From: Methylorubrum populi
GTDB taxonomy: Bacteria > Pseudomonadota > Alphaproteobacteria > Rhizobiales > Beijerinckiaceae
DNA: 64,000 nt
Reading direction: 5' to 3'
NCBI RefSeq assembly: GCF_002355515.1
Contig: NZ_AP014809.1
Location: forward strand, 4,798,501-4,862,500
Positions 1 to 64,000 of this stretch are shown here, one piece after another; within the stretch, counting starts at the first letter, position 1, and every line of letters starts with the position of its first letter. Position numbers and translations under genes: made by a program. The notes beneath the pieces are model-generated. The model ran no database searches. It was not told the DNA's origin and saw only the letters and a program-made list of their open reading frames with translations.

Positions 1-1535
1 GCGGCGGCGAGATCGACATATTCCGATTCCGCCACCAGCGGGCAGATCCAGTAGACCCGGTCGCCGGCCTGCAGCGCCCGGTGCAGCCCCGCCACCACCT
101 CGTCGATGCGCTCCACCGGCACGGTGATGGTCTTGATCGGCTGGCGCCCTGCGGGCTTCTCGTCGAGCACCGAGACGTCCATGTCGCCGAAGAAGGTGAG
201 CGCGAGCGTGCGCGGGATCGGGGTCGCGGTCATCACGAGGATGTCGACCGCCTCGCCCTTGGCGCCGAGCGCGAGGCGCTGGTGCACGCCGAAGCGGTGC
301 TGCTCGTCCACCACCGCGAGGCCGAGGTCGCGGAAGGCTACCGCTTCCTGAAACAGGGCGTGGGTGCCGACCACGATGTCGATCTCGCCCGCGGCGAGAT
401 CCGCCAGCGTCGCCCGGCGCTCGGCGGCCTTGTCCCGGCCGGTGAGCAGGCGCAGGCGCATGGCACCGGCCAGCGGCACCAGCCGCTCGTAGTGCTGGCG
501 CGCCAGGATCTCGGTCGGCGCCATCAGCGCGGCCTGCCGCCCGGCTTCCACGGCGGAAGCCATGGCGAGCAGCGCCACCGCAGTCTTGCCGGAGCCGACA
601 TCGCCCTGGAGCAGGCGCAGCATCCGCCGCTCGGAGGCCATGTCGGCGCGGATTTCCTCGACCGCCCGCGCCTGGGCTCCGGTCAGCGCGAAGGGCAGGG
701 CGGCCTCGACGCGCTCTTTCAGATGCCCGTCGCCGGCATTGACCCGGCCGGCCTTCCGCCGCTGGCGGGCGCGCACCAGGGCGAGCGCGAGCTGCGAGGC
801 GAGCAACTCGTCGTAGGCGAGGCGCTTGCGCGCGGGACTGGCGGGGGGCGCCTGGCCCTCGACCGGGGGAGGGGGCGCCTCCTCCGGCCGGTGCTCGATG
901 CGCAGGGCCTCGGCGAAGGCTGGGAAGCGGTTGCGGGCGAGGTATGACGGATCCTGCCACTCGGGCAGGACGGGGAGCCGGTCGAGGGCGCCGTGGACGA
1001 TCCTGCTGATGACCCGCGAGGTCAGCCCCTCGGTCGCGCCGTAGATCGGCTCGACCGCGGGCAGGCTGGCGAGCCCCGCCTCGTCGAGGATGCGCGAGGG
1101 ATGCACCATCTGCCGGGTGCCGTCCCACAGGTCGATCCGCCCCGAGACGTAGCGGTGGCTGCCCACCGGAAGCATCTTCTCGATGCGCCCCCGCGGCATG
1201 CCGAAGAAGACGAGGCTGATATCGCCGGTCCCGTCCTCCACCAGCACCCGGAAGGCGCGCTTGCCGAGCATCGGCGGCCGGTGGGCCACCACGGTGACGC
1301 CCAGCGTGACGGGCTCGCCCGTCGGCGCATCGCGGATCGAGCCGCAGAGCGGCCGGGCGACGCCACTCTGGGGCAGGTGGAACAGCAGGTCGGCGACCCG
1401 GGCCGGCCGCTCCTCGGAGCCGAGCAGCTTCTCGATCAGCGGCGCGATCTTCGGCCCGACGCCGGGCAGGCCGCGGGCCGGGGCGAAGAGCGGGTCGAGG
1501 ATGCTGGGGCGAAGGCCGGGGGCGTCGTCGGTCAT
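1..1535 (-). CDS. recG: ATP-dependent DNA helicase RecG (C-terminus off window)
   Basis: RecG is a superfamily 2 helicase that remodels stalled replication forks and branched recombination intermediates. The 511 visible residues begin at ATG 1533-1535 (MTDDAPGLRPS) and include the N-terminal wedge/OB region with the VGPK motif, the Walker A motif GDVGSGKTAVALL, the DEQHRFG box and the ATPIPRT motif III. The protein runs off the left edge during the second helicase domain, so the last third is missing only because of the window. In many alphaproteobacteria recG lies next to divergent sdhE and mfd. Here the same trio is present, but about 3.9 kb of accessory DNA separates recG from sdhE. Identification is secure from motif order. 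Confidence 0.97.
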   Translation of the reverse strand, partial: MTDDAPGLRPSILDPLFAPARGLPGVGPKIAPLIEKLLGSEERPARVADLLFHLPQSGVARPLCGSIRDAPTGEPVTLGVTVVAHRPPMLGKRAFRVLVEDGTGDISLVFFGMPRGRIEKMLPVGSHRYVSGRIDLWDGTRQMVHPSRILDEAGLASLPAVEPIYGATEGLTSRVISRIVHGALDRLPVLPEWQDPSYLARNRFPAFAEALRIEHRPEEAPPPPVEGQAPPASPARKRLAYDELLASQLALALVRARQRRKAGRVNAGDGHLKERVEAALPFALTGAQARAVEEIRADMASERRMLRLLQGDVGSGKTAVALLAMASAVEAGRQAALMAPTEILARQHYERLVPLAGAMRLRLLTGRDKAAERRATLADLAAGEIDIVVGTHALFQEAVAFRDLGLAVVDEQHRFGVHQRLALGAKGEAVDILVMTATPIPRTLALTFFGDMDVSVLDEKPAGRQPIKTITVPVERIDEVVAGLHRALQAGDRVYWICPLVAESEYVDLAA

Positions 1536-1566
1536 CGGAAGGTGGGTTGGAGGAGCGGGGTGCCCG

Positions 1567-2320
1567 TCACCGGGCGGCGCGCTCCTTCAGGATGAAGGTG
1601 GCCCGCTCACGCACGGACGGGCTCTTGTCGTCGGCCAGTTGTCGGACCAGGGCGAGCATCGCGTCGTCGAGCCCGGAACGATGCCGGACCAGGGCATCGC
1701 CCGCCACCCGCCGCACGATGGCGGAACGGTCCTGCGCGCCCTGCACGACCAGGGTCTCCACGTCCGAGCTCCGAACGAACCGGCGCTCCCCGATTACGCG
1801 AACGCGGCGAGCCAAGCCATAGGACTTGTCGACCCATTCCCGCCGGTATCCTTCGGGCCATGTCGCCCGCTCCTCGATCAGGAAGCGCAGGGCGTAGGCC
1901 CGGACGGAAGGCAGGAAGGCGCGGCGGGCCAGATCGGGGAGGAAAGGGTCGAGGCCGGGCCACCGACAGGCGCGTCGGAGCAGGTGTCCCATTCGCCCGC
2001 CTCGGGCTGTGCTCAAGCGCTCGACGAGCCGCTCGCACACCTCCGGCCGCGTCATGAGATCGTCAAGGATCGCCCGGTTGCCCGCTCCGTCCTCCTGCCA
2101 GCGCTGCCATTCATGCATTCGCTCGAGAAGGAAGGGCAGGGCCTCGGCGAGGACATCCGCGCCGGTCCGCGGAAAGACGCGCGCCGCGCAGTTCCGCGCC
2201 GCCTCACGCACGGGGGCGCCCAATCATTGAGGCAGTAGGCGATCGCGGCGACGTCGAAGGCCGTCCGTGCAGGATCGTCGCGCCGTTGCAGGGCGGCCGC
2301 GCGGACATGACCGTCGGGAT
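1567..2320 (-). pseudogene. HEAT-repeat protein, frameshifted
   Basis: The intact downstream part (1567-2223) encodes about 218 residues with HEAT-like helical repeats, for example the C-terminal DRSAIVRRVAGDALVRH unit and SPSVRERATFILKE. The only in-frame start there is a TTG at 2223, directly after a stop. In another frame the reading continues upstream as a typical HEAT start (FHPDGHVRAAAL, then AIAYCLNDWAP) and joins the downstream frame at NDWAP-PVREAARN. The join falls on a run of five C (transcript sense, near 2215); six would restore the frame. The gene is therefore a pseudogene by one-base deletion, or the assembly has a homopolymer error. The 5' limit is approximate because the reading meets the epimerase relic on the other strand. 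No specific partner can be proposed. Confidence 0.6.
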
Positions 2321-2324
2321 GGAA

Positions 2325-2645
2325 GATGCCGTCACCGGGCTCGACGTGATGCCGGGGCCTGAGACGGGGTGGTCGGCGCCGTCGCCGAGGCCGGGCTGAT
2401 CGCGCAGGTCTTCGAGGCGGTGATCCATGCCGGCGCCCTGCACAAGCCGGACATCGCCCGGTATCCGGCGCAGCGTTTCATCGATGTGAACGCGACCGGC
2501 ACGTCCGACCTGCTGGGATGCGCGGGCGCCGAAGGAGGATGCGGTGGGCATGGTGGCGCGGCCGGAGGCTACCGGCACGTACCGGCTGGGTCTACGACGC
2601 CTCACGCGCCGAGCGGGGGCTGGGCTTCCGCCCGAGAGGGGGCAA
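2325..2645 (+). pseudogene. NAD-dependent epimerase/dehydratase remnant
   Basis: Pieces of an extended-SDR sugar epimerase survive in different frames. The order is TGLDVMPGPET near 2335-2365, then AVIHAGALHKPDIARYP and FIDVNATGTSDLL at about 2420-2515, then a C-terminal-like GWVYDASRAERGLGFRP near 2587-2637. The central part, including the YxxxK active site and most of the substrate domain, is absent. There is a frameshift near 2366 and a large internal deletion near 2520. No open reading frame covers all pieces, so this is a relic and not a gene. Assignment to the family rests on the HAGALHKPDI and NATGT motifs. Confidence 0.55.
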
Positions 2646-2740
2646 CGATGCCCTTCGCCCACGATCCGGACGACGTCTCGCCGCAGGCGCGGGCGCCGGG
2701 GCCGGCACTCCGCTGAGAGCGTTCCTCCGGCCGACCCGTC

Positions 2741-3625
2741 TCACGGGGCGGGGCGGCGGAGCGCGTCGAGGTCGGGCGGGAGCGAAGGCAGCGCGTCGAG
2801 GCCGTATTCCGCGGCGATTGCGGGCAGGTCGCGCTCCGGCGGCAGGGTGCCGTGCTCCGAGACGAAGGCGCGCAGGGCCGAGACGAGATCCGCCGCCGGG
2901 TCGGGACGGTTCTCGGGATCCTCCGCGGCGGCGAGGCGACGGAGCGCGTCGCCGAGCGGCGGGGCGGCCTCGCGCAGGCCGAGCCGGGCGAGCAGCGCGG
3001 CGTGGAGGAAGCGCCGGACTTCGTGGACAGGGGCGCCGAGGACGAGGCCGTCCGCGGTCGCCACGACCGGCTCGCCGCTCACGCTCGAATCCCGCGCGCG
3101 CAACGCGTTCTCCGCCATCCAGCCCGCGCCGGGGCGGGCCGCGATCATGTCGCGGCCGAGCAGCAATCCGAGATCCAGGGCGAGCGAGCGCCAGAGCGGC
3201 CGGAGCTGCGTCGTGCTCTCGCCGCCGATCTGGGTCGGCGCCGGGCCGGGGCCGCGCCGGGGCAGGGCGGGCGAGTACCGGTCCGAGCCCGGCTCGCGGC
3301 TACCCTCGACGCGCTCCGCGAGATGACGGCCGACCGCATCCCAGCTGTCCGGGTCAGGCGAGACGGCGAGCCCTGCCCGGCGGAGCCACGCCTCCGCCTC
3401 CGCGGCCCGCTCCGCCGCGACGGCGACGATGCGCCCGGCGACGAGGCCTGCCCGTTCCGCGGTCGCGGTCAGGTCGGGCGGCTCGTGGTCGGCGGCGTAG
3501 GGCGCATAGCCGTCGAGACGGCCGGAATAGGCCGCGCTCTCGCGCAGGAGCGATCGGTAGGTCGGCGCGTCGGGAGCCCGCGCTCCGGGGGCGAAGGCGC
3601 TCACGATCTGGCTCAGGAGAGACAA
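2741..3625 (-). CDS. Hypothetical protein, candidate immunity protein of the upstream toxin
   Basis: The protein has 294 residues, with no signal peptide or membrane segment. TTG at 3623-3625 is the chosen start because an AGGAA ribosome site lies 8 nt upstream and MSLLSQIVSAF is a normal N-terminus. The most conserved-looking stretch is LRPLWRSLALDLGLLLGRDM at about residues 142-161, which resembles the DLGxxLG pattern seen in several uncharacterised immunity-like proteins. It lies 102 nt downstream of the large Ala/Gly-rich putative effector on the same strand, the normal order for toxin then immunity. I do not recognise the family; the immunity role is inference from position. Confidence 0.5.
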   Translation of the reverse strand: MSLLSQIVSAFAPGARAPDAPTYRSLLRESAAYSGRLDGYAPYAADHEPPDLTATAERAGLVAGRIVAVAAERAAEAEAWLRRAGLAVSPDPDSWDAVGRHLAERVEGSREPGSDRYSPALPRRGPGPAPTQIGGESTTQLRPLWRSLALDLGLLLGRDMIAARPGAGWMAENALRARDSSVSGEPVVATADGLVLGAPVHEVRRFLHAALLARLGLREAAPPLGDALRRLAAAEDPENRPDPAADLVSALRAFVSEHGTLPPERDLPAIAAEYGLDALPSLPPDLDALRRPAP

Positions 3626-3727
3626 GGCGAAGGTTCCTGATCGGGCGGGCCTGCCATCGTCGCCGGGCCGCCGGGCGCCCGCAAGCCCGGCATCGCGGAT
3701 GGAGCGGAGAGGGGGCGGGACGCCGGC

Positions 3728-5155
3728 TCACTGCGTGGCCGCCCGCGCCGCCTCCTCCGCCCCCCAGCCGCCCAGGAAGCCGCCGCCGACCGCCCCGATC
3801 AGGCCGCCGGCCACCGCACCCACGGCCGCCCCGACCGGCCCGCCGAGCATGGTGCCGGCCAGCGTGCCGAACTTGACGCCGCCCGCCGCGCCCGCGGCCG
3901 CCCCGCCCCAGCCGCCGGCGGCACCCGCGGTCGCCACCGCGGCGTTCCGGCCGAACCGGCCGCCATCGGCCTGAATGCCCGATCCGATCGCGTAGGCGTC
4001 CGCGGCGAGCCCCACCGGGGCAGCGACACGGCCGAAGCCGCGGGCCGCCTGACTCACCCTCGCCGCCGTCTCCACGGCCTGCACCTGACGGGCGGTCGGC
4101 GCGATGTCGGCGATGCCCGAGGTCAAGTTGCCGCCGGTCGCCGCGTTGGCGGCGGCGAGGCGGTTCGCTACCGCCGGATCGGGACCGTGATTGCCGGTCA
4201 GCGGGTTGCCGGTGAAGCGGTAATCGATCTGCGCGCCGTTCTGCGCGGCACGGATGTCGATGCCGAGCTGGCGCCCGTCGATCGACTTGCCGGCCTTGAT
4301 CTCCGTGTAGGGCGCCTGCTGCCCGGTCTGGACGTCGTAGATGCGGTTGGCGATCCCGGGATCGCGCACCTCGAAGCGGACGTCGCCGGGCGGGATGTTG
4401 TTCAGCGCCGCCTGCTGGCGGGCGTAATCGTAGGTCGCCTGCGTGCTGACCATGGTCTGCATCGGCCAGGGATTGCTCCTGGCGAATTGATCGATGCCGT
4501 AGCCGCGGAATTGCGGGTTGGCCAGGGTCGAATTGGCCGCCAGCCGGCCGAACTGCTGCTCGGGCCCGATCTGCGCCGTCCGCCCGAAGGCGCCGACCTC
4601 CCCGTACATGGCCGCGCGGTATCCGACGCCCGCTTCTCCCGCCGTTTGCGCTGCTTCGGCGGCGAGTCCGATCGGCCCGATGCCCGGATCGGCGCCGACG
4701 CCGGGCGCGGCCGGCGGCGCCGCGGGACGATCCTGCGGCGGCGGCACCTGCGCGGTCTCGGAGAAATTCGGCGGCAGGATCGGGCCCGTCACCGGCGGCG
4801 CGGCGGACATCGCCGCGCGCTGGGCGTCCATGCCCGCCATGTTGGACTCGAACTGCGCCTGCAACTGGGCGGAGCGTGCCTCGCCCTGGGCCTGGAGCTG
4901 GTTGTTGAACTGCGCCGATTGCGCGTCCATCCGCTCCGAGAAGGCGCGCTGGCTTTCGGCGAACTGCCCGTTGATCTGGTGGAAATCCGCGATCGGATCG
5001 CCGTAGCTGCCGTCGCCCGGCAGCGCACCGCCGAGGTCCGGCTTGGGGCCGACGCTGATCTCCGGCAGGTCGATCGTAGGCGATCCGCCGGTCGGCCCCG
5101 CCGCGAAGGTGGGGCTCGGAGCGATGGAGCCGAGATTCGAGGGGCCGCTGCTCAT
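3728..5155 (-). CDS. Putative polymorphic toxin/effector with ExK nuclease-like region and glycine-zipper tail
   Basis: The start is ATG 5153-5155 (MSSGPSNLGS), with AGGAAAG upstream, giving 475 residues. Residues 1-70 are low-complexity Pro/Gly. About 75-130 is a Gln/Ala-rich helical segment (FAESQRAFSERMDAQSAQFN, then more of the same), likely a coiled coil. The middle holds RIYDVQTGQQAPYTEIKAG, a D-x(n)-ExK arrangement typical of PD-(D/E)xK nuclease folds. The last 100 residues are an Ala/Gly-rich glycine-zipper stretch of the kind that inserts in membranes. This architecture fits secreted effectors of the polymorphic-toxin class. No secretion tag (VgrG, PAAR, Hcp, RHS) is nearby. Function is inference; a structural or adhesin-like protein is the main alternative. 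Confidence 0.5.
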   Translation of the reverse strand: MSSGPSNLGSIAPSPTFAAGPTGGSPTIDLPEISVGPKPDLGGALPGDGSYGDPIADFHQINGQFAESQRAFSERMDAQSAQFNNQLQAQGEARSAQLQAQFESNMAGMDAQRAAMSAAPPVTGPILPPNFSETAQVPPPQDRPAAPPAAPGVGADPGIGPIGLAAEAAQTAGEAGVGYRAAMYGEVGAFGRTAQIGPEQQFGRLAANSTLANPQFRGYGIDQFARSNPWPMQTMVSTQATYDYARQQAALNNIPPGDVRFEVRDPGIANRIYDVQTGQQAPYTEIKAGKSIDGRQLGIDIRAAQNGAQIDYRFTGNPLTGNHGPDPAVANRLAAANAATGGNLTSGIADIAPTARQVQAVETAARVSQAARGFGRVAAPVGLAADAYAIGSGIQADGGRFGRNAAVATAGAAGGWGGAAAGAAGGVKFGTLAGTMLGGPVGAAVGAVAGGLIGAVGGGFLGGWGAEEAARAATQ

Positions 5156-5416
5156 CCGTCCCACTTTCCTGATTTCGTGGAGGGCGGAGACAGGCTGCCG
5201 CTTCGACCTTACGACAACCTGTCGGAGCGCGGCGGCGCTCGCTCGCGGCGGGGAGCGATCCGGTGTCGCCGATCCGCCGATGCGAGAATTCGCTTGAGTC
5301 GGATCGGAAGCGGCGCGACACGCGGGTATCGTGCGTGCGATCCTGGGCTGACCCTCCGGCCCGTCGCGAGGTTTGCCGCGCGAGCCCGCCGCATCCGAAA
5401 CAGTCTTCGGTGTCCC

Positions 5417-5713
5417 ATGTCCGGTACCACCCGAACCAGCGCCGACCTCGACCCGCGCCGCCGCCGCACGCTGTTCCGCGCGTGGCACCGCGGCATCCGC
5501 GAGATGGATCTCATCATGGGCCGCTTCGCCGATGCCGAGATCGGTGCACTCTCGGAGGAGGAATTGACGCAGTTCGAGGCGCTGATCGAGGTGCCCGACC
5601 GCGACCTGTTCCGCTGGCTCACCGGCGAGGATCCGACCCCGGAGAACTACGACACGCCCGTCTACCGCCGGCTCAAGGCGTTCCATCGGCACGACGCGCC
5701 GATCCATAACTGA
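5417..5713 (+). CDS. sdhE: FAD assembly factor SdhE (succinate dehydrogenase assembly factor 2)
   Basis: SdhE promotes covalent attachment of FAD to the flavoprotein subunit SdhA. The protein has 98 residues, the usual length, with the diagnostic RGxRE motif in WHRGIREMDLIMGRFA. A conserved acidic helix region (ALSEEELTQFEALIEVPDRDLF) and the W-LTGE motif follow. ATG at 5417 gives the family's usual N-terminal extension. It lies between the recG region and mfd, as in related genomes, and mfd follows in the same direction 290 nt later, separated by an inverted-repeat element. Confidence 0.93.
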   Translation: MSGTTRTSADLDPRRRRTLFRAWHRGIREMDLIMGRFADAEIGALSEEELTQFEALIEVPDRDLFRWLTGEDPTPENYDTPVYRRLKAFHRHDAPIHN

Positions 5714-5755
5714 ACGTTTGCCGCCGCGGACGGCTTCCTGTTACGCGCAAGTCAT

Positions 5756-5976
5756 AACCCTTCCCCTCCGATCTCGGGCTTGCCCGAGATCGGCAGGCTT
5801 GCTCAAGTCAGGCAAGCCTGACTTGAGTGGGGGGAGGGTGCCCGCGGAGCAGTCGGGAGAGGGGAGCGACGGTCCCGCTTGGCCGCGCTCGACCAGCCAC
5901 CTCCGGAAACGGCGTTCCCCTCTCCCGACCCTCGCTGACGCGAGGGCCAACCTCCCCCCGCAGAGGGGGAAGGGTT
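5756..5976. repeat. 221-bp MITE-like element with terminal inverted repeats
   Basis: The ends are near-perfect inverted copies: AACCCTTCCCCTC at 5756-5768 and GAGGGGGAAGGGTT at 5963-5976, with one extra G. Inside are nested palindromes: ATCTCGGGC/GCCCGAGAT at 5771-5790, CTCAAGTCAGGC/GCCTGACTTGAG at 5802-5827 with a 2-nt loop, and CCCTCG/CGAGGG near 5932-5949. There is no coding capacity. It fills almost all of the sdhE-mfd gap and may also act as a terminator or attenuator between them. I see no clear target-site duplication. Confidence 0.65.
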
Positions 5977-6003
5977 CTTCACCGCCCGATTGCCAAAAGA
6001 CCG

Positions 6004-9000
6004 ATGGCCAAGCCCCAACCCAAGCCGCCCGCGCCGAAGCCGCAGACCGCCCGCTTCGCCCTGCCGAAATCGGCGCCGCTGACCAAGGCGCTCGACGCGA
6101 TCCGCCGCGGCGACAGCCCAACGCTGGCCTCCGTGCCCGACGGCTTCGACGCGCTGGTGGCGGCCGACCTCGCCCGCGCCCTGTCGGGCACCTTCGAGGG
6201 GCCGGCGGTGCTGGTCCACGTCGCCCGCGATTCGGGGCGCTCCAACGCCTTCCAGAACGCGCTGAAATTCGTCGCCCCCGAGATCGAGGCGATGAGTTTC
6301 CCGGCCTGGGACTGCCAGCCCTACGACCGCGTCTCCCCCAACGCCGCGATCGCGGCGCAGCGCATGACCGCGCTCTCGCGCCTCACCCGCTCGCGCTCGT
6401 CGGAGGAGAAGCCGCGCATCCTCTGCACCACGGTGAACGCCCTGGTGCAGCGGGTGCCGCCCCGCGCCCGGGTCGCGGTCGAGACCTTCTCGGCGGCGAT
6501 CGGCAACGTGGTGCCGATGGACAAGGTGGTCGCCTGGGTCGAGGCCAACGGCTTCCTGCGCACGGGAACGGTGCGGGATACCGGCGAGTACGCCGTGCGC
6601 GGCGGCATTCTGGATCTCTCGCCGCCCGGCCTGCCGAACCCGATCCGCCTCGACTTCTTCGGCGACACTCTCGAATCGATCCGTGCCTTCGATCCCGAGA
6701 CGCAGCGCACGGTGGGGTCGCTCCGCTCCCTCGATCTCGTGCCGATGAGCGAGGTGCAGCTCACCACCGAGACGATCCGGCGCTTCCGCCAGGGCTACCT
6801 GTCGAGCTTCGGCGCGGCGACCCGCGACGACCGGCTCTACGAGACCGTGAGCGAGGGCCGCCGCTATGCCGGCCTCGAGCACTGGATGCCGCTGTTCTAC
6901 GACGGCCTCGACACCCTGTTCGACTATCTCGGCGACGTGCCGATGGTCTTCGACCCGCAGGTCGAGGAGGCGGCATCCGAGCGGCTCTCCCTGATCCAGG
7001 ATTACTTCCAGGCCCGCGAGGCGGCGCTGAAGAATCCGCAATCGGGCGTGGCGCCCTACAAGCCGCTGCCGCCGCGGGCGCTCTACCTCACGCCGAACGA
7101 GTGGAAGGGGAAGGTCGAGGCCGGCACGGTCGCCCGGCTCACCCCCTTCGCCCAGCCGGATTCGGATGAGCGCGCCGTCATCGATTGCGGCGCGAGGGCG
7201 GGCCGCAACTTCGCGCCCGAGCGGGCGGACGAAGCGGCCAGCGTGTTCGACGCCGCGGTGGCGCATATCCGCGACCTGCAGGCCTCCGGTCATCACGTGA
7301 TCCTGGGATCCTGGTCCGACGGCTCGCGCGACCGGCTCTGCGGCGTGCTGACCGATCACGGCCTTAAAAAACCGATCGAGATCAACACCTTCGCCGCCGT
7401 GAACGCGCTCAAGCGCGGCACCGACGTGGCGGTCGCCGTCTGGGGCCTGGAATCCGGCTTCACCCTCGACAAGCTCGCGGTGGTGGCCGAGGGCGACATC
7501 CTCGGCGACCGGCTGGTGCGCCAGAAGCGCAAATCCAAGCGCCCGCAGGACATCATCCTCGAGGTCCAGGCGCTCCAGCCCGGCGATCTCGTGGTCCATG
7601 CCGACCACGGCATCGGCCGCTTCGTCGGCCTCAAGACGGTCACCGCGGCCGGCGCTCCGCACGACTGCCTGGAGCTGCAATATGCCGGCGGCCTGCTGCT
7701 GCTGCCGGTGGAGAATATCGAGCTTCTGACCCGCTACGGCTCGGAGGATTCGGAGGTCGCGCTCGACCGCCTCGGCGGCGGGGCGTGGCAGGCCCGCAAG
7801 GCCAAGATGAAGCGCCGCATCCTCGAGATGGCGGGCGAACTCATCAAGGTCGCCGCCGCGCGCTTCGTGAAGCCCGCCCCGAGCCTGAAAGCTCCGGAGG
7901 GGCTCTACGAAGAATTCGCCGCGCGCTTCGCCTTCCAGGAGACCGAGGATCAGGCCAACGCCATCGACGCCGTGCTCGACGACCTCAATGCCGGGCGGCC
8001 GATGGACCGCCTCGTCTGCGGCGATGTCGGCTTCGGCAAGACCGAGGTGGCGCTGCGCGCCGCCTTCGCCGCGGCGATCTCCGGCAAGCAGGTGGCGGTG
8101 GTGGTGCCCACCACCTTGCTCGCCCGCCAACACTACCGGACGTTTGCCGAGCGCTTCAAAGGCCTGCCGATCAACGTCGCCCAGCTCTCGCGCTTCGTCT
8201 CCGCCGGCGATCAGCGCCAGACACGGGCGGGGCTCGCCGAGGGCAAGGTCGATATCGTGGTCGGCACCCACGCGCTGCTGGCGAAAAACGTCGCGTTCAA
8301 GGATCTCGGCCTCATCATCGTCGACGAGGAGCAGCATTTCGGTGTGGCCCACAAGGAGCGGCTGAAGGCGCTCCAGGCCGACGTCCACGTGCTGACGCTC
8401 TCGGCGACCCCGATCCCGCGCACGCTGCAGCTCGCCATGACGGGGGTGCGCGAACTCTCGATCATCGCCACGCCGCCGGTGGACCGGCTGGCGGTGCGCA
8501 CCTTCGTGACGCCGTTCGATCCGCTGCTGATCCGCGAGGCGCTGCTGCGCGAGCGCTACCGCGGCGGGCAGGCTTTCTACGTGGTCCCCCGGATCGAAGA
8601 CCTCGCTGAAGTCAAACGCTTCCTCGACCAAGAGATGCCTGAAGTCACCGTCGCGGTCGCCCACGGCCAGATGGCGGCGGGCCAGCTCGAGGACGTCATG
8701 ACGGCCTTCTACGAGGGCAAGTACGACGTGCTGCTCTCAACGACCATCGTCGAATCCGGCCTCGACATCCCGACCGCCAACACGCTGATCGTGCACCGGG
8801 CCGACATGTTCGGTCTGGCCGCGCTCTACCAGCTCAGGGGCCGCGTCGGCCGCTCCAAGGCGCGGGCCTACGCCCTGTTCACCACGCCGGCCAACCGCCA
8901 ACTCACCGCCCAGGCCGAGCAGCGGCTCAAGGTGCTGCAAAGCCTCGACACGCTCGGCGCCGGCTTCCAGCTAGCCTCCCACGACCTCGACATCCGCGGC

Positions 9001-9594
9001 GCCGGCAACCTCCTGGGCGACGCCCAGTCCGGCCACATCAAGGAAGTGGGCTACGAACTCTACCAGCAGATGCTGGAGGACGCCGTCACCGCGCTCAAGG
9101 CCGGAATCGAGGAGCCGGTGGAGGAGGCGTGGTCGCCGACCATCGCCCTCGGCGCCCCCGTCACGATCCCGGAGGACTATGTCGAGGATCTCACCGTCCG
9201 GCTCGGCCTCTACCGGCGCCTCTCGACGCTGGAGAACGACGCCGAGATGGAGAGCTTCGGCGCCGAGCTGATCGACCGCTTCGGGCCGCTGCCGCCGGAG
9301 GTGGAGCAGCTTTTGAAGATCGTGACCATCAAGATCCTGTGCCGCGAGGCGAATGTCGAGAAGGTCGAAGCGGGTCCCAAGGGCGTCGTGGTCCACTTCC
9401 GCGACAAGTCCTTCGCCAACCCGCAGGGGCTTGCCGCCATGGTCGTGGAGCAGGGCTCCTTCGCCAAGGTGCGGCCCGATATGAGCGTCGTGTTCATCCG
9501 CGAACTCGACGGCATCCCGAAGCGCCTCAAGGAGACGACGCAGATCATGCGCGGGCTCGTGACCATCGCCAAGCGGGCGAAGAAGGCGGCGTGA
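6004..9594 (+). CDS. mfd: Transcription-repair coupling factor Mfd
   Basis: Mfd is an ATP-driven translocase that displaces RNA polymerase stalled at DNA lesions and recruits UvrA. The protein has 1196 residues, full length for the family. In order: UvrB-like domains (from about 30), the CarD-like RNA-polymerase interaction domain (ADHGIGRFVGL, about residue 530), Walker A GDVGFGKTEVALRAAF (about 675), the DEEQHFGV box, the SATPIPRTL motif, a helicase C domain with VESGLDIPTANT and QLRGRVGRS, and the C-terminal TRCF domain. ATG 6004 is chosen because the preceding element is non-coding and the Pro/Lys-rich N-terminus is common in alphaproteobacterial Mfd. Confidence 0.97.
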   Translation: MAKPQPKPPAPKPQTARFALPKSAPLTKALDAIRRGDSPTLASVPDGFDALVAADLARALSGTFEGPAVLVHVARDSGRSNAFQNALKFVAPEIEAMSFPAWDCQPYDRVSPNAAIAAQRMTALSRLTRSRSSEEKPRILCTTVNALVQRVPPRARVAVETFSAAIGNVVPMDKVVAWVEANGFLRTGTVRDTGEYAVRGGILDLSPPGLPNPIRLDFFGDTLESIRAFDPETQRTVGSLRSLDLVPMSEVQLTTETIRRFRQGYLSSFGAATRDDRLYETVSEGRRYAGLEHWMPLFYDGLDTLFDYLGDVPMVFDPQVEEAASERLSLIQDYFQAREAALKNPQSGVAPYKPLPPRALYLTPNEWKGKVEAGTVARLTPFAQPDSDERAVIDCGARAGRNFAPERADEAASVFDAAVAHIRDLQASGHHVILGSWSDGSRDRLCGVLTDHGLKKPIEINTFAAVNALKRGTDVAVAVWGLESGFTLDKLAVVAEGDILGDRLVRQKRKSKRPQDIILEVQALQPGDLVVHADHGIGRFVGLKTVTAAGAPHDCLELQYAGGLLLLPVENIELLTRYGSEDSEVALDRLGGGAWQARKAKMKRRILEMAGELIKVAAARFVKPAPSLKAPEGLYEEFAARFAFQETEDQANAIDAVLDDLNAGRPMDRLVCGDVGFGKTEVALRAAFAAAISGKQVAVVVPTTLLARQHYRTFAERFKGLPINVAQLSRFVSAGDQRQTRAGLAEGKVDIVVGTHALLAKNVAFKDLGLIIVDEEQHFGVAHKERLKALQADVHVLTLSATPIPRTLQLAMTGVRELSIIATPPVDRLAVRTFVTPFDPLLIREALLRERYRGGQAFYVVPRIEDLAEVKRFLDQEMPEVTVAVAHGQMAAGQLEDVMTAFYEGKYDVLLSTTIVESGLDIPTANTLIVHRADMFGLAALYQLRGRVGRSKARAYALFTTPANRQLTAQAEQRLKVLQSLDTLGAGFQLASHDLDIRGAGNLLGDAQSGHIKEVGYELYQQMLEDAVTALKAGIEEPVEEAWSPTIALGAPVTIPEDYVEDLTVRLGLYRRLSTLENDAEMESFGAELIDRFGPLPPEVEQLLKIVTIKILCREANVEKVEAGPKGVVVHFRDKSFANPQGLAAMVVEQGSFAKVRPDMSVVFIRELDGIPKRLKETTQIMRGLVTIAKRAKKAA

Positions 9595-9632
9595 CACGGA
9601 TCGTCCGATCGGTCGCTTCGTTGCCGGTACCC

Positions 9633-9744
9633 GTCATCCCGGGGCTGCGCAGCGAAGCCCGGGATCCACCCGTGGCGCGGGAAACACGGCCGTGCCGAGC
9701 CCAATCGTAGATTTCGGGTTCGCTTATCAGTCCCCCGGAATGAC
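9633..9744. repeat. Dispersed intergenic repeat, copy 1 of 2
   Basis: The element starts GTCATCCCGGGG and ends CCCGGAATGAC, so its ends are inverted. It contains an internal GGGGCT...AGCCC stem and the block GCGGGAAACACGGCC. The reverse complement of 58579-58671 matches most of it, including GGGAAACACGGCC and ATCGTRGATTYCGGGT. Both copies are intergenic. This one lies between mfd and the cold-shock gene. Confidence 0.6.
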
Positions 9745-9877
9745 GGCTGTGAAGTCCGTGGGGGAGATGGGACGACCTCGCCGCAAAGCACGCCACGGGT
9801 TGAGGAATCGCGCGTGCGGGCAGATCATTTCGCATGACCTGCCAGCCGTTATTGCGCTACAAAAATAAAATCGTGCC

Positions 9878-9908
9878 TTGATAAAGCTCTCATCGAATCG
9901 CATATAAG
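9878..9908 (+). promoter_or_regulatory. Possible promoter of the cold-shock gene
   Basis: In the only AT-rich stretch between mfd and the cold-shock gene, TTGATA (9878-9883) is followed after 19 nt by TATAAG (9903-9908). This would leave a 5' leader of roughly 145 nt before the ATG at 10059. Long leaders are usual for cspA-type genes, where they fold in response to temperature. The spacing is longer than ideal, so the exact boxes are uncertain. Confidence 0.35.
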
Positions 9909-10058
9909 ATCTTATCGATGCGAGGCCGGATTTTCTGGGCCGTGACGCCTCCGCAGGGCGGTTCTCATTTTCCTTCGTAATCGGTTGAACGACAGGTCCC
10001 GGTGCCGCAGGGCGCGGGGATTCTTTGCTTACATCCTGCGGAAGACGAGGACGTTTCG

Positions 10059-10268
10059 ATGGCGACTGGCACCGTAAAGTGGTTCAACGAGCAGAAGGGC
10101 TTCGGCTTCATCCAGCCCGAAGACGGCTCGAAGGACGTGTTCGTCCACATCTCTGCCGTCGAGCGCGCCGGCCTGCGCGGCCTCGCGGAGGGTCAGAAGG
10201 TCTCCTACGAGATGGAAACCGACCGCCGCTCCGGCAAGCAGTCGGCGGGTCAGCTTCAAGTCGCGTGA
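10059..10268 (+). CDS. Cold-shock protein, CspA family
   Basis: A single 69-residue cold-shock domain that binds single-stranded RNA and DNA. RNP1 is KGFGFI (residues 14-19) and RNP2 is VFVHI (28-32). The opening [10 protein letters not shown] is the family signature. The gene has its own likely promoter and a strong terminator, so it is probably monocistronic. Which of the organism's csp paralogues it is cannot be told from sequence alone. Confidence 0.95.
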
Positions 10269-10294
10269 TCCGCACCTGAACCCGACAGGTCGAA

Positions 10295-10327
10295 GCCGCT
10301 CCGGCCCGGAGCGGCTTTGCGCATTTT
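10295..10327 (+). terminator. Rho-independent terminator after the cold-shock gene
   Basis: GCCGCTCC and GGAGCGGC arms (10295-10315) form a G+C-rich hairpin followed by TTTGCGCATTTTT. It begins 26 nt after the cold-shock stop codon. Confidence 0.8.
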
Positions 10328-10370
10328 TGGCCGCGGCCCGCCCTGAGCCCGGCACGATCAAGGACACTCT

Positions 10371-10739
10371 GTGAGCTTCAGCAAACAAAATTCCTTCGAC
10401 GACCGTCGCCAGGATTCCGCCTCTGCCCGGGAGGCCATGCTCGCCCGCTTCCGCGCCCGCCCCGCCCAGGACGACCCGGTCGTGCAGGCACGGCAGGCCG
10501 AGCGCCGCGCGATCGCCGCCGCCCGCGAGGAGCGGGCCCAGGAGCGCGCGTTGCAGCGGCGCCTCGAAGCCGAGCGGCTGGCCGCCATCGCCGCCGCCGA
10601 GCGTGAAGCCGAGGCGGCGCGCAAGGCCGCTGAGATCGAGGCCGCCGCCGAGCGCGTTCGCCTCGCCCAGGCCAAGCAGAAGGAAGAGCGGGACGCCCGC
10701 TACGCCGCCCGCAAGGCCAAGATCAAGCTGCGCCGCTGA
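10371..10739 (+). CDS. DUF6481 family protein
   Basis: A 122-residue, highly charged, alanine-rich protein predicted to be one long helix or coiled coil (RERALQRRLEAERLAAIAAA and similar). It opens MSFSKQNSFDDRRQDS and ends ARYAARKAKIKLRR, matching the pattern of DUF6481 proteins common in Rhizobiales. GTG at 10371 is the start, with AAGGA 6 nt upstream. The terminator of the preceding gene lies upstream and a 17-bp palindrome follows immediately. The function of the family is unknown to me. Confidence 0.8.
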   Translation: MSFSKQNSFDDRRQDSASAREAMLARFRARPAQDDPVVQARQAERRAIAAAREERAQERALQRRLEAERLAAIAAAEREAEAARKAAEIEAAAERVRLAQAKQKEERDARYAARKAKIKLRR

Positions 10740-10746
10740 CGGCTGA

Positions 10747-10783
10747 GGGCATCGTGCCGGATCTCGGATCCGGCACGATGCCC
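10747..10783. repeat. REP-like perfect 17-bp palindrome
   Basis: GGGCATCGTGCCGGATC (10747-10763) and its exact reverse complement (10767-10783) are separated by only TCG. The core GCATCGTGCCGGAT recurs at 15381-15394 in a second palindrome, so this is a dispersed family rather than a lone terminator. Confidence 0.8.
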
Positions 10784-10909
10784 AGATCCCTGGTTCGCGT
10801 CCTCTTGTTCCGGAATCCGGTTCCACCTCTCGGAACGATGATCCAGATCCGCGGAGCGGACGATCCGCCGCGCGGGCCGGCCCCTGGCACGAAGTCCGGA
10901 GATATGACG

Positions 10910-11104
10910 ATGCACAAGTTCAAGCTCGGCCAGCGCGTCCGCCGCGCGCAGTCCACCCCCCTCGACGAGCGGCTGGGTTTCGGCGCGATCAGCGAGATCG
11001 TCCGCCTGATGCCCGACGATCCGACCGGTGAACCCTCCTACCGCATCCGCTCGGGTTCGGCGGAGCGCGCCGTGCGCGAGAGCGAGATTGTCGCGGCGGC
11101 GTGA
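10910..11104 (+). CDS. Small conserved-type protein, unknown function
   Basis: A 64-residue protein, MHKFKLGQRVRRAQ..., with a short beta-rich N-terminus (FKLGQRVR, then SYRIRSGSAERAVRESEI). This resembles the small SH3-like hypothetical proteins of Rhizobiales with a GxxVR...YRIR pattern. Two in-frame ATGs exist, at 10904 and 10910. GGAG at 10898-10901 is 8 nt from the second and only 2 nt from the first, which favours 10910. I do not know a function. Confidence 0.7.
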   Translation: MHKFKLGQRVRRAQSTPLDERLGFGAISEIVRLMPDDPTGEPSYRIRSGSAERAVRESEIVAAA

Positions 11105-11120
11105 TCGCCCCAAACGCGCC

Positions 11121-11149
11121 AACAAAAAAGGCGGACCCTTCGGCCCGCC
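11121..11149 (-). terminator. Terminator of the receiver-like gene
   Basis: On the minus strand, GGCGGGCC-GAAG-GGTCCGCC forms an 8-bp stem with one G-U pair and runs into TTTTTTGTT. It lies about 27 nt past the stop of the minus-strand gene that ends at 11176, and 17 nt past the stop of the converging plus-strand gene. Confidence 0.8.
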
Positions 11150-11175
11150 CGTCATTGTCCCGTTATGGGAAGGCC

Positions 11176-11517
11176 CTACAGCTCCGGCTCGTTGAGCACA
11201 TAGGGGCCGATTCGGCTCTTCAAATCGACCGGCGCACCGGCACGGGGCCCCGCGTCGTCCATCTCGATCACCGGGATGCCTCCGGCCCGCATCTGCGCGC
11301 GCAGGCGCTCGGCGAGCGCGGCGGTGTGCGGGTTCGTGCTGTTTGAGAGCTGAAGCAGGATCGCCGCAGGGCGGGCGATCACGGCGAGAACGTCGTCCGC
11401 CGCTTCGATCGAAGCGGTGACGCTCGCGTAACCGAGCCCGGCAAGGTCGGCGGCGAGGGAGCGATCGATAGCCCGGCGGCCATCGTCGACGACCAGCACT
11501 TGTTGCAGCGCACCCAT
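11176..11517 (-). CDS. Receiver-like protein lacking the phospho-acceptor aspartate
   Basis: A 113-residue protein from ATG 11515-11517 (MGALQQVLVVDDG). The first strand and acidic pair VLVVDD are those of a response-regulator receiver. Where the third strand should end in the acceptor Asp, the sequence reads AAILLQLSNSTNP, so the Asp is replaced. The expected Lys near the C-terminus is also not evident. It is therefore probably a pseudo-receiver acting by binding and not by phosphorylation. A longer frame opens upstream to 11610, but its extra residues do not look like a domain. No kinase is adjacent. Confidence 0.65.
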   Translation of the reverse strand: MGALQQVLVVDDGRRAIDRSLAADLAGLGYASVTASIEAADDVLAVIARPAAILLQLSNSTNPHTAALAERLRAQMRAGGIPVIEMDDAGPRAGAPVDLKSRIGPYVLNEPEL

Positions 11518-11776
11518 AAGCTTCAGCGTTACCCCATGTCGCGCCCCGTGTGAAGAGGCACCCCGGATAACCCGCACGGCCACGATTGGTTCGCCGGCCA
11601 TGCAGATCAATCGAGCTTGGAATCGCCCGGATGAAGCTGCGATGAACTGCGCTGCACAGGCCGTGAGCTGGCGGAGCCCGCCGCGCCGCGATCCTGGCTA
11701 GGCTCTCATATCGCTGAATTTTTTCCGCTGCCGACGAGGGCGGGCGCGCCGCCGGCGCTCTGGCGCGCGGGGCGGA

Positions 11777-13264
11777 TTACGCAGGCGCAAAATTTTTCGG
11801 GAGGGCGGCGGGTTCGGGCCTCTCCACCGCTTCGATCGCGGTGGCGAGACCCGCGAACAGCACCGGCGCGTAAGATGTCTCCTGCCACGTTCCCTCCGGC
11901 GCCGCCGGCTGGGTTTGGCGCTGCAGCGTGGCCGCCGCGCAGGCTTGGCCGCGAAAGGCGAGGCGCCCATCCGGCTCGTGCCGCAGCGCCATCAGCGAGG
12001 CGGGGAGAGAGAGGCGCTCCGGCTTGCCGAGCACCAGCGAGATATCGCCCGCGGTCCCGCGCCGGCCGGAGAGAAGCGCCGTCTCGTCGAAGACGACCGT
12101 GTCGATCACCGTGTCGAGCCGCAGGCTCTGCGGCCGGCCCGCGGCGCGGCTGCGGCCGGGGAGGCGCGTCGGCGCCCGCTGAACCAGGGCGACGGAGAGC
12201 AGATCCGCCGGTAGGTCGCGGTCGGCGAGATTCTTTTCGAGGAAGGCCGGGGCGACGAGGTGGGTCGGTCCCGGCCGGCGCAGGGCCGCCGCGAAGGCGG
12301 CGCCGTCGAACAGGGGCATCGTCTCCAGGCTCGCGCCCGCCACGAGGGCGGCGGCGAGTCCGGTGGCGAGGCCGCGCAGGTCGTGCGGGCCGATCAGGCT
12401 GAGGATGCGCTCGGCCGGCGCGACCCGCATCGCCACGAGGTGCGCGGCGGCGGCCGCCACGATCGATTCGCCGCTGCGATAGATCGGTCGTTCGGGATCA
12501 CCGCCGACGAAGCTGATGATGCCGGCGGAAGCAGGGGCCGGTTCGGCCGGCTCCCCGGCGGGGCCGTCGAGAACGAACCGGTCGAGGTTGATCACCCCGT
12601 CCGGCACGTCGGGGCCGAAGGCGCCGAGGTAGCGCAGGCCGAAATAGCGCGCGGCGACGTTGCAGAGGCGCTGCGCGGGTGCGGCGGAGCCGACCCGTGA
12701 CTGGGTCAGCACCGCGCTGAGCGCCGCGCCCTGCGCCGCGGTGAGCAGATGCTCCTCGTCCCAGGAGATCGGCAGCAGGCAGGCGACGTGGCCGGCGGCC
12801 TCGACGGCGAGGATCGCCAGCGCGCTCTCGGCCGAGCCCGGCAGGCACAGGCCGATGCGGCTTCCCGGAGGCAGGCGCCAGCTCCGCAGGCCGCGGGCGA
12901 GGCGCTCGACGATCTCGGCGGCGGCGGCATAGGTCCAGGTGATGGCGGGCCGGTCGCTCCAGTCCGGCTTGTCGGCCGGATCGACCACCGCGATCCGGTC
13001 GGGGTGGCGCCGTGCCGTGGCGGCCAGAAGACTGCCGAGGCTGACGCGCCGCTGGGGAGCGGCGGCCGCAGGCGCGATCGTCTCAGGGACCTCGTCAGGG
13101 GGAATTGCGTCGCGGGCCTCGGCTTGGTGCGACGCGTCCGTCGAAGCCTCCTGCAAGACTCCGTGCAGCGCTCCCTGCAAGGCCCGTTGCAGCGCCCCTT
13201 GCAGAGCGTCCTGCAAGGCTCGCGGCGAAGCCTCAGCTTGCGTGATAGCCCGTTGCGCCGACAC
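11777..13264 (-). CDS. Degenerate AMP-binding-domain protein with ALQ-repeat N-terminus
   Basis: A 495-residue protein starting GTG 13262-13264. Residues 14-40 are six tandem ALQx tetrads, a predicted helix. Residues 75-330 follow the N-terminal fold of acyl-CoA synthetases (RVSLGSLLAATARRHPDRIAVVD, then WTYAAAAEIVERLARGLR). The phosphate loop, normally TSGTTGxPK, reads ISFVGGDPERP. The catalytic C-terminal subdomain and its Lys are not recognisable. Ligase activity is therefore unlikely. It could be a scaffold derived from an adenylating enzyme, or a decaying gene. The open frame and normal codon use argue that it is still expressed. Confidence 0.65.
   Translation of the reverse strand: MSAQRAITQAEASPRALQDALQGALQRALQGALHGVLQEASTDASHQAEARDAIPPDEVPETIAPAAAAPQRRVSLGSLLAATARRHPDRIAVVDPADKPDWSDRPAITWTYAAAAEIVERLARGLRSWRLPPGSRIGLCLPGSAESALAILAVEAAGHVACLLPISWDEEHLLTAAQGAALSAVLTQSRVGSAAPAQRLCNVAARYFGLRYLGAFGPDVPDGVINLDRFVLDGPAGEPAEPAPASAGIISFVGGDPERPIYRSGESIVAAAAAHLVAMRVAPAERILSLIGPHDLRGLATGLAAALVAGASLETMPLFDGAAFAAALRRPGPTHLVAPAFLEKNLADRDLPADLLSVALVQRAPTRLPGRSRAAGRPQSLRLDTVIDTVVFDETALLSGRRGTAGDISLVLGKPERLSLPASLMALRHEPDGRLAFRGQACAAATLQRQTQPAAPEGTWQETSYAPVLFAGLATAIEAVERPEPAALPKNFAPA
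13151..13222. repeat. 12-bp tandem repeat, six units, inside coding sequence
   Basis: Six consecutive 12-nt units of the pattern YTGCARNGCNCC (for example CTGCAAGGCCCG, TTGCAGCGCCCC) encode the ALQx tetrads of the AMP-binding-like protein on the minus strand. The unit length is a multiple of three, so gain or loss of units would keep the frame. Confidence 0.85.
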
Positions 13265-13459
13265 TCGCGCCCGCCCTCGAAAACCACTCCGTTTGATGAA
13301 CGAATAGAGTTAAGCAAAGCTTAAAATTTGATGGTCGCGGCTGTCTCGCGTAGAGAATCGGAGCCAGGGGAGGCCGCACGCACCGGAGCACCCGATTCCT
13401 GTTGAGCGTGTGGCCGCGCGGTCTGTAGGATCGCGCGCGGATGAGCCGGGGCCGAAGCG

Positions 13460-14720
13460 ATGCTCGAACTTCTGCGGCGGCTGTGGGAGGTCGAGAATCT
13501 CTCGCCCCACGGCATTTGTCTGCTCTGGCGCCCGGAGCTGATCTGGACCCACGTCGTCTCCGACAGCCTGATCGCCTTCGCCTACTTCTCGATTCCCGTC
13601 GGACTGGCCTATTTCGTGTCCCGTCGCCGGGACGTGGTGTTCGGCTGGATGTTCTGGTCGTTCGCGGTCTTCATCACCGCCTGCGGCGCGACCCACCTCA
13701 TGGCGATCTGGACGCTCTGGGTGCCGGATTACGGGCTGGAGGCGGCGGTCAAGCTCCTCACCGGGCTGGCCTCGATCGGCACGGCGGTGGCGCTCTGGGT
13801 GCTGATGCCGAAGGCGCTGACGCTGCCGTCGCCCACCCAGCTCCGGCAGGCCAACGAGGCGCTTCAGGCCCGGATCGCTGAGCGCGACGCGGCGCTCGCG
13901 GCCCTGGAGGCCGCCAATGCCGAGCGCCAGCGCGCCGAGGAGGCGCTGCGCCAGAGCCAGAAGATGGAGGCGATCGGGCAGCTCACCGGGGGCGTGGCCC
14001 ACGACTTCAACAACCTGCTCAACGTGGTGCTGCTCAACCTCGACCGGGTCGAGCGCGGCCTGCCCGAGGAGAGCCCCCTGCGCAAGCGTCTGCGCGACGC
14101 GGTGAAGGGCGCCGAGCGGGCGGCGACGATGACGCACAAGCTGCTGGCCTTCGCCCGCCGCCAGCCGCTCTCGCCGGTGAGCACCGACGTCAACGCGCAG
14201 ATCGCCTCCTTCGCCGAGTTCCTGCGCGGCACGATCGGCTCGCGGATCCGGCTCGAGACCGATCTCGCCCCGGACCTGCCGCGGGTAAACATCGATCCCA
14301 ACCAGCTCGAGAACGCGATCCTCAACCTCGCGGTCAATGCCCGCGACGCGATGCCCGAGGGCGGGACCCTGACGCTTGCCACCCGTCCGCTGCCGGGGGG
14401 GGGAGGGGCTCGCCGTCGAGGTCTCGGATACCGGAACCGGGATGACGCCGGAGGTCGAGGCCCGGGCCTTCGAGCCCTTCTTCACCACGAAGCCTCTGGG
14501 CCAGGGGACCGGCCTGGGGCTCAGCCAGGTGTTCGGCTTCGCCCAGCAATCGGGCGGCAACGCCACCTTCGTGCGCGGCGACCGGGGCGGCACCACCGTG
14601 CGCCTGTCCTTCCCGGCCCAGGCGCCGGCCGCGGAGCGCCCGGCGCCGACGCGCCTGTCCCCGGTCGTCGCCCCCGACCTCGCGCCGCCGCTGCTGCCGC
14701 CGGTGGCGGTCGCGGGCTAG
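13460..14720 (+). pseudogene. Ethylene-receptor-like sensor histidine kinase, frameshifted at a G tract
   Basis: The N-terminal 90 residues match the plant ETR1 ethylene-binding domain at a constant offset of ten: D35, Y42, I45, P46, I72, C75 and H79 stand where ETR1 has D25, Y32, I35, P36, I62, C65 and H69. There are three membrane helices. A coiled coil (about 125-170), the H-box GGVAHDFNNLLN and the N-box NLAVNARDAM follow. The frame breaks at a nine-G run (14395-14403). Removing one G restores VSDTGTGM, FEPFFTTK and GQGTGLGLSQV, and a stop at 14720, giving about 419 residues. As written, the ATP-binding half is lost. A sequencing error, a phase-variable tract or a true pseudogene are all possible. 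A single-domain response regulator follows. Confidence 0.8.
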
Positions 14721-14870
14721 GCCTCGTCCCGAGAGGCGGCGGACGGCGTTGGCCAAAGTTCGGATCGAGACGAGGGGCTAAGGATATCTTCGCGGTTTTC
14801 GGCGTCTTCTGCTCACCCTGAGCGCGCGGGGATCGCAGGGGCCACGAGACGAGGGAGGGAGAGGGGAGGG

Positions 14871-15233
14871 ATGACGGACAAGCGGACGGTGCTCGTCGTC
14901 GAGGACGAGGAGATGCTGCTCAACGCCGTGACCATGGAGTTCGAGGATGCCGGCTTCGCCGTGCTCAGCGCGGGCACCGCGGAGGAGGCCTACGGCCTGC
15001 TTCAGGGGGCCGAGCGGGTCGATCTCCTGTTCACCGACATCCGCCTGCCGGGCCAGCTCGACGGCTGGGACCTCGCCGAGCGCGCCCGCCTGCTCCACCC
15101 GGCTCTGCCGGTGATCTACGTGACCGGCTACAGCACCGAGCAGCCCCGGCAGGTGAGCGAGAGCCTGCTGGTGATGAAGCCCTACCGCATGACCGCGATC
15201 ATGAGCGCCGCGCAGCAATTGGGGGTGGGGTGA
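14871..15233 (+). CDS. Single-domain response regulator
   Basis: A 120-residue receiver with all key positions: acidic VVEDEE at the N-terminus, phospho-acceptor Asp in LLFTDIRLPG, the Thr of YVTGY, and the Lys of VMKPYR. No output domain is attached. GAGGGGAGGG sits directly before ATG 14871. It follows the ethylene-receptor-like kinase by 150 nt in the same direction and is the natural phosphorylation partner. The sequence resembles the receivers fused to or paired with rhizobial hybrid kinases. Confidence 0.92.
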   Translation: MTDKRTVLVVEDEEMLLNAVTMEFEDAGFAVLSAGTAEEAYGLLQGAERVDLLFTDIRLPGQLDGWDLAERARLLHPALPVIYVTGYSTEQPRQVSESLLVMKPYRMTAIMSAAQQLGVG

Positions 15234-15317
15234 GGTCAGGAGCCGATCACGACAGAGGACGCCGGGCCGTATGCCGGAAGCGGCGCACGACGATGTCTTG
15301 GTCCGCCGCGCGACAGA

Positions 15318-15418
15318 GCATCATCCCGAAAGGTGGTTTGCGGCTTTCGGAAAAAGATGATGCAAAAACAGATCCCTAGCGCATCGTGCCGGATCCGATA
15401 TCCGGCACATTGCGCTAG
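15318..15418. repeat. Composite palindromic repeat (two adjacent inverted repeats)
   Basis: The first part, 15318-15363, pairs GCATCAT...CCGAAAG with CTTTCGG...GATGATGC, a pattern widespread in Rhizobiales intergenic DNA. The second part, 15376-15418, pairs CTAGCGCATCGTGCCGGA with TCCGGCACATTGCGCTAG with one mismatch, and shares its core with the palindrome at 10747-10783. The right arm supplies the stop codon of the ParE-like gene on the minus strand. Confidence 0.75.
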
Positions 15419-15627
15419 TCGATCACATAGGGAAACGGGTTCAGCGGGAACCGCCGGATGCCCCGCTTGCTCGTCAGGCGCCCTGCCTGCGGGTGAGCCT
15501 GCAGGAGCGCCACGACCGACAGGATGCGCTCCTGAAGTCTGGAGGTCGCTTGGGGCGATTCGTGTGCGAGGAAATCGAGCGCTGCCTCAATCTGCCGGGC
15601 GGCGGTGAGAGTGTAGCGAACGCTCAC
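15415..15627 (-). CDS. ParE/RelE-family toxin, C-terminally truncated
   Basis: GTG 15625-15627 starts the gene and overlaps the antitoxin stop (GTGA). The 70 residues show the ParE pattern: YTLTAARQIEAALDFL, then LLQAHPQAGRLTSKRGIRRFPLNPFPYVI. Family members usually continue for about 20-25 residues with a final strand carrying a conserved arginine. Here the frame ends at a TAG inside the palindromic repeat. The lost strand packs the fold, so the protein is probably inactive or weakened. A type II toxin acting on gyrase or mRNA is what the family suggests. Confidence 0.75.
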   Translation of the reverse strand: MSVRYTLTAARQIEAALDFLAHESPQATSRLQERILSVVALLQAHPQAGRLTSKRGIRRFPLNPFPYVID

Positions 15628-15851
15628 CGGGCATACTTCGCCCATATGGCGCGCATCTGGTCCTCCGTTGCGAAGTCGCTGCGCGCCTCTTCGGCATCCG
15701 ACTCCGAGAGATCGGCCTCCTCCTCGGGGGTGAGCGGGATGACCGCTTGCTCCTCACCTGCATAGGCGAGCACGAGACGCGCGATCTCGTCCTGCATCTC
15801 CGGGGAGAGTCCCCGCGCGGTGGCGACCGCCCGTTCGAGAAGATCCGTCAT
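15624..15851 (-). CDS. Antitoxin of the ParE-like toxin
   Basis: A 75-residue acidic protein, MTDLLERAVATARGLSPEMQDEIARLVLAYAG, followed by an acidic tail ending EDQMRAIWAKYAR. The N-terminal half resembles the short helical antitoxins that precede ParE genes in alphaproteobacteria, and the tail is the likely toxin-wrapping segment. It is translationally coupled to the toxin by a 4-nt overlap. Such antitoxins normally repress their own operon. Confidence 0.8.
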   Translation of the reverse strand: MTDLLERAVATARGLSPEMQDEIARLVLAYAGEEQAVIPLTPEEEADLSESDAEEARSDFATEDQMRAIWAKYAR

Positions 15852-15894
15852 GGACCCTATTCTGGAGCGGCGAGGAATGTGCAGGAAGTGGCCG

Positions 15895-17532
15895 TTACGC
15901 GTCTTGCTCCCGCGCCTTCTCCCGCAGCACGAACTTCTGCACCTTGCCCGTCGAGGTCTTGGGCAATTCGCCGAACACCACGTGGCGCGGCAGCTTGTAG
16001 GGGGCGAGCCGTTCGCGGCACCACGCGACCAGCTCCTCGGAGGTCGCCTCCCGCCCCTCCTTCAGCTCGACGAAGGCGCAGGGCGTCTCGCCCCATTTCG
16101 CGTCCGGCTTGGCGACGACCGCGGCGGCGGCGACCGAGGGGTGCTTGAACAGGGCGTCCTCGACCTCGATCGAGGAGATGTTCTCGCCGCCCGAGATGAT
16201 GATGTCCTTCGAGCGGTCCTTCAGCTGGATGTAGCCGTCGGGGTGCTTCACCCCGAGATCGCCCGAGCGGAACCAGCCGCCCTCGAAGGCGGCCTGCGTC
16301 GAGGCCGGATTCTTGAGGTAGCCGCGCATCACCACATTGCCGCGGAACATCACCTCGCCGAGGCTGGTCCCGTCGGCGGGCAGCGATTCCATCGTCTCGG
16401 GATCGCGCACGTCGAGCCCTTCCAGCACGGGGTAGCGCACGCCCTGGCGGGCCTTCTTCCGGGCCCGCTCGTCGGAGGGGAGGGCGTCCCACTCCTCGTG
16501 CCACGCATTCACCACCGCAGGGCCGTAGGTCTCGGTCAGCCCGTAGAGATGGGTGACGTCGAAGCCCGCTTCGCCCATGGCCGCCAGCACCGCCTCCGGC
16601 GGCGGCGCGGCGGCGGTGAGGAAGTGGACGCGGTGGGGGAGGGGGCGCTTCTGCTCTTCGGGCGCGTTCAGGAGCGTCGACATCACGATCGGCGCCCCCG
16701 ACAGGTGGGTGACGCCGTGCTCGGCCAGCGCCGCGTACATCGCGGGCGCCCGCACCTGCCGCAAGCAGACATGGGTGCCGGCGACGACCGAGAGCGTCCA
16801 CGGGAAGCACCAGCCGTTGCAGTGGAACATCGGCAGGGTCCAGAGATAGACCGCGTGCTGCGGCAGCCCGGCGGTGATGACGTTGCCGAGCGAGAGCAGG
16901 GCCGCGCCGCGGTGGTGATAGACCACGCCCTTCGGATCGCCGGTGGTGCCGGAGGTGTAGTTGAGCGAGATCGCGTCCCACTCGTCCGCCGGCATTTCCC
17001 AGTCGTAGTCGGGATCGCCGCCGACGAGGAAATCTTCGTAATCGGTCTCGCCGAGGGCGGTGCCATCCCCGACAAATTCCGGGTCGTCGTAGTCGATGAC
17101 GAGGGGCGAGACGCCCGCCTTGTCGAGCGCCTCGCGGCCGATCTTCGCGAACTCGCGGTCGACGATGAACACCTTGGCCTCGCCGTGGTCGAGGCAGAAT
17201 CCCAAGGCTGCCGCGTCGAGGCGGGTGTTGAGGGTGTTGAGCACCGCCCCCGTCATCGGCACGCCGTAGTGGCACTCGATCATCGCCGGCGTGTTGGCCA
17301 GGAGCACCGCCACGGTGTCACCGCGCCCGATGCCCCGTGCCGCCAGGGCCGCGGCGAGGCGGCGGCAGCGGGCGTAGAGTTCGGCATAGGAGCGGCGCAG
17401 CGGGCCGTGGATCACCGCAATCTGATCCGGGAAGGTCCGGGCGGCGCGGTCGAGATAGGTCAGCGGCGTGAGCGGCTGGAAGTTCGCTGGGTTCCGGTCG
17501 AGATCCCGGTCGTAGATCGTCGCGCGCGCCAT
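15895..17532 (-). CDS. Acyl-CoA synthetase (AMP-dependent, fatty acid/MMPA-CoA ligase type)
   Basis: A 545-residue ANL-superfamily ligase that forms acyl-AMP and then acyl-CoA. The phosphate loop is YTSGTTGDPKGVV (about 190), followed by YGLTETYGPAV (about 320), GWFRSGDLG and DGYIQLKDRSKDIIISGGENIS (about 430). The catalytic lysine motif is PKTSTGKVQKF (about 525). The motif FHCNGW in the middle is typical of the DmdB / medium-chain group that handles short or branched acids. The start is ATG 17530-17532. The exact substrate cannot be read from the sequence. Confidence 0.93.
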   Translation of the reverse strand: MARATIYDRDLDRNPANFQPLTPLTYLDRAARTFPDQIAVIHGPLRRSYAELYARCRRLAAALAARGIGRGDTVAVLLANTPAMIECHYGVPMTGAVLNTLNTRLDAAALGFCLDHGEAKVFIVDREFAKIGREALDKAGVSPLVIDYDDPEFVGDGTALGETDYEDFLVGGDPDYDWEMPADEWDAISLNYTSGTTGDPKGVVYHHRGAALLSLGNVITAGLPQHAVYLWTLPMFHCNGWCFPWTLSVVAGTHVCLRQVRAPAMYAALAEHGVTHLSGAPIVMSTLLNAPEEQKRPLPHRVHFLTAAAPPPEAVLAAMGEAGFDVTHLYGLTETYGPAVVNAWHEEWDALPSDERARKKARQGVRYPVLEGLDVRDPETMESLPADGTSLGEVMFRGNVVMRGYLKNPASTQAAFEGGWFRSGDLGVKHPDGYIQLKDRSKDIIISGGENISSIEVEDALFKHPSVAAAAVVAKPDAKWGETPCAFVELKEGREATSEELVAWCRERLAPYKLPRHVVFGELPKTSTGKVQKFVLREKAREQDA

Positions 17533-17590
17533 GGTCCCGCCTCCCGTTCGGACGGCAGACTAGCGGAGCCCCGCAGACGAGACGACAGAG

Positions 17591-17623
17591 AAAAGGCCCC
17601 ACGGGCATACGCCCGGGAGCCTT
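17591..17623 (-). terminator. Terminator after the small minus-strand gene
   Basis: On the minus strand AAGGCTCCCGGGC and GCCCGTGGGGCCTT form an imperfect hairpin followed by TTCTCTG. It lies 50 nt past the stop of the gene at 17673-17867 and upstream of the synthetase start, so it separates the two transcripts. Confidence 0.6.
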
Positions 17624-17672
17624 GTTCGGTCAGGTTCGAGAGATTTGGGGCGAAGAGGACTGGAACGGTCGA

Positions 17673-17867
17673 TCAACGCTCCCGGCCGCTGAGGAGCTTC
17701 TCCAGGGCGGCGAGCCCGCTGCGCTCGGCTGCCTCTTCCGTGGTCTGCACCCGGTCGGCGCGCTGGAAGAGCTTGCCGTTCCGGCGGATGGCCCAGGTGA
17801 AGTGCCCGGCGGGGCGCTCGCAGGCTTCGATTTCGAGGGTGTAGGGATTTGCGCTGTTGTTTGCCAT
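17673..17867 (-). CDS. Small hypothetical protein
   Basis: A 64-residue protein from ATG 17865-17867: a short beta region (PYTLEIEACERPAGHFTWAIRRNGKLFQRAD) and then a helix (TTEEAAERSGLAALEKLLSG). The composition and the RRNGK-x-QRAD pattern are typical of small conserved proteins of Methylobacteriaceae. No function is known to me. It has its own terminator. Confidence 0.75.
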   Translation of the reverse strand: MANNSANPYTLEIEACERPAGHFTWAIRRNGKLFQRADRVQTTEEAAERSGLAALEKLLSGRER

Positions 17868-18175
17868 GAGCGGGATATAGGGTCGCCCTCCCGGTCCGGC
17901 TACCCACCCGGTGCATGGTTGCGTTGCTTTTCGTGGGCGGCCCCGCGTTCGACGAGGCTTGCGGCAAGGCTTTCGGGGCGGCTCTGCGGCGGGGCCCGGC
18001 CGCATTTGACAATCCGGGCGGGATCACCGACACGGCGCCCCGGCCGGATGCGGGCCGTCCACCGGCCTGAACCGATCCGCCCGCCCGAGCCGCCGATGCC
18101 CGTACCTTCCCGCCCGAGCCAGGCCGCGCCGAAAGCGGGCCGCCTCCGTCACAGCGCCTTCCGCAGCGTCTGCCC
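17868..18175. other. Intergenic region between divergent genes, no gene seen
   Basis: 308 nt of high-G+C sequence between a minus-strand small gene and the plus-strand glycosyltransferase operon. Open frames here lack a plausible start or family. It should contain promoters for both directions, but no clear box stands out. Confidence 0.5.
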
Positions 18176-19948
18176 ATGACGAGCCTCAGCGTCGGCCCGT
18201 CCGCCGCGCCGCGGACGGAACTTGTCCGGCCGCTCGCCGGCGCGCTGAACCTCGCGGACCGAGCGCTGTCCTTCGGCGCGGCGAGCCATGTCCGGGCCTG
18301 CCTCCTGCTCCTCTGTCTCGGGCTCGCGAGCTTCCTGCCGGGCTTCGCCTCGCTCCAGCCGATGGACCGGGACGAGCCGCGCTTCGCGCAGGCCTCCAAG
18401 CAGATGCTGGAGACGGGCGACCTCGTCGATATCCGCTTCCAGGCGGAGGCGCGCCACAAGAAGCCGGTCGGGATCTACTGGGCGCAGGCCGCCGCCGTCG
18501 CGGCCGGCGAGGCGCTCGGGGTGCCGGCGGCCCGCACGCAGATCGGGCTCTACCGGATCCCCTCGCTCGTCGGCGCGCTGGCGGCGATCCTCCTGACCTA
18601 CTGGGCCGCTCTCGCGCTGCTCGACCGGCGCCGGGCGCTGCTCGCTGCGGCGCTCTTCGGCGCCTGCATCATGCTCTCGGCCGAAGCCCGGCTGGCCAAG
18701 ACCGACGCACTGCTCACCGCCTGCTCGGTCGCCGCCTTCGGGGCGCTCGCCCGCGCCTGGCTCGGGCGGGCCCGGCTGGAGCGGCGGCGGGGCCCGGCCT
18801 CGCTCGGGACGGCCCTGGTCTTCGGGCTCGGGCTGGCGCTCGGCATCCTCGTGAAGGGGCCGATGGTGCCGCTGTTTGCCGGCCTCACCGCCCTCGTCCT
18901 CTGCCTGCGCGAGGGCTCGGCCCGCTGGCTCCTCGACCTGCGCCCGCGCCTGGGCCTCGTCCTCACCCTCGCCATCGTGGCGCCCTGGTTCCTGGCGATC
19001 GCCTGGAAGAGCGGCGGCGCCTTCTTCGGCGAGGCGGTGGGGCGCGACATGCTCGGCAAGGTCGGCTCCGGCGCCGAGAAGCACTGGGGCCCGCCCGGCG
19101 CCTACGCGCTCGCCTTCTTCGCCACCTTCTGGCCGGGGGCGGCCTTCGCCACCCTCGCCATTCCCTTCGCCTGGAGGCAGCGGGGCGAGGAGGCGGTGGC
19201 GCTGCTGCTCGCCTGGATCGTGCCGATGTGGCTGATCTTCGAGGCGGTGCCGACCAAGCTGCCGCACTACGTCCTGCCCCTGATGCCGGCGGTGGCGATC
19301 CTGACCGTGCTGGCTTTGTCCCGCGGCGCGCTCGATCCGCGCCGCCCGGGCGCGCGCTGGGTGGCGGGCCTCGTGGTGCTGATCCCGGTGGGGCTGACGC
19401 TGGGCCTGAGCCTCGCCGCGTGGCGGCTCGATCATGTGCTGCCGCTCGCCGCCCTGCCGCTGCTGCTTGCCGCCTGCGCCCTCGCCGCCACGGCCTGGGC
19501 CGCCTTCGCCCAAGGGGCAGGGCAGAGGGCCGGGGAGGGGGCTTTGACCCTCGGAATCGCCGCCTCGGTGGTGCTGTCGGGGGCCGTGTTCGGCCTGACC
19601 CAGCCGGTGCTGCAGAGCCTCAAGGTCTCGCCGCGACTCGCCGCGATCCGCGACGCCCTGCCCTGTGCGGAGGCGCGGGTGGCGAGCCTGGGGCTTCGCG
19701 AGCCGAGCCTCGTCTTCACCATCGGCACGGATCTGGCCATGCTGAATTCCGGCGCGGAGGCCGCCGCCTTCCTGCGTGAGGGCGGCTGCCGCCTCGTGCT
19801 GGTCGAGGACCGGTTCGCCGCCGAATTCACCGGCGCGCAAGGCGGGCAGCCGCTGAGCCCCGCCGGCCGGGTCACCGGCTTCAACATCAACGGCGGCAAG
19901 CCGGTGGGGGTCTCGGCCTACGCCGCGCGGCCGGGCGCCACACCATGA
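18176..19948 (+). CDS. GT39-family (ArnT/PMT-like) membrane glycosyltransferase
   Basis: A 590-residue polytopic membrane protein with about 11-12 hydrophobic helices. The catalytic acidic loop after the first helix reads QPMDRDEPRFAQAS, the DE pair of GT-C lipid-phosphate-dependent transferases. PVGIYWAQ and KGPMVPL are further family markers. It would transfer a sugar from a polyprenyl phosphate to lipid A, another lipid or a protein at the periplasmic face. The next gene overlaps its stop codon (ATGA) and encodes the GT2 enzyme expected to make the lipid-linked donor. ATG 18176 opens a long charged N-terminus before the first helix. Confidence 0.88.
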   Translation: MTSLSVGPSAAPRTELVRPLAGALNLADRALSFGAASHVRACLLLLCLGLASFLPGFASLQPMDRDEPRFAQASKQMLETGDLVDIRFQAEARHKKPVGIYWAQAAAVAAGEALGVPAARTQIGLYRIPSLVGALAAILLTYWAALALLDRRRALLAAALFGACIMLSAEARLAKTDALLTACSVAAFGALARAWLGRARLERRRGPASLGTALVFGLGLALGILVKGPMVPLFAGLTALVLCLREGSARWLLDLRPRLGLVLTLAIVAPWFLAIAWKSGGAFFGEAVGRDMLGKVGSGAEKHWGPPGAYALAFFATFWPGAAFATLAIPFAWRQRGEEAVALLLAWIVPMWLIFEAVPTKLPHYVLPLMPAVAILTVLALSRGALDPRRPGARWVAGLVVLIPVGLTLGLSLAAWRLDHVLPLAALPLLLAACALAATAWAAFAQGAGQRAGEGALTLGIAASVVLSGAVFGLTQPVLQSLKVSPRLAAIRDALPCAEARVASLGLREPSLVFTIGTDLAMLNSGAEAAAFLREGGCRLVLVEDRFAAEFTGAQGGQPLSPAGRVTGFNINGGKPVGVSAYAARPGATP

Positions 19949-20703
19949 GCATGATCAGCGAAACCGAGCCGCCGCGCCTCAGCGTGGTGGTGCCGGTGAA
20001 GAACGAGGCCGGCAACATCGAGGCCCTGGTGGCCGAGATCGGCCATGCCTGCCAGAGCCTCGCGCCCTTCGAGGTCATCTACGTCGATGACGGCTCGACC
20101 GACGACACCCTGGCCACGCTTCAGGGATTGCGGCGAAAGCACCCCTGGCTCCGGGTGGTGCGCCATGACCGCAGCGGCGGCCAGAGCGGGGCGGTACGCA
20201 GCGGCGTGCTGCGCGCCCGAGCCCCCGTCATCGCGACCCTCGACGGCGACGGCCAGAACGACCCGTCCTTCATCCCCGTCCTCTACGCCGCCCTCGAACA
20301 GGGCGGCGCGGGCGTCGGCCTGGCGCAGGGCCAGAGGGTTGGCCGGAAAGGCGCCTGGAAGCAGTTCCAGTCGCGCATCGCCAACGGCGTGCGCGGAAAG
20401 ATCCTGAAGGATGCCACCCGCGACACCGGCTGCGGTCTCAAGGTGTTCCGCCGCGAGGTCTATCTCGCGCTGCCCTATTTCGACGCGCTCCACCGCTTCA
20501 TGCCGGCGCTCGTCACCCGCGAGGGGTTCGGCGTGGTCCACCGCGACGTGGTCGACCGGCCGCGCTTCACCGGCCGCTCGAATTACGGGATGTTCGACCG
20601 GCTCTGGGTCGGCATCCTCGATCTGGCCGGAGTCTGGTGGCTGATCCGGCGGCGGCGCCCGGCCCCGCGGGCCGAAGACGTGCCGCAGAGCGAGACCCGG
20701 TGA
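19945..20703 (+). CDS. GT2 polyprenyl-phosphate glycosyltransferase (DPM/ArnC-like)
   Basis: A 252-residue GT-A enzyme: LSVVVPVKNEAGNIEALV, the nucleotide-binding EVIYVDDGSTDDT, the metal-binding ATLDGDGQNDP (DxD), and the acceptor region TGCGLKVFRRE. It joins a nucleotide sugar to undecaprenyl phosphate on the cytoplasmic face. The C-terminal hydrophobic stretch (GILDLAGVWWL) probably anchors it. It overlaps the GT39 gene by 4 nt and precedes the LAB_N gene by 4 nt, so the three are translated as a unit. Confidence 0.92.
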   Translation: MSMISETEPPRLSVVVPVKNEAGNIEALVAEIGHACQSLAPFEVIYVDDGSTDDTLATLQGLRRKHPWLRVVRHDRSGGQSGAVRSGVLRARAPVIATLDGDGQNDPSFIPVLYAALEQGGAGVGLAQGQRVGRKGAWKQFQSRIANGVRGKILKDATRDTGCGLKVFRREVYLALPYFDALHRFMPALVTREGFGVVHRDVVDRPRFTGRSNYGMFDRLWVGILDLAGVWWLIRRRRPAPRAEDVPQSETR

Positions 20704-20707
20704 CCCC

Positions 20708-21037
20708 ATGCTGATCCAGCTCGCCGAGGACCTCCCGGCCTATTTCTACGACGTCTTCGTCACCCGCTTCGATTTCTGGCTGGTGTTCGGCATCGCCGCG
20801 CAGCTCGTGTTCGGCTCGCGCTTCATCCTGCAATGGATCGCCAGCGAGCGGGCGGGCAAGAGCGTGATGCCGCTCTCGTTCTGGTTCCTGTCGATCGCGG
20901 GCGGGCTGATGACCCTGGTCTACGGCTTCGTGCGCCGGGAGCCGGTGATCATCATCGGCCAGGGACTGTCGACCTTCATCTATCTGCGCAACCTCGCCCT
21001 GATCTTCCGCGAGCAGCGGCGCGCCCGCAGGGCCTGA
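20708..21037 (+). CDS. Lipid A biosynthesis N-terminal domain (LAB_N) membrane protein
   Basis: A 109-residue protein with three membrane helices. The LAB_N signature is present in FGSRFILQWIASERAGKSVMPLSFWFLSI, then GQGLSTFIYLRNL. The domain is named from a fusion to lipid-A-disaccharide synthase. Stand-alone copies usually sit, as here, beside a GT2 and a GT39 gene. By analogy with ArnE/ArnF it may help flip the lipid-linked sugar; that role is inference. Confidence 0.9.
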   Translation: MLIQLAEDLPAYFYDVFVTRFDFWLVFGIAAQLVFGSRFILQWIASERAGKSVMPLSFWFLSIAGGLMTLVYGFVRREPVIIIGQGLSTFIYLRNLALIFREQRRARRA

Positions 21038-21052
21038 GACGATCCCGACGGC

Positions 21053-21520
21053 ATGTTCCAGACCGCGACGGGCGATCCCGACAGCATCGCCCACATCATC
21101 CAGGTGGCGCTCGCCCCCGCCTTCCTGCTCTCGGCGCTGGCGACCCTGCTCAACGTCTTCTCGACCCGCCTCGGTCGCGTCGCCGACAAGGTCGATGCCC
21201 TCTCGGCGACCCTGCCCGGGGCGAACGGGGAGGGGCGGGCGACGCTCGACCGGCGTCTCGCCTATCTGCGGCGGCGCTCGCTCCTGCTCGACCTCGCCGT
21301 GGTGCTGGCGAGCTTGGGCGGCGTGATGACGGGCGCCGCGGTGCTGACGCTGTTCGTCGGCGCGCTCAGGGATGCCTCGGCCGCCTCGGTGCTGTTCGCC
21401 TGCTTCGGCCTCGCGCTCGTCTGCACCATCCTGGCGATCCTGGCCTTCCTCGCCGAGATCCTTCTGGCCGGAAGGGGCGTGCGCCTGGAGGTCGAGCGTA
21501 AGCAGGACCAAGCGGGATAA
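21053..21520 (+). CDS. DUF2721 family membrane protein
   Basis: A 155-residue protein with an N-terminal amphipathic/TM segment (IAHIIQVALAPAFLLSALATLL), a cytoplasmic charged stretch (RRLAYLRRRS) and two further membrane helices. This matches the DUF2721 layout, including the LNVFSTRLGRVADK motif. The family's role is unknown. It lies 15 nt after the LAB_N gene and may be the last gene of the sugar-transfer operon. Its stop codon directly abuts that of the converging monooxygenase gene. Confidence 0.85.
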   Translation: MFQTATGDPDSIAHIIQVALAPAFLLSALATLLNVFSTRLGRVADKVDALSATLPGANGEGRATLDRRLAYLRRRSLLLDLAVVLASLGGVMTGAAVLTLFVGALRDASAASVLFACFGLALVCTILAILAFLAEILLAGRGVRLEVERKQDQAG

Positions 21521-23032
21521 TCAGGGTTTCGAAAGGGCAAGCCCTTTCGCGGGTCCAGGGCGGAGCCCTGGAGGACCGACGAAGTCGTAATCCTCCGCCC
21601 GCAGCCGCTCGGTGCCGCGCACGTAATCGCCCACCGTCCCGGGCCAGAGCGTACGGTTGCGGCCCGCACGGTCGAGATACCAGCTGCCGCAGCCGCCCCG
21701 CGTCCAGATACTGTCCCGCATCAGCGCATCGACCTCGGCGCGGAAGCGCGCCTGTGCCTGCGGGCGCACCTCCAGCACGCCGCCGGGATGGCTGCGCAGG
21801 CGCTGCAGCGCATCGAGCACGTGGGCGACCTGGGCCTCGACCATCAGGAGCACGGAGTTGTGGCCGAGCCCGGTATTGGGGCCGAGCAGCAGGAAGAAGT
21901 TCGGGAAGCCCGCGACCGAGATGCCCCGGAACGCATCGGCCCCGTCCTTCCACGCCTGCAGCAGGCTCACGCCGTCGCGCCCGATCACCTCGGTGCGCAG
22001 CAGGCTGCCGCCGGGGGAGAAGCCGGTGGCGAAGATGAGGACGTCGAGCGGGTGCTCGGTGCCGTCCGCGGTGACGAGGCCGTGGGGCAGAACCGCGCGG
22101 ATCGGCGCGGTGACGAGGCTCGCATGGGGGCGGGCGAGGGCGGGATAGTACGCGTCGGAGAGCAGCACCCGCTTGCAGCCGAGGCGGTAATCCGGCGTCA
22201 GCTTTCTGCGCAGCTCCGGGTCGGCGATCGAGGCGGCGAGGTGACGGCGGGCCATTCCCTCTGCCAGGGCGGTCACGCGCGAGACGCGGGTGAAGCCCGC
22301 GAGCGCCGCGACCTCGCGGCGCCAGAACAGCGAGGCGCGGTAGAGCCGGCGCAGGGGCGCGAGCCGCATGAGGCGTCGGCGCCCGTCCCCGACGGGGCGG
22401 TCGCCGCGGGGCAGGATCCAGGGGGCCGAGCGCTGGAACTGGGTGAGGTGGGCGACGCGGCCGACGATCTCCGGCACGAACTGCACCGCGCTCGCCCCCG
22501 TGCCGATCACGCCGACGCGCTTGTCTCGCAGATCGCAGGCGTGATCCCAGGCCGCGGAGTGGAAGGCGGTGCCGGAGTAGCTGTCCAGGCCGGGGATGCG
22601 GGGCAGGGACGGGTGGTGCAGGGCGCCCATCGCGCCGACCAGCACCCGGGCCGAGAGCGTCCCTTTGTCGGTCTCGACCCGCCACAGGCCCGCCGCCGCG
22701 TCGAACACGGCGCGCTCCACGCGGGTCTCCAGGCGCAGGAACGGCGCGAGGCCGTGCCCGGCGACGAGCCCTTCGAGATAGCTCTGGATCTCGGCCTGGG
22801 GCGCGAACAGGCGCGACCAGTCGGATTTCGGGGCGAAGGAGAGGGAGTAGAGCTGCGAGGGCACGTCGCAGGCGGCGCCGGGATAGGTGTTCGCCCGCCA
22901 CGTGCCGCCGATGCCCGCGGCCTTCTCCAGCACGAGGAGGCGCTCGAACCCCGCCTGCCGCGCACGGATCGCCATGGCGAGGCCGGAAAAGCCCGCGCCG
23001 ACGATGACGAGGTTGAGGGGCGCCTCGCTCAC
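21521..23032 (-). CDS. FAD-dependent monooxygenase (Baeyer-Villiger type)
   Basis: A 503-residue flavoprotein: FAD Rossmann motif VIVGAGFSGLAMA, the GGTWRANTYPGAACDVPS region, and the NADPH Rossmann motif VGVIGTGASAVQFVPEI. The fingerprint region LTQFQRSAPWILPR and the C-terminal ATGF motif follow. Such enzymes insert oxygen next to ketones. The start is GTG 23030-23032, overlapping the hydrolase stop (GTGA). The last 18 residues (GPPGLRPGPAKGLALSKP) are encoded by a dispersed repeat (see 21526-21576) and are probably not part of the ancestral protein. A lactone or ester product would be a natural substrate for the preceding hydrolase. Confidence 0.92.
   Translation of the reverse strand: MSEAPLNLVIVGAGFSGLAMAIRARQAGFERLLVLEKAAGIGGTWRANTYPGAACDVPSQLYSLSFAPKSDWSRLFAPQAEIQSYLEGLVAGHGLAPFLRLETRVERAVFDAAAGLWRVETDKGTLSARVLVGAMGALHHPSLPRIPGLDSYSGTAFHSAAWDHACDLRDKRVGVIGTGASAVQFVPEIVGRVAHLTQFQRSAPWILPRGDRPVGDGRRRLMRLAPLRRLYRASLFWRREVAALAGFTRVSRVTALAEGMARRHLAASIADPELRRKLTPDYRLGCKRVLLSDAYYPALARPHASLVTAPIRAVLPHGLVTADGTEHPLDVLIFATGFSPGGSLLRTEVIGRDGVSLLQAWKDGADAFRGISVAGFPNFFLLLGPNTGLGHNSVLLMVEAQVAHVLDALQRLRSHPGGVLEVRPQAQARFRAEVDALMRDSIWTRGGCGSWYLDRAGRNRTLWPGTVGDYVRGTERLRAEDYDFVGPPGLRPGPAKGLALSKP
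21526..21576. repeat. Dispersed hairpin repeat, copy within the monooxygenase 3' end
   Basis: Two adjacent hairpins: TTTCGAAAGGG...CCCTTTCGCG and TCCAGGGC...GCCCTGGA. The same sequence, inverted and longer, occurs at 52511-52612. Here the repeat reads through in frame and gives the monooxygenase an extra C-terminal tail. Confidence 0.75.
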
Positions 23033-23964
23033 GCCGCCGCCTCCGTGCCGGGATGGGAGCCCGCCTCCAAGGCGCGGCGCAGGAAGAGAGCTGCGCCATC
23101 GAGGGAGCTTCGCGCCTCCGGCAGAAAGCTCTCCGCGAGCTGCCAGGCATGCGCCACCACGGGGAACACCGTGAGATCGACCGGCACGCCTGCGGCCCGC
23201 GCCTTCTCGGCAAGCCGCAGGGAGTCGTCGCGCAGGATCTCGCGCGCCCCGACATGGATGAGCAGCGGCGGAAACCCAAAAAAGTCCGCCTCGATCGGCG
23301 AGGCGCGCGGGTCGGCGGGGTCGGCCCCGGCGAGATAGGCCGGCACGAGCCGCATCAGCGATTCCGGGCGGAACATCGCGTCGCGGCGCCCATTCGTGCG
23401 GAACGAGGCGCTGCGGCCGATCAGATCCGTGGCCGGCGAAAACAGCGCCGCGGCCGCGGGCGGAGGCAGGCCGAGGCGGCGCGCCTCGATGATCGTGGTG
23501 AGCGCCAGGGTGCCGCCCGCCGAATCCCCGGCGACGACCGCCGGTCCGGCCTGCACGAGCGCGGCCCACACCGCGCTGCAATCCTCGACCGCGGCCGGGA
23601 AGGGGTGCTCCGGCGCCAGCCGGTAATCCGGCGTGAACACCCGGAAGCCGGCCCGGGCGAAGCGGCCGGTGACCGGGCGGTAGACCTGCGCCGAGCAGGC
23701 GATGAAGCCGCCGCCGTGGCAATAGAGCAGGGTGGGGCGCGTACCCTCCGCCCCCTCAGTCTCCTTCCGTTCGGCCTGCGCCCACTCGCCGGGCACGCCG
23801 CCGACCTCGCCGGCGGTGAAGGCGACGCCGGGCGGCTGCGGGAACCGGGCGCTCTCGAAGGCGCGACGGATCGCCAGCACGTCGAGGGTGTTGCCGAGCC
23901 GCCGCTTCACCGCGAGGCGAATGGCGAGATCGTAGAGGTGGGCGCGCAGGCTCGCCATGGTCAT
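23029..23964 (-). CDS. Alpha/beta hydrolase (HSL/acetyl-hydrolase type)
   Basis: A 311-residue esterase of the hormone-sensitive-lipase family: oxyanion motif YCHGGGF, nucleophile elbow GDSAGG, and catalytic Asp/His expected in the C-terminal stretch (HVGAREILRDDSL, then FPVVAHAWQL). The start ATG 23962-23964 overlaps the SDR stop; a second ATG two codons later is possible. With the SDR before it and the monooxygenase after it (both 4-nt overlaps), it forms a tight operon. This could oxidise an alcohol to a ketone, insert oxygen, then hydrolyse the ester. The pathway order is inference and no substrate is indicated. Confidence 0.92.
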   Translation of the reverse strand: MTMASLRAHLYDLAIRLAVKRRLGNTLDVLAIRRAFESARFPQPPGVAFTAGEVGGVPGEWAQAERKETEGAEGTRPTLLYCHGGGFIACSAQVYRPVTGRFARAGFRVFTPDYRLAPEHPFPAAVEDCSAVWAALVQAGPAVVAGDSAGGTLALTTIIEARRLGLPPPAAAALFSPATDLIGRSASFRTNGRRDAMFRPESLMRLVPAYLAGADPADPRASPIEADFFGFPPLLIHVGAREILRDDSLRLAEKARAAGVPVDLTVFPVVAHAWQLAESFLPEARSSLDGAALFLRRALEAGSHPGTEAAA

Positions 23965-24785
23965 GTGTCCCGAACGGCGCGGCGGATCAGCGACCAGTAG
24001 CGCACCGGCAGCAGCCGCTGGACCAAGAGGGCGCGGCGGGCGTCGGCGCCGATCACCACGCGGGGCGCCCGCGCCTCGATCCCGCGCAGGATCGCCGCGG
24101 CCGCCGTCTCTGGGCGCAGGGTCAGCAGGCGCTCGAAGGCGGCCAGCCCCGCGGCGGCCTCCCGCGGATCCATCGAGCGCGGCGTGCGGGCGTTGCGGGC
24201 GATGGCGGTGGCGACCCCGCCCGGATGCACCAGGGTGACGCCGAGCCCGGTGCCCTCGTACTCGTGGCGCAGGGCCTCGGTGAAGCCGCGCACGGCGAAC
24301 TTGCTCGCCGCGTAGGCCGCCTGCCCCGCCGGCGCGATGATGCCGAACACGCTCGACAGGTTGACGATCTGCGCCTGGGGTTCGTCCCGCAGCAACGGCA
24401 GGCAGGCATGGGTCAGCCGCATCACCGCGTGCAGGTTCACGTCCATCAGCCAGTCGATATCGGCCGGGTCCGTCTCCTCGAACCGGCCGCCCAGCGCCAC
24501 GCCGGCATTGTTGACGAGAAGCTGCAGGCCGCCGTGACGGGCCCGGACCGCCTCCGGCAGGGCGAGGAGCGCCTCGCGGTCGGCGAGGTCGAGGACGTGC
24601 TCGCTGACCGCAACACCCGAGGCGCGGGCTTTCTCCGCCGTCTCGGCGAGGCCCTGCGCGTCCCGGTCGGCGAGCGCGAGGGCGCAGCCGCGGCCCGCCA
24701 GCGCGAGGCTCAGCGCCGCGCCGATGCCGCTCGCGGCCCCCGTGACGAGGGCGGTGCGGCCCCGCAGGACGAAGCGCCGAGCCAT
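23961..24785 (-). CDS. Short-chain dehydrogenase/reductase
   Basis: A 274-residue classical SDR: the NAD(P) motif TGAASGIG, then NNAGVALGG, then the active site with Ser in NLSSVFG and YAASK. The start is ATG 24783-24785 (MARRFVLRG), with GGAG just upstream. An earlier in-frame start would run into the SelO gene. It is the first gene of the SDR-hydrolase-monooxygenase operon and starts 8 nt after SelO ends, so it may be cotranscribed with selO. Confidence 0.92.
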   Translation of the reverse strand: MARRFVLRGRTALVTGAASGIGAALSLALAGRGCALALADRDAQGLAETAEKARASGVAVSEHVLDLADREALLALPEAVRARHGGLQLLVNNAGVALGGRFEETDPADIDWLMDVNLHAVMRLTHACLPLLRDEPQAQIVNLSSVFGIIAPAGQAAYAASKFAVRGFTEALRHEYEGTGLGVTLVHPGGVATAIARNARTPRSMDPREAAAGLAAFERLLTLRPETAAAAILRGIEARAPRVVIGADARRALLVQRLLPVRYWSLIRRAVRDT

Positions 24786-24792
24786 CTCCGCC

Positions 24793-26307
24793 TCAGGCCT
24801 CCGGGGGGAGGGGACGGGTGCCATAGGCCTCGGCCATCGCCTCGACCTCGGCCAGCTTGGCATGGAGCGCCGACCAGTCGTCGGCCTCCGCGATCGGCGC
24901 CCAGAGCGCCTCGACCTCGTCGATCAGCATCGTGCAGGGCTTTTCGCGGGCGAAATAGGGGTGGTCAAGGTTGGCCTCGGCCGCCGGGCGCATCGCCTGG
25001 AGCGCGGCGTGAACCGGACGGAAGGCGTCGCTGGCGTAGTGCTCGCCCGCCGGACTGCGCGCCGCCCGGGGCTCGCTCGCCAGACCGCCGCGCCAGTCGA
25101 AGAAAACCTGCTCGAACGGGGCGCGGCTCTTCTCCAGGAAGGCCCAGAATGCGCCGACCAGCCGGTGGACCGCGCCCTCGCCCTCCCCTTGGGCGGGGGT
25201 GACGCCGAGCCGGAACAGGATCGCCTCGGCGAAGGCGTCCTGCAGCGCCGGGCCGAAGGTCTTGAGCCCCGCCTCCAGCCGCTCCTTGGGCACGAGGCCG
25301 AGCAGGCAGTCGGCCAGGCGGCTCAGGTTCCAGAACAGGGCCTCGGGCTGGCGGCCGAAGCTGTAGAGGCCCCATTCGTCGAAATAGGCGGCGGTGAAGG
25401 CCGGATCGTGGGCGGGCGCGAAGCGCCAGGGGCCGTAATCGAAGCTCTCGCCGGTGACGTTGATGTTGTCGGTGTTGAGCACGCCGTGGACGAAGCCCGC
25501 GGCCATCCACTGCGCGCCCATCCGCGCCACCCGCGCCAGCATCGCCTCGAAGAACAGCGCCGCCCGCTCGGCCCCGTCCGCCTCCTGGATGCCGGGATAG
25601 TAGGTCTCGACCACGTAATCGACGAGGCGGGCGATGGCCTCGGGCTGTTCGAGGAACAGGAAGCGCTGGAAGGTGCCGATGCGCAGGTGGGAATGCGAGA
25701 GCCGCACCAGCACCGCCGAGCGGGTCGGGGAGGGCTCATCGCCCCGCTCCAGCGCCTCGCCGGTCTCGATCAGGCTGAGCGACTTCGAGGTCTCGACGCC
25801 GAGCGCCTCCAGCATGGCGGTGGCGAGTACCTCGCGCACGCCGCCCTTCAGGGTGAGCCGCCCGTCCGCCCCGCGCGACCACGGCGTCGTGCCGCTGCCC
25901 TTGGTGCCGAGATCGAGCAGCCGCCCGTCGCGCAGGTCGTGGAGTTGCGCGAACAGGAAGCCGCGCCCGTCGCCGAGATCGGGATTGTAGGAGCGGAACT
26001 GATGGCCGTGGTAGCGCAGGGCCAGCGGCCTCTCGAACGAGCCGGGCACGGGGGTGAAGCGCGCGAAATGCGCGATCCAGGCCGTGTCCGACAGGTCGTC
26101 GAGCCCGATCCGCCGCGCCCAAGGCTGGTTGCGGTAGCGCAGGATCGCCGACGGGAAGTCGGCCGGCGCCACGACGTCGGAGAAGTCGGGGCCGAGATCG
26201 GCGTGGCGGCGCGAGGGTCGATGGGCGGGCAGGGGAGCGGCTCCTGAGCGGCGGGAGGAGTCGGGCAGGCGCGGGGGAACGTCAAGCCGACGAAAGGGTG
26301 AACCCAC
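24793..26307 (-). CDS. selO: Protein adenylyltransferase SelO (YdiU family)
   Basis: SelO is a pseudokinase-fold enzyme that transfers AMP to Ser, Thr or Tyr of target proteins. The signature stretches are LRYHGHQFRSYNPDLGDGRG, the flipped nucleotide loop TKGSGTTPWSRGADGRLTLKGG, RLSHSHLRIGTFQ, and the catalytic and metal-binding HGVLNTDN...SFDYGPW. The ORF gives 504 residues, close to the family length. The GTG start at 26307 is uncertain because the first 40 residues are poorly conserved. Unlike many homologues there is no visible C-terminal Cys motif. EamA diverges from its 5' end. Confidence 0.93.
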   Translation of the reverse strand: MGSPFRRLDVPPRLPDSSRRSGAAPLPAHRPSRRHADLGPDFSDVVAPADFPSAILRYRNQPWARRIGLDDLSDTAWIAHFARFTPVPGSFERPLALRYHGHQFRSYNPDLGDGRGFLFAQLHDLRDGRLLDLGTKGSGTTPWSRGADGRLTLKGGVREVLATAMLEALGVETSKSLSLIETGEALERGDEPSPTRSAVLVRLSHSHLRIGTFQRFLFLEQPEAIARLVDYVVETYYPGIQEADGAERAALFFEAMLARVARMGAQWMAAGFVHGVLNTDNINVTGESFDYGPWRFAPAHDPAFTAAYFDEWGLYSFGRQPEALFWNLSRLADCLLGLVPKERLEAGLKTFGPALQDAFAEAILFRLGVTPAQGEGEGAVHRLVGAFWAFLEKSRAPFEQVFFDWRGGLASEPRAARSPAGEHYASDAFRPVHAALQAMRPAAEANLDHPYFAREKPCTMLIDEVEALWAPIAEADDWSALHAKLAEVEAMAEAYGTRPLPPEA

Positions 26308-26422
26308 CGGCGGGGAGGGGCGATCCCACCACGGAATGGGTGCCGTGCCCTGCCCTGGCTATCCCGGGTCCGTCACGGCATGGCATCGCATCGAAACGAG
26401 CCCCGAGCACGGATTTCCCAGC

Positions 26423-27367
26423 GTGACCCAAGGCACCCCCGGCGCCCGCGCCTCCGCGGCGGCCTATCCGATCCTGACGCTGACCACCCTGCTGTGGGCG
26501 GGCAACACCGTGGCCGGCAAATGGGCGGTCGGCGAGGTCTCGCCGCAGGTGCTGACCACCCTGCGCTGGGCCTTCGCCTTCGCGGTGCTGCTCGTGGTGG
26601 CGCGCCGCGCCGTTCTGGCGGATTGGGACCGGCTGGTACAGCGCTGGCGCTACCTGTTCCTGATGGGAGCTTGCGGCTTCACGATCTTCGCGAGCCTGTT
26701 CTACGCCGCCGGCATCTACACCAAAGCGGTCAACGTCGCGCTGATCCAGGGGGCGATCCCGGTCTTCGTCATGATGCTCAACTTCGTCGTGCGGCGGGTT
26801 CCGGTGCGGGCCGGGCAGGTGCTGGGCGCCGCCGTCACCCTGGTGGGCGTCGCCGTGGCGACGACCCACGGCGACCTCGCGGTGCTGGCCCATCTCGGCC
26901 TCAATCTCGGCGACGGGCTGATGCTGGCTGCGAGCCTCGTCTATGCCGGCTACACCGTGGCGCTCGCCGGGCGGCCGGCGGTGACGGGACTCGCCTTCTT
27001 CACCGCCCTGGCGCTGGCCGCCTTCCTCACCTCGCTGCCGCCGCTGGCGGCCGAATGGGCGCTCGGTCGCTCGATCTGGCCCGGCACCGCCACGGCCTGG
27101 GCGATCGTCGCCTTCGTCGCGCTCGGTCCCTCGCTGCTGGCGCAGCTCTCCTTCATCCGCGGGGTCGAGTTGATCGGCCCGAACCGGGCCGGGCTGTTCG
27201 TGAACCTCGTACCGGTCTTCGGTGCGGGGCTCGCCGTGCTGCTGGCGGGCGAGCCCTTCGGCGGGGCCGAGACGCTGGCGCTGCTTCTCGTGCTCGGCGG
27301 CATCCTCATCGCCGAGACCACAGGGCGGCGCGCGGCACGGGCCAAGAGCCAGGACAGGCGTCTTTGA
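26423..27367 (+). CDS. EamA/DMT-family permease
   Basis: A 314-residue membrane protein with ten hydrophobic helices in two EamA repeats (ILTLTTLLWAGNTVAGKWAVG at the first; GDGLMLAASLVYAGYTVALA at the second). Members export amino acids or metabolites. I place the start at GTG 26423, which gives the normal short N-terminus; an upstream ATG at 26336 would add 29 unlikely residues. The substrate is not predictable. Confidence 0.88.
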   Translation: MTQGTPGARASAAAYPILTLTTLLWAGNTVAGKWAVGEVSPQVLTTLRWAFAFAVLLVVARRAVLADWDRLVQRWRYLFLMGACGFTIFASLFYAAGIYTKAVNVALIQGAIPVFVMMLNFVVRRVPVRAGQVLGAAVTLVGVAVATTHGDLAVLAHLGLNLGDGLMLAASLVYAGYTVALAGRPAVTGLAFFTALALAAFLTSLPPLAAEWALGRSIWPGTATAWAIVAFVALGPSLLAQLSFIRGVELIGPNRAGLFVNLVPVFGAGLAVLLAGEPFGGAETLALLLVLGGILIAETTGRRAARAKSQDRRL

Positions 27368-27558
27368 GAATGAAGGCAGAAGCGGCGGAGGGGAGGGGAA
27401 CGATCCGCCCGATCTCCGACTGAGGGTTGAACATCTTCTCAGTCGTTACTGTCCGGGTGACGGGCGAAAAACCTGCGCCGCGTTGGATGGGTCACAGATC
27501 GGGCCTGAAAACCCGCTAGAGTTCTTTCGAATCACGTTCTCGGATCTTTCTCGTCGAC

Positions 27559-28581
27559 ATGTCGTCTCCCCTCACCCCCGCCGTCGCACGGCGGCCCGTG
27601 CCGCTGTGGCTCGGCGATGTCACCGCCCTCGGCGCGACGGGGGCCGCGGCCGCCCTGCGCCACGCCCTGGACGACGTGCTGCCGCCGGGCTTTCCGTTCC
27701 TGACCTTCTTCCCGGCGGTGATCCTGACGACGTTCTTCTTCGGCCTGCGGCCGGGGATCGTCTGCGCGGTGCTCTCGGGGCTCGCCGCGTGGTACGTCTT
27801 CATCGGCGAGTCCAACACCTTCCTGCTCGATGCGCAGACCGCTCTGGCGCTCGGCTTCTACGCCTTCATCGTTGCCGTCGACATCGCGCTCATCCACCTG
27901 ATGCGCGTCGCGGGCGAGCGCCTGAGCGCGGAGCGGGCGTTGAGCGCGCAGCTCTACGAGCAGCAGCGCACCATGTTCCAGGAATTGCAGCACCGGGTCG
28001 CCAACAACATGCAGTTCGTGGCGGCCCTGCTCGCCCTGCAGCGGCGCAAGGTCGTCGAGAACCCGCAGGAGGCGGTCGGCGTCTTCGACGAGGCGCAGAC
28101 CCGGCTGGAGACGATCGCGCGCATCCATCGCCGCCTCTACGACCCGGCCCTGGCCGATCTGCCCGTCGGCCAGTACCTTCAGGAGCTCTGCACCGATCTG
28201 CTCGACGCCACGGGCGCGCGCAACATCGTCTGCCTCGTCGACGTTCCGCCGGTGCGCCTTGACCTCGCCCGCCTCACCACCCTGTCGCTTCTCGTGGTCG
28301 AGGTGGTGACGAACGCCCTGAAGCATGCCTTCCGGGAAGGCCGGCGCGGCACCATCACCATCCGGCTCGAAACCCTCGACGGCGGCCAGGCGGCCCTCAG
28401 CATCGCCGATGACGGGCCGGGCATCCCCGCCGACTTCGACCCGGCGGCGAGCCGCAGCCTCGGCTTCCGGATCGTCCAGGGGCTGGCCGCCCAGCTCGAC
28501 GGCACGCTGACCTACGCCAACGAGGGCGGCACGGTGGTCCGCCTCGTCTTCGCCACCGGTCCCGCGCCGGCCGCGGCCTGA
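27559..28581 (+). CDS. Sensor histidine kinase, DUF4118 + HisKA_2 type
   Basis: A 340-residue protein with four N-terminal membrane helices in a DUF4118-like region (FPFLTFFPAVILTTFFFGLRPGI). The phospho-acceptor His is in QELQHRVANNMQ (about 150). The ATPase domain has the N-box VVEVVTNALKHAF, G1 SIADDGPGIP, and the final G-box RSLGFRIVQGLA. This class often feeds single-domain or PhyR-type regulators in alphaproteobacteria. No regulator gene is adjacent, so the partner lies elsewhere. The input is probably sensed by the membrane region. Confidence 0.92.
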   Translation: MSSPLTPAVARRPVPLWLGDVTALGATGAAAALRHALDDVLPPGFPFLTFFPAVILTTFFFGLRPGIVCAVLSGLAAWYVFIGESNTFLLDAQTALALGFYAFIVAVDIALIHLMRVAGERLSAERALSAQLYEQQRTMFQELQHRVANNMQFVAALLALQRRKVVENPQEAVGVFDEAQTRLETIARIHRRLYDPALADLPVGQYLQELCTDLLDATGARNIVCLVDVPPVRLDLARLTTLSLLVVEVVTNALKHAFREGRRGTITIRLETLDGGQAALSIADDGPGIPADFDPAASRSLGFRIVQGLAAQLDGTLTYANEGGTVVRLVFATGPAPAAA

Positions 28582-28993
28582 TCGAGCGATGCGGTGTCCG
28601 CGTGATCGAAGCGGGCATCGTGACGGCGCCGGCGTGAGGGTAGGGCGGCTTCGACCGGCAAAGCTGGGGACGGATGCCAATGGTCCATACTGCACTGGCG
28701 AGCCATCCCAGCGACCTGCCGCTCGGGCTTCCGGCCACCGTATCCGAACCGCACCAACGCCGTTCGCATAAGATATATTATGGAACTTAAGGGCGGATAT
28801 GGGCTGCCTTTGGGCTCCTATTAACCATAAATCGCCCGCGTTTTCCCGCTTTTCGGCCTTTCCCTGCCAGTCCGGTTCGTGGCTGCGGTGGGACCCGTGT
28901 CACAGGACGCGGCGGGATCCCTCGCTATCGTCACAATCATCGGGCAACAGCCGGAGACCTCGGGCAACAGAGCCGGCTGTCGGACGCTTCGCC
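28582..28993. other. Intergenic region, no gene seen
   Basis: 412 nt between the kinase and the GDSL hydrolase. An AT-rich patch at 28770-28835 (ATAAGATATATTATGG, then TTAACCATAAAT) is the likely promoter area for the hydrolase. No ORF of convincing composition, tRNA or clear hairpin terminator was seen. Confidence 0.5.
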
Positions 28994-29827
28994 ATGTCGT
29001 TCCGCACGTTCTCGTTTCGCACGCTACCCGGCCTGATCCTCGCCGCAGCCCTCGCCGGCCCGCTCGGCCTGTCCGGTGCCTGCGCGCAGCCCGATGCGCC
29101 GGCGGTGACGGCGCAGCAGGTCCTGTCACCGCAGAAGCCGGCCTCCGGCGAGCGCCTGCCGGCGAAGCTCGTCCGGCTCGCCTCCCTGCTCGGCCGGGAC
29201 GGCGACGTGCGGATCGTGGCGTTCGGCTCCTCCTCGACGGAAGGGGCGGGTGCCTCGTCGCCGGCCACGGCCTACCCTGCCCTGCTCGAGCGCGACCTCG
29301 AGGAGCGCCTGCAGATCGGCGCGTCGAGCCGGCGCTCGATCACCGTAATCAACCGCGGCAAGGGCGGCGACACGTCCGAGGCGATGGCGCGGCGGCTGGA
29401 GCGCGACGTGCTCGCCGAGCGGCCCGACCTCGTGGTCTGGCAGACCGGCAGCAACGATCCGCTCGCGGGCGTGCCGCTGGAACGCTTCGTCGAACTGACC
29501 CGTGCGGGCATCCAGGCGATCCGCGCCACGGGGGCCGACGTGGTGCTGATGGACCAGCAATGGTGCAGCAAGCTCTCGGGCGTCGGCGGCGCCGAGCGCT
29601 ACGGCGAAGCCCTGCACGCCCTGGCCGCCGAACTCGGCGTGCCGGTGATCCGCCGCCGCGCCCTGATGCAGTCCTGGGTCACGCACGGACTGATGACCCC
29701 GGCCCAGATGATCGGCCCCGACGGCCTGCACATGACCGATGCCGGCTACCGCCAGCTCGCCAAGGCGGCCGCCGCCCAGATCCTCGTCGGCGCCGGCCTG
29801 ATCCAGCCCTCGCTGGCCCGGAACTGA
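28994..29827 (+). CDS. Exported SGNH/GDSL-family hydrolase
   Basis: 277 residues. An N-terminal signal peptide (TLPGLILAAALAGPLGLSGACA, probable cleavage near residue 32) sends it to the periplasm, with a Cys that could also be a lipidation site. Catalytic Ser block: VAFGSSSTEGAGA. Block III: WQTGSNDP. Block V with Asp and His: PDGLHMTDAGY. The domain resembles peptidoglycan or exopolysaccharide O-acetylesterases. The precise substrate is unknown. Confidence 0.9.
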   Translation: MSFRTFSFRTLPGLILAAALAGPLGLSGACAQPDAPAVTAQQVLSPQKPASGERLPAKLVRLASLLGRDGDVRIVAFGSSSTEGAGASSPATAYPALLERDLEERLQIGASSRRSITVINRGKGGDTSEAMARRLERDVLAERPDLVVWQTGSNDPLAGVPLERFVELTRAGIQAIRATGADVVLMDQQWCSKLSGVGGAERYGEALHALAAELGVPVIRRRALMQSWVTHGLMTPAQMIGPDGLHMTDAGYRQLAKAAAAQILVGAGLIQPSLARN

Positions 29828-29899
29828 CGCCGGAACTGACCGGGGCAGGGGTGCCTTTCCCGTTCAGGAAGCCCCCTCCCCGCCTTCTCGGGCCGTCCC

Positions 29900-30292
29900 A
29901 TGAAGCAGGCCGAACTGACCGAGGCGGCGCTCGCCGCCTTCCTCGACGCGTTCTACGCCCGAGTGCGCCGCGACCCGCTGATCGGGCCCGTCTTCGCCCG
30001 TAAGATCCCGGACGAGGCGTGGCCGCGCCATCTCGCCACGATCCGCGACTTCTGGTCCTCGGTGCTGCTGAAGACCGGCCGCTACAAGGGCAACCCGTTC
30101 GGCCGCCATCTCGGCATCGAGGGGATCGAGCCGGCGCATTTCGCGCGCTGGCTCGGCCTGTTCGAGGAGACCGCCAGGGAGGTGTTCGAGCCGCCGATCG
30201 CGGAACAGATCGTCGAGCGGGCGCACCGCATCGGCGACAGCCTCAAGGCCGGCCTGTTCTTCCGGGCTGACCTGCGCGACGTTCGCGCCTGA
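29900..30292 (+). CDS. Group III truncated haemoglobin
   Basis: A 130-residue 2/2 globin. The pattern LDAFYARVRRDPLIGPVF, WPRHLATIRDFWSSVLL, GRYKGNPFGRH and FARWLGLFEETAREVF is that of group III truncated globins. These bind oxygen or nitric oxide, and some detoxify nitrosative species. ATG 29900 gives normal length. It stands alone between the GDSL hydrolase and the convergent MBL gene. Confidence 0.92.
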   Translation: MKQAELTEAALAAFLDAFYARVRRDPLIGPVFARKIPDEAWPRHLATIRDFWSSVLLKTGRYKGNPFGRHLGIEGIEPAHFARWLGLFEETAREVFEPPIAEQIVERAHRIGDSLKAGLFFRADLRDVRA

Positions 30293-30296
30293 CGTC

Positions 30297-31109
30297 TCAG
30301 AGATCGACGGTTGCCGTCAGCCCGTCATGGGCCGGCACCACGTTCGCCGGCAGCTTCCTCGCCAGTGTCGCGTAGTCGAGATCGGTGTGGAGATTCGTCA
30401 GGATGGCGCGGCGTGGCGCGACCTCCTCGATCAGCGCCAGCGCGTCCGAGACCGAGTAGTGCGACGGGTGAGGGGTCTCGCGCAGGGCATCGATGATGAG
30501 CAGGTCGAGGCCGTGCAGGCGGGCCTTGGCCGCCTCGGGCATCACGCTCACGTCCGGCGCGTAGGCGGCGGGGCCGAAGCGGAAGCCGTGGGCGATCTCG
30601 TTGCCGTGCTCCATGCGGAAGGCTTCCGCCTCGATCGGGCCGCCCGCGCCGCCGATGGTCAGGGTCGCGCCCGCCCGCATCTCGTGCAGGTCGAGGATCG
30701 GCGGGTAGAGGCTGCCCGGCGGCGTCTCGAAGGCGTAGCCGAAGCGCTTGATCAGCAATGCACGCGTGAGGGGGTCGGCGTGGACCGGGATGCGCCGATG
30801 CATGTGGATGACGAGGGGCCGGACGTCGTCGATGCCGTGGGTGTGGTCGGCATGTGCATGGGTGTAGAGCAGGGCGTCGAGGCGGGTGACGCCGGCATCG
30901 ATGAGCTGCTCGCGCAGGTCCGGCGAGGTGTCGACCAGCACCGTTGTGGCGCCCCCTCCCCCGTCTCCCTGGCGGCGCTCGACCAGCAGCGAGCAGCGGC
31001 GGCGGCGGTTGCGCGGGTTGGCCGGATCGCAGGCGCCCCAGCCGTATCCGACCCGCGGCACGCCGCCGGAGGAGCCGCAGCCGAGGATCCGCAGGTTCAG
31101 GCTCGGCAT
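30297..31109 (-). CDS. MBL-fold metallo-hydrolase (PhnP-like)
   Basis: A 270-residue metallo-beta-lactamase-fold phosphodiesterase, opening LRILGCGSSGGVPR, the PhnP/RNase Z-like entry. Metal ligands lie in YTHAHADHTHG, and a further His in SHYSVSDAL and NLHTDLD. Homologues cleave cyclic phosphodiesters. In alphaproteobacteria it regularly follows tatD after metG, as here (16-nt gap). The start is ATG 31107-31109. Confidence 0.93.
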   Translation of the reverse strand: MPSLNLRILGCGSSGGVPRVGYGWGACDPANPRNRRRRCSLLVERRQGDGGGGATTVLVDTSPDLREQLIDAGVTRLDALLYTHAHADHTHGIDDVRPLVIHMHRRIPVHADPLTRALLIKRFGYAFETPPGSLYPPILDLHEMRAGATLTIGGAGGPIEAEAFRMEHGNEIAHGFRFGPAAYAPDVSVMPEAAKARLHGLDLLIIDALRETPHPSHYSVSDALALIEEVAPRRAILTNLHTDLDYATLARKLPANVVPAHDGLTATVDL

Positions 31110-31125
31110 GCGCCCTCCCCCCTCA

Positions 31126-31923
31126 TCATGCGGCGATCCCGTCGATCGCCGCGGCCTTGGAGAACAGCCGGTAGAAGTTCGCCGTGCTGCGGGCGGCAAA
31201 ATCCTCGAAGGACAGGTCGAGGGTCCTAGCCAGCACCCGCGCGGTGTCGGCGGTGTAGGCCGGCTCGCAGCGCCGGCCGCGGTGCGGCTCGGGGGCGAGG
31301 AACGGCGCGTCGGTCTCGACCAGGATGCGGTCGAGGGGCACGTTCCGGGCGATGTCGCGCAGCGCGTCGGAGCGGCGGAAGGTGACGATGCCGGAGAACG
31401 ACACCGACAGGCCGAGCTCGACCCCGACCTGCGCCAGCCGCGCGCCCGACGAGAAGCAGTGCAGCACCGCCTTGAACGGTGTCCTGGCCATCTCGTCGGT
31501 GAGCACCGCCTCCATATGCGCATCGGCGTCGCGGGAATGGATCACCAGCGGCAGGCCGGAGAGGCGGGCAGCCTCGATATGGGCGCGCAGCACCCGCTCC
31601 TGCACCGCCTCCGGCGCGGCGTCCTCGTAATGGTAGTCGAGCCCCGCCTCGCCGATGCCGACGCAGCGCGGCGCGGCGGCGAGCGCGGCGATCGTGTCCG
31701 CCGGCACGTCCGGCTCCTCGGCGGCGCCGTGCGGATGGGTGCCGACCGTGTACCAGACCGCCGTATGCGCTTCGGCGAGCGCGCGGTAGCTGTCCGCCTT
31801 GGCGACCCGCGTCGAGATGGTGAGCAGGCGCGTCACGCCGGCCTCGGCCGCGCGGGCGATCACGCCGGGGATGTCCTCGGCGAAATCGGGGAAGTCGAGA
31901 TGGCAGTGGCTGTCGACCAGCAT
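31126..31923 (-). CDS. TatD-family metal-dependent DNase
   Basis: A 265-residue TIM-barrel hydrolase: HxH in DSHCHLDF, metal-bridging Glu in GIGEAGLDYHY, His in VIHSRDAD, and HCFSSG. The Asp of ETDAPFLAP completes the set of TatD metal ligands. The family has 3'-5' exonuclease or deoxyribonuclease activity. It is 58 nt downstream of metG in the same direction. Confidence 0.95.
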   Translation of the reverse strand: MLVDSHCHLDFPDFAEDIPGVIARAAEAGVTRLLTISTRVAKADSYRALAEAHTAVWYTVGTHPHGAAEEPDVPADTIAALAAAPRCVGIGEAGLDYHYEDAAPEAVQERVLRAHIEAARLSGLPLVIHSRDADAHMEAVLTDEMARTPFKAVLHCFSSGARLAQVGVELGLSVSFSGIVTFRRSDALRDIARNVPLDRILVETDAPFLAPEPHRGRRCEPAYTADTARVLARTLDLSFEDFAARSTANFYRLFSKAAAIDGIAA

Positions 31924-31981
31924 GGTCTGTTCGGCGAATTTCTATCTTCGGAGAGGAGCGATGCGGGGACGGCGGCCCGCG

Positions 31982-33550
31982 TCAGGCCGTCGCCTCCGGC
32001 TTCTCGAAACGGGGGAAGATCGGGGCCGGGGCAGGCAGCGCCGTGCCGGCCCGCAGACGGTGCTCGGCGCTGGTGAAGGCGAAGCTGCGCTGGTCCACCG
32101 GCACGGCGAGCAGGTCGAGCAGCGCCCCGCCCGCCGTCGGCACGAAGGGCTGCACCATCAGGCCGACCCGGCGCAGGGTCTCGACCGTGACGTAGAGCAC
32201 CGTGCTCATCCGCGCCGGATCGCTCTTGCGTAAGCGCCACGGTTCCTCGGAGGCGAAGTAGCGGTTGGCCTCGCCGACCACGGCCCAGATCTCGGCCAGG
32301 ATCGCGTGGAGCGCCAGATCCCGCATCAGCCCCCGCGCCTTCTCCGGCAGCGCGGCGGCGGCGGCGAGCAGGCGCTCGTCGGCCTCCGTGAACGCGCCGG
32401 GCTCCGGCACCGTGCCCTCGCAGTTCTTGGCGATCATCGAGAGCGAGCGCTGGGCGAGGTTGCCGAGATCGTTGGCGAGGTCCGCATTGATGCGGTTGAT
32501 GATCACCTCGTGGTCGTAATTGCCGTCGCTGCCGAACGGGGCCTCGCGCAGGAGGAAATAGCGCACCGGATCGACGCCGTAGGTGTCGACGAGATCGAGC
32601 GGATCGACCACGTTGCCGAGCGACTTCGAAATCTTCTCCCCGCGGCTGAGGAAGAAGCCGTGGCCGAAGATGCGCTTCGGCAGCGGCAACCCGGCCGACA
32701 TCAGGAAGGCCGGCCAGTAGACCGCGTGGAAGCGGACGATGTCCTTGCCGATGATGTGCAGGCTCGCGGGCCAGAACCGGGCGTTCGGCGCCTCCGCATC
32801 GGGAAAACCCGTCACCGTCAGGTAGTTGGTCAGCGCATCGACCCAGACATACATGACGTGGCCCGGCCGGTCCGGCACCGGCACGCCCCAGTCGAAGGTC
32901 GTGCGGCTCATCGATAGGTCCTTGAGGCCGGAGCGCACGAAGCTCGCGACCTCGTTCATCCGCGTCTCGGGGCCGAGGAAGCCCGGCTGCTCCGCGTAGA
33001 GCGTCAGCAGGCGGTCCTGGTAGTTGGAGAGGCGGAAGAGATAGTTCTCCTCCTCCATCCACTCGACCGGCGTGTCCGTCTTGATCGAGCGGCGGCCGCC
33101 GTCGGGACCGAGCACGGTCTCCGCCTCGTCGTAATAGGCTTCGTCGCGCACCGAGTACCAGCCGGCATACTTGGCGAGATAGATGTCGCCGTTGGCCTCC
33201 ATGCGCCGCCACAGCTCCTGCGCCGCGGCGTAATGCGCGGGCTCGGTGGTGCGGATGAAGCGGTCGTAGGTGCAGTCGAGCCGGTCGGCCACGGCCTTGA
33301 AGCGTCCGGCCATGTCGTCGACGAAGGCGCGCGGCGTCACGCCGGCCCGGGCGGCGGTCTGCTGGATCTTGAGGCCGTGCTCGTCGGTGCCGGTGGTGAA
33401 CAGCACGTCGCGCCCGTCGAGGCGGTGGAAGCGGGCGATGGCGTCGGTGGCGATCACCTCGTAGGCGTGGCCGATATGCGGCGCGCCGTTGGGGTAGGAG
33501 ATCGCCGTGGTGATGAGGAAGGGCTCGTTCGCCTTCTCGCTCGCGCTCAC
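31982..33550 (-). CDS. metG: Methionyl-tRNA synthetase
   Basis: A class I synthetase of 522 residues: PHIGHAYE is the HIGH motif (about 26) and EKISKSLGN the KMSKS motif (about 310). The connective peptide lacks the two-knuckle CxxC zinc motif, placing it in the shorter group common in alphaproteobacteria. There is no C-terminal tRNA-binding (EMAP-like) domain. GTG 33548-33550 gives [22 protein letters not shown]. It heads the metG-tatD-MBL operon. The usual upstream partners holB and tmk are 3.8 kb away. Confidence 0.97.
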
Positions 33551-33680
33551 GTCAGAAGATGTCCCGGATGCGAAGGGTCAGTCGGACTGAAGTGCCTTGT
33601 GGCGCGAAAACGTCCCGCGACGCAACCGGATGGCCGAGCGTCGCGGCCATCCGCGAAGCGGAACGCCGTCGTAGACGCGC

Positions 33681-33712
33681 GAAGGCCCCGCCGGGGAACC
33701 GGCGGGGCCTTC
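33681..33712. terminator. Strong hairpin terminator
   Basis: GAAGGCCCCGCCGG and CCGGCGGGGCCTTC form a perfect 14-bp stem with a GGAA loop. It is 30 nt downstream of the small minus-strand gene (stop at 33743) and upstream of metG, so it should isolate metG from upstream transcription. Confidence 0.8.
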
Positions 33713-33742
33713 GTGTCGTGATGGATTCAGAGTGCCGTGCGC

Positions 33743-33955
33743 TTAGGCGGCGCGCCGGGCGGCGAGCGGCGCGGCGTTCTCGTTGCCGATCCGGACGGCG
33801 CCGCGCTTGGCGGTGGGGGCCGCCCCGCCGGTGGCAGCGAACTCGCCGGCGGCAGCGGTGCCGACCTTCGGGCCCAGGCGGTCGGCCACCAGGGTGACCA
33901 GCGCGATGTTGACCGCACCGGCGGCGACGGCAGCGAGGAGAGCCAGAGAGATCAT
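33743..33955 (-). CDS. Small single-TM protein
   Basis: 70 residues from ATG 33953-33955 (MISLALLAAVAAGAVNIALVTLVADRLG): one N-terminal membrane helix, then a Lys/Arg/Ala-rich tail. AGGA stands 11 nt upstream. It has a strong terminator directly after the stop. I do not recognise a family; small single-TM proteins of this kind are common in the genus. Confidence 0.6.
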   Translation of the reverse strand: MISLALLAAVAAGAVNIALVTLVADRLGPKVGTAAAGEFAATGGAAPTAKRGAVRIGNENAAPLAARRAA

Positions 33956-34287
33956 GGGGAGCGTCCTGTCCGGTCTGTGCGAGGGGATTGGCGAAGGCGT
34001 TAGCGGGTGTGTTGCGTTGCAGCGTATGTGCCACCGCGCTGCACTTTTTGGTATACCAGACACCAAATGCCAGACATTCGCTCAGCGCATGGATCGGCCC
34101 TCGGTGGAGGTGAGCCCCGTGCTTTTTGCAATATGGTTCGTATTATCTCCCCAATCTGATCTATTTTGCATGGACACGCCCGCGGATGTCTGCTTAATCC
34201 GGGCTCACGACGAGGCAGTCGAATAGTGTCGCTCCGGCAAGAACCAGGAGCGCCGACCGCCCTTTGGCTTCTGCGAGGAAGGTCCGC
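33956..34287. other. Intergenic region with an operator-like palindrome
   Basis: 332 nt between two small genes, noticeably richer in A+T than the surroundings (34020-34180). It contains the perfect 10-bp palindrome TGGTATACCA at 34049-34058, a form recognised by many GntR-family regulators, followed by ACACCA 3 nt later. No gene was identified in it. Confidence 0.4.
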
Positions 34288-34488
34288 ATGTCTATCGCCA
34301 AGATTCGCGAGTCGGACGAGCACTGGATCGAGCTTCCGGAGCCCGATCTTGAGCGCCATTTTCTGCGCTCGCGCGGACAGGCTGCCAACGATAACCGTCG
34401 CTCATCGATAGAAACCTTGCGCGCCGTGCAGGTCGGTGCCTGCGTGGCCCTGATCGGTGCCGCCACGCTCATCAGTGCCTTGGTCTGA
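34288..34488 (+). CDS. Small protein with C-terminal membrane helix
   Basis: 66 residues from ATG 34288, chosen because GAGGAAGG lies 5-12 nt upstream. The N-terminal half is charged (RESDEHWIELPEPDLERHFLRSRGQ) and the last 20 residues are hydrophobic (VGACVALIGAATLISALV), giving a tail-anchored topology. No family is recognised. It converges on the DUF892 gene across a bidirectional terminator. Confidence 0.65.
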   Translation: MSIAKIRESDEHWIELPEPDLERHFLRSRGQAANDNRRSSIETLRAVQVGACVALIGAATLISALV

Positions 34489-34531
34489 GCGGATTCTCGG
34501 ATCGATCTTTCCACCCACCGCTGAGCACGAA

Positions 34532-34555
34532 AAAAGGCGCCTCTCGGCGCCTTTT
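34532..34555. terminator. Bidirectional terminator
   Basis: AAAAGGCGCC-TCTC-GGCGCCTTTT is a perfect 10-bp stem with A and T tracts on both sides, placed between the converging genes ending at 34488 (+) and 34582 (-). Confidence 0.88.
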
Positions 34556-34581
34556 CCGTCTCGATGGCCCGACGGCCGGCT

Positions 34582-35124
34582 TTAGGCGGCCTTGCGCCCG
34601 CCCTTGCTCTTCGCCTCGCTCTCGACGGCGCGTTCCGAGCCCTCGACGTTGAGTCGCTCCGCGATCTGCGTCAGCAGCTGGTCGGTCTTCTTCTCTTCCT
34701 GAAGGGTTTCGTCGAGCAGCTTGGCGGCGTCCGCGTAGCCGAGTTGGCTCGCCCAGGTCTTCAGCGTGCCGTAGCGGGCGATCTCGTAGTGCTCCACGGC
34801 CTGGGCGCAGGCCGCGAGCACGGCATCGGCCGCGGGGCTGTCCTCGAAATCCTCGAGGTCCTCCTCCATCTCCGCGGTGAGGCCCTGCATCGCCTCACAG
34901 GTCTTGGCGCGGGCCGCCTTGCCGATGATGTCGAAGATCTGCTGCAGCCGCTCGACCTGATTGGCGCTTTCCTCGGCGTGTGTCTCGAAGGCTTGGCGCA
35001 GCTCCTCGTGCTCGGCCGCCTTGGCCGATTTCTTCAGCGCACGCACGGACTGCTTTTCCGCGTAGTAAACATCCTTCAGCGTCTCATAGAACGCGTCGTG
35101 CAAAGTTTTCTGCTTGGCAGCCAT
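34582..35124 (-). CDS. DUF892 ferritin-like (YciE/YciF family) protein
   Basis: A 180-residue four-helix bundle: LHDAFYETLKDVYYAEKQ, then AEHEELRQAFETHAEESANQVERL, and AVEHYEIARYGTL. The Glu/His positions of helices 1, 2 and 4 correspond to the ferritin-like metal site. The C-terminus is a Lys/Arg tail (SKGGRKAA). Members are stress-induced and often found with other general-stress genes. The start is ATG 35122-35124. No clear EcfG-type promoter was found upstream. Confidence 0.92.
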   Translation of the reverse strand: MAAKQKTLHDAFYETLKDVYYAEKQSVRALKKSAKAAEHEELRQAFETHAEESANQVERLQQIFDIIGKAARAKTCEAMQGLTAEMEEDLEDFEDSPAADAVLAACAQAVEHYEIARYGTLKTWASQLGYADAAKLLDETLQEEKKTDQLLTQIAERLNVEGSERAVESEAKSKGGRKAA

Positions 35125-35288
35125 AGTAAGATATCTCCGCTTTTCTGAAAGAGTGGGCCGCGGGAGTGGCCTCACCGGCGGCCTGTCCTGCAAAAACGCG
35201 AAGCTCGGCGCTTGGGTCCGAAAATCATCGGGGGAAAGACTGCAAAATTCCGGGAACCTTTAGTGCCCCCGATCACCCCGCGAACGGC

Positions 35289-35480
35289 TCAGTTCTCCAC
35301 AACCGCGACCTGTCCGGCGATGCCGTCCGTCTTGCCGCTGAGGCCCGGCACTTCGTCGAGTTGGCGCAGGCTGGTGAAGCGGCCCCGCTCCTCACGGTAG
35401 CGCACGATCTCGAAGCCGTGGCCCTTCAGCGCCGGCACCTCATCCAGTTCCTCGGCGGTCGCGGTGTTGAGATCGAGCAT
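35289..35480 (-). CDS. Helix-hairpin-helix (ComEA-like) small protein
   Basis: 63 residues with one HhH pair: LNTATAEELDEVPALKGHGFEIVRYREERGRFTSLRQLDEVPGL, the ComEA/PsbU-type DNA-binding or structural motif. There is no signal peptide, so it is cytoplasmic, unlike true ComEA. The start is ATG 35478-35480. It lies 164 nt upstream of the DUF892 gene on the same strand. Confidence 0.85.
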   Translation of the reverse strand: MLDLNTATAEELDEVPALKGHGFEIVRYREERGRFTSLRQLDEVPGLSGKTDGIAGQVAVVEN

Positions 35481-35701
35481 GGCGGCTTCCTGTTCGGCCG
35501 GGACGGAACGTCAGCGGGATGGGCCGGTTCCGCGTCTCCGTGTCCCCGAACGGCAGGCCGGCCGCGCAGCCTGTTGCCGAACGGCAGCAGGCGCCGAGGA
35601 ACGCCGCCGCCACACCAAAACCGCCCAAGTCTTCGGTACGGGTCGAGTCCGTAAGCCGGCGGGGATCCGTCGCGCCCGCCGGAGTCGGACCACGCAAAGT
35701 C

Positions 35702-37327
35702 ATGCTCGCACGTCTTGCCAGGAGGCTGGCCAGGCCCGCACGGACGGTGTCGCTGGTCGCCGCACATCCGTCGACCGGCCTCGCCCCGAGCATCGCTCCG
35801 GAGGCCGTCTCCGCCCCGGCCGGTCGCCGCGCGACCGCCGGCTTGGCCAACATCCAGATCCTGCGCGGGGTCGCGGCGGCGGTGGTGCTCGTCCACCATG
35901 CAGCGGTCTACGCGCAGCTCCTTCGCGGCGCGGACCGTCTGTTCCCGACCCTCGACGCGATGATGGGGCTGTGGGGCGTTGCCGTCTTTTTCGCGATCTC
36001 AGGCTCCCTCATGGCGGGGCTCGTGGTGCGCGACCGCCCCCTGCTGTTTCTGGCGCACCGGATCTCGCGGATCTTCCCGACCTATCTCGCAGTCGTGGCG
36101 CTGTTCGCCGCCCTGTTCGCGGCCCTCGGCCTGAGCTTCGGCGGTCTCGCGCCGCTCTCGCTGTCGCTCGCGCCCGCGGGCCCGCGCAGCTACGCGCTCA
36201 ACGTCGAGTGGACCCTCGTCTTCGAGACGAGCTTCTATGTCGGCCTGTTCCTGCTGGCGAGCGCAGGTCTTGCCCGCCGGATCGTGCCGCTGGCCGTCCT
36301 CTGGCTCGCCGTGCTCGCGGCGGCCTTCCTGCTGCTGCCGGCGGCCTCGCGCGATCTGGTTCTGCCGCCGGCCTACCTGCTTCCGCTGATGGCCGCCTGC
36401 GTGCCCTTCGCCGGCGGCCTGCTGCTGCCCCGGTTGATCGCCTCCGGTCGAATGACACCTGTGGCCGGGTTGCTGGCGCTGCCGCTGTTCGCCGCCTGCC
36501 TTTTCGTCGAGCGCGATGCGGCGCGCTGGCTCGGCGGGATCGCGGCGGTGCTGCTCGTGGGGGCCGCGGCCTCGGGCCGTCAGGCCCGGAGCGAGGGCGC
36601 CGTGACGCGGGCTGCGCTCGCCCTCGGGGATGCGAGCTACGTGCTCTACCTCATCCACGTCCCGGTGCTGGTGCTGACCGCCTGGGCGGTGCCCGCCCAC
36701 TGGTCCGGCTTCGCCTACGGTCTCACCGCCGTCATGGCCGCGCTCGGGCTCGCCGCGATGCTCGGGCCCTTCGATCTGGCGCTCTACCGCGCCCTGCGCC
36801 GCCGCATCGACGCGGCCGCGCCCGCCACCCTCAAGCGCGGGCTCACCGCCTACCTGCTGATATTTGCCGGTTGTGCCGCCTGGGGCAACGCCGAGACCGC
36901 CCGCAACGACGGGTACGAGCGGCGGGCGCGCGCGGCGCTGGCCGCCCTGCCCGCTGAGGCTTGGTCCAGCCCCGGGGCGGCCAAAGCGGCGATCGAGGGC
37001 CGCGGCCTCGCGCTTCCCCCATCGATGCAGGCCGCGCTGGAGGGCATCGAGCCCGCCTCGCCGGTCGATACCGTCGTCTCGGCCTACGCCTACGATCCGG
37101 CGCGGCCGAAGCAGACCTACCTTCTGGCCGTTTACTGCTCCGGCCGCCTGATCGGCCTCGACCGGCCGCGCCGGTGGCGCAAGGACCTCGCCGCCGTGAC
37201 CGGTTCGACGCGGCCGGGCCGGATCGGCTTCCTGATGCAGATCCCCACCGCCGCCTGCGCGGCAGACCCGGCTCCGCTCGTGCTCGCCATCGATCCGGAC
37301 GGGCGGATGGCCGTGCTGGGGCGCTGA
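35702..37327 (+). CDS. Acyltransferase-3 family membrane protein
   Basis: About 541 residues from ATG 35702. Ten or so membrane helices follow the acyltransferase-3 (OafA/ExoZ) plan: NIQILRGVAAAVVLVHHAAVY carries the His, then LWGVAVFFAISGSLM, and HRISRIFPTYL. A C-terminal domain of about 120 residues after the last helix has no family I recognise; it includes SAYAYDPARPKQTYLLAVYCSGR. The family O-acetylates exopolysaccharide or lipid sugars. The frame stays open upstream to 35519, so a longer N-terminus (61 more residues, Arg/Pro-rich) cannot be excluded. It lies within the block that separates metG from holB. Confidence 0.85.
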   Translation: MLARLARRLARPARTVSLVAAHPSTGLAPSIAPEAVSAPAGRRATAGLANIQILRGVAAAVVLVHHAAVYAQLLRGADRLFPTLDAMMGLWGVAVFFAISGSLMAGLVVRDRPLLFLAHRISRIFPTYLAVVALFAALFAALGLSFGGLAPLSLSLAPAGPRSYALNVEWTLVFETSFYVGLFLLASAGLARRIVPLAVLWLAVLAAAFLLLPAASRDLVLPPAYLLPLMAACVPFAGGLLLPRLIASGRMTPVAGLLALPLFAACLFVERDAARWLGGIAAVLLVGAAASGRQARSEGAVTRAALALGDASYVLYLIHVPVLVLTAWAVPAHWSGFAYGLTAVMAALGLAAMLGPFDLALYRALRRRIDAAAPATLKRGLTAYLLIFAGCAAWGNAETARNDGYERRARAALAALPAEAWSSPGAAKAAIEGRGLALPPSMQAALEGIEPASPVDTVVSAYAYDPARPKQTYLLAVYCSGRLIGLDRPRRWRKDLAAVTGSTRPGRIGFLMQIPTAACAADPAPLVLAIDPDGRMAVLGR

Positions 37328-37384
37328 ACGCGTCTCAGGCGGAAGCCGGATGCTCTCTTCGGGCAGGGCGGCTTCGGCTTCCGC

Positions 37385-38470
37385 TCAAGCCCGTGCGGCG
37401 GCGGCCAGTTCGCGGAAGGCCGCGAGCACCAGCGGCCGGCGGTCGAGGTTGTAGATCGCCGCCTCGCGGGCGGAGGCTGCGATGCGCTCGGCCGCCTCGA
37501 CGAGCCCGAGCAGGCGGGCCGGGCCCTCGCCCTGGCGGCGGTCGAGCTCGGCCGAGACATGACGCTGGATCGCGTCCAGCGCCGTGGCCAGCAGGGGCTC
37601 GGCGTCGCGGCCGGCCAGCGTCTCCGCGAGCTTGAGGACGCGCCGCCCATCGGGCTCGGGCAGGCCGGCCAGCAGGGCGGACACCTCCGCCTCGACCGCG
37701 GCGGTGGCGGGATCGAGCAGGGCCACGGCGCGGGCGACCGAGCCCTCGCAGAGCGCGACCGCCCGCGCCAGGGCCGCGGCGTCGGGACGGACGAAGGGGG
37801 GCGGGAAGCCCTCGATCACCGCGCGCAGATCGGTCTCGGCAAGCGGGCGCAGCGCCAGGGCCCGGCAGCGGGAGCGGATCGTCGGCAGCAGGCGGCCGGG
37901 CGCGTGCGAGACGATGAGGAAGATCGCGCGCGGCGGCGGCTCCTCGATCATCTTGAGGAGTGCGTTGGCGCTGTTGGCGTTGAGATCCTCGGCGCTGTCG
38001 ACGATGCAGACCCGCCAGCCCCCCTCCCCGCCCGCGGTGGCGCCGAACAGGGCGAGCGCCTCGCGGGCGGCATCGACCGAGATGCGCGTCGGAAGGGTCT
38101 TGGCGCCGGGCGCCTGGACCCGGCGGAGCGCCACGAGGTTCGGATGCGACAGGGCCGCCACCTGCCGCGCGGCCGGATGGTCCTCCGGCACGTCGAGGGA
38201 CTCGGGGGAAGGAAGCGTGCGCGGGTCCGCCACGAGCCGGCGCGCGACGCGGTAGGCGAGCGTCGCCTTGCCGATGCCGGCGGGGCCGCCGATCAGCCAG
38301 GCGTGGTGGAGGCGTCCCGAGGCCAGGGCGGCGGCGAAGGCGGCCTCGGCCTGGGGCTGGCCGAGGAGGCAGGTCTGCTCGCGGGGGCGAGGGATGTTGG
38401 CGAGGTCGCCCGCCTCGGATTCCGTGCGGGCGGAATCGCGGGCGCCGCTGCGGGTGGAATCAGGCCGCAT
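37385..38470 (-). CDS. holB: DNA polymerase III subunit delta prime
   Basis: A 361-residue clamp-loader AAA+ subunit: ACLxxGQPQAEAAFAAAL entry, Walker A variant GGPAGIGKATLAYR, the DEAD-like VDSAEDLNANSANALLKMIEEPP, and the SRC motif IRSRCRALALRPL. ATG 38468-38470 overlaps the tmk stop by 11 nt, the usual tmk-holB coupling. As in many delta prime subunits, the usual zinc-module cysteines are reduced in alphaproteobacteria. Confidence 0.93.
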   Translation of the reverse strand: MRPDSTRSGARDSARTESEAGDLANIPRPREQTCLLGQPQAEAAFAAALASGRLHHAWLIGGPAGIGKATLAYRVARRLVADPRTLPSPESLDVPEDHPAARQVAALSHPNLVALRRVQAPGAKTLPTRISVDAAREALALFGATAGGEGGWRVCIVDSAEDLNANSANALLKMIEEPPPRAIFLIVSHAPGRLLPTIRSRCRALALRPLAETDLRAVIEGFPPPFVRPDAAALARAVALCEGSVARAVALLDPATAAVEAEVSALLAGLPEPDGRRVLKLAETLAGRDAEPLLATALDAIQRHVSAELDRRQGEGPARLLGLVEAAERIAASAREAAIYNLDRRPLVLAAFRELAAAARA

Positions 38471-39161
38471 GGCCCTGCCCTTCCCCCGGCGCCGGAACGC
38501 GCTGGGGAAGCAGATCCGGCCGCCACGCGGAGACGGCCTCGCGGATCCGAGCCTCGACCGCGTCGGGCCCGGGCTCCGCATCGATGACGCGGCAGCGCTC
38601 CGGTTCGGCCTCGGCGATGGCGCGGAAGGCCGCCCGCAGCCGCTCGTGGAAGCGCAGGCCCTCCGCCTCGAAACGGTCGGCGGGTCTCCCCTCCCCGCGG
38701 CTTTGCGCCCGGGCGAGCCCGGCCTCGGGCGGCAGGTCGAGGATCAGGGTGAGGTCTGGGCGCAGGCCCTCCAGCGTCACCTGCTCCAGACTGGCGATCA
38801 GCCCCGGCTCCAGGCCGCCCGCCGCGCCTTGATAGGCGCGGGTCGAATCGGAGAACCGGTCGCACAGTACGATCGCGCCGCGGGCGAGCGCCGGGCGGAT
38901 CCGGTTCTCGATGTGGTCGATGCGGGCGGCGGCGAACATCAGCGCCTCGGCGAAGGGCCCGTAGGGCTTGGCGACGCCCCGCAGCAGCGCCGCGCGCAGG
39001 TCCTCGGCCCGCTCGGTGCCGCCGGGCTCGCGGGTGGTCACGACCTCGCGCCCGCCCGTCTGCCGCAGGGCTTCGGCGAGACGCGCGATCTGGGTGGACT
39101 TGCCCGCCCCCTCCCCGCCCTCGAAGGTGATGAAGACGCCCCGCGGCGCATCGCTCGACAT
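38460..39161 (-). CDS. tmk: Thymidylate kinase
   Basis: A 233-residue dTMP kinase: P-loop FEGGEGAGKSTQ, the DRx motif CDRFSDSTRAYQG, and TREPGGTERAEDLR. The lid arginines lie in RGEGRPADRFEAEG. It produces dTDP for DNA synthesis. It is followed by holB with an 11-nt overlap. The permease gene upstream is 42 nt away on the same strand. Confidence 0.96.
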   Translation of the reverse strand: MSSDAPRGVFITFEGGEGAGKSTQIARLAEALRQTGGREVVTTREPGGTERAEDLRAALLRGVAKPYGPFAEALMFAAARIDHIENRIRPALARGAIVLCDRFSDSTRAYQGAAGGLEPGLIASLEQVTLEGLRPDLTLILDLPPEAGLARAQSRGEGRPADRFEAEGLRFHERLRAAFRAIAEAEPERCRVIDAEPGPDAVEARIREAVSAWRPDLLPQRVPAPGEGQGHAA

Positions 39162-39203
39162 GGAATGCGGGCTAGCACAGCGGAAGGCGCGGCGCGACCA
39201 TGG

Positions 39204-39980
39204 CTAGGCCGCCGCGCCCTTTCGCCCCGTCAGCCAGGAGGCGGTCAGCACCACGAGCCCGACGGCGGCGATCAGCAGGGTCGAGGCGGCGTTGATCTCC
39301 GGATTCACCCCGAGGCGGACTTGGCTGTAGATCCGCATCGGCAGGGTGGTGGCGCCGGGGCCGGAGACGAAGCTCGCGATCACGAGGTCGTCGAGCGACA
39401 GGGTGAAGGCGAGCAGGAACCCGGCCGCGACCGAGGGCGCGATCAGCGGCAGGGTGATGCCGAAGAAGACCCGGGCCGGTCCCGCGCCGAGATCGGCGGC
39501 CGCCTCCTCCAGCGAGCGGTCGAGGCCCTTCAGGCGGGCGCCGACCACCACCGCGACGAAGCCGGTGGCGAAGGTCGCATGCGCGATGACGAGGGTCGTG
39601 ATGCCCCGGTCGAGGCCGATGCCGACGAAGAGGAGCAGCAGCGACAGGCCGGTGATGACTTCCGGCATCACCATCGGCGCGTAGAGGAGCCCGGTATAGG
39701 CGCCCCGCCCCCGGAAGCGCCCGTGCCGGTCGAGCGCGAGCGCCGCGCAGGTGCCGAGCACCCCGGCGATGGTGGCCGAGAGGGCGGCAACCTTGAGCGA
39801 GACGAGGGCGGCGGCGATGAGCGGCCCGTCCCGGAACAGCACGCCGTACCACTCGGTCGAGAACCCGCCCCAGACCGTGACGAGCTTCGACGCGTTGAAC
39901 GAGTAGACGATCAGCACCCCGATCGGCGCGTAGAGGAAGGCCAGCGCCAGGATCAGCACCGTGCGGGCGAAGAGACTCAT
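39204..39980 (-). CDS. ABC transporter permease (PotC/PotI type)
   Basis: A 258-residue inner-membrane permease with six helices and the EAA loop LEEAAADLGAGPARVFFGITLPLIAPS. The FNASKLVTVWGGFSTEWY region is typical of the PotC/PotI (spermidine/putrescine) group. The start is ATG 39978-39980, overlapping the stop of the PotH-like gene (ATGA). Confidence 0.92.
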   Translation of the reverse strand: MSLFARTVLILALAFLYAPIGVLIVYSFNASKLVTVWGGFSTEWYGVLFRDGPLIAAALVSLKVAALSATIAGVLGTCAALALDRHGRFRGRGAYTGLLYAPMVMPEVITGLSLLLLFVGIGLDRGITTLVIAHATFATGFVAVVVGARLKGLDRSLEEAAADLGAGPARVFFGITLPLIAPSVAAGFLLAFTLSLDDLVIASFVSGPGATTLPMRIYSQVRLGVNPEINAASTLLIAAVGLVVLTASWLTGRKGAAA

Positions 39981-40936
39981 CGCTGAGCCCCCTCCGCCGC
40001 TTCCTCGCGCCGCAGCTCCGCCTCGCGGAACAGCACCACGGGCCCGACGACGAGGATCAGCAGCAGCACGGCGACGGCCGAGGCGAGGGGCCAGTCCCGA
40101 TTCGAGAAGAACTCGCTCCACAGGACGCGCCCGAGCATCAGCGTGTCCGAGCCGCCCAGCAGATCCGGGATGATGAACTCGCCGACCATGGGGATGAAGC
40201 AGAGCAGCGCCCCGGCGGCGAGGCCGGGCAGGCTCAGCGGCAGCGTGACGGTGAAGAAGGTCCGCGCCCGCGACGCGCCGAGATCGGCGGCGGCCTCGGT
40301 GAGCGCGGGGTCGAGCCGGCTCATCACCGCGTAGAGCGGCAGCACCATGAAGGGCAGGTAGGCGTAAGCGAGCCCGATCAGCACGCCGAAGGGACCGTCG
40401 AGGATCGGCAGCGGCGCGGCGATCAGCCCGAGCTTGATCAGGGCGGCGTTGAGCAGCCCCTCGGGCTTGAGGATCACGATCCAGGCGTAGACGCGGATGA
40501 GAAAGCTCGTCCAGAACGGCACGATGACGAGCGCCACCAGGATCGGCTGCCAGCGCGCCGAGGCGCGGGCCATGGCGTAGGCCGTCGGCGTGCCGATCAG
40601 GACGAGGATCGCGGTGGCGAGCGCGGCGTAGCCGAGCGAGGAGAGGGCGGCGTCGCGGTAGAGCGCGTCGGCCGCGATCATCTGGTAGTTCTGGAAATCG
40701 AGTGCCTCGAAGAACTCGCGCCAGCCCTCCAGGCCACCGTCCCATTCGAGCACCGGCAGGTAGGGCGGCTGCGCTGTGGCCGGCGAGGAGAGGCTGATCT
40801 TCAGCGTCACCGCGAAGGGCACGAGGAAGAACAGCGCCAGCCAGAGGAAGGGCAAGCCCCGGACGAAGCCTCGACCCAAGCGCTGGGACAGGTGACGCGA
40901 CGGGTGACGGGAAGGACGCCGCGAAGGGCCGCTCAT
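39977..40936 (-). CDS. ABC transporter permease (PotB/PotH type)
   Basis: A 319-residue permease with an N-terminal Arg/Ser-rich extension, then six helices. The EAA loop is LTEAAADLGASRARTFFTVTLPLSLPG. The LFFLVPFAVTLKISLS and IVPFWTSFLIRVYAW segments are characteristic of PotB/PotH. It overlaps its neighbours by 4 nt on both sides, so the three components are made together. Confidence 0.92.
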   Translation of the reverse strand: MSGPSRRPSRHPSRHLSQRLGRGFVRGLPFLWLALFFLVPFAVTLKISLSSPATAQPPYLPVLEWDGGLEGWREFFEALDFQNYQMIAADALYRDAALSSLGYAALATAILVLIGTPTAYAMARASARWQPILVALVIVPFWTSFLIRVYAWIVILKPEGLLNAALIKLGLIAAPLPILDGPFGVLIGLAYAYLPFMVLPLYAVMSRLDPALTEAAADLGASRARTFFTVTLPLSLPGLAAGALLCFIPMVGEFIIPDLLGGSDTLMLGRVLWSEFFSNRDWPLASAVAVLLLILVVGPVVLFREAELRREEAAEGAQR

Positions 40937-42018
40937 GCCGGCAGGATCCGCGCGGCGTCCGCCGGCACCGCGACGGTGACGGTTTCGCCGACGGCCGGGA
41001 TCGGGCCGGCGGCCGGCAGGGCGGCGGAGGCGCGCAGGACCGAGCCGTTGGCCATCTCCACCCGGTAGCGGATGCGGTCGCCGAGGAAGGTCGCCTCGGT
41101 CAGGGTTCCGGGCAGGCCGCCGGCCTCACCCTCCCCGCTCACGACGAGACGTTCGGGACGGACCGCGACCACGACGGCGTTGCCCGCCTCGCCCTCGCCG
41201 GTCGCGCGGACGAGTCCCAGGGCCGTCTCGACGCTGCGGATCCCGCCGGGCTCCGATCCCCTGAGGCGGCCATCGATCAGGTTCACGTCGCCGAGCAGGC
41301 CCGCGACGTAGCGGCTCGCCGGGCGCTCGTAGAGCTCGCGCGCCGGCCCCACCTGCACGAGGCGCCCGCGCTCCATCACGCCGATCCGGTCGGCGAGCGC
41401 CATCGCCTCCTCGGCATCGTGGGTGACGACGACGAAGCTCGTGCCGAGCCGCCGCTGGATCGCCCGCAATTCCCCTTGCGTTTCCTCGCGCAGGGCTCGG
41501 TCCAGCGCCCCGAGCGGCTCGTCGAGGAGCAGGAGGCGCGGCTCGCGGGCCAGCGCCCGGGCCAGGGCCACCCGCTGGCGCTGGCCGCCGGAGAGCTTGT
41601 CGGGGCGGCGCGCCTCGAAGCCTTCGAGCCGCACGAGCCGGAGCAGCTCCTTCACCCGCCCGGATACCTGCGCCCGGCTGAGGCCCAAACCTTTCAGCCC
41701 GTAGGCGAGATTGGCCGCCACGCTCATATGCGGGAACAGCGCGTAGGACTGGAACATCATGTTGACCGGCCGCCGGTGCGGCGGCAGCGCGGTCAGATCG
41801 ACGTCACCGAGCCGGATCGTCCCGGAATCCGGCGTCTCGAACCCGGCCACCATCCGCAGCAGGGTGCTCTTGCCGCAGCCGGAGGGCCCGAGCAGGCAGA
41901 AGAACTCGCCGCCTGCGAGATCGAGGGAGACGCCATCGACCGCCATGTGCGGGCCGAAGCGCTTAGCGACCCGCTCCAGGCGGAGCCTCTGTTCCGGATG
42001 GGACGTGCTTGCGTGCAA
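40933..42018 (-). CDS. ABC transporter ATP-binding protein (PotA/PotG type)
   Basis: A 361-residue importer ATPase: Walker A GPSGCGKSTLLRM, Q-loop MMFQSYALFPHMSV, signature LSGGQRQRVALARAL, Walker B RLLLLDEPLGALD, and H-loop VVVTHDAEEA. The C-terminal TOBE domain has VRPERL. TTG at 42016-42018 is the best start, since no ATG or GTG lies near the family N-terminus; its ribosome site is weak. The operon lacks a periplasmic binding protein in this window. Polyamine transport is the family's main role but is not proven here. Confidence 0.92.
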   Translation of the reverse strand: MHASTSHPEQRLRLERVAKRFGPHMAVDGVSLDLAGGEFFCLLGPSGCGKSTLLRMVAGFETPDSGTIRLGDVDLTALPPHRRPVNMMFQSYALFPHMSVAANLAYGLKGLGLSRAQVSGRVKELLRLVRLEGFEARRPDKLSGGQRQRVALARALAREPRLLLLDEPLGALDRALREETQGELRAIQRRLGTSFVVVTHDAEEAMALADRIGVMERGRLVQVGPARELYERPASRYVAGLLGDVNLIDGRLRGSEPGGIRSVETALGLVRATGEGEAGNAVVVAVRPERLVVSGEGEAGGLPGTLTEATFLGDRIRYRVEMANGSVLRASAALPAAGPIPAVGETVTVAVPADAARILPA

Positions 42019-42107
42019 GATGGATCTTCGGACCGGCGTCGCGGCGGATTCCCGGCGACTTGTCTGTTGAGAAGGGCGATTTCGAGAGAACGGCGCCGCG
42101 GCAAGGC

Positions 42108-42800
42108 TCAGGCGTCTTCCCGCAGCGCCTCCTGGACCCGCGCCTCGAGGAGGTCGGGGCGGCGGATGACGAGGGCGCCGCGGGTTCGGTCGATCAGGCC
42201 TTCGCCCGCCATCACCGTGAACTCGCGGGTCACCTGCTCCCGGCGGCAGCCGATGCGGGCGGCCAGCACGTGGTGGTAGGGCGGCGGCGTCACCACCCGC
42301 TCGCCATCCTGCCCGGCCCGCGGGACCGACAGACGCAGCAGCTCGGCGTAGAGCCGGTGGCGCAGGTCGAGCAGCGCGTGCTCCATCAGCCGGGTGTTCA
42401 ACTCGCGCACGCGTTTGGCGAGCAGGCGGAACAGCCGGTCGGCGATCGCTTCCGAGGCGAACACGATCTGGCGGAAGACCGGGGCGGGCACCACGCAGAC
42501 CTCGCCGCGGGTGAGCGCCGTGACGTTGGCCGAGCGGCCGATGCCGTCGAGTGCTGCCAGCTCGCCGAAGAAGGCGCCGGTGCGCATCTCGCCGAGGATG
42601 ACCTCCTTGCCGGACTGGGACCGGTTGAGGATGCGCACTTCGCCCATGGCGAGGAAGTACACGTCGGTCGAGATGTCGTCGTAGTCGACGAGGGTCTCGT
42701 TCTCGTCGAAGCGCCGCCAATGGCAGCGCGTCTCGAATGGGGAGAGATCGACACCCGGTTCCTTGAAGAACGGGATGCTCGCCAACCGGCCTGTCGCCAC
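42108..42800 (-). CDS. Crp/Fnr-family transcription regulator
   Basis: 230 residues: an N-terminal cyclic-nucleotide-like beta barrel (EVRILNRSQSGKEVILGEMRTGAFFGELAALDGIGRSANVTAL), the dimer helix, and a winged HTH with recognition helix around CRREQVTREFTVMAGEGLI. The FGELAALDG...RSA segment resembles a cAMP-binding cassette. There are no Fnr-type N-terminal cysteines. The start is GTG 42798-42800. The ABC transporter genes begin 89 nt downstream and could be a target or cotranscribed. Confidence 0.92.
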   Translation of the reverse strand: MATGRLASIPFFKEPGVDLSPFETRCHWRRFDENETLVDYDDISTDVYFLAMGEVRILNRSQSGKEVILGEMRTGAFFGELAALDGIGRSANVTALTRGEVCVVPAPVFRQIVFASEAIADRLFRLLAKRVRELNTRLMEHALLDLRHRLYAELLRLSVPRAGQDGERVVTPPPYHHVLAARIGCRREQVTREFTVMAGEGLIDRTRGALVIRRPDLLEARVQEALREDA

Positions 42801-43190
42801 GCCTCTTGTACCTTGTCTACGCGCGTAGCCTGGATGGTGAGGCTCCCGCCGGGGCGGGTCAAGTCGTCGCGCGCGGCTGCCCGACGATTGAGGTGGACGG
42901 CTGGGATCCTCGGACGGTTCCCCGCGCCGCGCCGGGGCGGCGACCGAATCCGGCGAGGCGTCGCGGGGCGCGGGCTGATTCGGACGTCGCGGCCGGCTGT
43001 AATCGCGCTAAAAGGCTAAACTGATAAGCACTTAGCCGGAGAACGAATAGGCAGCCTCCAATCGTCTTCCATGAAGTTGTCCGCCGCGCAACAGGTTTTT
43101 TGTACCGCATGTAGTCATTTTCCGCGTGATTTTAGGAAGCATTAACCGTAACCTTTCGTTGCGGATCTGAGGCAATCGCGGAGTTAACCG
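42801..43190. other. Intergenic region, no gene seen
   Basis: 390 nt between divergent genes. The right half (43010-43190) is AT-rich with TTTAGGAAGCATTAACCG and is the likely promoter zone of the small protein at 43191. ORFs on either strand have poor composition and no ribosome site. Confidence 0.5.
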
Positions 43191-43442
43191 ATGTTGGAAG
43201 GTTACCGTGACTTATTTCTGCAGGACGCTTTCAAAGTAGGACTGATTTCATCTTCAGAGAGTCGTGGTGATATTGGGTGCCTCGTTTGGGACGAGACACC
43301 CGATGGAGTCGATGTCGAAGTCGGTCCTGATGTCATCGTTCCTGATTCTGTGCGCTTATCCATCGCCTGCTTGAAGATCGACTGTCGTTGCGACGTGGTC
43401 GAGCGTGAGGGCTGTCGTCTTTATCTTGCATTCGTTCGCTGA
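43191..43442 (+). CDS. Small PilZ-like protein
   Basis: An 83-residue protein. GCLVWDETPDGVDVEV, then VPDSVRLSI, then CDVVEREGCRLYLAFV follows the strand order of a PilZ barrel (GCxVxDxSxxG...CRVVxRxGxxLGVxFV). The RxxxR c-di-GMP-binding motif normally preceding it is absent, so nucleotide binding is doubtful. Base composition is lower in G+C than neighbours. The PilZ assignment is a pattern judgement, not certain. Confidence 0.6.
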   Translation: MLEGYRDLFLQDAFKVGLISSSESRGDIGCLVWDETPDGVDVEVGPDVIVPDSVRLSIACLKIDCRCDVVEREGCRLYLAFVR

Positions 43443-43611
43443 GGCGGCACGGCTGCCGCATCCGCTGCTGACATCCCGCCCGGCCGTCATTTGCAAGACC
43501 GCGCGATCCATAGGATTCGTGGCGCAATGATTCACGAGCGTGTGAGCACCCGCACCCATTCGGGCCGGGAACGAGGCTAGCTTCGCCGCTCTCGAAGCGG
43601 ACGCTCGGCCT

Positions 43612-46323
43612 ATGGACGATGGACTTTTCCTGAGTGCGGTGCTGATCGCGCTGGCGCTTGCCCTGTCCGGTCCGGCGGGCCTGCTGCTGGCGCTGCGGCA
43701 GCGGCACCGGATTCAGGTTCTGGAGCGGCGTCTCGCGCTGGTGGAGGCGCGTCCGATCGCCGGCCCCGCGCCGATGCCGGCCCCGATCCCGGCGTCCTCC
43801 GCGCCGCCGGCCCCTGTGCCCGAGCCGCCCCGCCCGGAGAGGTCGCCGGAGACGTCGCCGAAGCCTTCGCCCGAGCCGCCGCCGCGCGGCGCCGTCCCGG
43901 CCATGGCGCCGGGCCGGCCGGCATCCGCCTCCTCCCCCTCCCCTGCCCCGTCCATCGAGGAGCGCTTCGGCACCCGCTGGACCGTCTGGGTCGGCGGCCT
44001 CGCTTTGGCCTTCGGCGCGGTGCTGCTTGTGCGCTACTCGGCCGAGCGCGGCCTGTTCGGACCGGGCGTACGGATCGCCGGCGGTTTCGCCCTCGCCTTC
44101 GGCCTCATCGGGCTCGGTGAGGTTCTCAGACGGCGCCTGCGCGGGGCCGAGCCGATGCCCTCGATCTGGCCCGACGTTCCGGCCATGGTCACCGCCGCCG
44201 GCACCGTCGGCCTGTTCGGAGCGGTCTACGCCGCGCACGCGCTCTACGGCTTCATCGGACCGGGCCTCGCCTTCGCCGGGCTGGCCGTGACGGGCCTCGC
44301 AGCGATGGTGGCCGCCCTGCTGCACGGGCCGGCCCTGGCCGGGATCGGCATTGTCGGGGCGCTGGCCACGCCCCTCCTCGTCGGCGGCGGGGGCACCAGC
44401 CTGTGGCCGCTCGCCCTCTACCTGCCGGTGGTGGCCGGCAGCGCCTACGCCTTCGCCTGGCTGAAGGGCTGGCGGGCGCTCGCGGTGTCGGCCGGTCTCG
44501 GCGCGGCGGTCTGGGCCCTGTTCCTCACGATTCTACCCGGAGAGGGCGCGGCCGTCCACGCCCACCTCGTTCTGCAGCAGGCGCTGGCGGTGCTCGTTCT
44601 CGCCGTTTTGCCGGGGCGCGGCGTGCCCGACGGGCAGGCGCGGCTCGACCGCTTCGCCACCCTCGCGCTCGCGGCGGCGGCCGGCGTGGCGCTGGCGGTG
44701 CTCGGCGGGACGGCTTCCGACGGCAACGACCTGAGCTGGGCGGCTGCCGCCCTGGCCGCGACCGTGCTGCCCGCGCTCGCGGGTCTCGTCGCCGCGCCTG
44801 CCGCCGCGGGCAGCGCCATCGCGGCCCTGACCCTCGCGGGGGCCCTGATGCTCTGGCCGCAGGCGGCGGACCCCACGGGCATCCCCTTCTTCCTCCTCTG
44901 GTACGGCGTCGAGAATCCCGGTCTGCTGATCGGGCTGGCCGCGGCCGGTTCGCTCGCGGTCACCGCTCTCGGCGCGCTGCGGCTCCTGGGCGGCAGCCGG
45001 CTGCCCTATCCCACGGCGCTGAGCTTCGCCGCCGGGGCGGCGGCGCCACTCGCGGCGCTCGCGATCGCGGATCTGCGGATCGCGGGCGGGGCGGTGGCGC
45101 CGGGCTTCGCCGCCGCCGCGGGGATCCTGGCCGCGGGGTTCTGCGGGCTCGCCGCCCTGTGCCGGCGCCAGGGCGAGCAAACCCCCTCCCCGGCTCTGGC
45201 GCTCGGGCTCGGCGCCTTCGCGGCGGCGGCGGTGGCGAACCTGTGCCTCGGCCTCGTCTTCGCCCTCTCGGGCGGCTCGCTGACACCGGCCCTGGCCGGG
45301 GCGGCCCTCGCCACGGCCCTGATCGCGCGGCGCCTCGACATCCCGGCCCTGCGCTGGTGCGTGGCCGGGCTCGCCGTCATCGTCGCCGCCCGGCTCGCCT
45401 GGGATCCGGCCCTGATCCGGGGGGATCTGTCGCGTACGCCGATCCTCAACGGCCTCTTGACCGCCTACGGCCTGCCGGCCCTCTGCTTCGGCCTCGCCGC
45501 CCGGGCGATCCGCTGGCCGGCGCGCCCGGCGGACATCCCGGAACAGGTGGCGCAGGCCTTGAGCCTGCTCCTCTCGGCCCTGTTCGTCTTCCTCGAGATC
45601 CGTCACGCGCTCCATGGCGGCCGCCTGTCCGAGCCCGGCACGAGCGTGCTGGAACAGGGGCTGACGACGCTGACCGCCCTCGGCTTCTCGCTGGTGCTGA
45701 CGCGGTTCTCCGGACCCTCGGCCTCACCGGTGATCCGCTTCGGCGGGCTCGCTTTCGCCTGCCTCGCCCTGATCCAGGGCGCCCTCGGCCTCGGGCTCGC
45801 CGCGAACCCCCTCCTGACCGACGAGCCGGTCGCGGGCGGGCTCATCGTGAACGACGCCGTGCTCGCCTACGCCCTGCCGGCGGCGGCGGCCTTCGCGCTG
45901 GCGCGGGCGGCGCGAGACGTGCGGCCGGTCTGGTTCGTGCGGATGGCGGGCGGCCTCGGACTGGCCCTGAGCTTCCTCGCCCTGTGCCTCGCCGTAAGAC
46001 ACGGCTTTCAGGGCGAGCGGCTCGGACTCGACCGCGAGACCGGACAGGCCGAGTGGTACGCCTACTCGGCGGCGTGGCTCGGTCTCGGCCTCGCCGCCCT
46101 CGGCTACGGCATCCTGCGCGGCTCGGCCACCGCGCGTCTGGCCTCCGCCGTGCTCGTGGGGCTGGCCACGCTCAAGGTGTTCCTGCTCGACCTCTCGGGA
46201 CTGGAGGGGCCGCTGCGGGCCCTGTCCTTCCTCGGGCTCGGCGCCTGCCTGATCGGCATCGGCCTCGTTTACCAGCGCCTCGTCTTCGCGCCGGCACCGA
46301 GAACGGCGGCACCCGAGGTCTGA
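43612..46323 (+). CDS. DUF2339 multi-pass membrane protein
   Basis: A 903-residue protein. A first membrane helix is followed by a short coiled segment and a Pro-rich linker (45-115). The conserved entry RFGTRWTVWVGGLALAFGAVLLVRYSAERGLFGP marks DUF2339. About 25 hydrophobic helices then fill the rest. The family is found across proteobacteria and its function is unknown; a role in the envelope is suggested by the topology only. ATG 43612. The gene stands alone, and its 3' side has no gene for 430 nt. Confidence 0.9.
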   Translation: MDDGLFLSAVLIALALALSGPAGLLLALRQRHRIQVLERRLALVEARPIAGPAPMPAPIPASSAPPAPVPEPPRPERSPETSPKPSPEPPPRGAVPAMAPGRPASASSPSPAPSIEERFGTRWTVWVGGLALAFGAVLLVRYSAERGLFGPGVRIAGGFALAFGLIGLGEVLRRRLRGAEPMPSIWPDVPAMVTAAGTVGLFGAVYAAHALYGFIGPGLAFAGLAVTGLAAMVAALLHGPALAGIGIVGALATPLLVGGGGTSLWPLALYLPVVAGSAYAFAWLKGWRALAVSAGLGAAVWALFLTILPGEGAAVHAHLVLQQALAVLVLAVLPGRGVPDGQARLDRFATLALAAAAGVALAVLGGTASDGNDLSWAAAALAATVLPALAGLVAAPAAAGSAIAALTLAGALMLWPQAADPTGIPFFLLWYGVENPGLLIGLAAAGSLAVTALGALRLLGGSRLPYPTALSFAAGAAAPLAALAIADLRIAGGAVAPGFAAAAGILAAGFCGLAALCRRQGEQTPSPALALGLGAFAAAAVANLCLGLVFALSGGSLTPALAGAALATALIARRLDIPALRWCVAGLAVIVAARLAWDPALIRGDLSRTPILNGLLTAYGLPALCFGLAARAIRWPARPADIPEQVAQALSLLLSALFVFLEIRHALHGGRLSEPGTSVLEQGLTTLTALGFSLVLTRFSGPSASPVIRFGGLAFACLALIQGALGLGLAANPLLTDEPVAGGLIVNDAVLAYALPAAAAFALARAARDVRPVWFVRMAGGLGLALSFLALCLAVRHGFQGERLGLDRETGQAEWYAYSAAWLGLGLAALGYGILRGSATARLASAVLVGLATLKVFLLDLSGLEGPLRALSFLGLGACLIGIGLVYQRLVFAPAPRTAAPEV

Positions 46324-46753
46324 GAGCGGTCCCGTTCCGGAACGGTGGCCGTTCCCGGCATTGACCTTCGGCTAACCGGTCGCGGTCATTCTGCGGGGGA
46401 GCCACGTTGCGTATCGGCTCGGTCGTGCGAACGACACCCCCCGCCGTCCCGGCTTGGACGGCGGGGCCGCCAGACCCGCGATGGCGCGTCAAAGCACGGC
46501 GCCGTAGCCGCCGAAGCAGCGGGCTCCGCGGAACCGAACACGTTCGATCTCCCATCGACAGTCTCCTCCGGCTCCGGCCCGCACACGACAGCTGCCGCGT
46601 CGGGGCGTCGCGGAGCGGAACAGGGCCGAGGGCCGGCGTCTTCCCTGGACGAGCCGGCGCCCTCGCGCGGCCGCATCGTCCGGACCGGGCCGCCTTGAAC
46701 GGGCGGACCGCCGATCCGGAGGGTGCCGTGAACCCATCGCGAAGGATTCGTGC
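46324..46753. other. Intergenic region with an 11-bp hairpin
   Basis: 430 nt without a supported gene. CCCCGCCGTCC (46439-46449) and GGACGGCGGGG (46456-46466) form a perfect 11-bp stem with a 6-nt loop, 116 nt after the DUF2339 stop. No T tract follows, so it may be a rho-assisted terminator or a transcript-end stabiliser. Confidence 0.5.
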
Positions 46754-47233
46754 ATGCCCCGTCGTTCGACCCGCCTCCGCATCCCGGCCGTCCTGCTCGC
46801 CGCCGTGACCGGCCTCGCGCTGCCGGCCGCCGCGCAGGCACAAGGCCAGGGAAAGCCGCTGCCGCCGCCCGCCAGCGATGCGATGCCGTCGATCGAGCTG
46901 ACCGTCGAGATGCGCGACGGCCATCCCGTCTGCCTGCCGATGGAGCTGCGTCTGCCGGCCGACACCAACGTGGCGCTCAACGTGGTGAGCCGGGCCGACC
47001 AGCCGGTGACGATCACCATGCCGGGTCAATTCGAGAATGGCCGCGTGCTGCACGCCGACGGCGATCTCGTCCATGTGGCGAGCGAGAAGGGCTACACGGT
47101 CAAGCGGGAAGGGCGCGGGCAGCTGCGCCTGCGCACGGTCTCGGCCGGCGAGAAGTCCTTCGCCTGCACCGGCGCCAACAGCCGGAGCAACCCCTCCGAG
47201 GGCAAGGTGATCCTGACCCCGCCCGCGGGCTGA
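46754..47233 (+). CDS. Exported cupredoxin-like hypothetical protein
   Basis: 159 residues with a clear signal peptide (RLRIPAVLLAAVTGLALPAAAQA, cleavage near residue 29). The rest is predicted beta-rich (SIELTVEMRDGHPVCLPMELRLPAD, then GEKSFACTGANS). It resembles small periplasmic cupredoxin-like folds, and two Cys may form a disulfide. I see no full copper-ligand set (His-Cys-His-Met). ATG 46754. Function unknown. Confidence 0.75.
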   Translation: MPRRSTRLRIPAVLLAAVTGLALPAAAQAQGQGKPLPPPASDAMPSIELTVEMRDGHPVCLPMELRLPADTNVALNVVSRADQPVTITMPGQFENGRVLHADGDLVHVASEKGYTVKREGRGQLRLRTVSAGEKSFACTGANSRSNPSEGKVILTPPAG

Positions 47234-47644
47234 GGCCCCCTAGCGGGGCAGTATCGCGGCAGTTTGCGGGGACGATTTGATCCCTGCTCGACCGAAGCGG
47301 AGACCGTATCGGCAGGATCGGCCGCCCCGCGCGACGCCGGAGCGGAGCCGGAATCCGCCGTCCCGAAGGAAACGGAAGGATCCGGGATGCGACCGCACCC
47401 GGCAAGACTTGACCGCGAGGTCTGACCACGCGGCTCGGCGTTGAGGTTGACGATGAAGCCTGCGATGAGGCTTAGAGTGTCTTTCGCAAAACTCCCGACC
47501 TCTCACGTTTGTCGCTCGGGCGACGACGGCGCGGCGGGCGTTTCGTGAGCGATACCGAGCAGACCCCATCCCCCATCCATGGTTGGGAGCGACGATCCAA
47601 TCCCCCCGTCGCGGCGTGGATCCGGATCAGAGGACAGAGGACGC
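47234..47644. other. Intergenic region, no gene seen
   Basis: 411 nt, moderately G+C-rich, with no clear repeat or terminator. The stretch 47470-47500 (GAGTGTCTTTCGCAAAACTCC) is the least G+C-rich and may hold the promoter of the next gene. Confidence 0.4.
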
Positions 47645-48034
47645 ATGGCGAAGCCGGGGGACGACGACGAGCAGGCCATCGACCGCCTGACCCTGTACAT
47701 GCTCAAGGAGACCTATTGCGCGGCCGCGGGCGCCCTGAGGCGGATGAATCCGTCGGCGGCCGAGGCGCTGTTCCAGGCCTTCGAGCGGCAGATCGCCGAC
47801 GCGCTCCAGCGCATGCACGCCCACCGCTCGGAAGGGCCGGATTCGACCGCCATCGCCCTGGCGGTCGGTGACCGTATCGCCGAGATCCTCGATCAGGCCC
47901 ACCGCCGCCAGTTCGAGCCCGCGGTCGCGCCGGGGCCTGAGGATCGCAGCCTCAAGGCCGTGCGGGAGGCGGGCATCTCCAGCGAGGCAGTCGAGATCCT
48001 GGCAGACCTCCAGCGCCGCTTCCCCGCGTCCTGA
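47645..48034 (+). CDS. Hypothetical helical protein
   Basis: 129 residues from ATG 47645, preceded by GAGGACAGAGGA. It is mainly helical: DEQAIDRLTLYMLKETYCAAAGALRRMN, then EALFQAFERQIADALQRMHAH, then EAVEILADLQRRFP. The protein is acidic and soluble. No domain is recognised; it could be a regulatory or phasin-like helical protein. It converges with the MFS transporter gene. Confidence 0.7.
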   Translation: MAKPGDDDEQAIDRLTLYMLKETYCAAAGALRRMNPSAAEALFQAFERQIADALQRMHAHRSEGPDSTAIALAVGDRIAEILDQAHRRQFEPAVAPGPEDRSLKAVREAGISSEAVEILADLQRRFPAS

Positions 48035-48145
48035 GCCTCTCGCCCGTCGTCCGCACGACCTTGCGGACACCGACGACCGAGCGAGAGATGCGGCGGTGGA
48101 CACCCGGCTCCGTCGCCGCCGGAGCGGCGACGGAGGGGATTGCTG

Positions 48146-49447
48146 CTACTCCGCCGGCACCGCCCGCGGCGTCAGGGGCGTGGGCTCGTCCTCGAACGGA
48201 CGCTCGGGATGCATGGTGAAGGCGAGGCCGGCGCCGAGCAGCAGCAGGCCGATCGAGCCCGCGAACGGCAGGATCCAGTTGCCGGTGAGGTCCACGATCA
48301 GGCCGAAGGTGAGCGGCGAGACGATCGCCGCGAAGGCCGAGCCGAAATTCATCAGCCCGCTCGCCGTGCCGGCATATTGGGGCGCGATGTCCATCGGCAC
48401 CGACCAGATCGGGCCGATCACCAGTTCGAGGAAGAAGAACCCGCCGCTGAGCAGCAGCGCCACCAGGGTCAGTTCCTTGGTGAAGAACACGCCGGCGAGG
48501 CAGGCGGCGGCGCCCAGCATGCCGAGGCAGATCACGTTGCGGCGCGCCTTCTGCAGGTCGCCGGTCTTCTTCAGGATGCGGTCGGAGACCACACCGCCCA
48601 AAGTGTCGCCGACGACGCCCGCGAAGAACACGCCCGAGGCGAACAGGGCCGAGTTCTTGATGTCGAGGCCGTAGCCGTCCTTGAAGAACGAGGGCAGCCA
48701 GTTGAGGTAGAGCCACAGCGACCAGCCGTAGCAGAAATAGGTCAGCGTGACGGGGGCCATGCGCGGTACGAGCCGGCGCCACGGCACGGGGGGCTTGGCC
48801 ACGGGCTTGGCCGTGCGGTCGCGGATCGCCAGCCGCTCCAGATCCTCGCCGGTGATGCCCTTATGCTCGCGCGGATCGTCGCGGTAGTAGAACGCCCAGA
48901 CCAGCACCCAGGCGAAGCTGACGATGCCGAGGACGACGAAGGCGCCGCGCCAGCCGACATAGGCCATCATCAGGACGACGAGCGGCGGCGTCACCGCGTT
49001 GCCGAAACGGGCGAACGAGTGGGTGATGCCCTGCGCGAAGCCGCGCTGGTCCTTGGCCACCCAGGACTGCATGGCGCGCGTCGCGGTGGGGAAGGTCGCG
49101 CCCTCGCCGAAGCCCAGCGCGAAGCGGGCGAGGAACAGCGAGACCACACCGCCGACGAAGCCGGTCGCCACCGTCGCCGCCGCCCAGATCAGGCCGCAGA
49201 TGAGCAGGGTGCGCCGCGCCCCCCACTTGTCGGCCATGGCGCCGCCGATGATCTGGAACACCGCGTAGGGGTAGGCGAAGGCCGAGAAGACGAGGCCGAG
49301 TTCGGTGTTGCTGAGGCCGAGTTCGCCCTTGATCGCCGGGCCGGCGGTGCCGACGTTGACCCGGTCGACATAGGTGATGAAGTACATCAGGCAGAGCAGG
49401 AACAGCACCATGCCCGGCGCCGTCACGCGGCGTGGGATCGTGATCAT
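48146..49447 (-). CDS. MFS transporter, anion:cation symporter (ACS) family
   Basis: A 433-residue, 12-helix major-facilitator protein. The opening FLLCLMYFITYVDRVNVGTAGPAI and the loop motif GGAMADKWGARR identify the ACS family, which imports organic anions such as glucarate, galactonate or phthalate. It follows the aminotransferase by 89 nt in the same direction. It may bring in the acid that the neighbouring aminotransferase, isomerase and oxidase process. The actual substrate is unknown. Confidence 0.9.
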   Translation of the reverse strand: MITIPRRVTAPGMVLFLLCLMYFITYVDRVNVGTAGPAIKGELGLSNTELGLVFSAFAYPYAVFQIIGGAMADKWGARRTLLICGLIWAAATVATGFVGGVVSLFLARFALGFGEGATFPTATRAMQSWVAKDQRGFAQGITHSFARFGNAVTPPLVVLMMAYVGWRGAFVVLGIVSFAWVLVWAFYYRDDPREHKGITGEDLERLAIRDRTAKPVAKPPVPWRRLVPRMAPVTLTYFCYGWSLWLYLNWLPSFFKDGYGLDIKNSALFASGVFFAGVVGDTLGGVVSDRILKKTGDLQKARRNVICLGMLGAAACLAGVFFTKELTLVALLLSGGFFFLELVIGPIWSVPMDIAPQYAGTASGLMNFGSAFAAIVSPLTFGLIVDLTGNWILPFAGSIGLLLLGAGLAFTMHPERPFEDEPTPLTPRAVPAE

Positions 49448-49536
49448 CGGGGTTTCCTCTGGATTTTTGGGCTATCGCCCCGGGCCCCGCATCTGATGCG
49501 CGGCTTGGCCCGGGGCGTCGGCGTCTTGGAAACGGA

Positions 49537-50712
49537 TCAGCCGTCGAGGCCGGAGCGCAGGCTCGCCATGGCGGCGAGCACGCCGCCGCGCTGGTGCGGC
49601 ACGCCGGCCGCCGCCAGCCCCATCTCGACGCCGGACAGGGCGCCCATCAGGGTCAGGTCGTTGGTCTCGCCGAGATGGCCGATGCGGAAGATCTTGTCGG
49701 AGAGCTTCGACAGCCCGGCGCCGAGCGACATGTCGAACTTCTCGAGCACCAGGGCGCGGAAGGCGTCCGCGCCCTTGCCCTCGGGCATCATCACTGCGGT
49801 GAGCACCGGCGAGTACTCGTCCGGGTTCCGGCACAGCACTTCGAGTCCCCAGGCCTCGACCGCGGCGCGGGTCGCGGCGGCGAGCCGCTGGTGGCGGGCG
49901 AAGACGTTGTCGAGCCCCTCCTCCAGCATCATCGCCACCGCCTCGCGCAGGCCGTAGAGCAGGTTGGTGGCGGGCGTGTAGGGGAAGTAGCCGTTGGCGT
50001 TGGGCTTCAGCATCTCCTCCCAGTCCCAGTAGGAGCGGGGAAGGTTGTTGGACCGGCCCGCCGCCCGCGCCTTGTCCGAGATCGCGGTGAAGCCGAGGCC
50101 CGGCGGCAGCATCAGCCCCTTCTGCGAGCCGCTGACGGTGACGTCGACGCCCCACTCGTCGTGGCGGTAATCGACCGAGCCGAGCGAGGAGATGGTGTCG
50201 ACCAGAAGCAGGGCCGGGTGGCCGGCGGCATCGATCGCCTCGCGGATCGCCGGGATGCGGCTCGTCACGCCGGTGGAGGTCTCGTTGTGGACCACCATCA
50301 CCGCCTTGAAGGTGTGGCCGCGATCCTCCGCGAGCTTGGCCTCGACCTGGGCCGGATCGACGCCGTGGCGCCAGTCGCCGGGCACGAACTCGACCTCGAT
50401 GCCCCAGCGCGCCGCCATCTGCCGCCACAGGGTGGCGAAGTGGCCGGTCTCGAACATCAGCACTCGGTCGCCGGAGGAGAGCGTGTTGACGATCGTCGCC
50501 TCCCAGGCCCCCGTGCCCGAGCCCGGATAGATCACCACCGGACCCTTGGTGCGGAAGATGGTGCGGCAGCCCTCGAGCACCTCGCGTCCGAGCGCGCCGA
50601 ATTCCGGCCCGCGGTGGTCGATCACCTGCCGGTCCATGGCGCGCAGCACACGCTCGGGCACCGGGCTCGGCCCCGGGATGTGCAGGAAGTGTCGTCCGGT
50701 GCGGCTCGTCAT
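49537..50712 (-). CDS. Class V aminotransferase (serine/alanine-glyoxylate type)
   Basis: 391 residues, fold type I PLP enzyme. The start is ATG 50710-50712 with GGAGG 5 nt upstream. LHIPGPSPVPERVLRAM is the family entry, GSGTGAWEA binds PLP phosphate, and the catalytic Lys lies in VSGSQKGLMLPPGL. IFRIGHLGETNDLTLMGAL is the C-terminal arginine-containing motif. Homologues interconvert serine, alanine or ureidoglycine with glyoxylate to hydroxypyruvate or pyruvate. It is not beside serine-cycle genes, so it is probably a second, catabolic paralogue. It diverges from gntR across a 152-nt gap that contains a candidate operator. Confidence 0.92.
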   Translation of the reverse strand: MTSRTGRHFLHIPGPSPVPERVLRAMDRQVIDHRGPEFGALGREVLEGCRTIFRTKGPVVIYPGSGTGAWEATIVNTLSSGDRVLMFETGHFATLWRQMAARWGIEVEFVPGDWRHGVDPAQVEAKLAEDRGHTFKAVMVVHNETSTGVTSRIPAIREAIDAAGHPALLLVDTISSLGSVDYRHDEWGVDVTVSGSQKGLMLPPGLGFTAISDKARAAGRSNNLPRSYWDWEEMLKPNANGYFPYTPATNLLYGLREAVAMMLEEGLDNVFARHQRLAAATRAAVEAWGLEVLCRNPDEYSPVLTAVMMPEGKGADAFRALVLEKFDMSLGAGLSKLSDKIFRIGHLGETNDLTLMGALSGVEMGLAAAGVPHQRGGVLAAMASLRSGLDG

Positions 50713-50779
50713 GGTTCCTCCCGTTCGGCCGGATGCCGGGCGTTTCACGCTGCGCCCGATCGTTTCATCCCGCCAGATT

Positions 50780-50787
50780 TGCATTCA
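50780..50787. promoter_or_regulatory. Candidate GntR operator, site A
   Basis: TGCATTCA lies in the AT-rich stretch between the divergent aminotransferase and gntR genes, 68 nt and 78 nt from their starts. It matches, in inverse orientation, the TGAATGCA at 51690 and, with one change, the TGAATTCA at 56587. Confidence 0.5.
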
Positions 50788-50864
50788 TTTTTGATTGAGA
50801 CAAGAAGTATCATGCCTTCAATCATCCCATCGACGGCGATCGAGCCCGCTGCTACCAATCCGTC

Positions 50865-51668
50865 ATGACCTCCGCCACGATTCCCGCCGTGATACACGCC
50901 GAAGGCGAATCGGGGGGCGCGGACCGTCCGATCCCCCTCCCCGCCGGGCGTTCGGCCGGATCGCCCGCCAAACCCCGGGAAAACCTCGTGCATTCCCTTC
51001 ACGACGAGGTGTTGGCACGACTGCGCGACTTCATCGTCGAGGGCAATCTGGCGCCCGGCGCCCGGGTGCCCGAGCGCCTCCTGTGCGAGCGCTTCGGCAT
51101 CTCGCGCACCCCCCTGCGCGAGGCCCTGAAGGTGCTGGCCTCGGAGGGGCTGATAGACCTGCTGCCGAACCGCGGCGCCCGGGTCCGCCGGATCGGTGAG
51201 CGGGAGATCGTCGAGCTGTTCGACGTGATGGGCGGGTTGGAGTCCCTGGCCGGTCGGCTCGCCTGCGAGCGCATCTCGAGCGAGGCCTATGCCGAGATCG
51301 AACGGCTCCACCACGACATGTACGGCCACTACCTGCGGCGCGACCTGCACGGCTACTTCACCTGCAACCAGGCGATCCACGACCGCATCGTGCAGGCGGC
51401 CGACAACGCGGCCCTGAGCGCCGCCTACGCGAGCTTCGCGGGGCGCCTGCGGCGGGCGCGCTACTCGGCCAATCTCGACGCCAACCGGGACCGCTGGGGC
51501 GAGGCGATGCGCGAGCATGAGGAGATCCTCGACGCCCTGCGCCGCCGGGCCGGGGCGGAACTCAGCGACATCCTGTTCCGCCACCTGCGCAACAAGCGGA
51601 AGGCCGCCGCCGATCGCGAGGCCGCGGCGCCGGCCCTCGGCGAGATCGTCGTCGGCGAGAGTGCCTGA
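50865..51668 (+). CDS. GntR-family (FadR/FCD) transcription regulator
   Basis: 267 residues. The winged HTH is VLARLRDFIVEGNLAPGARVPERLLCERFGISRTPLREALKVLASEGLI (about 50-100) and the FCD effector domain follows, with HDMYGHYLRRDL...NQAIHDRIV and the metal-binding His pattern. The N-terminal 40 residues are unstructured. It sits between the divergent aminotransferase and the hydroxypyruvate isomerase (54 nt downstream) and is the likely local repressor. Its ligand is probably a small carboxylic acid. Confidence 0.93.
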   Translation: MTSATIPAVIHAEGESGGADRPIPLPAGRSAGSPAKPRENLVHSLHDEVLARLRDFIVEGNLAPGARVPERLLCERFGISRTPLREALKVLASEGLIDLLPNRGARVRRIGEREIVELFDVMGGLESLAGRLACERISSEAYAEIERLHHDMYGHYLRRDLHGYFTCNQAIHDRIVQAADNAALSAAYASFAGRLRRARYSANLDANRDRWGEAMREHEEILDALRRRAGAELSDILFRHLRNKRKAAADREAAAPALGEIVVGESA

Positions 51669-51689
51669 CGCCCGCATCTCCATCATTTT

Positions 51690-51697
51690 TGAATGCA
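51690..51697. promoter_or_regulatory. Candidate GntR operator, site B
   Basis: CATTTTTGAATGCAT lies 26 nt upstream of the chosen start of hydroxypyruvate isomerase, in a T-rich patch unlike its surroundings. Core TGAATGCA. An alternative ATG at 51693 lies inside this site, a reason to prefer the ATG at 51723. Confidence 0.5.
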
Positions 51698-51722
51698 TCT
51701 TGCGCGACCGAACGGCTCGTTT

Positions 51723-52499
51723 ATGCCCCGCTTCGCTGCCAATCTGAGCCTTCTGTTCATGGAGGTGCCGCTGCTCGATCGGTTCGCGGCGGCCCGCGCC
51801 GCCGGGTTCGCGGCGGTGGAGATGCAGTTTCCCTATGCCGAGGCGAAGGCGGCGCTGGCCGCGCGCCTCACCGAGACCGGCCTGCCGCTGGTGCTGCACA
51901 ACCTGCCCCCCGGCGACTGGGCCGCGGGCGAGCGCGGCATCGCCGCCCTGCCCGGCCGTGAGGCCGAATTCCGCGACGGGGTGGCGCGGGCGATCGACTA
52001 TGCCGGGGCGCTCGGATGCCGGCAGCTCAACTGCCTCGCCGGCCTCGCGCCGCCGGAGGTCGAGCCGGCCCGCCTTCGCGCGACGCTCACCGAGAATCTC
52101 GCCTACGCCGCCGATGCGCTGGGCCGTGCGGGCATCCGCCTGTTGATCGAGCCGATCAACGACCGCGACATGCCGGGCTTCGTCCTGAACCGCCTCGCGG
52201 ACTCGGCGGCGGTGATCGAGGCGGTGGGGTCCGACAACCTGTTCATCCAGGCCGATCTCTACCACATGGCGACAATGGGCGAGGACCTTGCGGGGAGCCT
52301 CGAAGGCCATCGCGCCCGCATCGCCCATGTCCAGATTGCCGACGCCCCCGGCCGCCACGAGCCCGGCACCGGCCGCATCGATTTCTCCGCCGCCTTCGCG
52401 ACCCTCGACCGCCTCGGCTACGACGGGTTCATCGGCTGCGAATACCTGCCCGCCTCCGGCACCGCGGCGGGGCTCGGCTGGATGACGGCCTATCGCTGA
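51723..52499 (+). CDS. hyi: Hydroxypyruvate isomerase family TIM-barrel protein
   Basis: 258 residues of the AP-endonuclease-2/xylose-isomerase-like barrel: MPRFAANLSLLFMEVPLLDRFAAARAAGF is the Hyi entry. Metal-binding Glu in VEMQFP, LLIEPIN and ADLYHM, His in IAHVQIADAPGRHEPGTG, and GCEY follow. Hyi converts hydroxypyruvate to tartronate semialdehyde; related proteins isomerise other 2-keto sugar acids. It follows gntR and stands in the same putative regulon as the aminotransferase. Confidence 0.9.
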   Translation: MPRFAANLSLLFMEVPLLDRFAAARAAGFAAVEMQFPYAEAKAALAARLTETGLPLVLHNLPPGDWAAGERGIAALPGREAEFRDGVARAIDYAGALGCRQLNCLAGLAPPEVEPARLRATLTENLAYAADALGRAGIRLLIEPINDRDMPGFVLNRLADSAAVIEAVGSDNLFIQADLYHMATMGEDLAGSLEGHRARIAHVQIADAPGRHEPGTGRIDFSAAFATLDRLGYDGFIGCEYLPASGTAAGLGWMTAYR

Positions 52500-52510
52500 A
52501 GATTGTGTGA

Positions 52511-52612
52511 TCCCAAAGGGATCATCCCTTCGGCGGGGCGCCGGGGCAGAGCCCCGGCTTGTCTCCAGGGCTCTGCCCTGGACCCGCGAAAGGACTCGTC
52601 CTTTCGAAACCT
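52511..52612. repeat. Dispersed hairpin repeat, second copy
   Basis: Consecutive hairpins, including CCGGGGCAGAGCCCCGG, CCAGGGCTCTGCCCTGG and GAAAGGACTCGTCCTTTC. The block GGGTCCAGGGC...GAAAGG matches 21526-21576 in inverse orientation. It lies between the converging isomerase and SDR genes and may also terminate both. Confidence 0.8.
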
Positions 52613-52616
52613 GCGA

Positions 52617-53489
52617 TCAGAAGATCGGCATGCCGCCGGCGACGGTGATCAGCGCGCCGGAGGTGTAGCTGCTCTCTTCCGCTGCCAGCATGACGTAGGC
52701 CGAGGCGAGCTCGGCCGGCTGGCCGGGGCGGTTGAACGGCACCTGGCTGCCGAAGGTCTTCACCGCATCCTCGCTCATCCCGGCGGGGATGAACGGGGTC
52801 CAGATCGGGCCCGGCAGCACGCCGTTCACGCGGATGCCGGTCTCGGCGAGCAGCTGCGCGAGGCCGAGCACCATGTTGCTGAGCGCCCCCTTGGTGGCGC
52901 TGTAGGCGAACAGGGTCGGCACCGGGTGCTTGGAATTGACCGAGGAGGTGAAGATCACCGAGGCGCCGGGCTTGAGATGCGCCAGCGCCGCCTTGGTGGC
53001 GTAGAACGGGCCGAAGATGTTGGTCCGGAAGTGCTTTTCGAACACGTCGTCGTCGATGTCCGCGACCCCCTGGTTCGGCTGCTGGAAGGCGGCGTTGTTC
53101 ACCAGGATGTCGAGCCGGCCGAACTCCTTCGCCGTGCGCTCGACGATTTCGCGGGCATAGGCCGGGTCCTTGATGTCGCCGGGAAGCAGCAGGGCGCGCC
53201 GGCCCGCCTTCTCGATCCAGTTGCCGACCGTCTCCGCATCCTTCTGCTCGTCGGGCAGGTAGGCGATCGCCACGTCGGCGCCCTCGCGGGCATAGGCGAT
53301 CGCCACCGCCCTCCCGATGCCGCTGTCGCCGCCCGTCACAAGGGCGGCCTTGCCCGTGAGGTTGCCGGAGCCCTTGTAGCTCTCCTCGCCGTGGTCGGGC
53401 TCGGGCGCCATCTGAGCCGTCTTGCCGGGGAAGCTCTGGGGCTGCGTCTCGAAGGGCGGGCGCGGGTACTTCGTCAGCGGATCGGTCAT
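52617..53489 (-). CDS. Short-chain dehydrogenase (general-stress GSP39/YhdF type)
   Basis: 290 residues. Extended N-terminus (PLTKYPRPPFETQPQSFPGK), then the NADP motif TGGDSGIGRAVA, NNAAFQQP, and the active-site Ser and YSATK. The long N-terminus and the P(F)-x-Q motif are typical of the stress-induced YhdF/YghA group. AAAAGGAGC precedes ATG 53487-53489. A candidate EcfG-type promoter lies upstream. Confidence 0.92.
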   Translation of the reverse strand: MTDPLTKYPRPPFETQPQSFPGKTAQMAPEPDHGEESYKGSGNLTGKAALVTGGDSGIGRAVAIAYAREGADVAIAYLPDEQKDAETVGNWIEKAGRRALLLPGDIKDPAYAREIVERTAKEFGRLDILVNNAAFQQPNQGVADIDDDVFEKHFRTNIFGPFYATKAALAHLKPGASVIFTSSVNSKHPVPTLFAYSATKGALSNMVLGLAQLLAETGIRVNGVLPGPIWTPFIPAGMSEDAVKTFGSQVPFNRPGQPAELASAYVMLAAEESSYTSGALITVAGGMPIF

Positions 53490-53517
53490 CACGGCTCCTT
53501 TTGGGGATTGCCGCGAC

Positions 53518-53542
53518 AACCGCAGGCGAGGGCCGCCGTTCC
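53518..53542 (-). promoter_or_regulatory. Candidate EcfG (general stress) promoter of the SDR gene
   Basis: On the minus strand GGAAC (53542-53538) is followed after 16 nt by GGTT (53521-53518). This is close to the GGAAC-N16-17-CGTT consensus of the alphaproteobacterial PhyR/EcfG stress regulon. It stands 29 nt upstream of the ATG. One position of the -10 box differs. Confidence 0.4.
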
Positions 53543-53564
53543 GAAGGGCGACGCCGGGCCGCGC

Positions 53565-56537
53565 TCAGCGCCCCGGCGTCAGGGCCGCGTCGAGCACGCG
53601 GGCGACGTGGATCGCGTCGCGGCCGAGGCCGTCGTGGATCTGGTGGCGGCAACTCGTGCCGTCAGCCACCACGAGGTCGTCGGCGGAGGCCTTGCGCAAG
53701 GCCGGGAACAGCGACAGCTCGGCCATGGCGAAGGAGACGTCGATCGTGTCCCGGCCGTAGCCGAAGGCGCCAGCCATGCCGCAGCAGCTCGATTCAATGA
53801 CCCGCACATCGAGCCCCGGCACCGCGCGCAGCACCGTCTCCACCGACCCCATCGCCCCGAACGACTTCTGGTGGCAATGGCCGTGCAGATGGGCGACCCG
53901 GCCGCCCTGGTCGGCGAGCGGAAGCGTGATCCGGCCGGCCGCGAGGTCGGCGGCAAGAAGTTCTTCGAAGAGGAAAGCCTTGCTCGCGAGCTCGTCCGCC
54001 TCCTCGCGCGGCAGCAACGACAGGAACTCGTCGCGGAAGGTGAGGAGGCAGGAGGGCTCGAGGCCGACCACCCGGGCGCCGGCCCGCACGAAGGGCAGGA
54101 GCGTGTCCAGCGTCCGCCGGGCCTCCTCCCGCGCCCGGTCGGTCTGGCCGGAGGCGAGATAGGTGCGGCCGCAGCAGAGCGGACGGCGGCCCTTGTGGGC
54201 GACGACGCGGTGCAGGCGATAGCCGGCGGCCCGCAGCACCCGCTCGGCGGCTTCCAGATTCTCGCGCTCGAAGGCGCGGTTGAAGGTGTCGCCGAACAGG
54301 ATGAGGTCGCGGAAATCGCCCATCACGTCCTCCGGATGGGCGACCTCGCCGCTCTCGCGCCAGGGCCGGCGCCATTCCGGCAGGGAGCGGCGGGCGGAGA
54401 AGCCGGCCCATTGCTCGCCGAACCGGGCGAGCGCCGGATAGCGGTTGCGCAGGTTCAGCAGCGGCGCCAGCGCCGCGGCCACGCCGGCATAGCGCGGCAT
54501 CTCGGCCACCAGCCGCTCCTTGAGCGGCAGGCCGTGCCGGGCGTGGTAGTGGTGCAGGAACTCGACCTTCATCTTGGCCATGTCGACGCCGGTCGGGCAT
54601 TCCCGGCGGCAGGCCTTGCACGACACGCACAGGTCCATCGTGCGCTTCATCTCGGGGCTCGTGAAGGCATCCTTGCCGAGCTGACCCGAGATCGCCAGCC
54701 GCAGGGAGTTGGCGCGGCCGCGGGTGAGGTGCTGCTCGTCCTTGGTGGCGCGGTAGGAGGGGCACATGGCGCCGCCTGCGAGCTTCCGGCAGGTGCCGTT
54801 GTTGTTGCACATCTCGACCGCCGGGCCGAAGCCGCCCCAATCCGACCAGTCCAGCGCGGTCTTCACCGGGGCGCTCACCGCGTAGTCGGGCGCGAAGCGC
54901 ATCAGGGTGCGGTCGTCCATCTTCAGCGGGCGGACGATCTTGTTGGGGTTCAGGCGGTTCTCGGGGTCGAAGCCGTCCTTCACCGTCTCGAAGGCGCGGG
55001 TGAGTTTTGCGCCGAACAGCGGCTCCACGAATTCGGAGCGCGAGATGCCGTCGCCGTGCTCGCCCGAGTATGAGCCCTTGTGGCGGCGCACCAGCTCCGC
55101 GGTCTCCTCGGCGATGGCGCGCATCTTCCGGACGTCGCCGCCCTTCTTCATGTCGAGGATCGGGCGCACGTGCAGGCAACCGACGGAGGCGTGGGCATAC
55201 CACGTGCCGCGGGTGCCGTGCCGCGTGAACACCTCGGTGACCGCGTCGGTGTAGTCGGCCAGATGGTCGAGGGGGACGGCGCAATCCTCGATGAAGGAGA
55301 CCGGTTTGGCGTCCCCCTTCATCGACATCATGATGTTGAGGCAGGCCTCGCGCACCTCCCACACCGCCTTCTGGCGGTTGGGCTCCACCACCTCGACCAC
55401 CGCGTCGGGAAAGCCGTGATCGGCCATGCACTGGTCGAGGCGCTTCAGGTCTTGCTTGAGCGCGGCGAGGTCGTCGCCGGCGAACTCGGCCAGCAGCAGG
55501 CAGTTCGGCTGGCCCCGGGTGATGTCGGCCAGCGTCGTGCGGAACAGCGGGATGTCGGCGCCGAGCACGAGTACGTTGTTGTCGACGAGTTCGACCGCCA
55601 CGGGGTCGAGAGCCACGATGTGGCGCGTGGTCTCCATCGCCGCGCGGAACGAGGGGAAGTGGCACACGCCCATGACGCGGTGGGCCGGCAGGCGCGAGAG
55701 CTTCAGCGTCACCGTGGTGGTGGCGGCAAGCGTCCCCTCCGAACCGACGAGGAGATGGGCGAGGTTCGGCCGCGGCTCGACCAGGGAGTCGAGGTTGTAG
55801 CCGCCGACCCGCCGCTGCACCCGCGGGTACATCCTCTCGATCTCGTCGCGGTTCTCGGCGGCGAGCGCCAGCATGCGCCGGGCGAGGTCGTCCGCCCGCG
55901 CCCCACCCGTCACCGCGCTCGCCTCGTTGCCGGTCAGCCCGAAGCCGAAGGCGGCGCCGTCGTGGAACAGCGCCTCCATGGCCAGCACGTTGTCGCTCAT
56001 CTTGCCGTAGCGCAGCGAGCGGGCGCCGCAGGAATTGTTGCCGGCCATGCCGCCGATGGTGCAGCGGGTGGCGGTCGAGGGCTCGACGGGGAAGAACCAG
56101 CCGTCCGCCCTCAGCCGGGCGTTGAGGCGCTCCAGCACGTGTCCGGGCTCGACGGTGACGGTGCCGCCCTCCGCGTCGTAGGCGACGACGCCGTTGAAGT
56201 GGCGCGAGCAATCGACCACGAGGCCGGCGCCGATCGGCTGGCCGTTCTGCGAGGTGCCGCCGCCGCGCATGATCACGGGCAGGTCGAACTGGGCCGCCAC
56301 CCTCAGGGTCGCGGCGATGTCGGCGGCGCTCCTGGGAAACACCACGCCCGCCGGCATGATCTGGTAGATCGAGGCGTCGGTCGCGTATCGCCCGCGGGTG
56401 AAGGTGTCGAAGCGGGCCTCGCCCTCTAGGACCTCGGCGAGCTTGCGCGGCAGCCCGGCATCGTTGCGGGCCTTCGCCCGCGCGGTCGGAGCCGGTGCCT
56501 CGGCCGGTTTCGCGCTCGCGCCCGGATTCGCGCTCAA
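53565..56537 (-). CDS. FAD-linked oxidase / Fe-S oxidoreductase fusion (GlcD+GlcF-like, YdiJ type)
   Basis: A 990-residue fusion. The N-terminal half is a VAO-type flavoprotein: PVIMRGGGTSQNGQPIGAGLVVD and LVGSEGTLA bind FAD. The C-terminal half has two ferredoxin-like clusters (MCNNNGTCRK...MCPSYR and LCVSCKACRRECPTG) and the CCG domains (PLCCGRTYL, SSCCGMAGAFGY). Such proteins oxidise 2-hydroxy acids (glycolate, D-lactate, D-2-hydroxyglutarate) to 2-keto acids and pass electrons to quinone or cytochrome. TTG 56535-56537 is the start: GGGAGG lies 6 nt upstream. A TGAATTCA motif stands 50 nt before it, linking it to the GntR regulon. Confidence 0.93.
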   Translation of the reverse strand: MSANPGASAKPAEAPAPTARAKARNDAGLPRKLAEVLEGEARFDTFTRGRYATDASIYQIMPAGVVFPRSAADIAATLRVAAQFDLPVIMRGGGTSQNGQPIGAGLVVDCSRHFNGVVAYDAEGGTVTVEPGHVLERLNARLRADGWFFPVEPSTATRCTIGGMAGNNSCGARSLRYGKMSDNVLAMEALFHDGAAFGFGLTGNEASAVTGGARADDLARRMLALAAENRDEIERMYPRVQRRVGGYNLDSLVEPRPNLAHLLVGSEGTLAATTTVTLKLSRLPAHRVMGVCHFPSFRAAMETTRHIVALDPVAVELVDNNVLVLGADIPLFRTTLADITRGQPNCLLLAEFAGDDLAALKQDLKRLDQCMADHGFPDAVVEVVEPNRQKAVWEVREACLNIMMSMKGDAKPVSFIEDCAVPLDHLADYTDAVTEVFTRHGTRGTWYAHASVGCLHVRPILDMKKGGDVRKMRAIAEETAELVRRHKGSYSGEHGDGISRSEFVEPLFGAKLTRAFETVKDGFDPENRLNPNKIVRPLKMDDRTLMRFAPDYAVSAPVKTALDWSDWGGFGPAVEMCNNNGTCRKLAGGAMCPSYRATKDEQHLTRGRANSLRLAISGQLGKDAFTSPEMKRTMDLCVSCKACRRECPTGVDMAKMKVEFLHHYHARHGLPLKERLVAEMPRYAGVAAALAPLLNLRNRYPALARFGEQWAGFSARRSLPEWRRPWRESGEVAHPEDVMGDFRDLILFGDTFNRAFERENLEAAERVLRAAGYRLHRVVAHKGRRPLCCGRTYLASGQTDRAREEARRTLDTLLPFVRAGARVVGLEPSCLLTFRDEFLSLLPREEADELASKAFLFEELLAADLAAGRITLPLADQGGRVAHLHGHCHQKSFGAMGSVETVLRAVPGLDVRVIESSCCGMAGAFGYGRDTIDVSFAMAELSLFPALRKASADDLVVADGTSCRHQIHDGLGRDAIHVARVLDAALTPGR

Positions 56538-56586
56538 GTGGAACCTCCCTCCCCGCGCCGCACCCTGGACAGGCGTTCGGCTTTTT

Positions 56587-56594
56587 TGAATTCA
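56587..56594. promoter_or_regulatory. Candidate GntR operator, site C
   Basis: TTTTTTGAATTCATAATTC lies 50 nt upstream of the FAD/Fe-S oxidase start in an AT-rich island. Core TGAATTCA is a perfect palindrome and differs from site B by one base. Confidence 0.45.
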
Positions 56595-56783
56595 TAATTC
56601 GCGCGAAGGGGCGGGTCAAACGCGGCAGCGTCGCGGGGCGCATCACGTGATCTGGAATGTAAAGCGATCTGCAATGACCCTGTCGCGGCGCGGCTTCCAC
56701 GCGTCGTGCCGGCCGGGTCACACGACGAAGCGGCCGCCGAGGGGATCGGTGGCCGCTCGGCTGTATAGATGGAACCGGAGGGT

Positions 56784-58169
56784 CTACAGCGCGATCCGCT
56801 GCGGGATCGTCTCCTGAGGGCCGTGCCGCTCGGCCAGGACGGGAACGGGCTCGGGCAGCAGGATCGGCCGCTTGGGCAGGGCGCGCGGCGGCTGGAGGGT
56901 GGGGCCGTCGCGCAGGAGGATCGGGTGCGGCTCCGGCGCCGGCACCACCGGAGCCGGCCGCGGCGTGGCGGGCCGCAGCTGGCTGCGCTCCATGAAGTCC
57001 CGCATCAGCGGCACGATGTCGGCGCGGAAGCGCGAGCCGTTGAAGATGCCGTAATGCCCGGCGCCCGGCTGCATGTGGTAGCTCTTGGCCGCCTCGGGCA
57101 AATTGACGGCGAGATCGAGCGCGGCTCTCGTCTGGCCGAGGCCGGTGATGTCGTCCTTCTCGCCCTCCACCGCCATCAGATGGCAGCGGCGGATCGCGCC
57201 GAGATCGACCGGCTCGCCGCGATGGCGCAGGGTGCCGCGGGGCAGGTCGTGACCGATGAAGACCCGCTCGATCGTCTCGAGGTAGAATTCGGCGGTGAGG
57301 TCCATCACCGCGAGATACTCGTCGTAGAAGGCCCGGTGGCGGGCGGCCGAGTCGCCGTCGCCGCGCACGAGATGGTCGAACATCGCGTGGTGGGCGTCCC
57401 GGTGCCGCTCAAGGTTCATCCCCATGAAGCCGGCAAGCTGCAGGAAGCCCGGATAGACCGCGCGTCCCGCGCCTGGATAGCCGGGCGGCACGGTGTGGAT
57501 GCAGTGCCGCTCGAACCAGGCGAAGCCCTTCTCCTGGGCGAGAACGTTGACGGCGGTGGGCGAGCGGCGGGTATCGACCGGCCCGCCCATCAGCACGGCC
57601 GAGCGCGGCACGAGCGGGTGATCCTCCGCCTCCATCCGGGCGATGGCGGCGAGCACCGGCACCGAGGGCTGGCACACGGCCGCGACGTGCAGGTCCGGCC
57701 CCAGCGCCGCGAACAGGTCGATGCAGGTGTCGATGTAGTCGTCGAGCCCGAACCGGCCGGCGCGCGCCGGCACCTGGCGGGCATCGGTCCAATCGGTGAT
57801 GAAGACCTGATGGCTGTCGAGGAAGGCCTCGACCGTGCCGCGCAGCAGCGTGGCGTAATGGCCCGACATCGGCGCGACGATCAGGAGCTTCGGCTTGGCG
57901 TCCAGCGCCGCGGAGGGCTCGCCGAAGGCGATCACGCGGCAGAAGGGGCGCTCCCAGACGATCCGCTCGCTCACGCCGAGCCCGAAGGCGGGCTTGGCAT
58001 AGACGCGGGTGGCGCGCTCGAACATCTCGCAGCCGGCGGCCACGGTGCGGCTGTGGGGGGCGTAGGCGAGAGGATTGAACGGGTTCTCGCAGGCAAGCCG
58101 GGTGGCTTCCGCCGCCAGGCGCATCGGTGCGAGCATGAGATGGCCAGCCTCATAAAGAGGGTACAGCAT
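56784..58169 (-). CDS. phaZ: Intracellular poly-3-hydroxybutyrate depolymerase
   Basis: 461 residues of the PhaZ intracellular depolymerase family, which mobilises stored PHB. The opening MLYPLYEAGHLMLAPMRLAAE is the family signature. The nucleophile is expected in the stretch VCQPSVPVLAAIA (a Cys in place of Ser in this group), and the GHYGIFNGSRFR box near residue 390 carries the His. The C-terminal 70 residues are Pro-rich and variable. The start is ATG 58167-58169. Confidence 0.93.
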   Translation of the reverse strand: MLYPLYEAGHLMLAPMRLAAEATRLACENPFNPLAYAPHSRTVAAGCEMFERATRVYAKPAFGLGVSERIVWERPFCRVIAFGEPSAALDAKPKLLIVAPMSGHYATLLRGTVEAFLDSHQVFITDWTDARQVPARAGRFGLDDYIDTCIDLFAALGPDLHVAAVCQPSVPVLAAIARMEAEDHPLVPRSAVLMGGPVDTRRSPTAVNVLAQEKGFAWFERHCIHTVPPGYPGAGRAVYPGFLQLAGFMGMNLERHRDAHHAMFDHLVRGDGDSAARHRAFYDEYLAVMDLTAEFYLETIERVFIGHDLPRGTLRHRGEPVDLGAIRRCHLMAVEGEKDDITGLGQTRAALDLAVNLPEAAKSYHMQPGAGHYGIFNGSRFRADIVPLMRDFMERSQLRPATPRPAPVVPAPEPHPILLRDGPTLQPPRALPKRPILLPEPVPVLAERHGPQETIPQRIAL

Positions 58170-58704
58170 GCGAGCGCTTCCCTGGAGCAGCTCGCTTGAC
58201 CCAAGCTGTCCTTTTCTTGCGTTGGTGGAAGGTGCAACTCGCGGGCCCGAGAAAAGGTTTCGTTTGTACAAGATCCCCCTGTTGATGGCGCCGCCCGAGC
58301 TTGAGGATGGACTGGCAAAAAACGGAAGAGCCCGCCGCCCTCGATTGCCTTGAGCCGTGAGGGTCATCGCGGGCGCACACGCGACATTCACTCGACATTG
58401 CGCGTTACGTGACATTGCGAGTTGCGCGAGGGTGACAGGCGGAACAGGCGGCCCGCATCATCGCGGACCGACTTGTCTAACGGGGCCGACGGCTTTTGCC
58501 GCGAAAGCGCGGTTTCAAACCGCTCCCGGTCGATGGGTTCGGTTCGATCCCTGCAGCCGTCCTTCCGGGGTGCCGAAGGCGGACCCGGAATCCACGATGA
58601 CCCCTGACGTGGCCGTGTTTCCCGCATCCCGGGTGGAATTCGGGGACCGCTCCGCGGCCCGGGATGACGGGCCGCGGCCCCGACGCGATCGCGCGGAAGT
58701 CGTT
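58170..58704. other. Intergenic region with repeat copy 2
   Basis: 535 nt without a gene. The left part holds the phaZ promoter region (AT-rich patch around 58240-58290). The right part, 58579-58671, is the inverted second copy of the repeat at 9633-9744, sharing GGGAAACACGGCC and GTCATCCCGGG in reverse complement. Confidence 0.6.
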
Positions 58705-60138
58705 TCAGGTGTTGGCCTGGGTGATGAACTTCGTCACGAGATACGCCTCGATCGCCTCCGCGCCGCCCTCGCTGCCGTAGCCGGAATCCTTGACGCCGCC
58801 GAAGGGCGTCTCGGGGAGTGCGATGCCGTGATGGTTGATCGAGATCATGCCGGACTCGACCCCCTCGCCCACTCGGTTCGCCCGGGTGGCCGAGCGCGTG
58901 TAGGCGTAGGCCGCGAGCCCGTAGGGCAGACGATTGGCCTCAGCGAACGCCTCCTCGTCCGCCGCGAAGCGCCGGATCGCCGCGATCGGCCCGAACGGCT
59001 CCTCGTTCATGATGCGCGCATCGAGCGGTACGTCGGCGAAGACGGTGGGCTCGAAGAAATGGCCGCGGTTACCGATGCGGCTGCCGCCGGTGAGGAGCCG
59101 TGCCCCCTTCGCCTCGGCATCGGCCACGAAGGCTTCCATCGCCTCGACCCGGCGGCCGTGGACGAGGGGACCCATCTGCGTCGCGGGATCGAGACCGTCG
59201 CCGACCTTGAGCGCCTTCGAGGCCGCGACGAACCCGTCGACGAAGCGGTCGTACACCCGGTCTTGCACGAGGAAACGGGTCGGGGCGACGCAGACCTGCC
59301 CGGCATTGCGGTACTTGTTGGCGGCGAGCACCCGCACCGCTGTGTCGACATCGGCATCGTCGAACACGATCGCCGGGGCGTGGCCGCCGAGTTCCATCGT
59401 CGCCCGCTTCATGTGCTGGCCGGCGAGCGCCGCGAGTTGCTTGCCGATTGCGGTCGAGCCGGTGAAGGTGATCTTGCGGATCACCGGGTGCGGGATGAGG
59501 TAGCCGGAGATCTCGGCCGGATCGCCGTAGACCAGGGCGAGCGCGTCGCCCGGCACGCCGGCGTCGAGGAAGGCGCGCACCAGTTCGGCGCAGGAGGCCG
59601 GGGTGTCCTCGGGCCCCTTGAGGATGACCGGGCAGCCGGTGCAGAGCGCCGCCGAGAGTTTGCGCACCGCCTGATTGATCGGGAAGTTCCACGGCGTGAA
59701 GGCCGCCACCGGCCCGACCGGCTCGCGGGTGACGATCTGGAGCACGCCCTCGGCGCGGGCCGGGATGACCCGGCCGTAGGCGCGGCGCCCCTCTTCCGCG
59801 AACCACTCGATGATGTCGGCGGCGACGCCGGTCTCGATGCGCGACTCGGCCAGCGGCTTGCCCTGTTCGAGGGTCATGGTGCGGGCGATCGCCTCCGCGC
59901 GCTCGCGCATCAGGGCGGCTGCCCGGCGCAGCACCTTGGACCGATCGAAGGCGGAGACCTTTCGCCACGCGGCGAAACCGCGCTCGACCGCCTCCAGCGC
60001 CTCATCGAGATCGGCCCGCCCGGCGACCGCGACCCGCCCGACCGGTTCACCCGTGGCCGGGTTGAGGATGGACAGGGTCTCGCCGCCGCTGCCGGAGCGC
60101 CACCGGCCGGCGATGTGAAGCGAAACGTCGAGGTCCAT
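58705..60138 (-). CDS. gabD: Succinate-semialdehyde dehydrogenase-type aldehyde dehydrogenase
   Basis: A 477-residue ALDH: cofactor-binding [10 protein letters not shown] and GSTAIGK, the general base Glu in MELGGHAP, and the catalytic Cys in [11 protein letters not shown]. The C-terminal [10 protein letters not shown] and [15 protein letters not shown] follow. The QVCVAPTR and [12 protein letters not shown] patterns are those of the GabD/SSADH group. It oxidises succinate semialdehyde (or a related aldehyde) to the acid. ATG 60136-60138. It is the last normal-composition gene before the AT-rich island. Confidence 0.9.
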
Positions 60139-60340
60139 GAGCCATCTCCGCGGAAGGGACGGCCCTCATATAGGCGCTGCGCGCTCGTTGCGGCACGGTC
60201 GGCGGCGATCCGATCGCGCCGTCAGCCGCGGGCTGGACGGCACCGACCGCGCCTACGATGCAACTGCGCTTCCAGACCTTCAGGCCGGCGCCGCTCTGTG
60301 TGAAATCGTTGTGTGAAACGGGGTCGATCACCGACCGCCG
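60139..60340. other. Boundary between host-like DNA and the AT-rich island
   Basis: Composition changes from about 70% G+C to clearly AT-richer sequence within this stretch, near 60300. A short direct repeat TGTGTGAAA occurs at 60297-60305 and 60310-60318. There is no integrase gene, tRNA or clear attachment site in view. Confidence 0.5.
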
Positions 60341-60384
60341 AAAAGCACCAACTCTTTGCTCCGAAACAGGAAAGAGTTTGGTGC
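60341..60384 (-). terminator. Rho-independent terminator of the RT/ncRNA transcript
   Basis: On the minus strand GCACCAAACTCTTT and AAAGAGTTGGTGC pair (one bulged base), with a 13-nt loop, and run into TTTTCGG. It lies 403 nt downstream of the second reverse transcriptase stop, marking the probable 3' end of a transcript that continues well beyond the coding sequence. Confidence 0.75.
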
Positions 60385-60786
60385 GGCCAAGAGGACTCGA
60401 AACATCATTTTACTGTTGTTTCGAAGCTAAAGACGACCTAATTGACCGTACTGTGCGAGAGTTTGGTGCATCCGTCAACCGAACCTAACGCATCGTCCTT
60501 TGGAGAATCCGTAGCAACAGTTTTCTGACGGTGAAGCGAGCTTCGGGCCAGTCCTGAGAGACCGTTTCAAGCCGTCCGGATCAACATAGTTTTTCGCTGA
60601 CAACGAACCATCAACGGCCGACGTCGATCTTGGTAACGATGAAACCTAGATGGGCGGGACCGCCAGAGCGATGTGTGTGTGCCAATCGCTCGCGCGGGAA
60701 GCGCAAATTCATGAGCCCAGAACTAAAAGCTCTGTAACTTCCATCCTAGGACGAAAGTGCTTCACCCCAGCAGTCCCACCACTCTC
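60385..60786 (-). ncRNA. Candidate DRT3-associated non-coding RNA
   Basis: About 400 nt between the second RT gene and a terminator, with no credible ORF in either direction. In transcript sense it contains a hairpin with an alternating CA loop (60666-60691) and an 8-bp hairpin TCGAAACA/TGTTTCGA (60397-60424). The sequence GCACCAAACTCT occurs at 60470-60459 and again in the terminator stem. An ncRNA carrying an AC-repeat template is a known part of DRT3 systems. Exact 5' and 3' ends are unknown, and the assignment is inference from position, the template-like loop and the terminator. Confidence 0.65.
60666..60691 (-). other. Hairpin displaying an AC-repeat loop (putative RT template)
   Basis: Stem GAGCGAU / AUCGCUC (7 bp, perfect) closes a 12-nt loop UGGCACACACAC in transcript sense. 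The alternating run of ten bases spans 60672-60681. This is the only such dinucleotide run in the island. Confidence 0.75.
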
Positions 60787-62715
60787 CTATCGCCATGCGT
60801 ACACGGGACGCAACTCTTTTCTTCTCAGAAGGTGTTTAACGCTGATGCCTGACCAATCAACGAAACCGAGGCGGTCCGAGACATCTTCGAAGCACGACTT
60901 GGAAAGTTCGCCAGGCGCGCAGAGTTTAAATAACACCATTCTTTCTTTGATATCGATTTTTTTGTCGGATATGTAGTCGCAAAACATTAGAAATGATTGA
61001 GATTCCGAAAATACGGCGTCGGGCCGCGCTAAAATGCGCTCTTTAACCTCTTGTTCCAATTGTTTGATTTCATCATGGAACAAAGTATCATTTCTCAAAT
61101 AGCAGAACTTAGCAGTTATATAAGAGAAGTATGACAAGTTCGGAGCACGTATGATGCTTTTAAGCGTATCTTGTACATGCTTTGAGTTGAGAAACTCCTC
61201 TCCCACAAAATACGATCCGCAGATTAGTAGATTAAATATCTCAATATTGTCAACGCTTCCCAAATGATCTCCCAGTTTCGAGCGCAGCGTTCGTACAATA
61301 GAAGTTATTTCTTCCATCATCACATGTCGAATAGTATCAGCTTGTTCCTCCGGCATCTTATCAAAAGTGGAGCTGACAGAGAGTACAATCTGACATATAG
61401 AGTATGTTGTGCGAACTCTAGCGTCCATAGCGCAGATGTAAAACGCAACATCGAGTAGCATTGCGACAACATCGCACAGAGCGGTTTGATTTTCGACGAA
61501 ATCAGGATTTTCTATAAGCTTCACAGCATGCAAAATCGCACGCCTGATGACGGACATAATCCATCCGCTAACATTCGAAAATGAAATTTCATGCTTCGCA
61601 ACGATGATGCGAATGCTTTTAGATTGAGACCGTATAAATCTAACAGTATCTGGAGCGACTTCCGATGTTTTCTCAATGTCAGATAGTCGACCTTGTATAC
61701 TGCGAAGTATTGGACCTAATTCATTGCGAGCGAGTGTGATTGCGGATACAAAAGGCCTCTCGCTATCGACCACTTTCCTTTCATTAATGAAGAGTTTATA
61801 GGATTCAAGGTGCTTTTTGACAGCAGCTTCAACTTTGCTCAATATAAATTTGTCGTTTGCAAAGATAGCATAGTCATCGACATACCGACGAAGATCGTAG
61901 TCCGTACCAGCAAAGATTTTGTCTTGCTTCAATTCGGTTTCAACTCTGCTGTCGACGTCCTGCAATATAATCTCTGCAAATATGCGCGAGAACTCTGGAC
62001 CTACAACAATGCCATTCGTTTCGTTGTAGTTGCAAATCTGCATCAGCTTATCAAATTCATTCTCAAAGCTATAGTAGTTCCTGTTGTCTTTGGCAAAAGA
62101 CTTGTCTTTGACTGCCCAGCTTAGAGAATGTGTGTATATGTTGTAGAAGCATTTAGACACGTCGGCCGAGCGATGAAATCTGAACTTTGATTCAAGCCGG
62201 ATGAACTCTCTTGAATCCATAAACTTTCCGAGCAGATTGTACTTTCCATATACAAAGAATGACGACAAATGTCCGACGTCGGGCTGTCCGTCTTCTCTAA
62301 GCGCCTCTACAAGCCCTAATTTGAGCCCTTCGTCCGCTTCAGCAGTGACTACAGCGCCGTAGGGAGATGCAACGTCAGTTGGCCGACGAAGCGAAAATCG
62401 GCTGTTCGCACAGTAGTTCAATAAGCTATTAGCATGAATTGTGTAGAATTCTGCGACTGCCATTTGAGCAAGAGGATGCACAATAGACAAAGTTGTGGTT
62501 CGAGAGCTGTCTTTCGAAATCGTATAACTATAAGGTATTGTGAATGCCGTGCTTGGCTTGACAACTTTCAAGTATGCCTTCTCCACATCTGCGCTCATAG
62601 GTGCGCAGAGGCCAAGATGAAATTTATCGTTCGAGAATATTACTGGAACTTCGTATGGCAATGTATCGGTTAATAGCGCGCGATACTTGACCGACGCGTG
62701 CTTATCATTTCGCAT
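60787..62715 (-). CDS. drt3b: Reverse transcriptase, DRT3b/UG8-like
   Basis: A 642-residue RT of the UG/Abi type. Palm motifs: A in ADVSKCFYNIYTHSLSW (184-200), B in NGIVVGPEFSRIFAEII (234-250), C in LRRYVDDYAIF with YVDD at 278-281. The YTHS after motif A and the GPEFSR motif are typical of Abi-like RTs. About 350 residues after the palm are predicted helical, without a nuclease or other enzyme motif, as in AbiK-type proteins. ATG 62713-62715 overlaps the first RT gene by 11 nt. Low-G+C codons differ from the flanking genes. Naming as the UG8 partner is from length and context; a phylogeny would settle it. Confidence 0.8.
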   Translation of the reverse strand: MRNDKHASVKYRALLTDTLPYEVPVIFSNDKFHLGLCAPMSADVEKAYLKVVKPSTAFTIPYSYTISKDSSRTTTLSIVHPLAQMAVAEFYTIHANSLLNYCANSRFSLRRPTDVASPYGAVVTAEADEGLKLGLVEALREDGQPDVGHLSSFFVYGKYNLLGKFMDSREFIRLESKFRFHRSADVSKCFYNIYTHSLSWAVKDKSFAKDNRNYYSFENEFDKLMQICNYNETNGIVVGPEFSRIFAEIILQDVDSRVETELKQDKIFAGTDYDLRRYVDDYAIFANDKFILSKVEAAVKKHLESYKLFINERKVVDSERPFVSAITLARNELGPILRSIQGRLSDIEKTSEVAPDTVRFIRSQSKSIRIIVAKHEISFSNVSGWIMSVIRRAILHAVKLIENPDFVENQTALCDVVAMLLDVAFYICAMDARVRTTYSICQIVLSVSSTFDKMPEEQADTIRHVMMEEITSIVRTLRSKLGDHLGSVDNIEIFNLLICGSYFVGEEFLNSKHVQDTLKSIIRAPNLSYFSYITAKFCYLRNDTLFHDEIKQLEQEVKERILARPDAVFSESQSFLMFCDYISDKKIDIKERMVLFKLCAPGELSKSCFEDVSDRLGFVDWSGISVKHLLRRKELRPVYAWR

Positions 62716-63973
62716 TTTGCCACACCGATTTTATTGATCTAAGCCTATCGTAACGTATTTTGATGGACATCCGGCTTGAAAATCCGTGAGGGAAACTCAC
62801 TTTGCGCAACCGTTCCATCTGCTGATGATTCAGATTTTGTAAGAGATATCGCCGAAACCGATGCCTTTTGTTTCTGATCAAATTGTGATAAAATAAGTTT
62901 ACTAAAGTCAATTCAGGCGGGGTTTGTTCTTCAGAACCGTCACAGGTGTGAATTCCGCAGTGTCTATAACTATAGTAGATTCCAGAAAGGAAGAAGTCAT
63001 TGCTTGCGACATAGCTGTTACCAACTCGCCTAAGCCGATAGTTTCCGCTTAAAAATTCCATTCTCTCGCAGAGTAAATTGCCATTCCCAGTTTTGACGAA
63101 TTCATTAAGGGCAAGTACTATACGTGTCTTCAGCTTAATAGTCTTTTTGTCCGACAAGGTAACTTCAACCTTGCGATGTTTGTTGCTGTCGCAGTAGTCC
63201 GATACAATGAACTTATATCCGAGGTACTCTATAGATTTTTTTGAAGTCGATTTCTTATCCTTATTAATAAGCGAGGTAGTTCCAAACTTTTCCGTATTGA
63301 AAGTCATCGGCTCGGGCAGAAGCTCACCAATTTTAATCTCTATCTGAGTTGGTTCAATAAAAGTAAAAATCAATATATCATCAGAATAGCGGAAGTACTT
63401 ATAGACGCCTTCAAGTCCGCGGACTTCCTTGTCAAAACGCTCCATCGCGAGCTCAACAATTGTTGAGCTGAGACCTACGCCGCGCGGAAGCCCGGCAGCT
63501 GCTCCATTGCAATGCGTTTCGAAAAAAGATCGAATATAGTGTCTTGTTGTCCTTGGGATCGCTGTGTCATATATAAGTCTTTTCCGAACTTCGTCGATAG
63601 GGATAGTTTCATAGAACGACTTTATGTCGCGCCGGATGATGTACATCGGCGTGGATTCTATCAGTGACTCGATCACCCCGTCGACGATAGACTCTCTACT
63701 CGGGTTTCTTATCCTAAAGCGGCTCGTTATATGCTTCGCAACTGCGCGAAGCAAGAGATTAGCATTGTAGTTATTATAACTTATGCACCTTCGCCCTTTA
63801 ATTTTTGACTTGACGAAAGATGTTAAATCAATCTCGCGGCAGGAAGCGCTTTCGGCTATTTCTGTGATAATAGCTTCTCGATCTTTTGCGAGATCAATTT
63901 TGAAGCGGGCTGAGTCACCTCTTCGTACTACGCGTTTAAGTGACTTGGCCGATAAGGCATTGCTTAGCGTCAT
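62705..63973 (-). CDS. drt3a: Reverse transcriptase, DRT3a/UG3-like
   Basis: A 422-residue RT. Motif A: IIRRDIKSFYETIP (DIKSFYE at 116-122). Motif B: GLPRGVGLSSTIVELAMERFD (161 onward). Motif C: YFRYSDDILIF with YSDD at 196-199. Motif D/E: IEYLGYKFIVS (248 onward). A C-terminal basic thumb-like region ends FSSRMSIKIRYDRLRSIKSVWQNAK. There is no maturase, CRISPR or retron feature. The start ATG 63971-63973 has GGCGAG upstream, only 27 nt from the window edge, so the promoter is outside. It is followed, overlapping by 11 nt, by the larger RT, an arrangement matching the two-RT DRT3 anti-phage system. Confidence 0.8.
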   Translation of the reverse strand: MTLSNALSAKSLKRVVRRGDSARFKIDLAKDREAIITEIAESASCREIDLTSFVKSKIKGRRCISYNNYNANLLLRAVAKHITSRFRIRNPSRESIVDGVIESLIESTPMYIIRRDIKSFYETIPIDEVRKRLIYDTAIPRTTRHYIRSFFETHCNGAAAGLPRGVGLSSTIVELAMERFDKEVRGLEGVYKYFRYSDDILIFTFIEPTQIEIKIGELLPEPMTFNTEKFGTTSLINKDKKSTSKKSIEYLGYKFIVSDYCDSNKHRKVEVTLSDKKTIKLKTRIVLALNEFVKTGNGNLLCERMEFLSGNYRLRRVGNSYVASNDFFLSGIYYSYRHCGIHTCDGSEEQTPPELTLVNLFYHNLIRNKRHRFRRYLLQNLNHQQMERLRKVSFPHGFSSRMSIKIRYDRLRSIKSVWQNAK

Positions 63974-64000
63974 TAGTATCTCGCCTCACGGCTGCGCCGC

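Follow-up and report, generated by a model that had tools for sequence, protein, structure and literature searches.

A candidate DRT3 anti-phage system with a variant Drt3b pocket on a tRNA-Leu island of Methylorubrum populi

DRT3 systems pair a UG3 with a UG8 reverse transcriptase (RT), and a studied example, EcoDRT3 of E. coli (Drt3b structure PDB 26cz), has the order drt3a-drt3b-ncRNA and an AC template in its RNA. E. coli Drt3b carries E22, R241, a YVDD active site and a C-terminal priming Tyr, and in the literature it exemplifies a polymerase whose product, an alternating DNA sequence, is dictated by amino-acid side chains. Its R71 stacks on the incoming dA, the R71A and R71K substitutions lower synthesis, and R71A leaves no detectable (CA)10 in cells (PMC13174585). 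In the DRT3 of a 6:6:6 complex (PDB 9z6y/9z6z), the R71 column of Drt3b is likewise Arg, the protein terminates on Tyr, and Drt3a has YVDD.

We analyzed a 64,000-nt stretch of the M. populi chromosome, hereafter the window, in which a preliminary description had noticed two overlapping minus-strand RT genes of unequal length with intact YxDD motifs, and had proposed DRT3 in a Methylobacterium-like host. On their profile scores, both RTs belong to the DRT3 family; their catalytic motifs are intact, and a structured RNA that carries an AC template follows them (Table 1). Drt3a scored 332.6 bits against the NCBIfam equivalog NF041747 (cut-off 200) and Drt3b 571.9 bits against NF041748 (cut-off 350), and the best PADLOC models were Drt3a for the 422-aa ORF (321.7 bits) and Drt3b for the 642-aa ORF (576 bits), which places the pair within UG3/UG8 as proposed. 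The two ORFs overlap by 11 nt. By phmmer, Drt3a matches that of PDB 9z6y (E 1.3e-32), and Drt3b was aligned to 26cz and, by profile, to 26cz and 9z6y. The predicted fold of Drt3b (pLDDT 85.1) is nearest to the Class 1 UG RTs DRT6, DRT4, AbiK and UG15, which share 15-17% identity with the sequence of the model; unlike DRT3, these are single-RT systems. With a probability of about 0.85, we read 60648-63973 as an anti-phage DRT3 system with all its parts, carried by a 6.8-kb island that has integrated at tRNA-Leu(GAG). The kind of system is already known; what appears new from the alignments is a lineage variant of the Drt3b pocket, the function of which is predicted.

Table 1. Positions in the window of the putative DRT3 locus and its flanking integration site.
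Feature	Position	Strand	Description
drt3a	62705-63973	minus	UG3-type RT of Class 2; 422 aa; YSDD active site
drt3b	60787-62715	minus	UG8-type RT of Class 1; 642 aa; YVDD active site at 278-281
ncRNA core, 138 nt	60648-60785	minus	directly 3′ of drt3b; 19-bp closing stem, internal hairpins, unpaired template
Closing stem	5′ strand 60780-60762, 3′ strand 60671-60653	minus	from the fold
RNA template CACACACACA	60672-60681	minus	abuts 3′ strand of closing stem
Integrated element end	60402-60496	minus	common to island in genome G043 (local alignment)
Attachment-site-like tRNA-Leu(GAG) 3′-end copy	60378-60401	minus	24-bp perfect repeat of tRNA end
Terminator hairpin then TTTT	60341-60384	minus	chromosomal, originally that of tRNA-Leu, no part of DRT3

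The window shares with EcoDRT3 the gene order, the AC template and the Drt3b landmarks, as E. coli E22, R71, R241 and Y666 align with E22, T74, R244 and Y639. Both proposed gates, E22 and R244, and the priming Tyr are thus retained, and Thr74 stands in the column of the stacking Arg71. Identity to EcoDRT3 is 27% for Drt3a and 33% for Drt3b, measured on locus L091 as a stand-in that has the EcoDrt3b landmarks at their published positions. The window further differs from EcoDRT3 in having YSDD for YVDD in Drt3a, three residues instead of one past the priming Tyr of Drt3b, a 10-nt template and a host with AddAB. Both proteins also align over most of their length with those of the 6:6:6 complex, from which they differ in Thr at column 71 and in YSDD. 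Closer is the DRT3 of Methylobacterium sp. J-026 (L011; 48% and 54% identity), which belongs to the same lineage and has T71, Y[A/S]DD, a 'YAW' tail, a 9-nt AC template and, as in the window, a similar serine resolvase adjoining drt3a. A difference is that no tRNA was found beside the J-026 locus.

The non-coding stretch 60341-60786 is a composite of the structured RNA, the element end, the tRNA-Leu 3′-end copy and the chromosomal terminator. Folding of 60600-60786 gave -76.6 kcal/mol (z -3.25), and 0/200 shuffles folded as well; nor did any of 200 shuffles reach the 19 pairs of the closing stem. No Rfam family was matched at the gathering score over 59000-64000. The template CACACACACA occurs once in the window, was found in none of 100 shuffles and is the longest AC run among 104 loci. 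An AC repeat of at least 6 nt lies 3′ of drt3b in 99 of these loci, and the other five (L038, L043, L053, L073 and L083) hold AC runs of 5 nt, so that another dinucleotide template in some DRT3 systems was rejected. In L038, the 5-nt run sits elsewhere than in its relatives, and there is only ACAC at the relatives' place. All templates seen across the 104 loci, which come from several phyla, are AC repeats; this speaks for a fixed coupling between the rule set by the protein and the rule set by the RNA.

Closing stems were present in most of 16 relatives in template-constrained folds. As MAFFT aligned the template alone among the ncRNAs, conservation of the stem was tested through pairing of the 5′ and 3′ strands rather than with a covariance model. 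The mean duplex energy of own strands was -27.3, against -19.46 ± 0.41 for re-paired strands of other loci (2000 re-pairings), but the own strand was the best partner in only 14 of 89 loci. When the own 3′ strand was shuffled as a control for composition, 49/97 loci passed at 5/100 or better, the window at 4/100. We therefore relied on the length of the longest helix rather than on duplex energy: its mean was 11.5 for own strands versus 7.85 ± 0.16 over 5000 re-pairings (largest 8.42), and locus by locus 42 of 84 reached p 0.05 or better and 42 did not.

The preliminary description had placed the genes on an AT-rich, probably horizontally acquired island, and both points held. GC is 0.415-0.459 in 1-kb windows over 60500-63999 versus 0.66-0.78 in those from 44000-60499. 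The 24-bp tRNA-Leu copy marks the end of the integrated island; the matching tRNA-Leu(GAG) end lies beyond the window at genome C1:4865681-4865704, and the related genome G037 has an empty site, in which an intact tRNA-Leu(GAG) is followed at once by a hairpin much like that of the window. The terminator is therefore the chromosome's own. A 400-nt non-coding tail ending in a terminator had also been described; the stretch and the hairpin with TTTT do exist, but the terminator, like everything past about 60496, is part of the tRNA-Leu integration site and not of DRT3. The hairpin was read from the sequence and from the fold; a simple terminator scan with strict loop and tail rules did not list it.

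That this copy might differ from studied ones had been anticipated as well, and residue 71 (E. coli numbering) bears this out. DRT3 falls into two lineages, with the same division in the Drt3a and Drt3b trees, and the window lies in the smaller one (20 of 111 Drt3b). Residue 71 is Arg in 91/91 members of the other lineage and Thr, Asn or Leu in the smaller (Arg in 0/20). Although Arg71 is active in EcoDrt3b, databases do not define the DRT3 family by it. The smaller lineage keeps the dA gate (E22, or D), the dC switch (R241), the priming Tyr and the AC template, and in 19 of its 20 members the AC run measures 7-10 nt; the exception is L051, whose drt3b is broken. Two residues upstream of column 71, at position 69 (Arg72 of the window), Arg occurs in 11/20 members of the smaller lineage versus 0/91 others, and Ser or Glu in another 6/20. 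Residue 188, next to the ribose-contacting Phe, is aromatic in 20/20 versus 14/91. Residue 71 changes once on the Drt3b tree (104 rows) and once on the Drt3a tree (105 rows), and the YxDD of Drt3a changes with it on about one branch; because they change on one branch only, these traits are not independent evidence of co-adaptation.

The relatives include at most 80 of the 462 that the genome scan confirmed. The counts for templates and trees leave out 8 of 112 Drt3b with broken or cut frames, and those for residue 71 leave out L114, which has no such residue. The invariance of R241 is biased in L011-L122, since the peptide pattern used in the genome and viral scans contains R241; the five Drt3b that only the HMM search picked up (L167-L170 and L187) carry it too.

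We regard as evenly balanced the proposal that two anciently separated DRT3 lineages have two dA-pocket solutions: Arg71, or Thr/Asn71 with aromatic 188 and often Arg69, together with A/S in the YxDD of Drt3a and a longer tail past the priming Tyr. By analogy with the E. coli system, Drt3a would copy the ACACAC RNA template repeatedly into poly(dTdG), and Drt3b, primed from Y639, would build poly(dCdA) without a nucleic-acid template, E22 serving as the gate for dA and R244 as the switch for dC. The mechanism set out in the preliminary description, with GT/AC DNA and one template-less RT, is consistent with PMC13174585 and PMC13314766. In the window Drt3b, stacking may have passed to Arg72 and/or to the aromatic residue beside the ribose-contacting Phe. 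Given that the template of the partner RT is AC as before, Drt3b probably continues to make poly(dCdA).

Since R71A abolishes detectable (CA)10 in E. coli, T74 could also mean a weaker or different enzyme. It is unlikely, but conceivable from the stacking role of R71 and its strict distribution between the lineages, that loss of this residue has relaxed or altered dA selection so that the product is not a strict (CA)n: E22 (or D), R241 and the AC template all persist, and poly(dTdG) would be left without a partner strand. Should (CA)n still be what the second lineage makes, evolution has rebuilt the pocket of a polymerase templated by amino acids and left its output as it was; otherwise the second lineage makes a new sequence. 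A lineage that lacks Arg71 and has kept both gates proposed for Drt3b, along with the RNA template of the partner RT, distinguishes the requirements for sequence from those for activity.

It seems unlikely that the locus is silent or in decay on a mobile island that is itself dying out. The island integrase is reduced to an N-terminal ORF adjoining an IS630-like transposase, and Drt3b exceeded the cut-off in just 2/111 congeneric genomes, but neither RT frame is truncated, the residues for catalysis and priming are in place, and template and stem persist in the RNA. The chance is negligible that two unrelated RTs, such as those of retrons, group II introns or other UG types, are adjacent by accident beside an incidental AC run. 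General RT models match both proteins too, at far lower scores; the equivalog scores far above cut-off already refute such an origin, relatives share the gene order and the AC repeat, and both trees divide congruently.

For a complete DRT3 system in this host, poly(dTdG) and poly(dCdA) would anneal, and a host dsDNA exonuclease would keep the duplex scarce; once a phage interfered with this exonuclease, the duplex would accumulate and stop the infected cell. A search of the genome for AddA, AddB and RecC found AddA (1120 bits) and AddB (966 bits), both over cut-off, and no match to RecC, so that the RecBCD guard cannot work here in its published form. AddAB may replace RecBCD as the restraining nuclease, and a host without a RecC match offers a natural test of the nuclease-guard model.

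As the preliminary description had proposed, two minus-strand reverse transcriptase (RT) genes are paired on an AT-rich island; they overlap by 11 nt, and the GC content is 0.415-0.459 over the DRT3 DNA versus 0.66-0.78 in the adjoining flank. Their suggested UG3/UG8 identity was borne out by HMM, as PADLOC and NCBIfam name Drt3a and Drt3b without ambiguity. The top PADLOC models score 321.7 bits (Drt3a) and 576 bits (Drt3b), and NF041747 (Drt3a) and NF041748 (Drt3b) of NCBIfam score 332.6 and 571.9 bits at cut-offs of 200 and 350, respectively. Structural relatives are PDB 26cz for Drt3b and 9z6y/9z6z for Drt3a/Drt3b. Drt3b was modeled with AlphaFold2 from a 26-sequence alignment (mean pLDDT 85.1, pTM 0.86; residues 634-642, including the priming Tyr, under 50), and the predicted fold is that of a Class 1 RT with DRT6, DRT4, AbiK and UG15 as the nearest structures. 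In Drt3b of five related loci (L061, L068, L086, L089 and L170), YVDN replaces YVDD; the first Asp, named as a metal ligand in the E. coli structure, is retained.

Features of the DRT3 locus and its tRNA-Leu(GAG) repeats
Feature	Position	Strand	Description
drt3a	62705-63973	minus	422 aa; profile matches to Drt3a
drt3b	60787-62715	minus	642 aa; profile matches to Drt3b
RNA template	60672-60681	minus	5'-CACACACACA; abuts stem
tRNA-Leu(GAG) 3'-end copy	60378-60401		24-bp perfect repeat
Intact tRNA-Leu(GAG)	C1:4865682-4865766		on the window's own genome contig, outside window

Directly after the drt3b stop, a 19-bp stem enclosing hairpins folds on the minus strand (fold z -3.25; 0/200 shuffles fold as well). 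The AC run set against this stem matches the arrangement described for E. coli DRT3 (EcoDRT3), in which a conserved ACACAC lies in a loop beside the stem (PMC13174585, main text). We collected 112 Drt3b loci, of which 104 had both downstream DNA and a usable frame. An AC run of at least 6 nt lies within 300 nt downstream of drt3b in 99 of the 104, where dinucleotide shuffles predict 9.6% by chance; the five remaining two-letter alternations occur in 3-16 of these loci apiece. The 10 nt run of the window is the longest of all. The template is cut to about 4-5 nt in L038, L043, L053, L073 and L083, whose Drt3b is full-length. The closing stem is conserved as pairing, not as sequence: the longest closing helix averages 11.5 pairs over 84 loci versus 7.85 ± 0.16 after strands were re-paired between loci (5000 re-pairings, largest value 8.42). 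No stem as long as that of the window arose in 200 shuffles. Taken singly, the stem misses p 0.05 in 42/84 loci, and a composition-controlled energy measure is weaker, being passed by 49/97 loci (window, 4/100).

The window belongs to a divergent lineage. Residues were numbered as in E. coli through L091, a locus whose R71, R241, Y276-VDD and Y666 fall where published. In the phylogeny of 104 Drt3b rows, Arg71 changed once, on the branch to a clade of 20 rows (SH-aLRT 99) from Alpha- and Betaproteobacteria (class not given for one member). Residue 71 is Thr in 14, Asn in five and Leu in one of them, and Arg in 91/91 others. The same 18 available members split off on the Drt3a tree (105 rows, SH-aLRT 99); 17 of them have Ser or Ala as the x of YxDD, the exception being L024 on a long branch, and 87/87 others have Val. 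Past the priming Tyr, 18 of the 19 lineage Drt3b proteins with an intact end carry 2-4 residues, and the 84 others carry 0-2; Drt3b of L024 terminates on Tyr, and the other row with a zero-length tail is L114, which lacks residue 71.

According to the main text of PMC13174585, R71 of EcoDrt3b forms a stack with the incoming dA; synthesis drops in both R71A and R71K, and (CA)10 is detectable in cells with R71K but not R71A. The lineage keeps E22 in 19/20 members (Asp in L025), R241 in 20/20, and F187 and D182 in all 19 Thr/Asn rows, and its AC runs span 7-10 nt in 19/20 (4 nt in L051, with a broken drt3b). Because both gates and the AC template are kept despite Thr/Asn at 71, (CA)n output is still likely, and the sequences are most simply explained by (CA)n synthesis through a rebuilt pocket. 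Residue 188 is aromatic in 20/20 members versus 14/91 others, and position 69 is Arg in 11/20 versus 0/91 and Lys or Arg in 14/20 versus 14/91; these marks near the pocket differ along a single branch and do not establish a cause. As judged from strand 73-78 of the Drt3b model, Arg69/Thr71 in place of Arg71 would present Arg on the same strand face, two residues away. In the literature searched, which included a term search of PMC13174585, neither a DRT3 lineage devoid of Arg71 nor DRT3 in Methylobacterium came up.

Within the genus, Drt3b exceeds the cut-off in 2/111 genomes. In seven more congeneric genomes, e.g., G008 (L125/L132), RTs match the Drt3b model at 24-112 bits, far below the cut-off, and are probably other UG types. 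HMM searches found Drt3b over the cut-off in 5/385 genomes of the class and 2/398 of the phylum, the window genome counted in each; the five new proteins all keep E22, R71, R241 and Tyr, with AC runs of 7-8 nt at every locus.

In the absence of RecBCD, EcoDRT3 becomes toxic, and lambda Gam triggers it (PMC13174585, main text). The host genome here has no match to RecC, and AddA and AddB are over the cut-off, so another dsDNA exonuclease, by inference AddAB, should guard DRT3 here.

The non-coding tail had been assigned to DRT3 as a whole. The ncRNA part stood, but the terminator and the stretch beyond about 60496 did not, given the tRNA-Leu repeat and an empty site in the congener G037, where an intact tRNA-Leu(GAG) is followed directly by the window's terminator and flank (tRNA search on 9/30 loci; junction read in L134 and L135). 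Judged by sequence, the tail past the ncRNA is an integration site. Between the repeats lie an integrase-N-terminal-like ORF (DUF6538 barely over and a SAM-like domain under the cut-off), an IS630-like transposase (DDE_3 match), a response-regulator-like ORF scoring under the cut-off, a serine resolvase and DRT3. Genome G043 shares the element end (60402-60496) and carries other defence genes, namely an oligonucleotide cyclase and a 2TM effector, as in CBASS, with PDC-M19 genes (L163 2563-6729); its contig stops before any tRNA. Thus, tRNA-Leu(GAG) appears to be a defence hotspot where cargo is exchanged. In G003 and G059, about 5 kb separates tRNA-Leu from the flank matching the window's. A serine resolvase adjoins drt3a in both Methylobacterium DRT3 loci (L002 12720-13289 and L166 9741-10349; 68% DNA identity), and a further resolvase is present in the G043 island.
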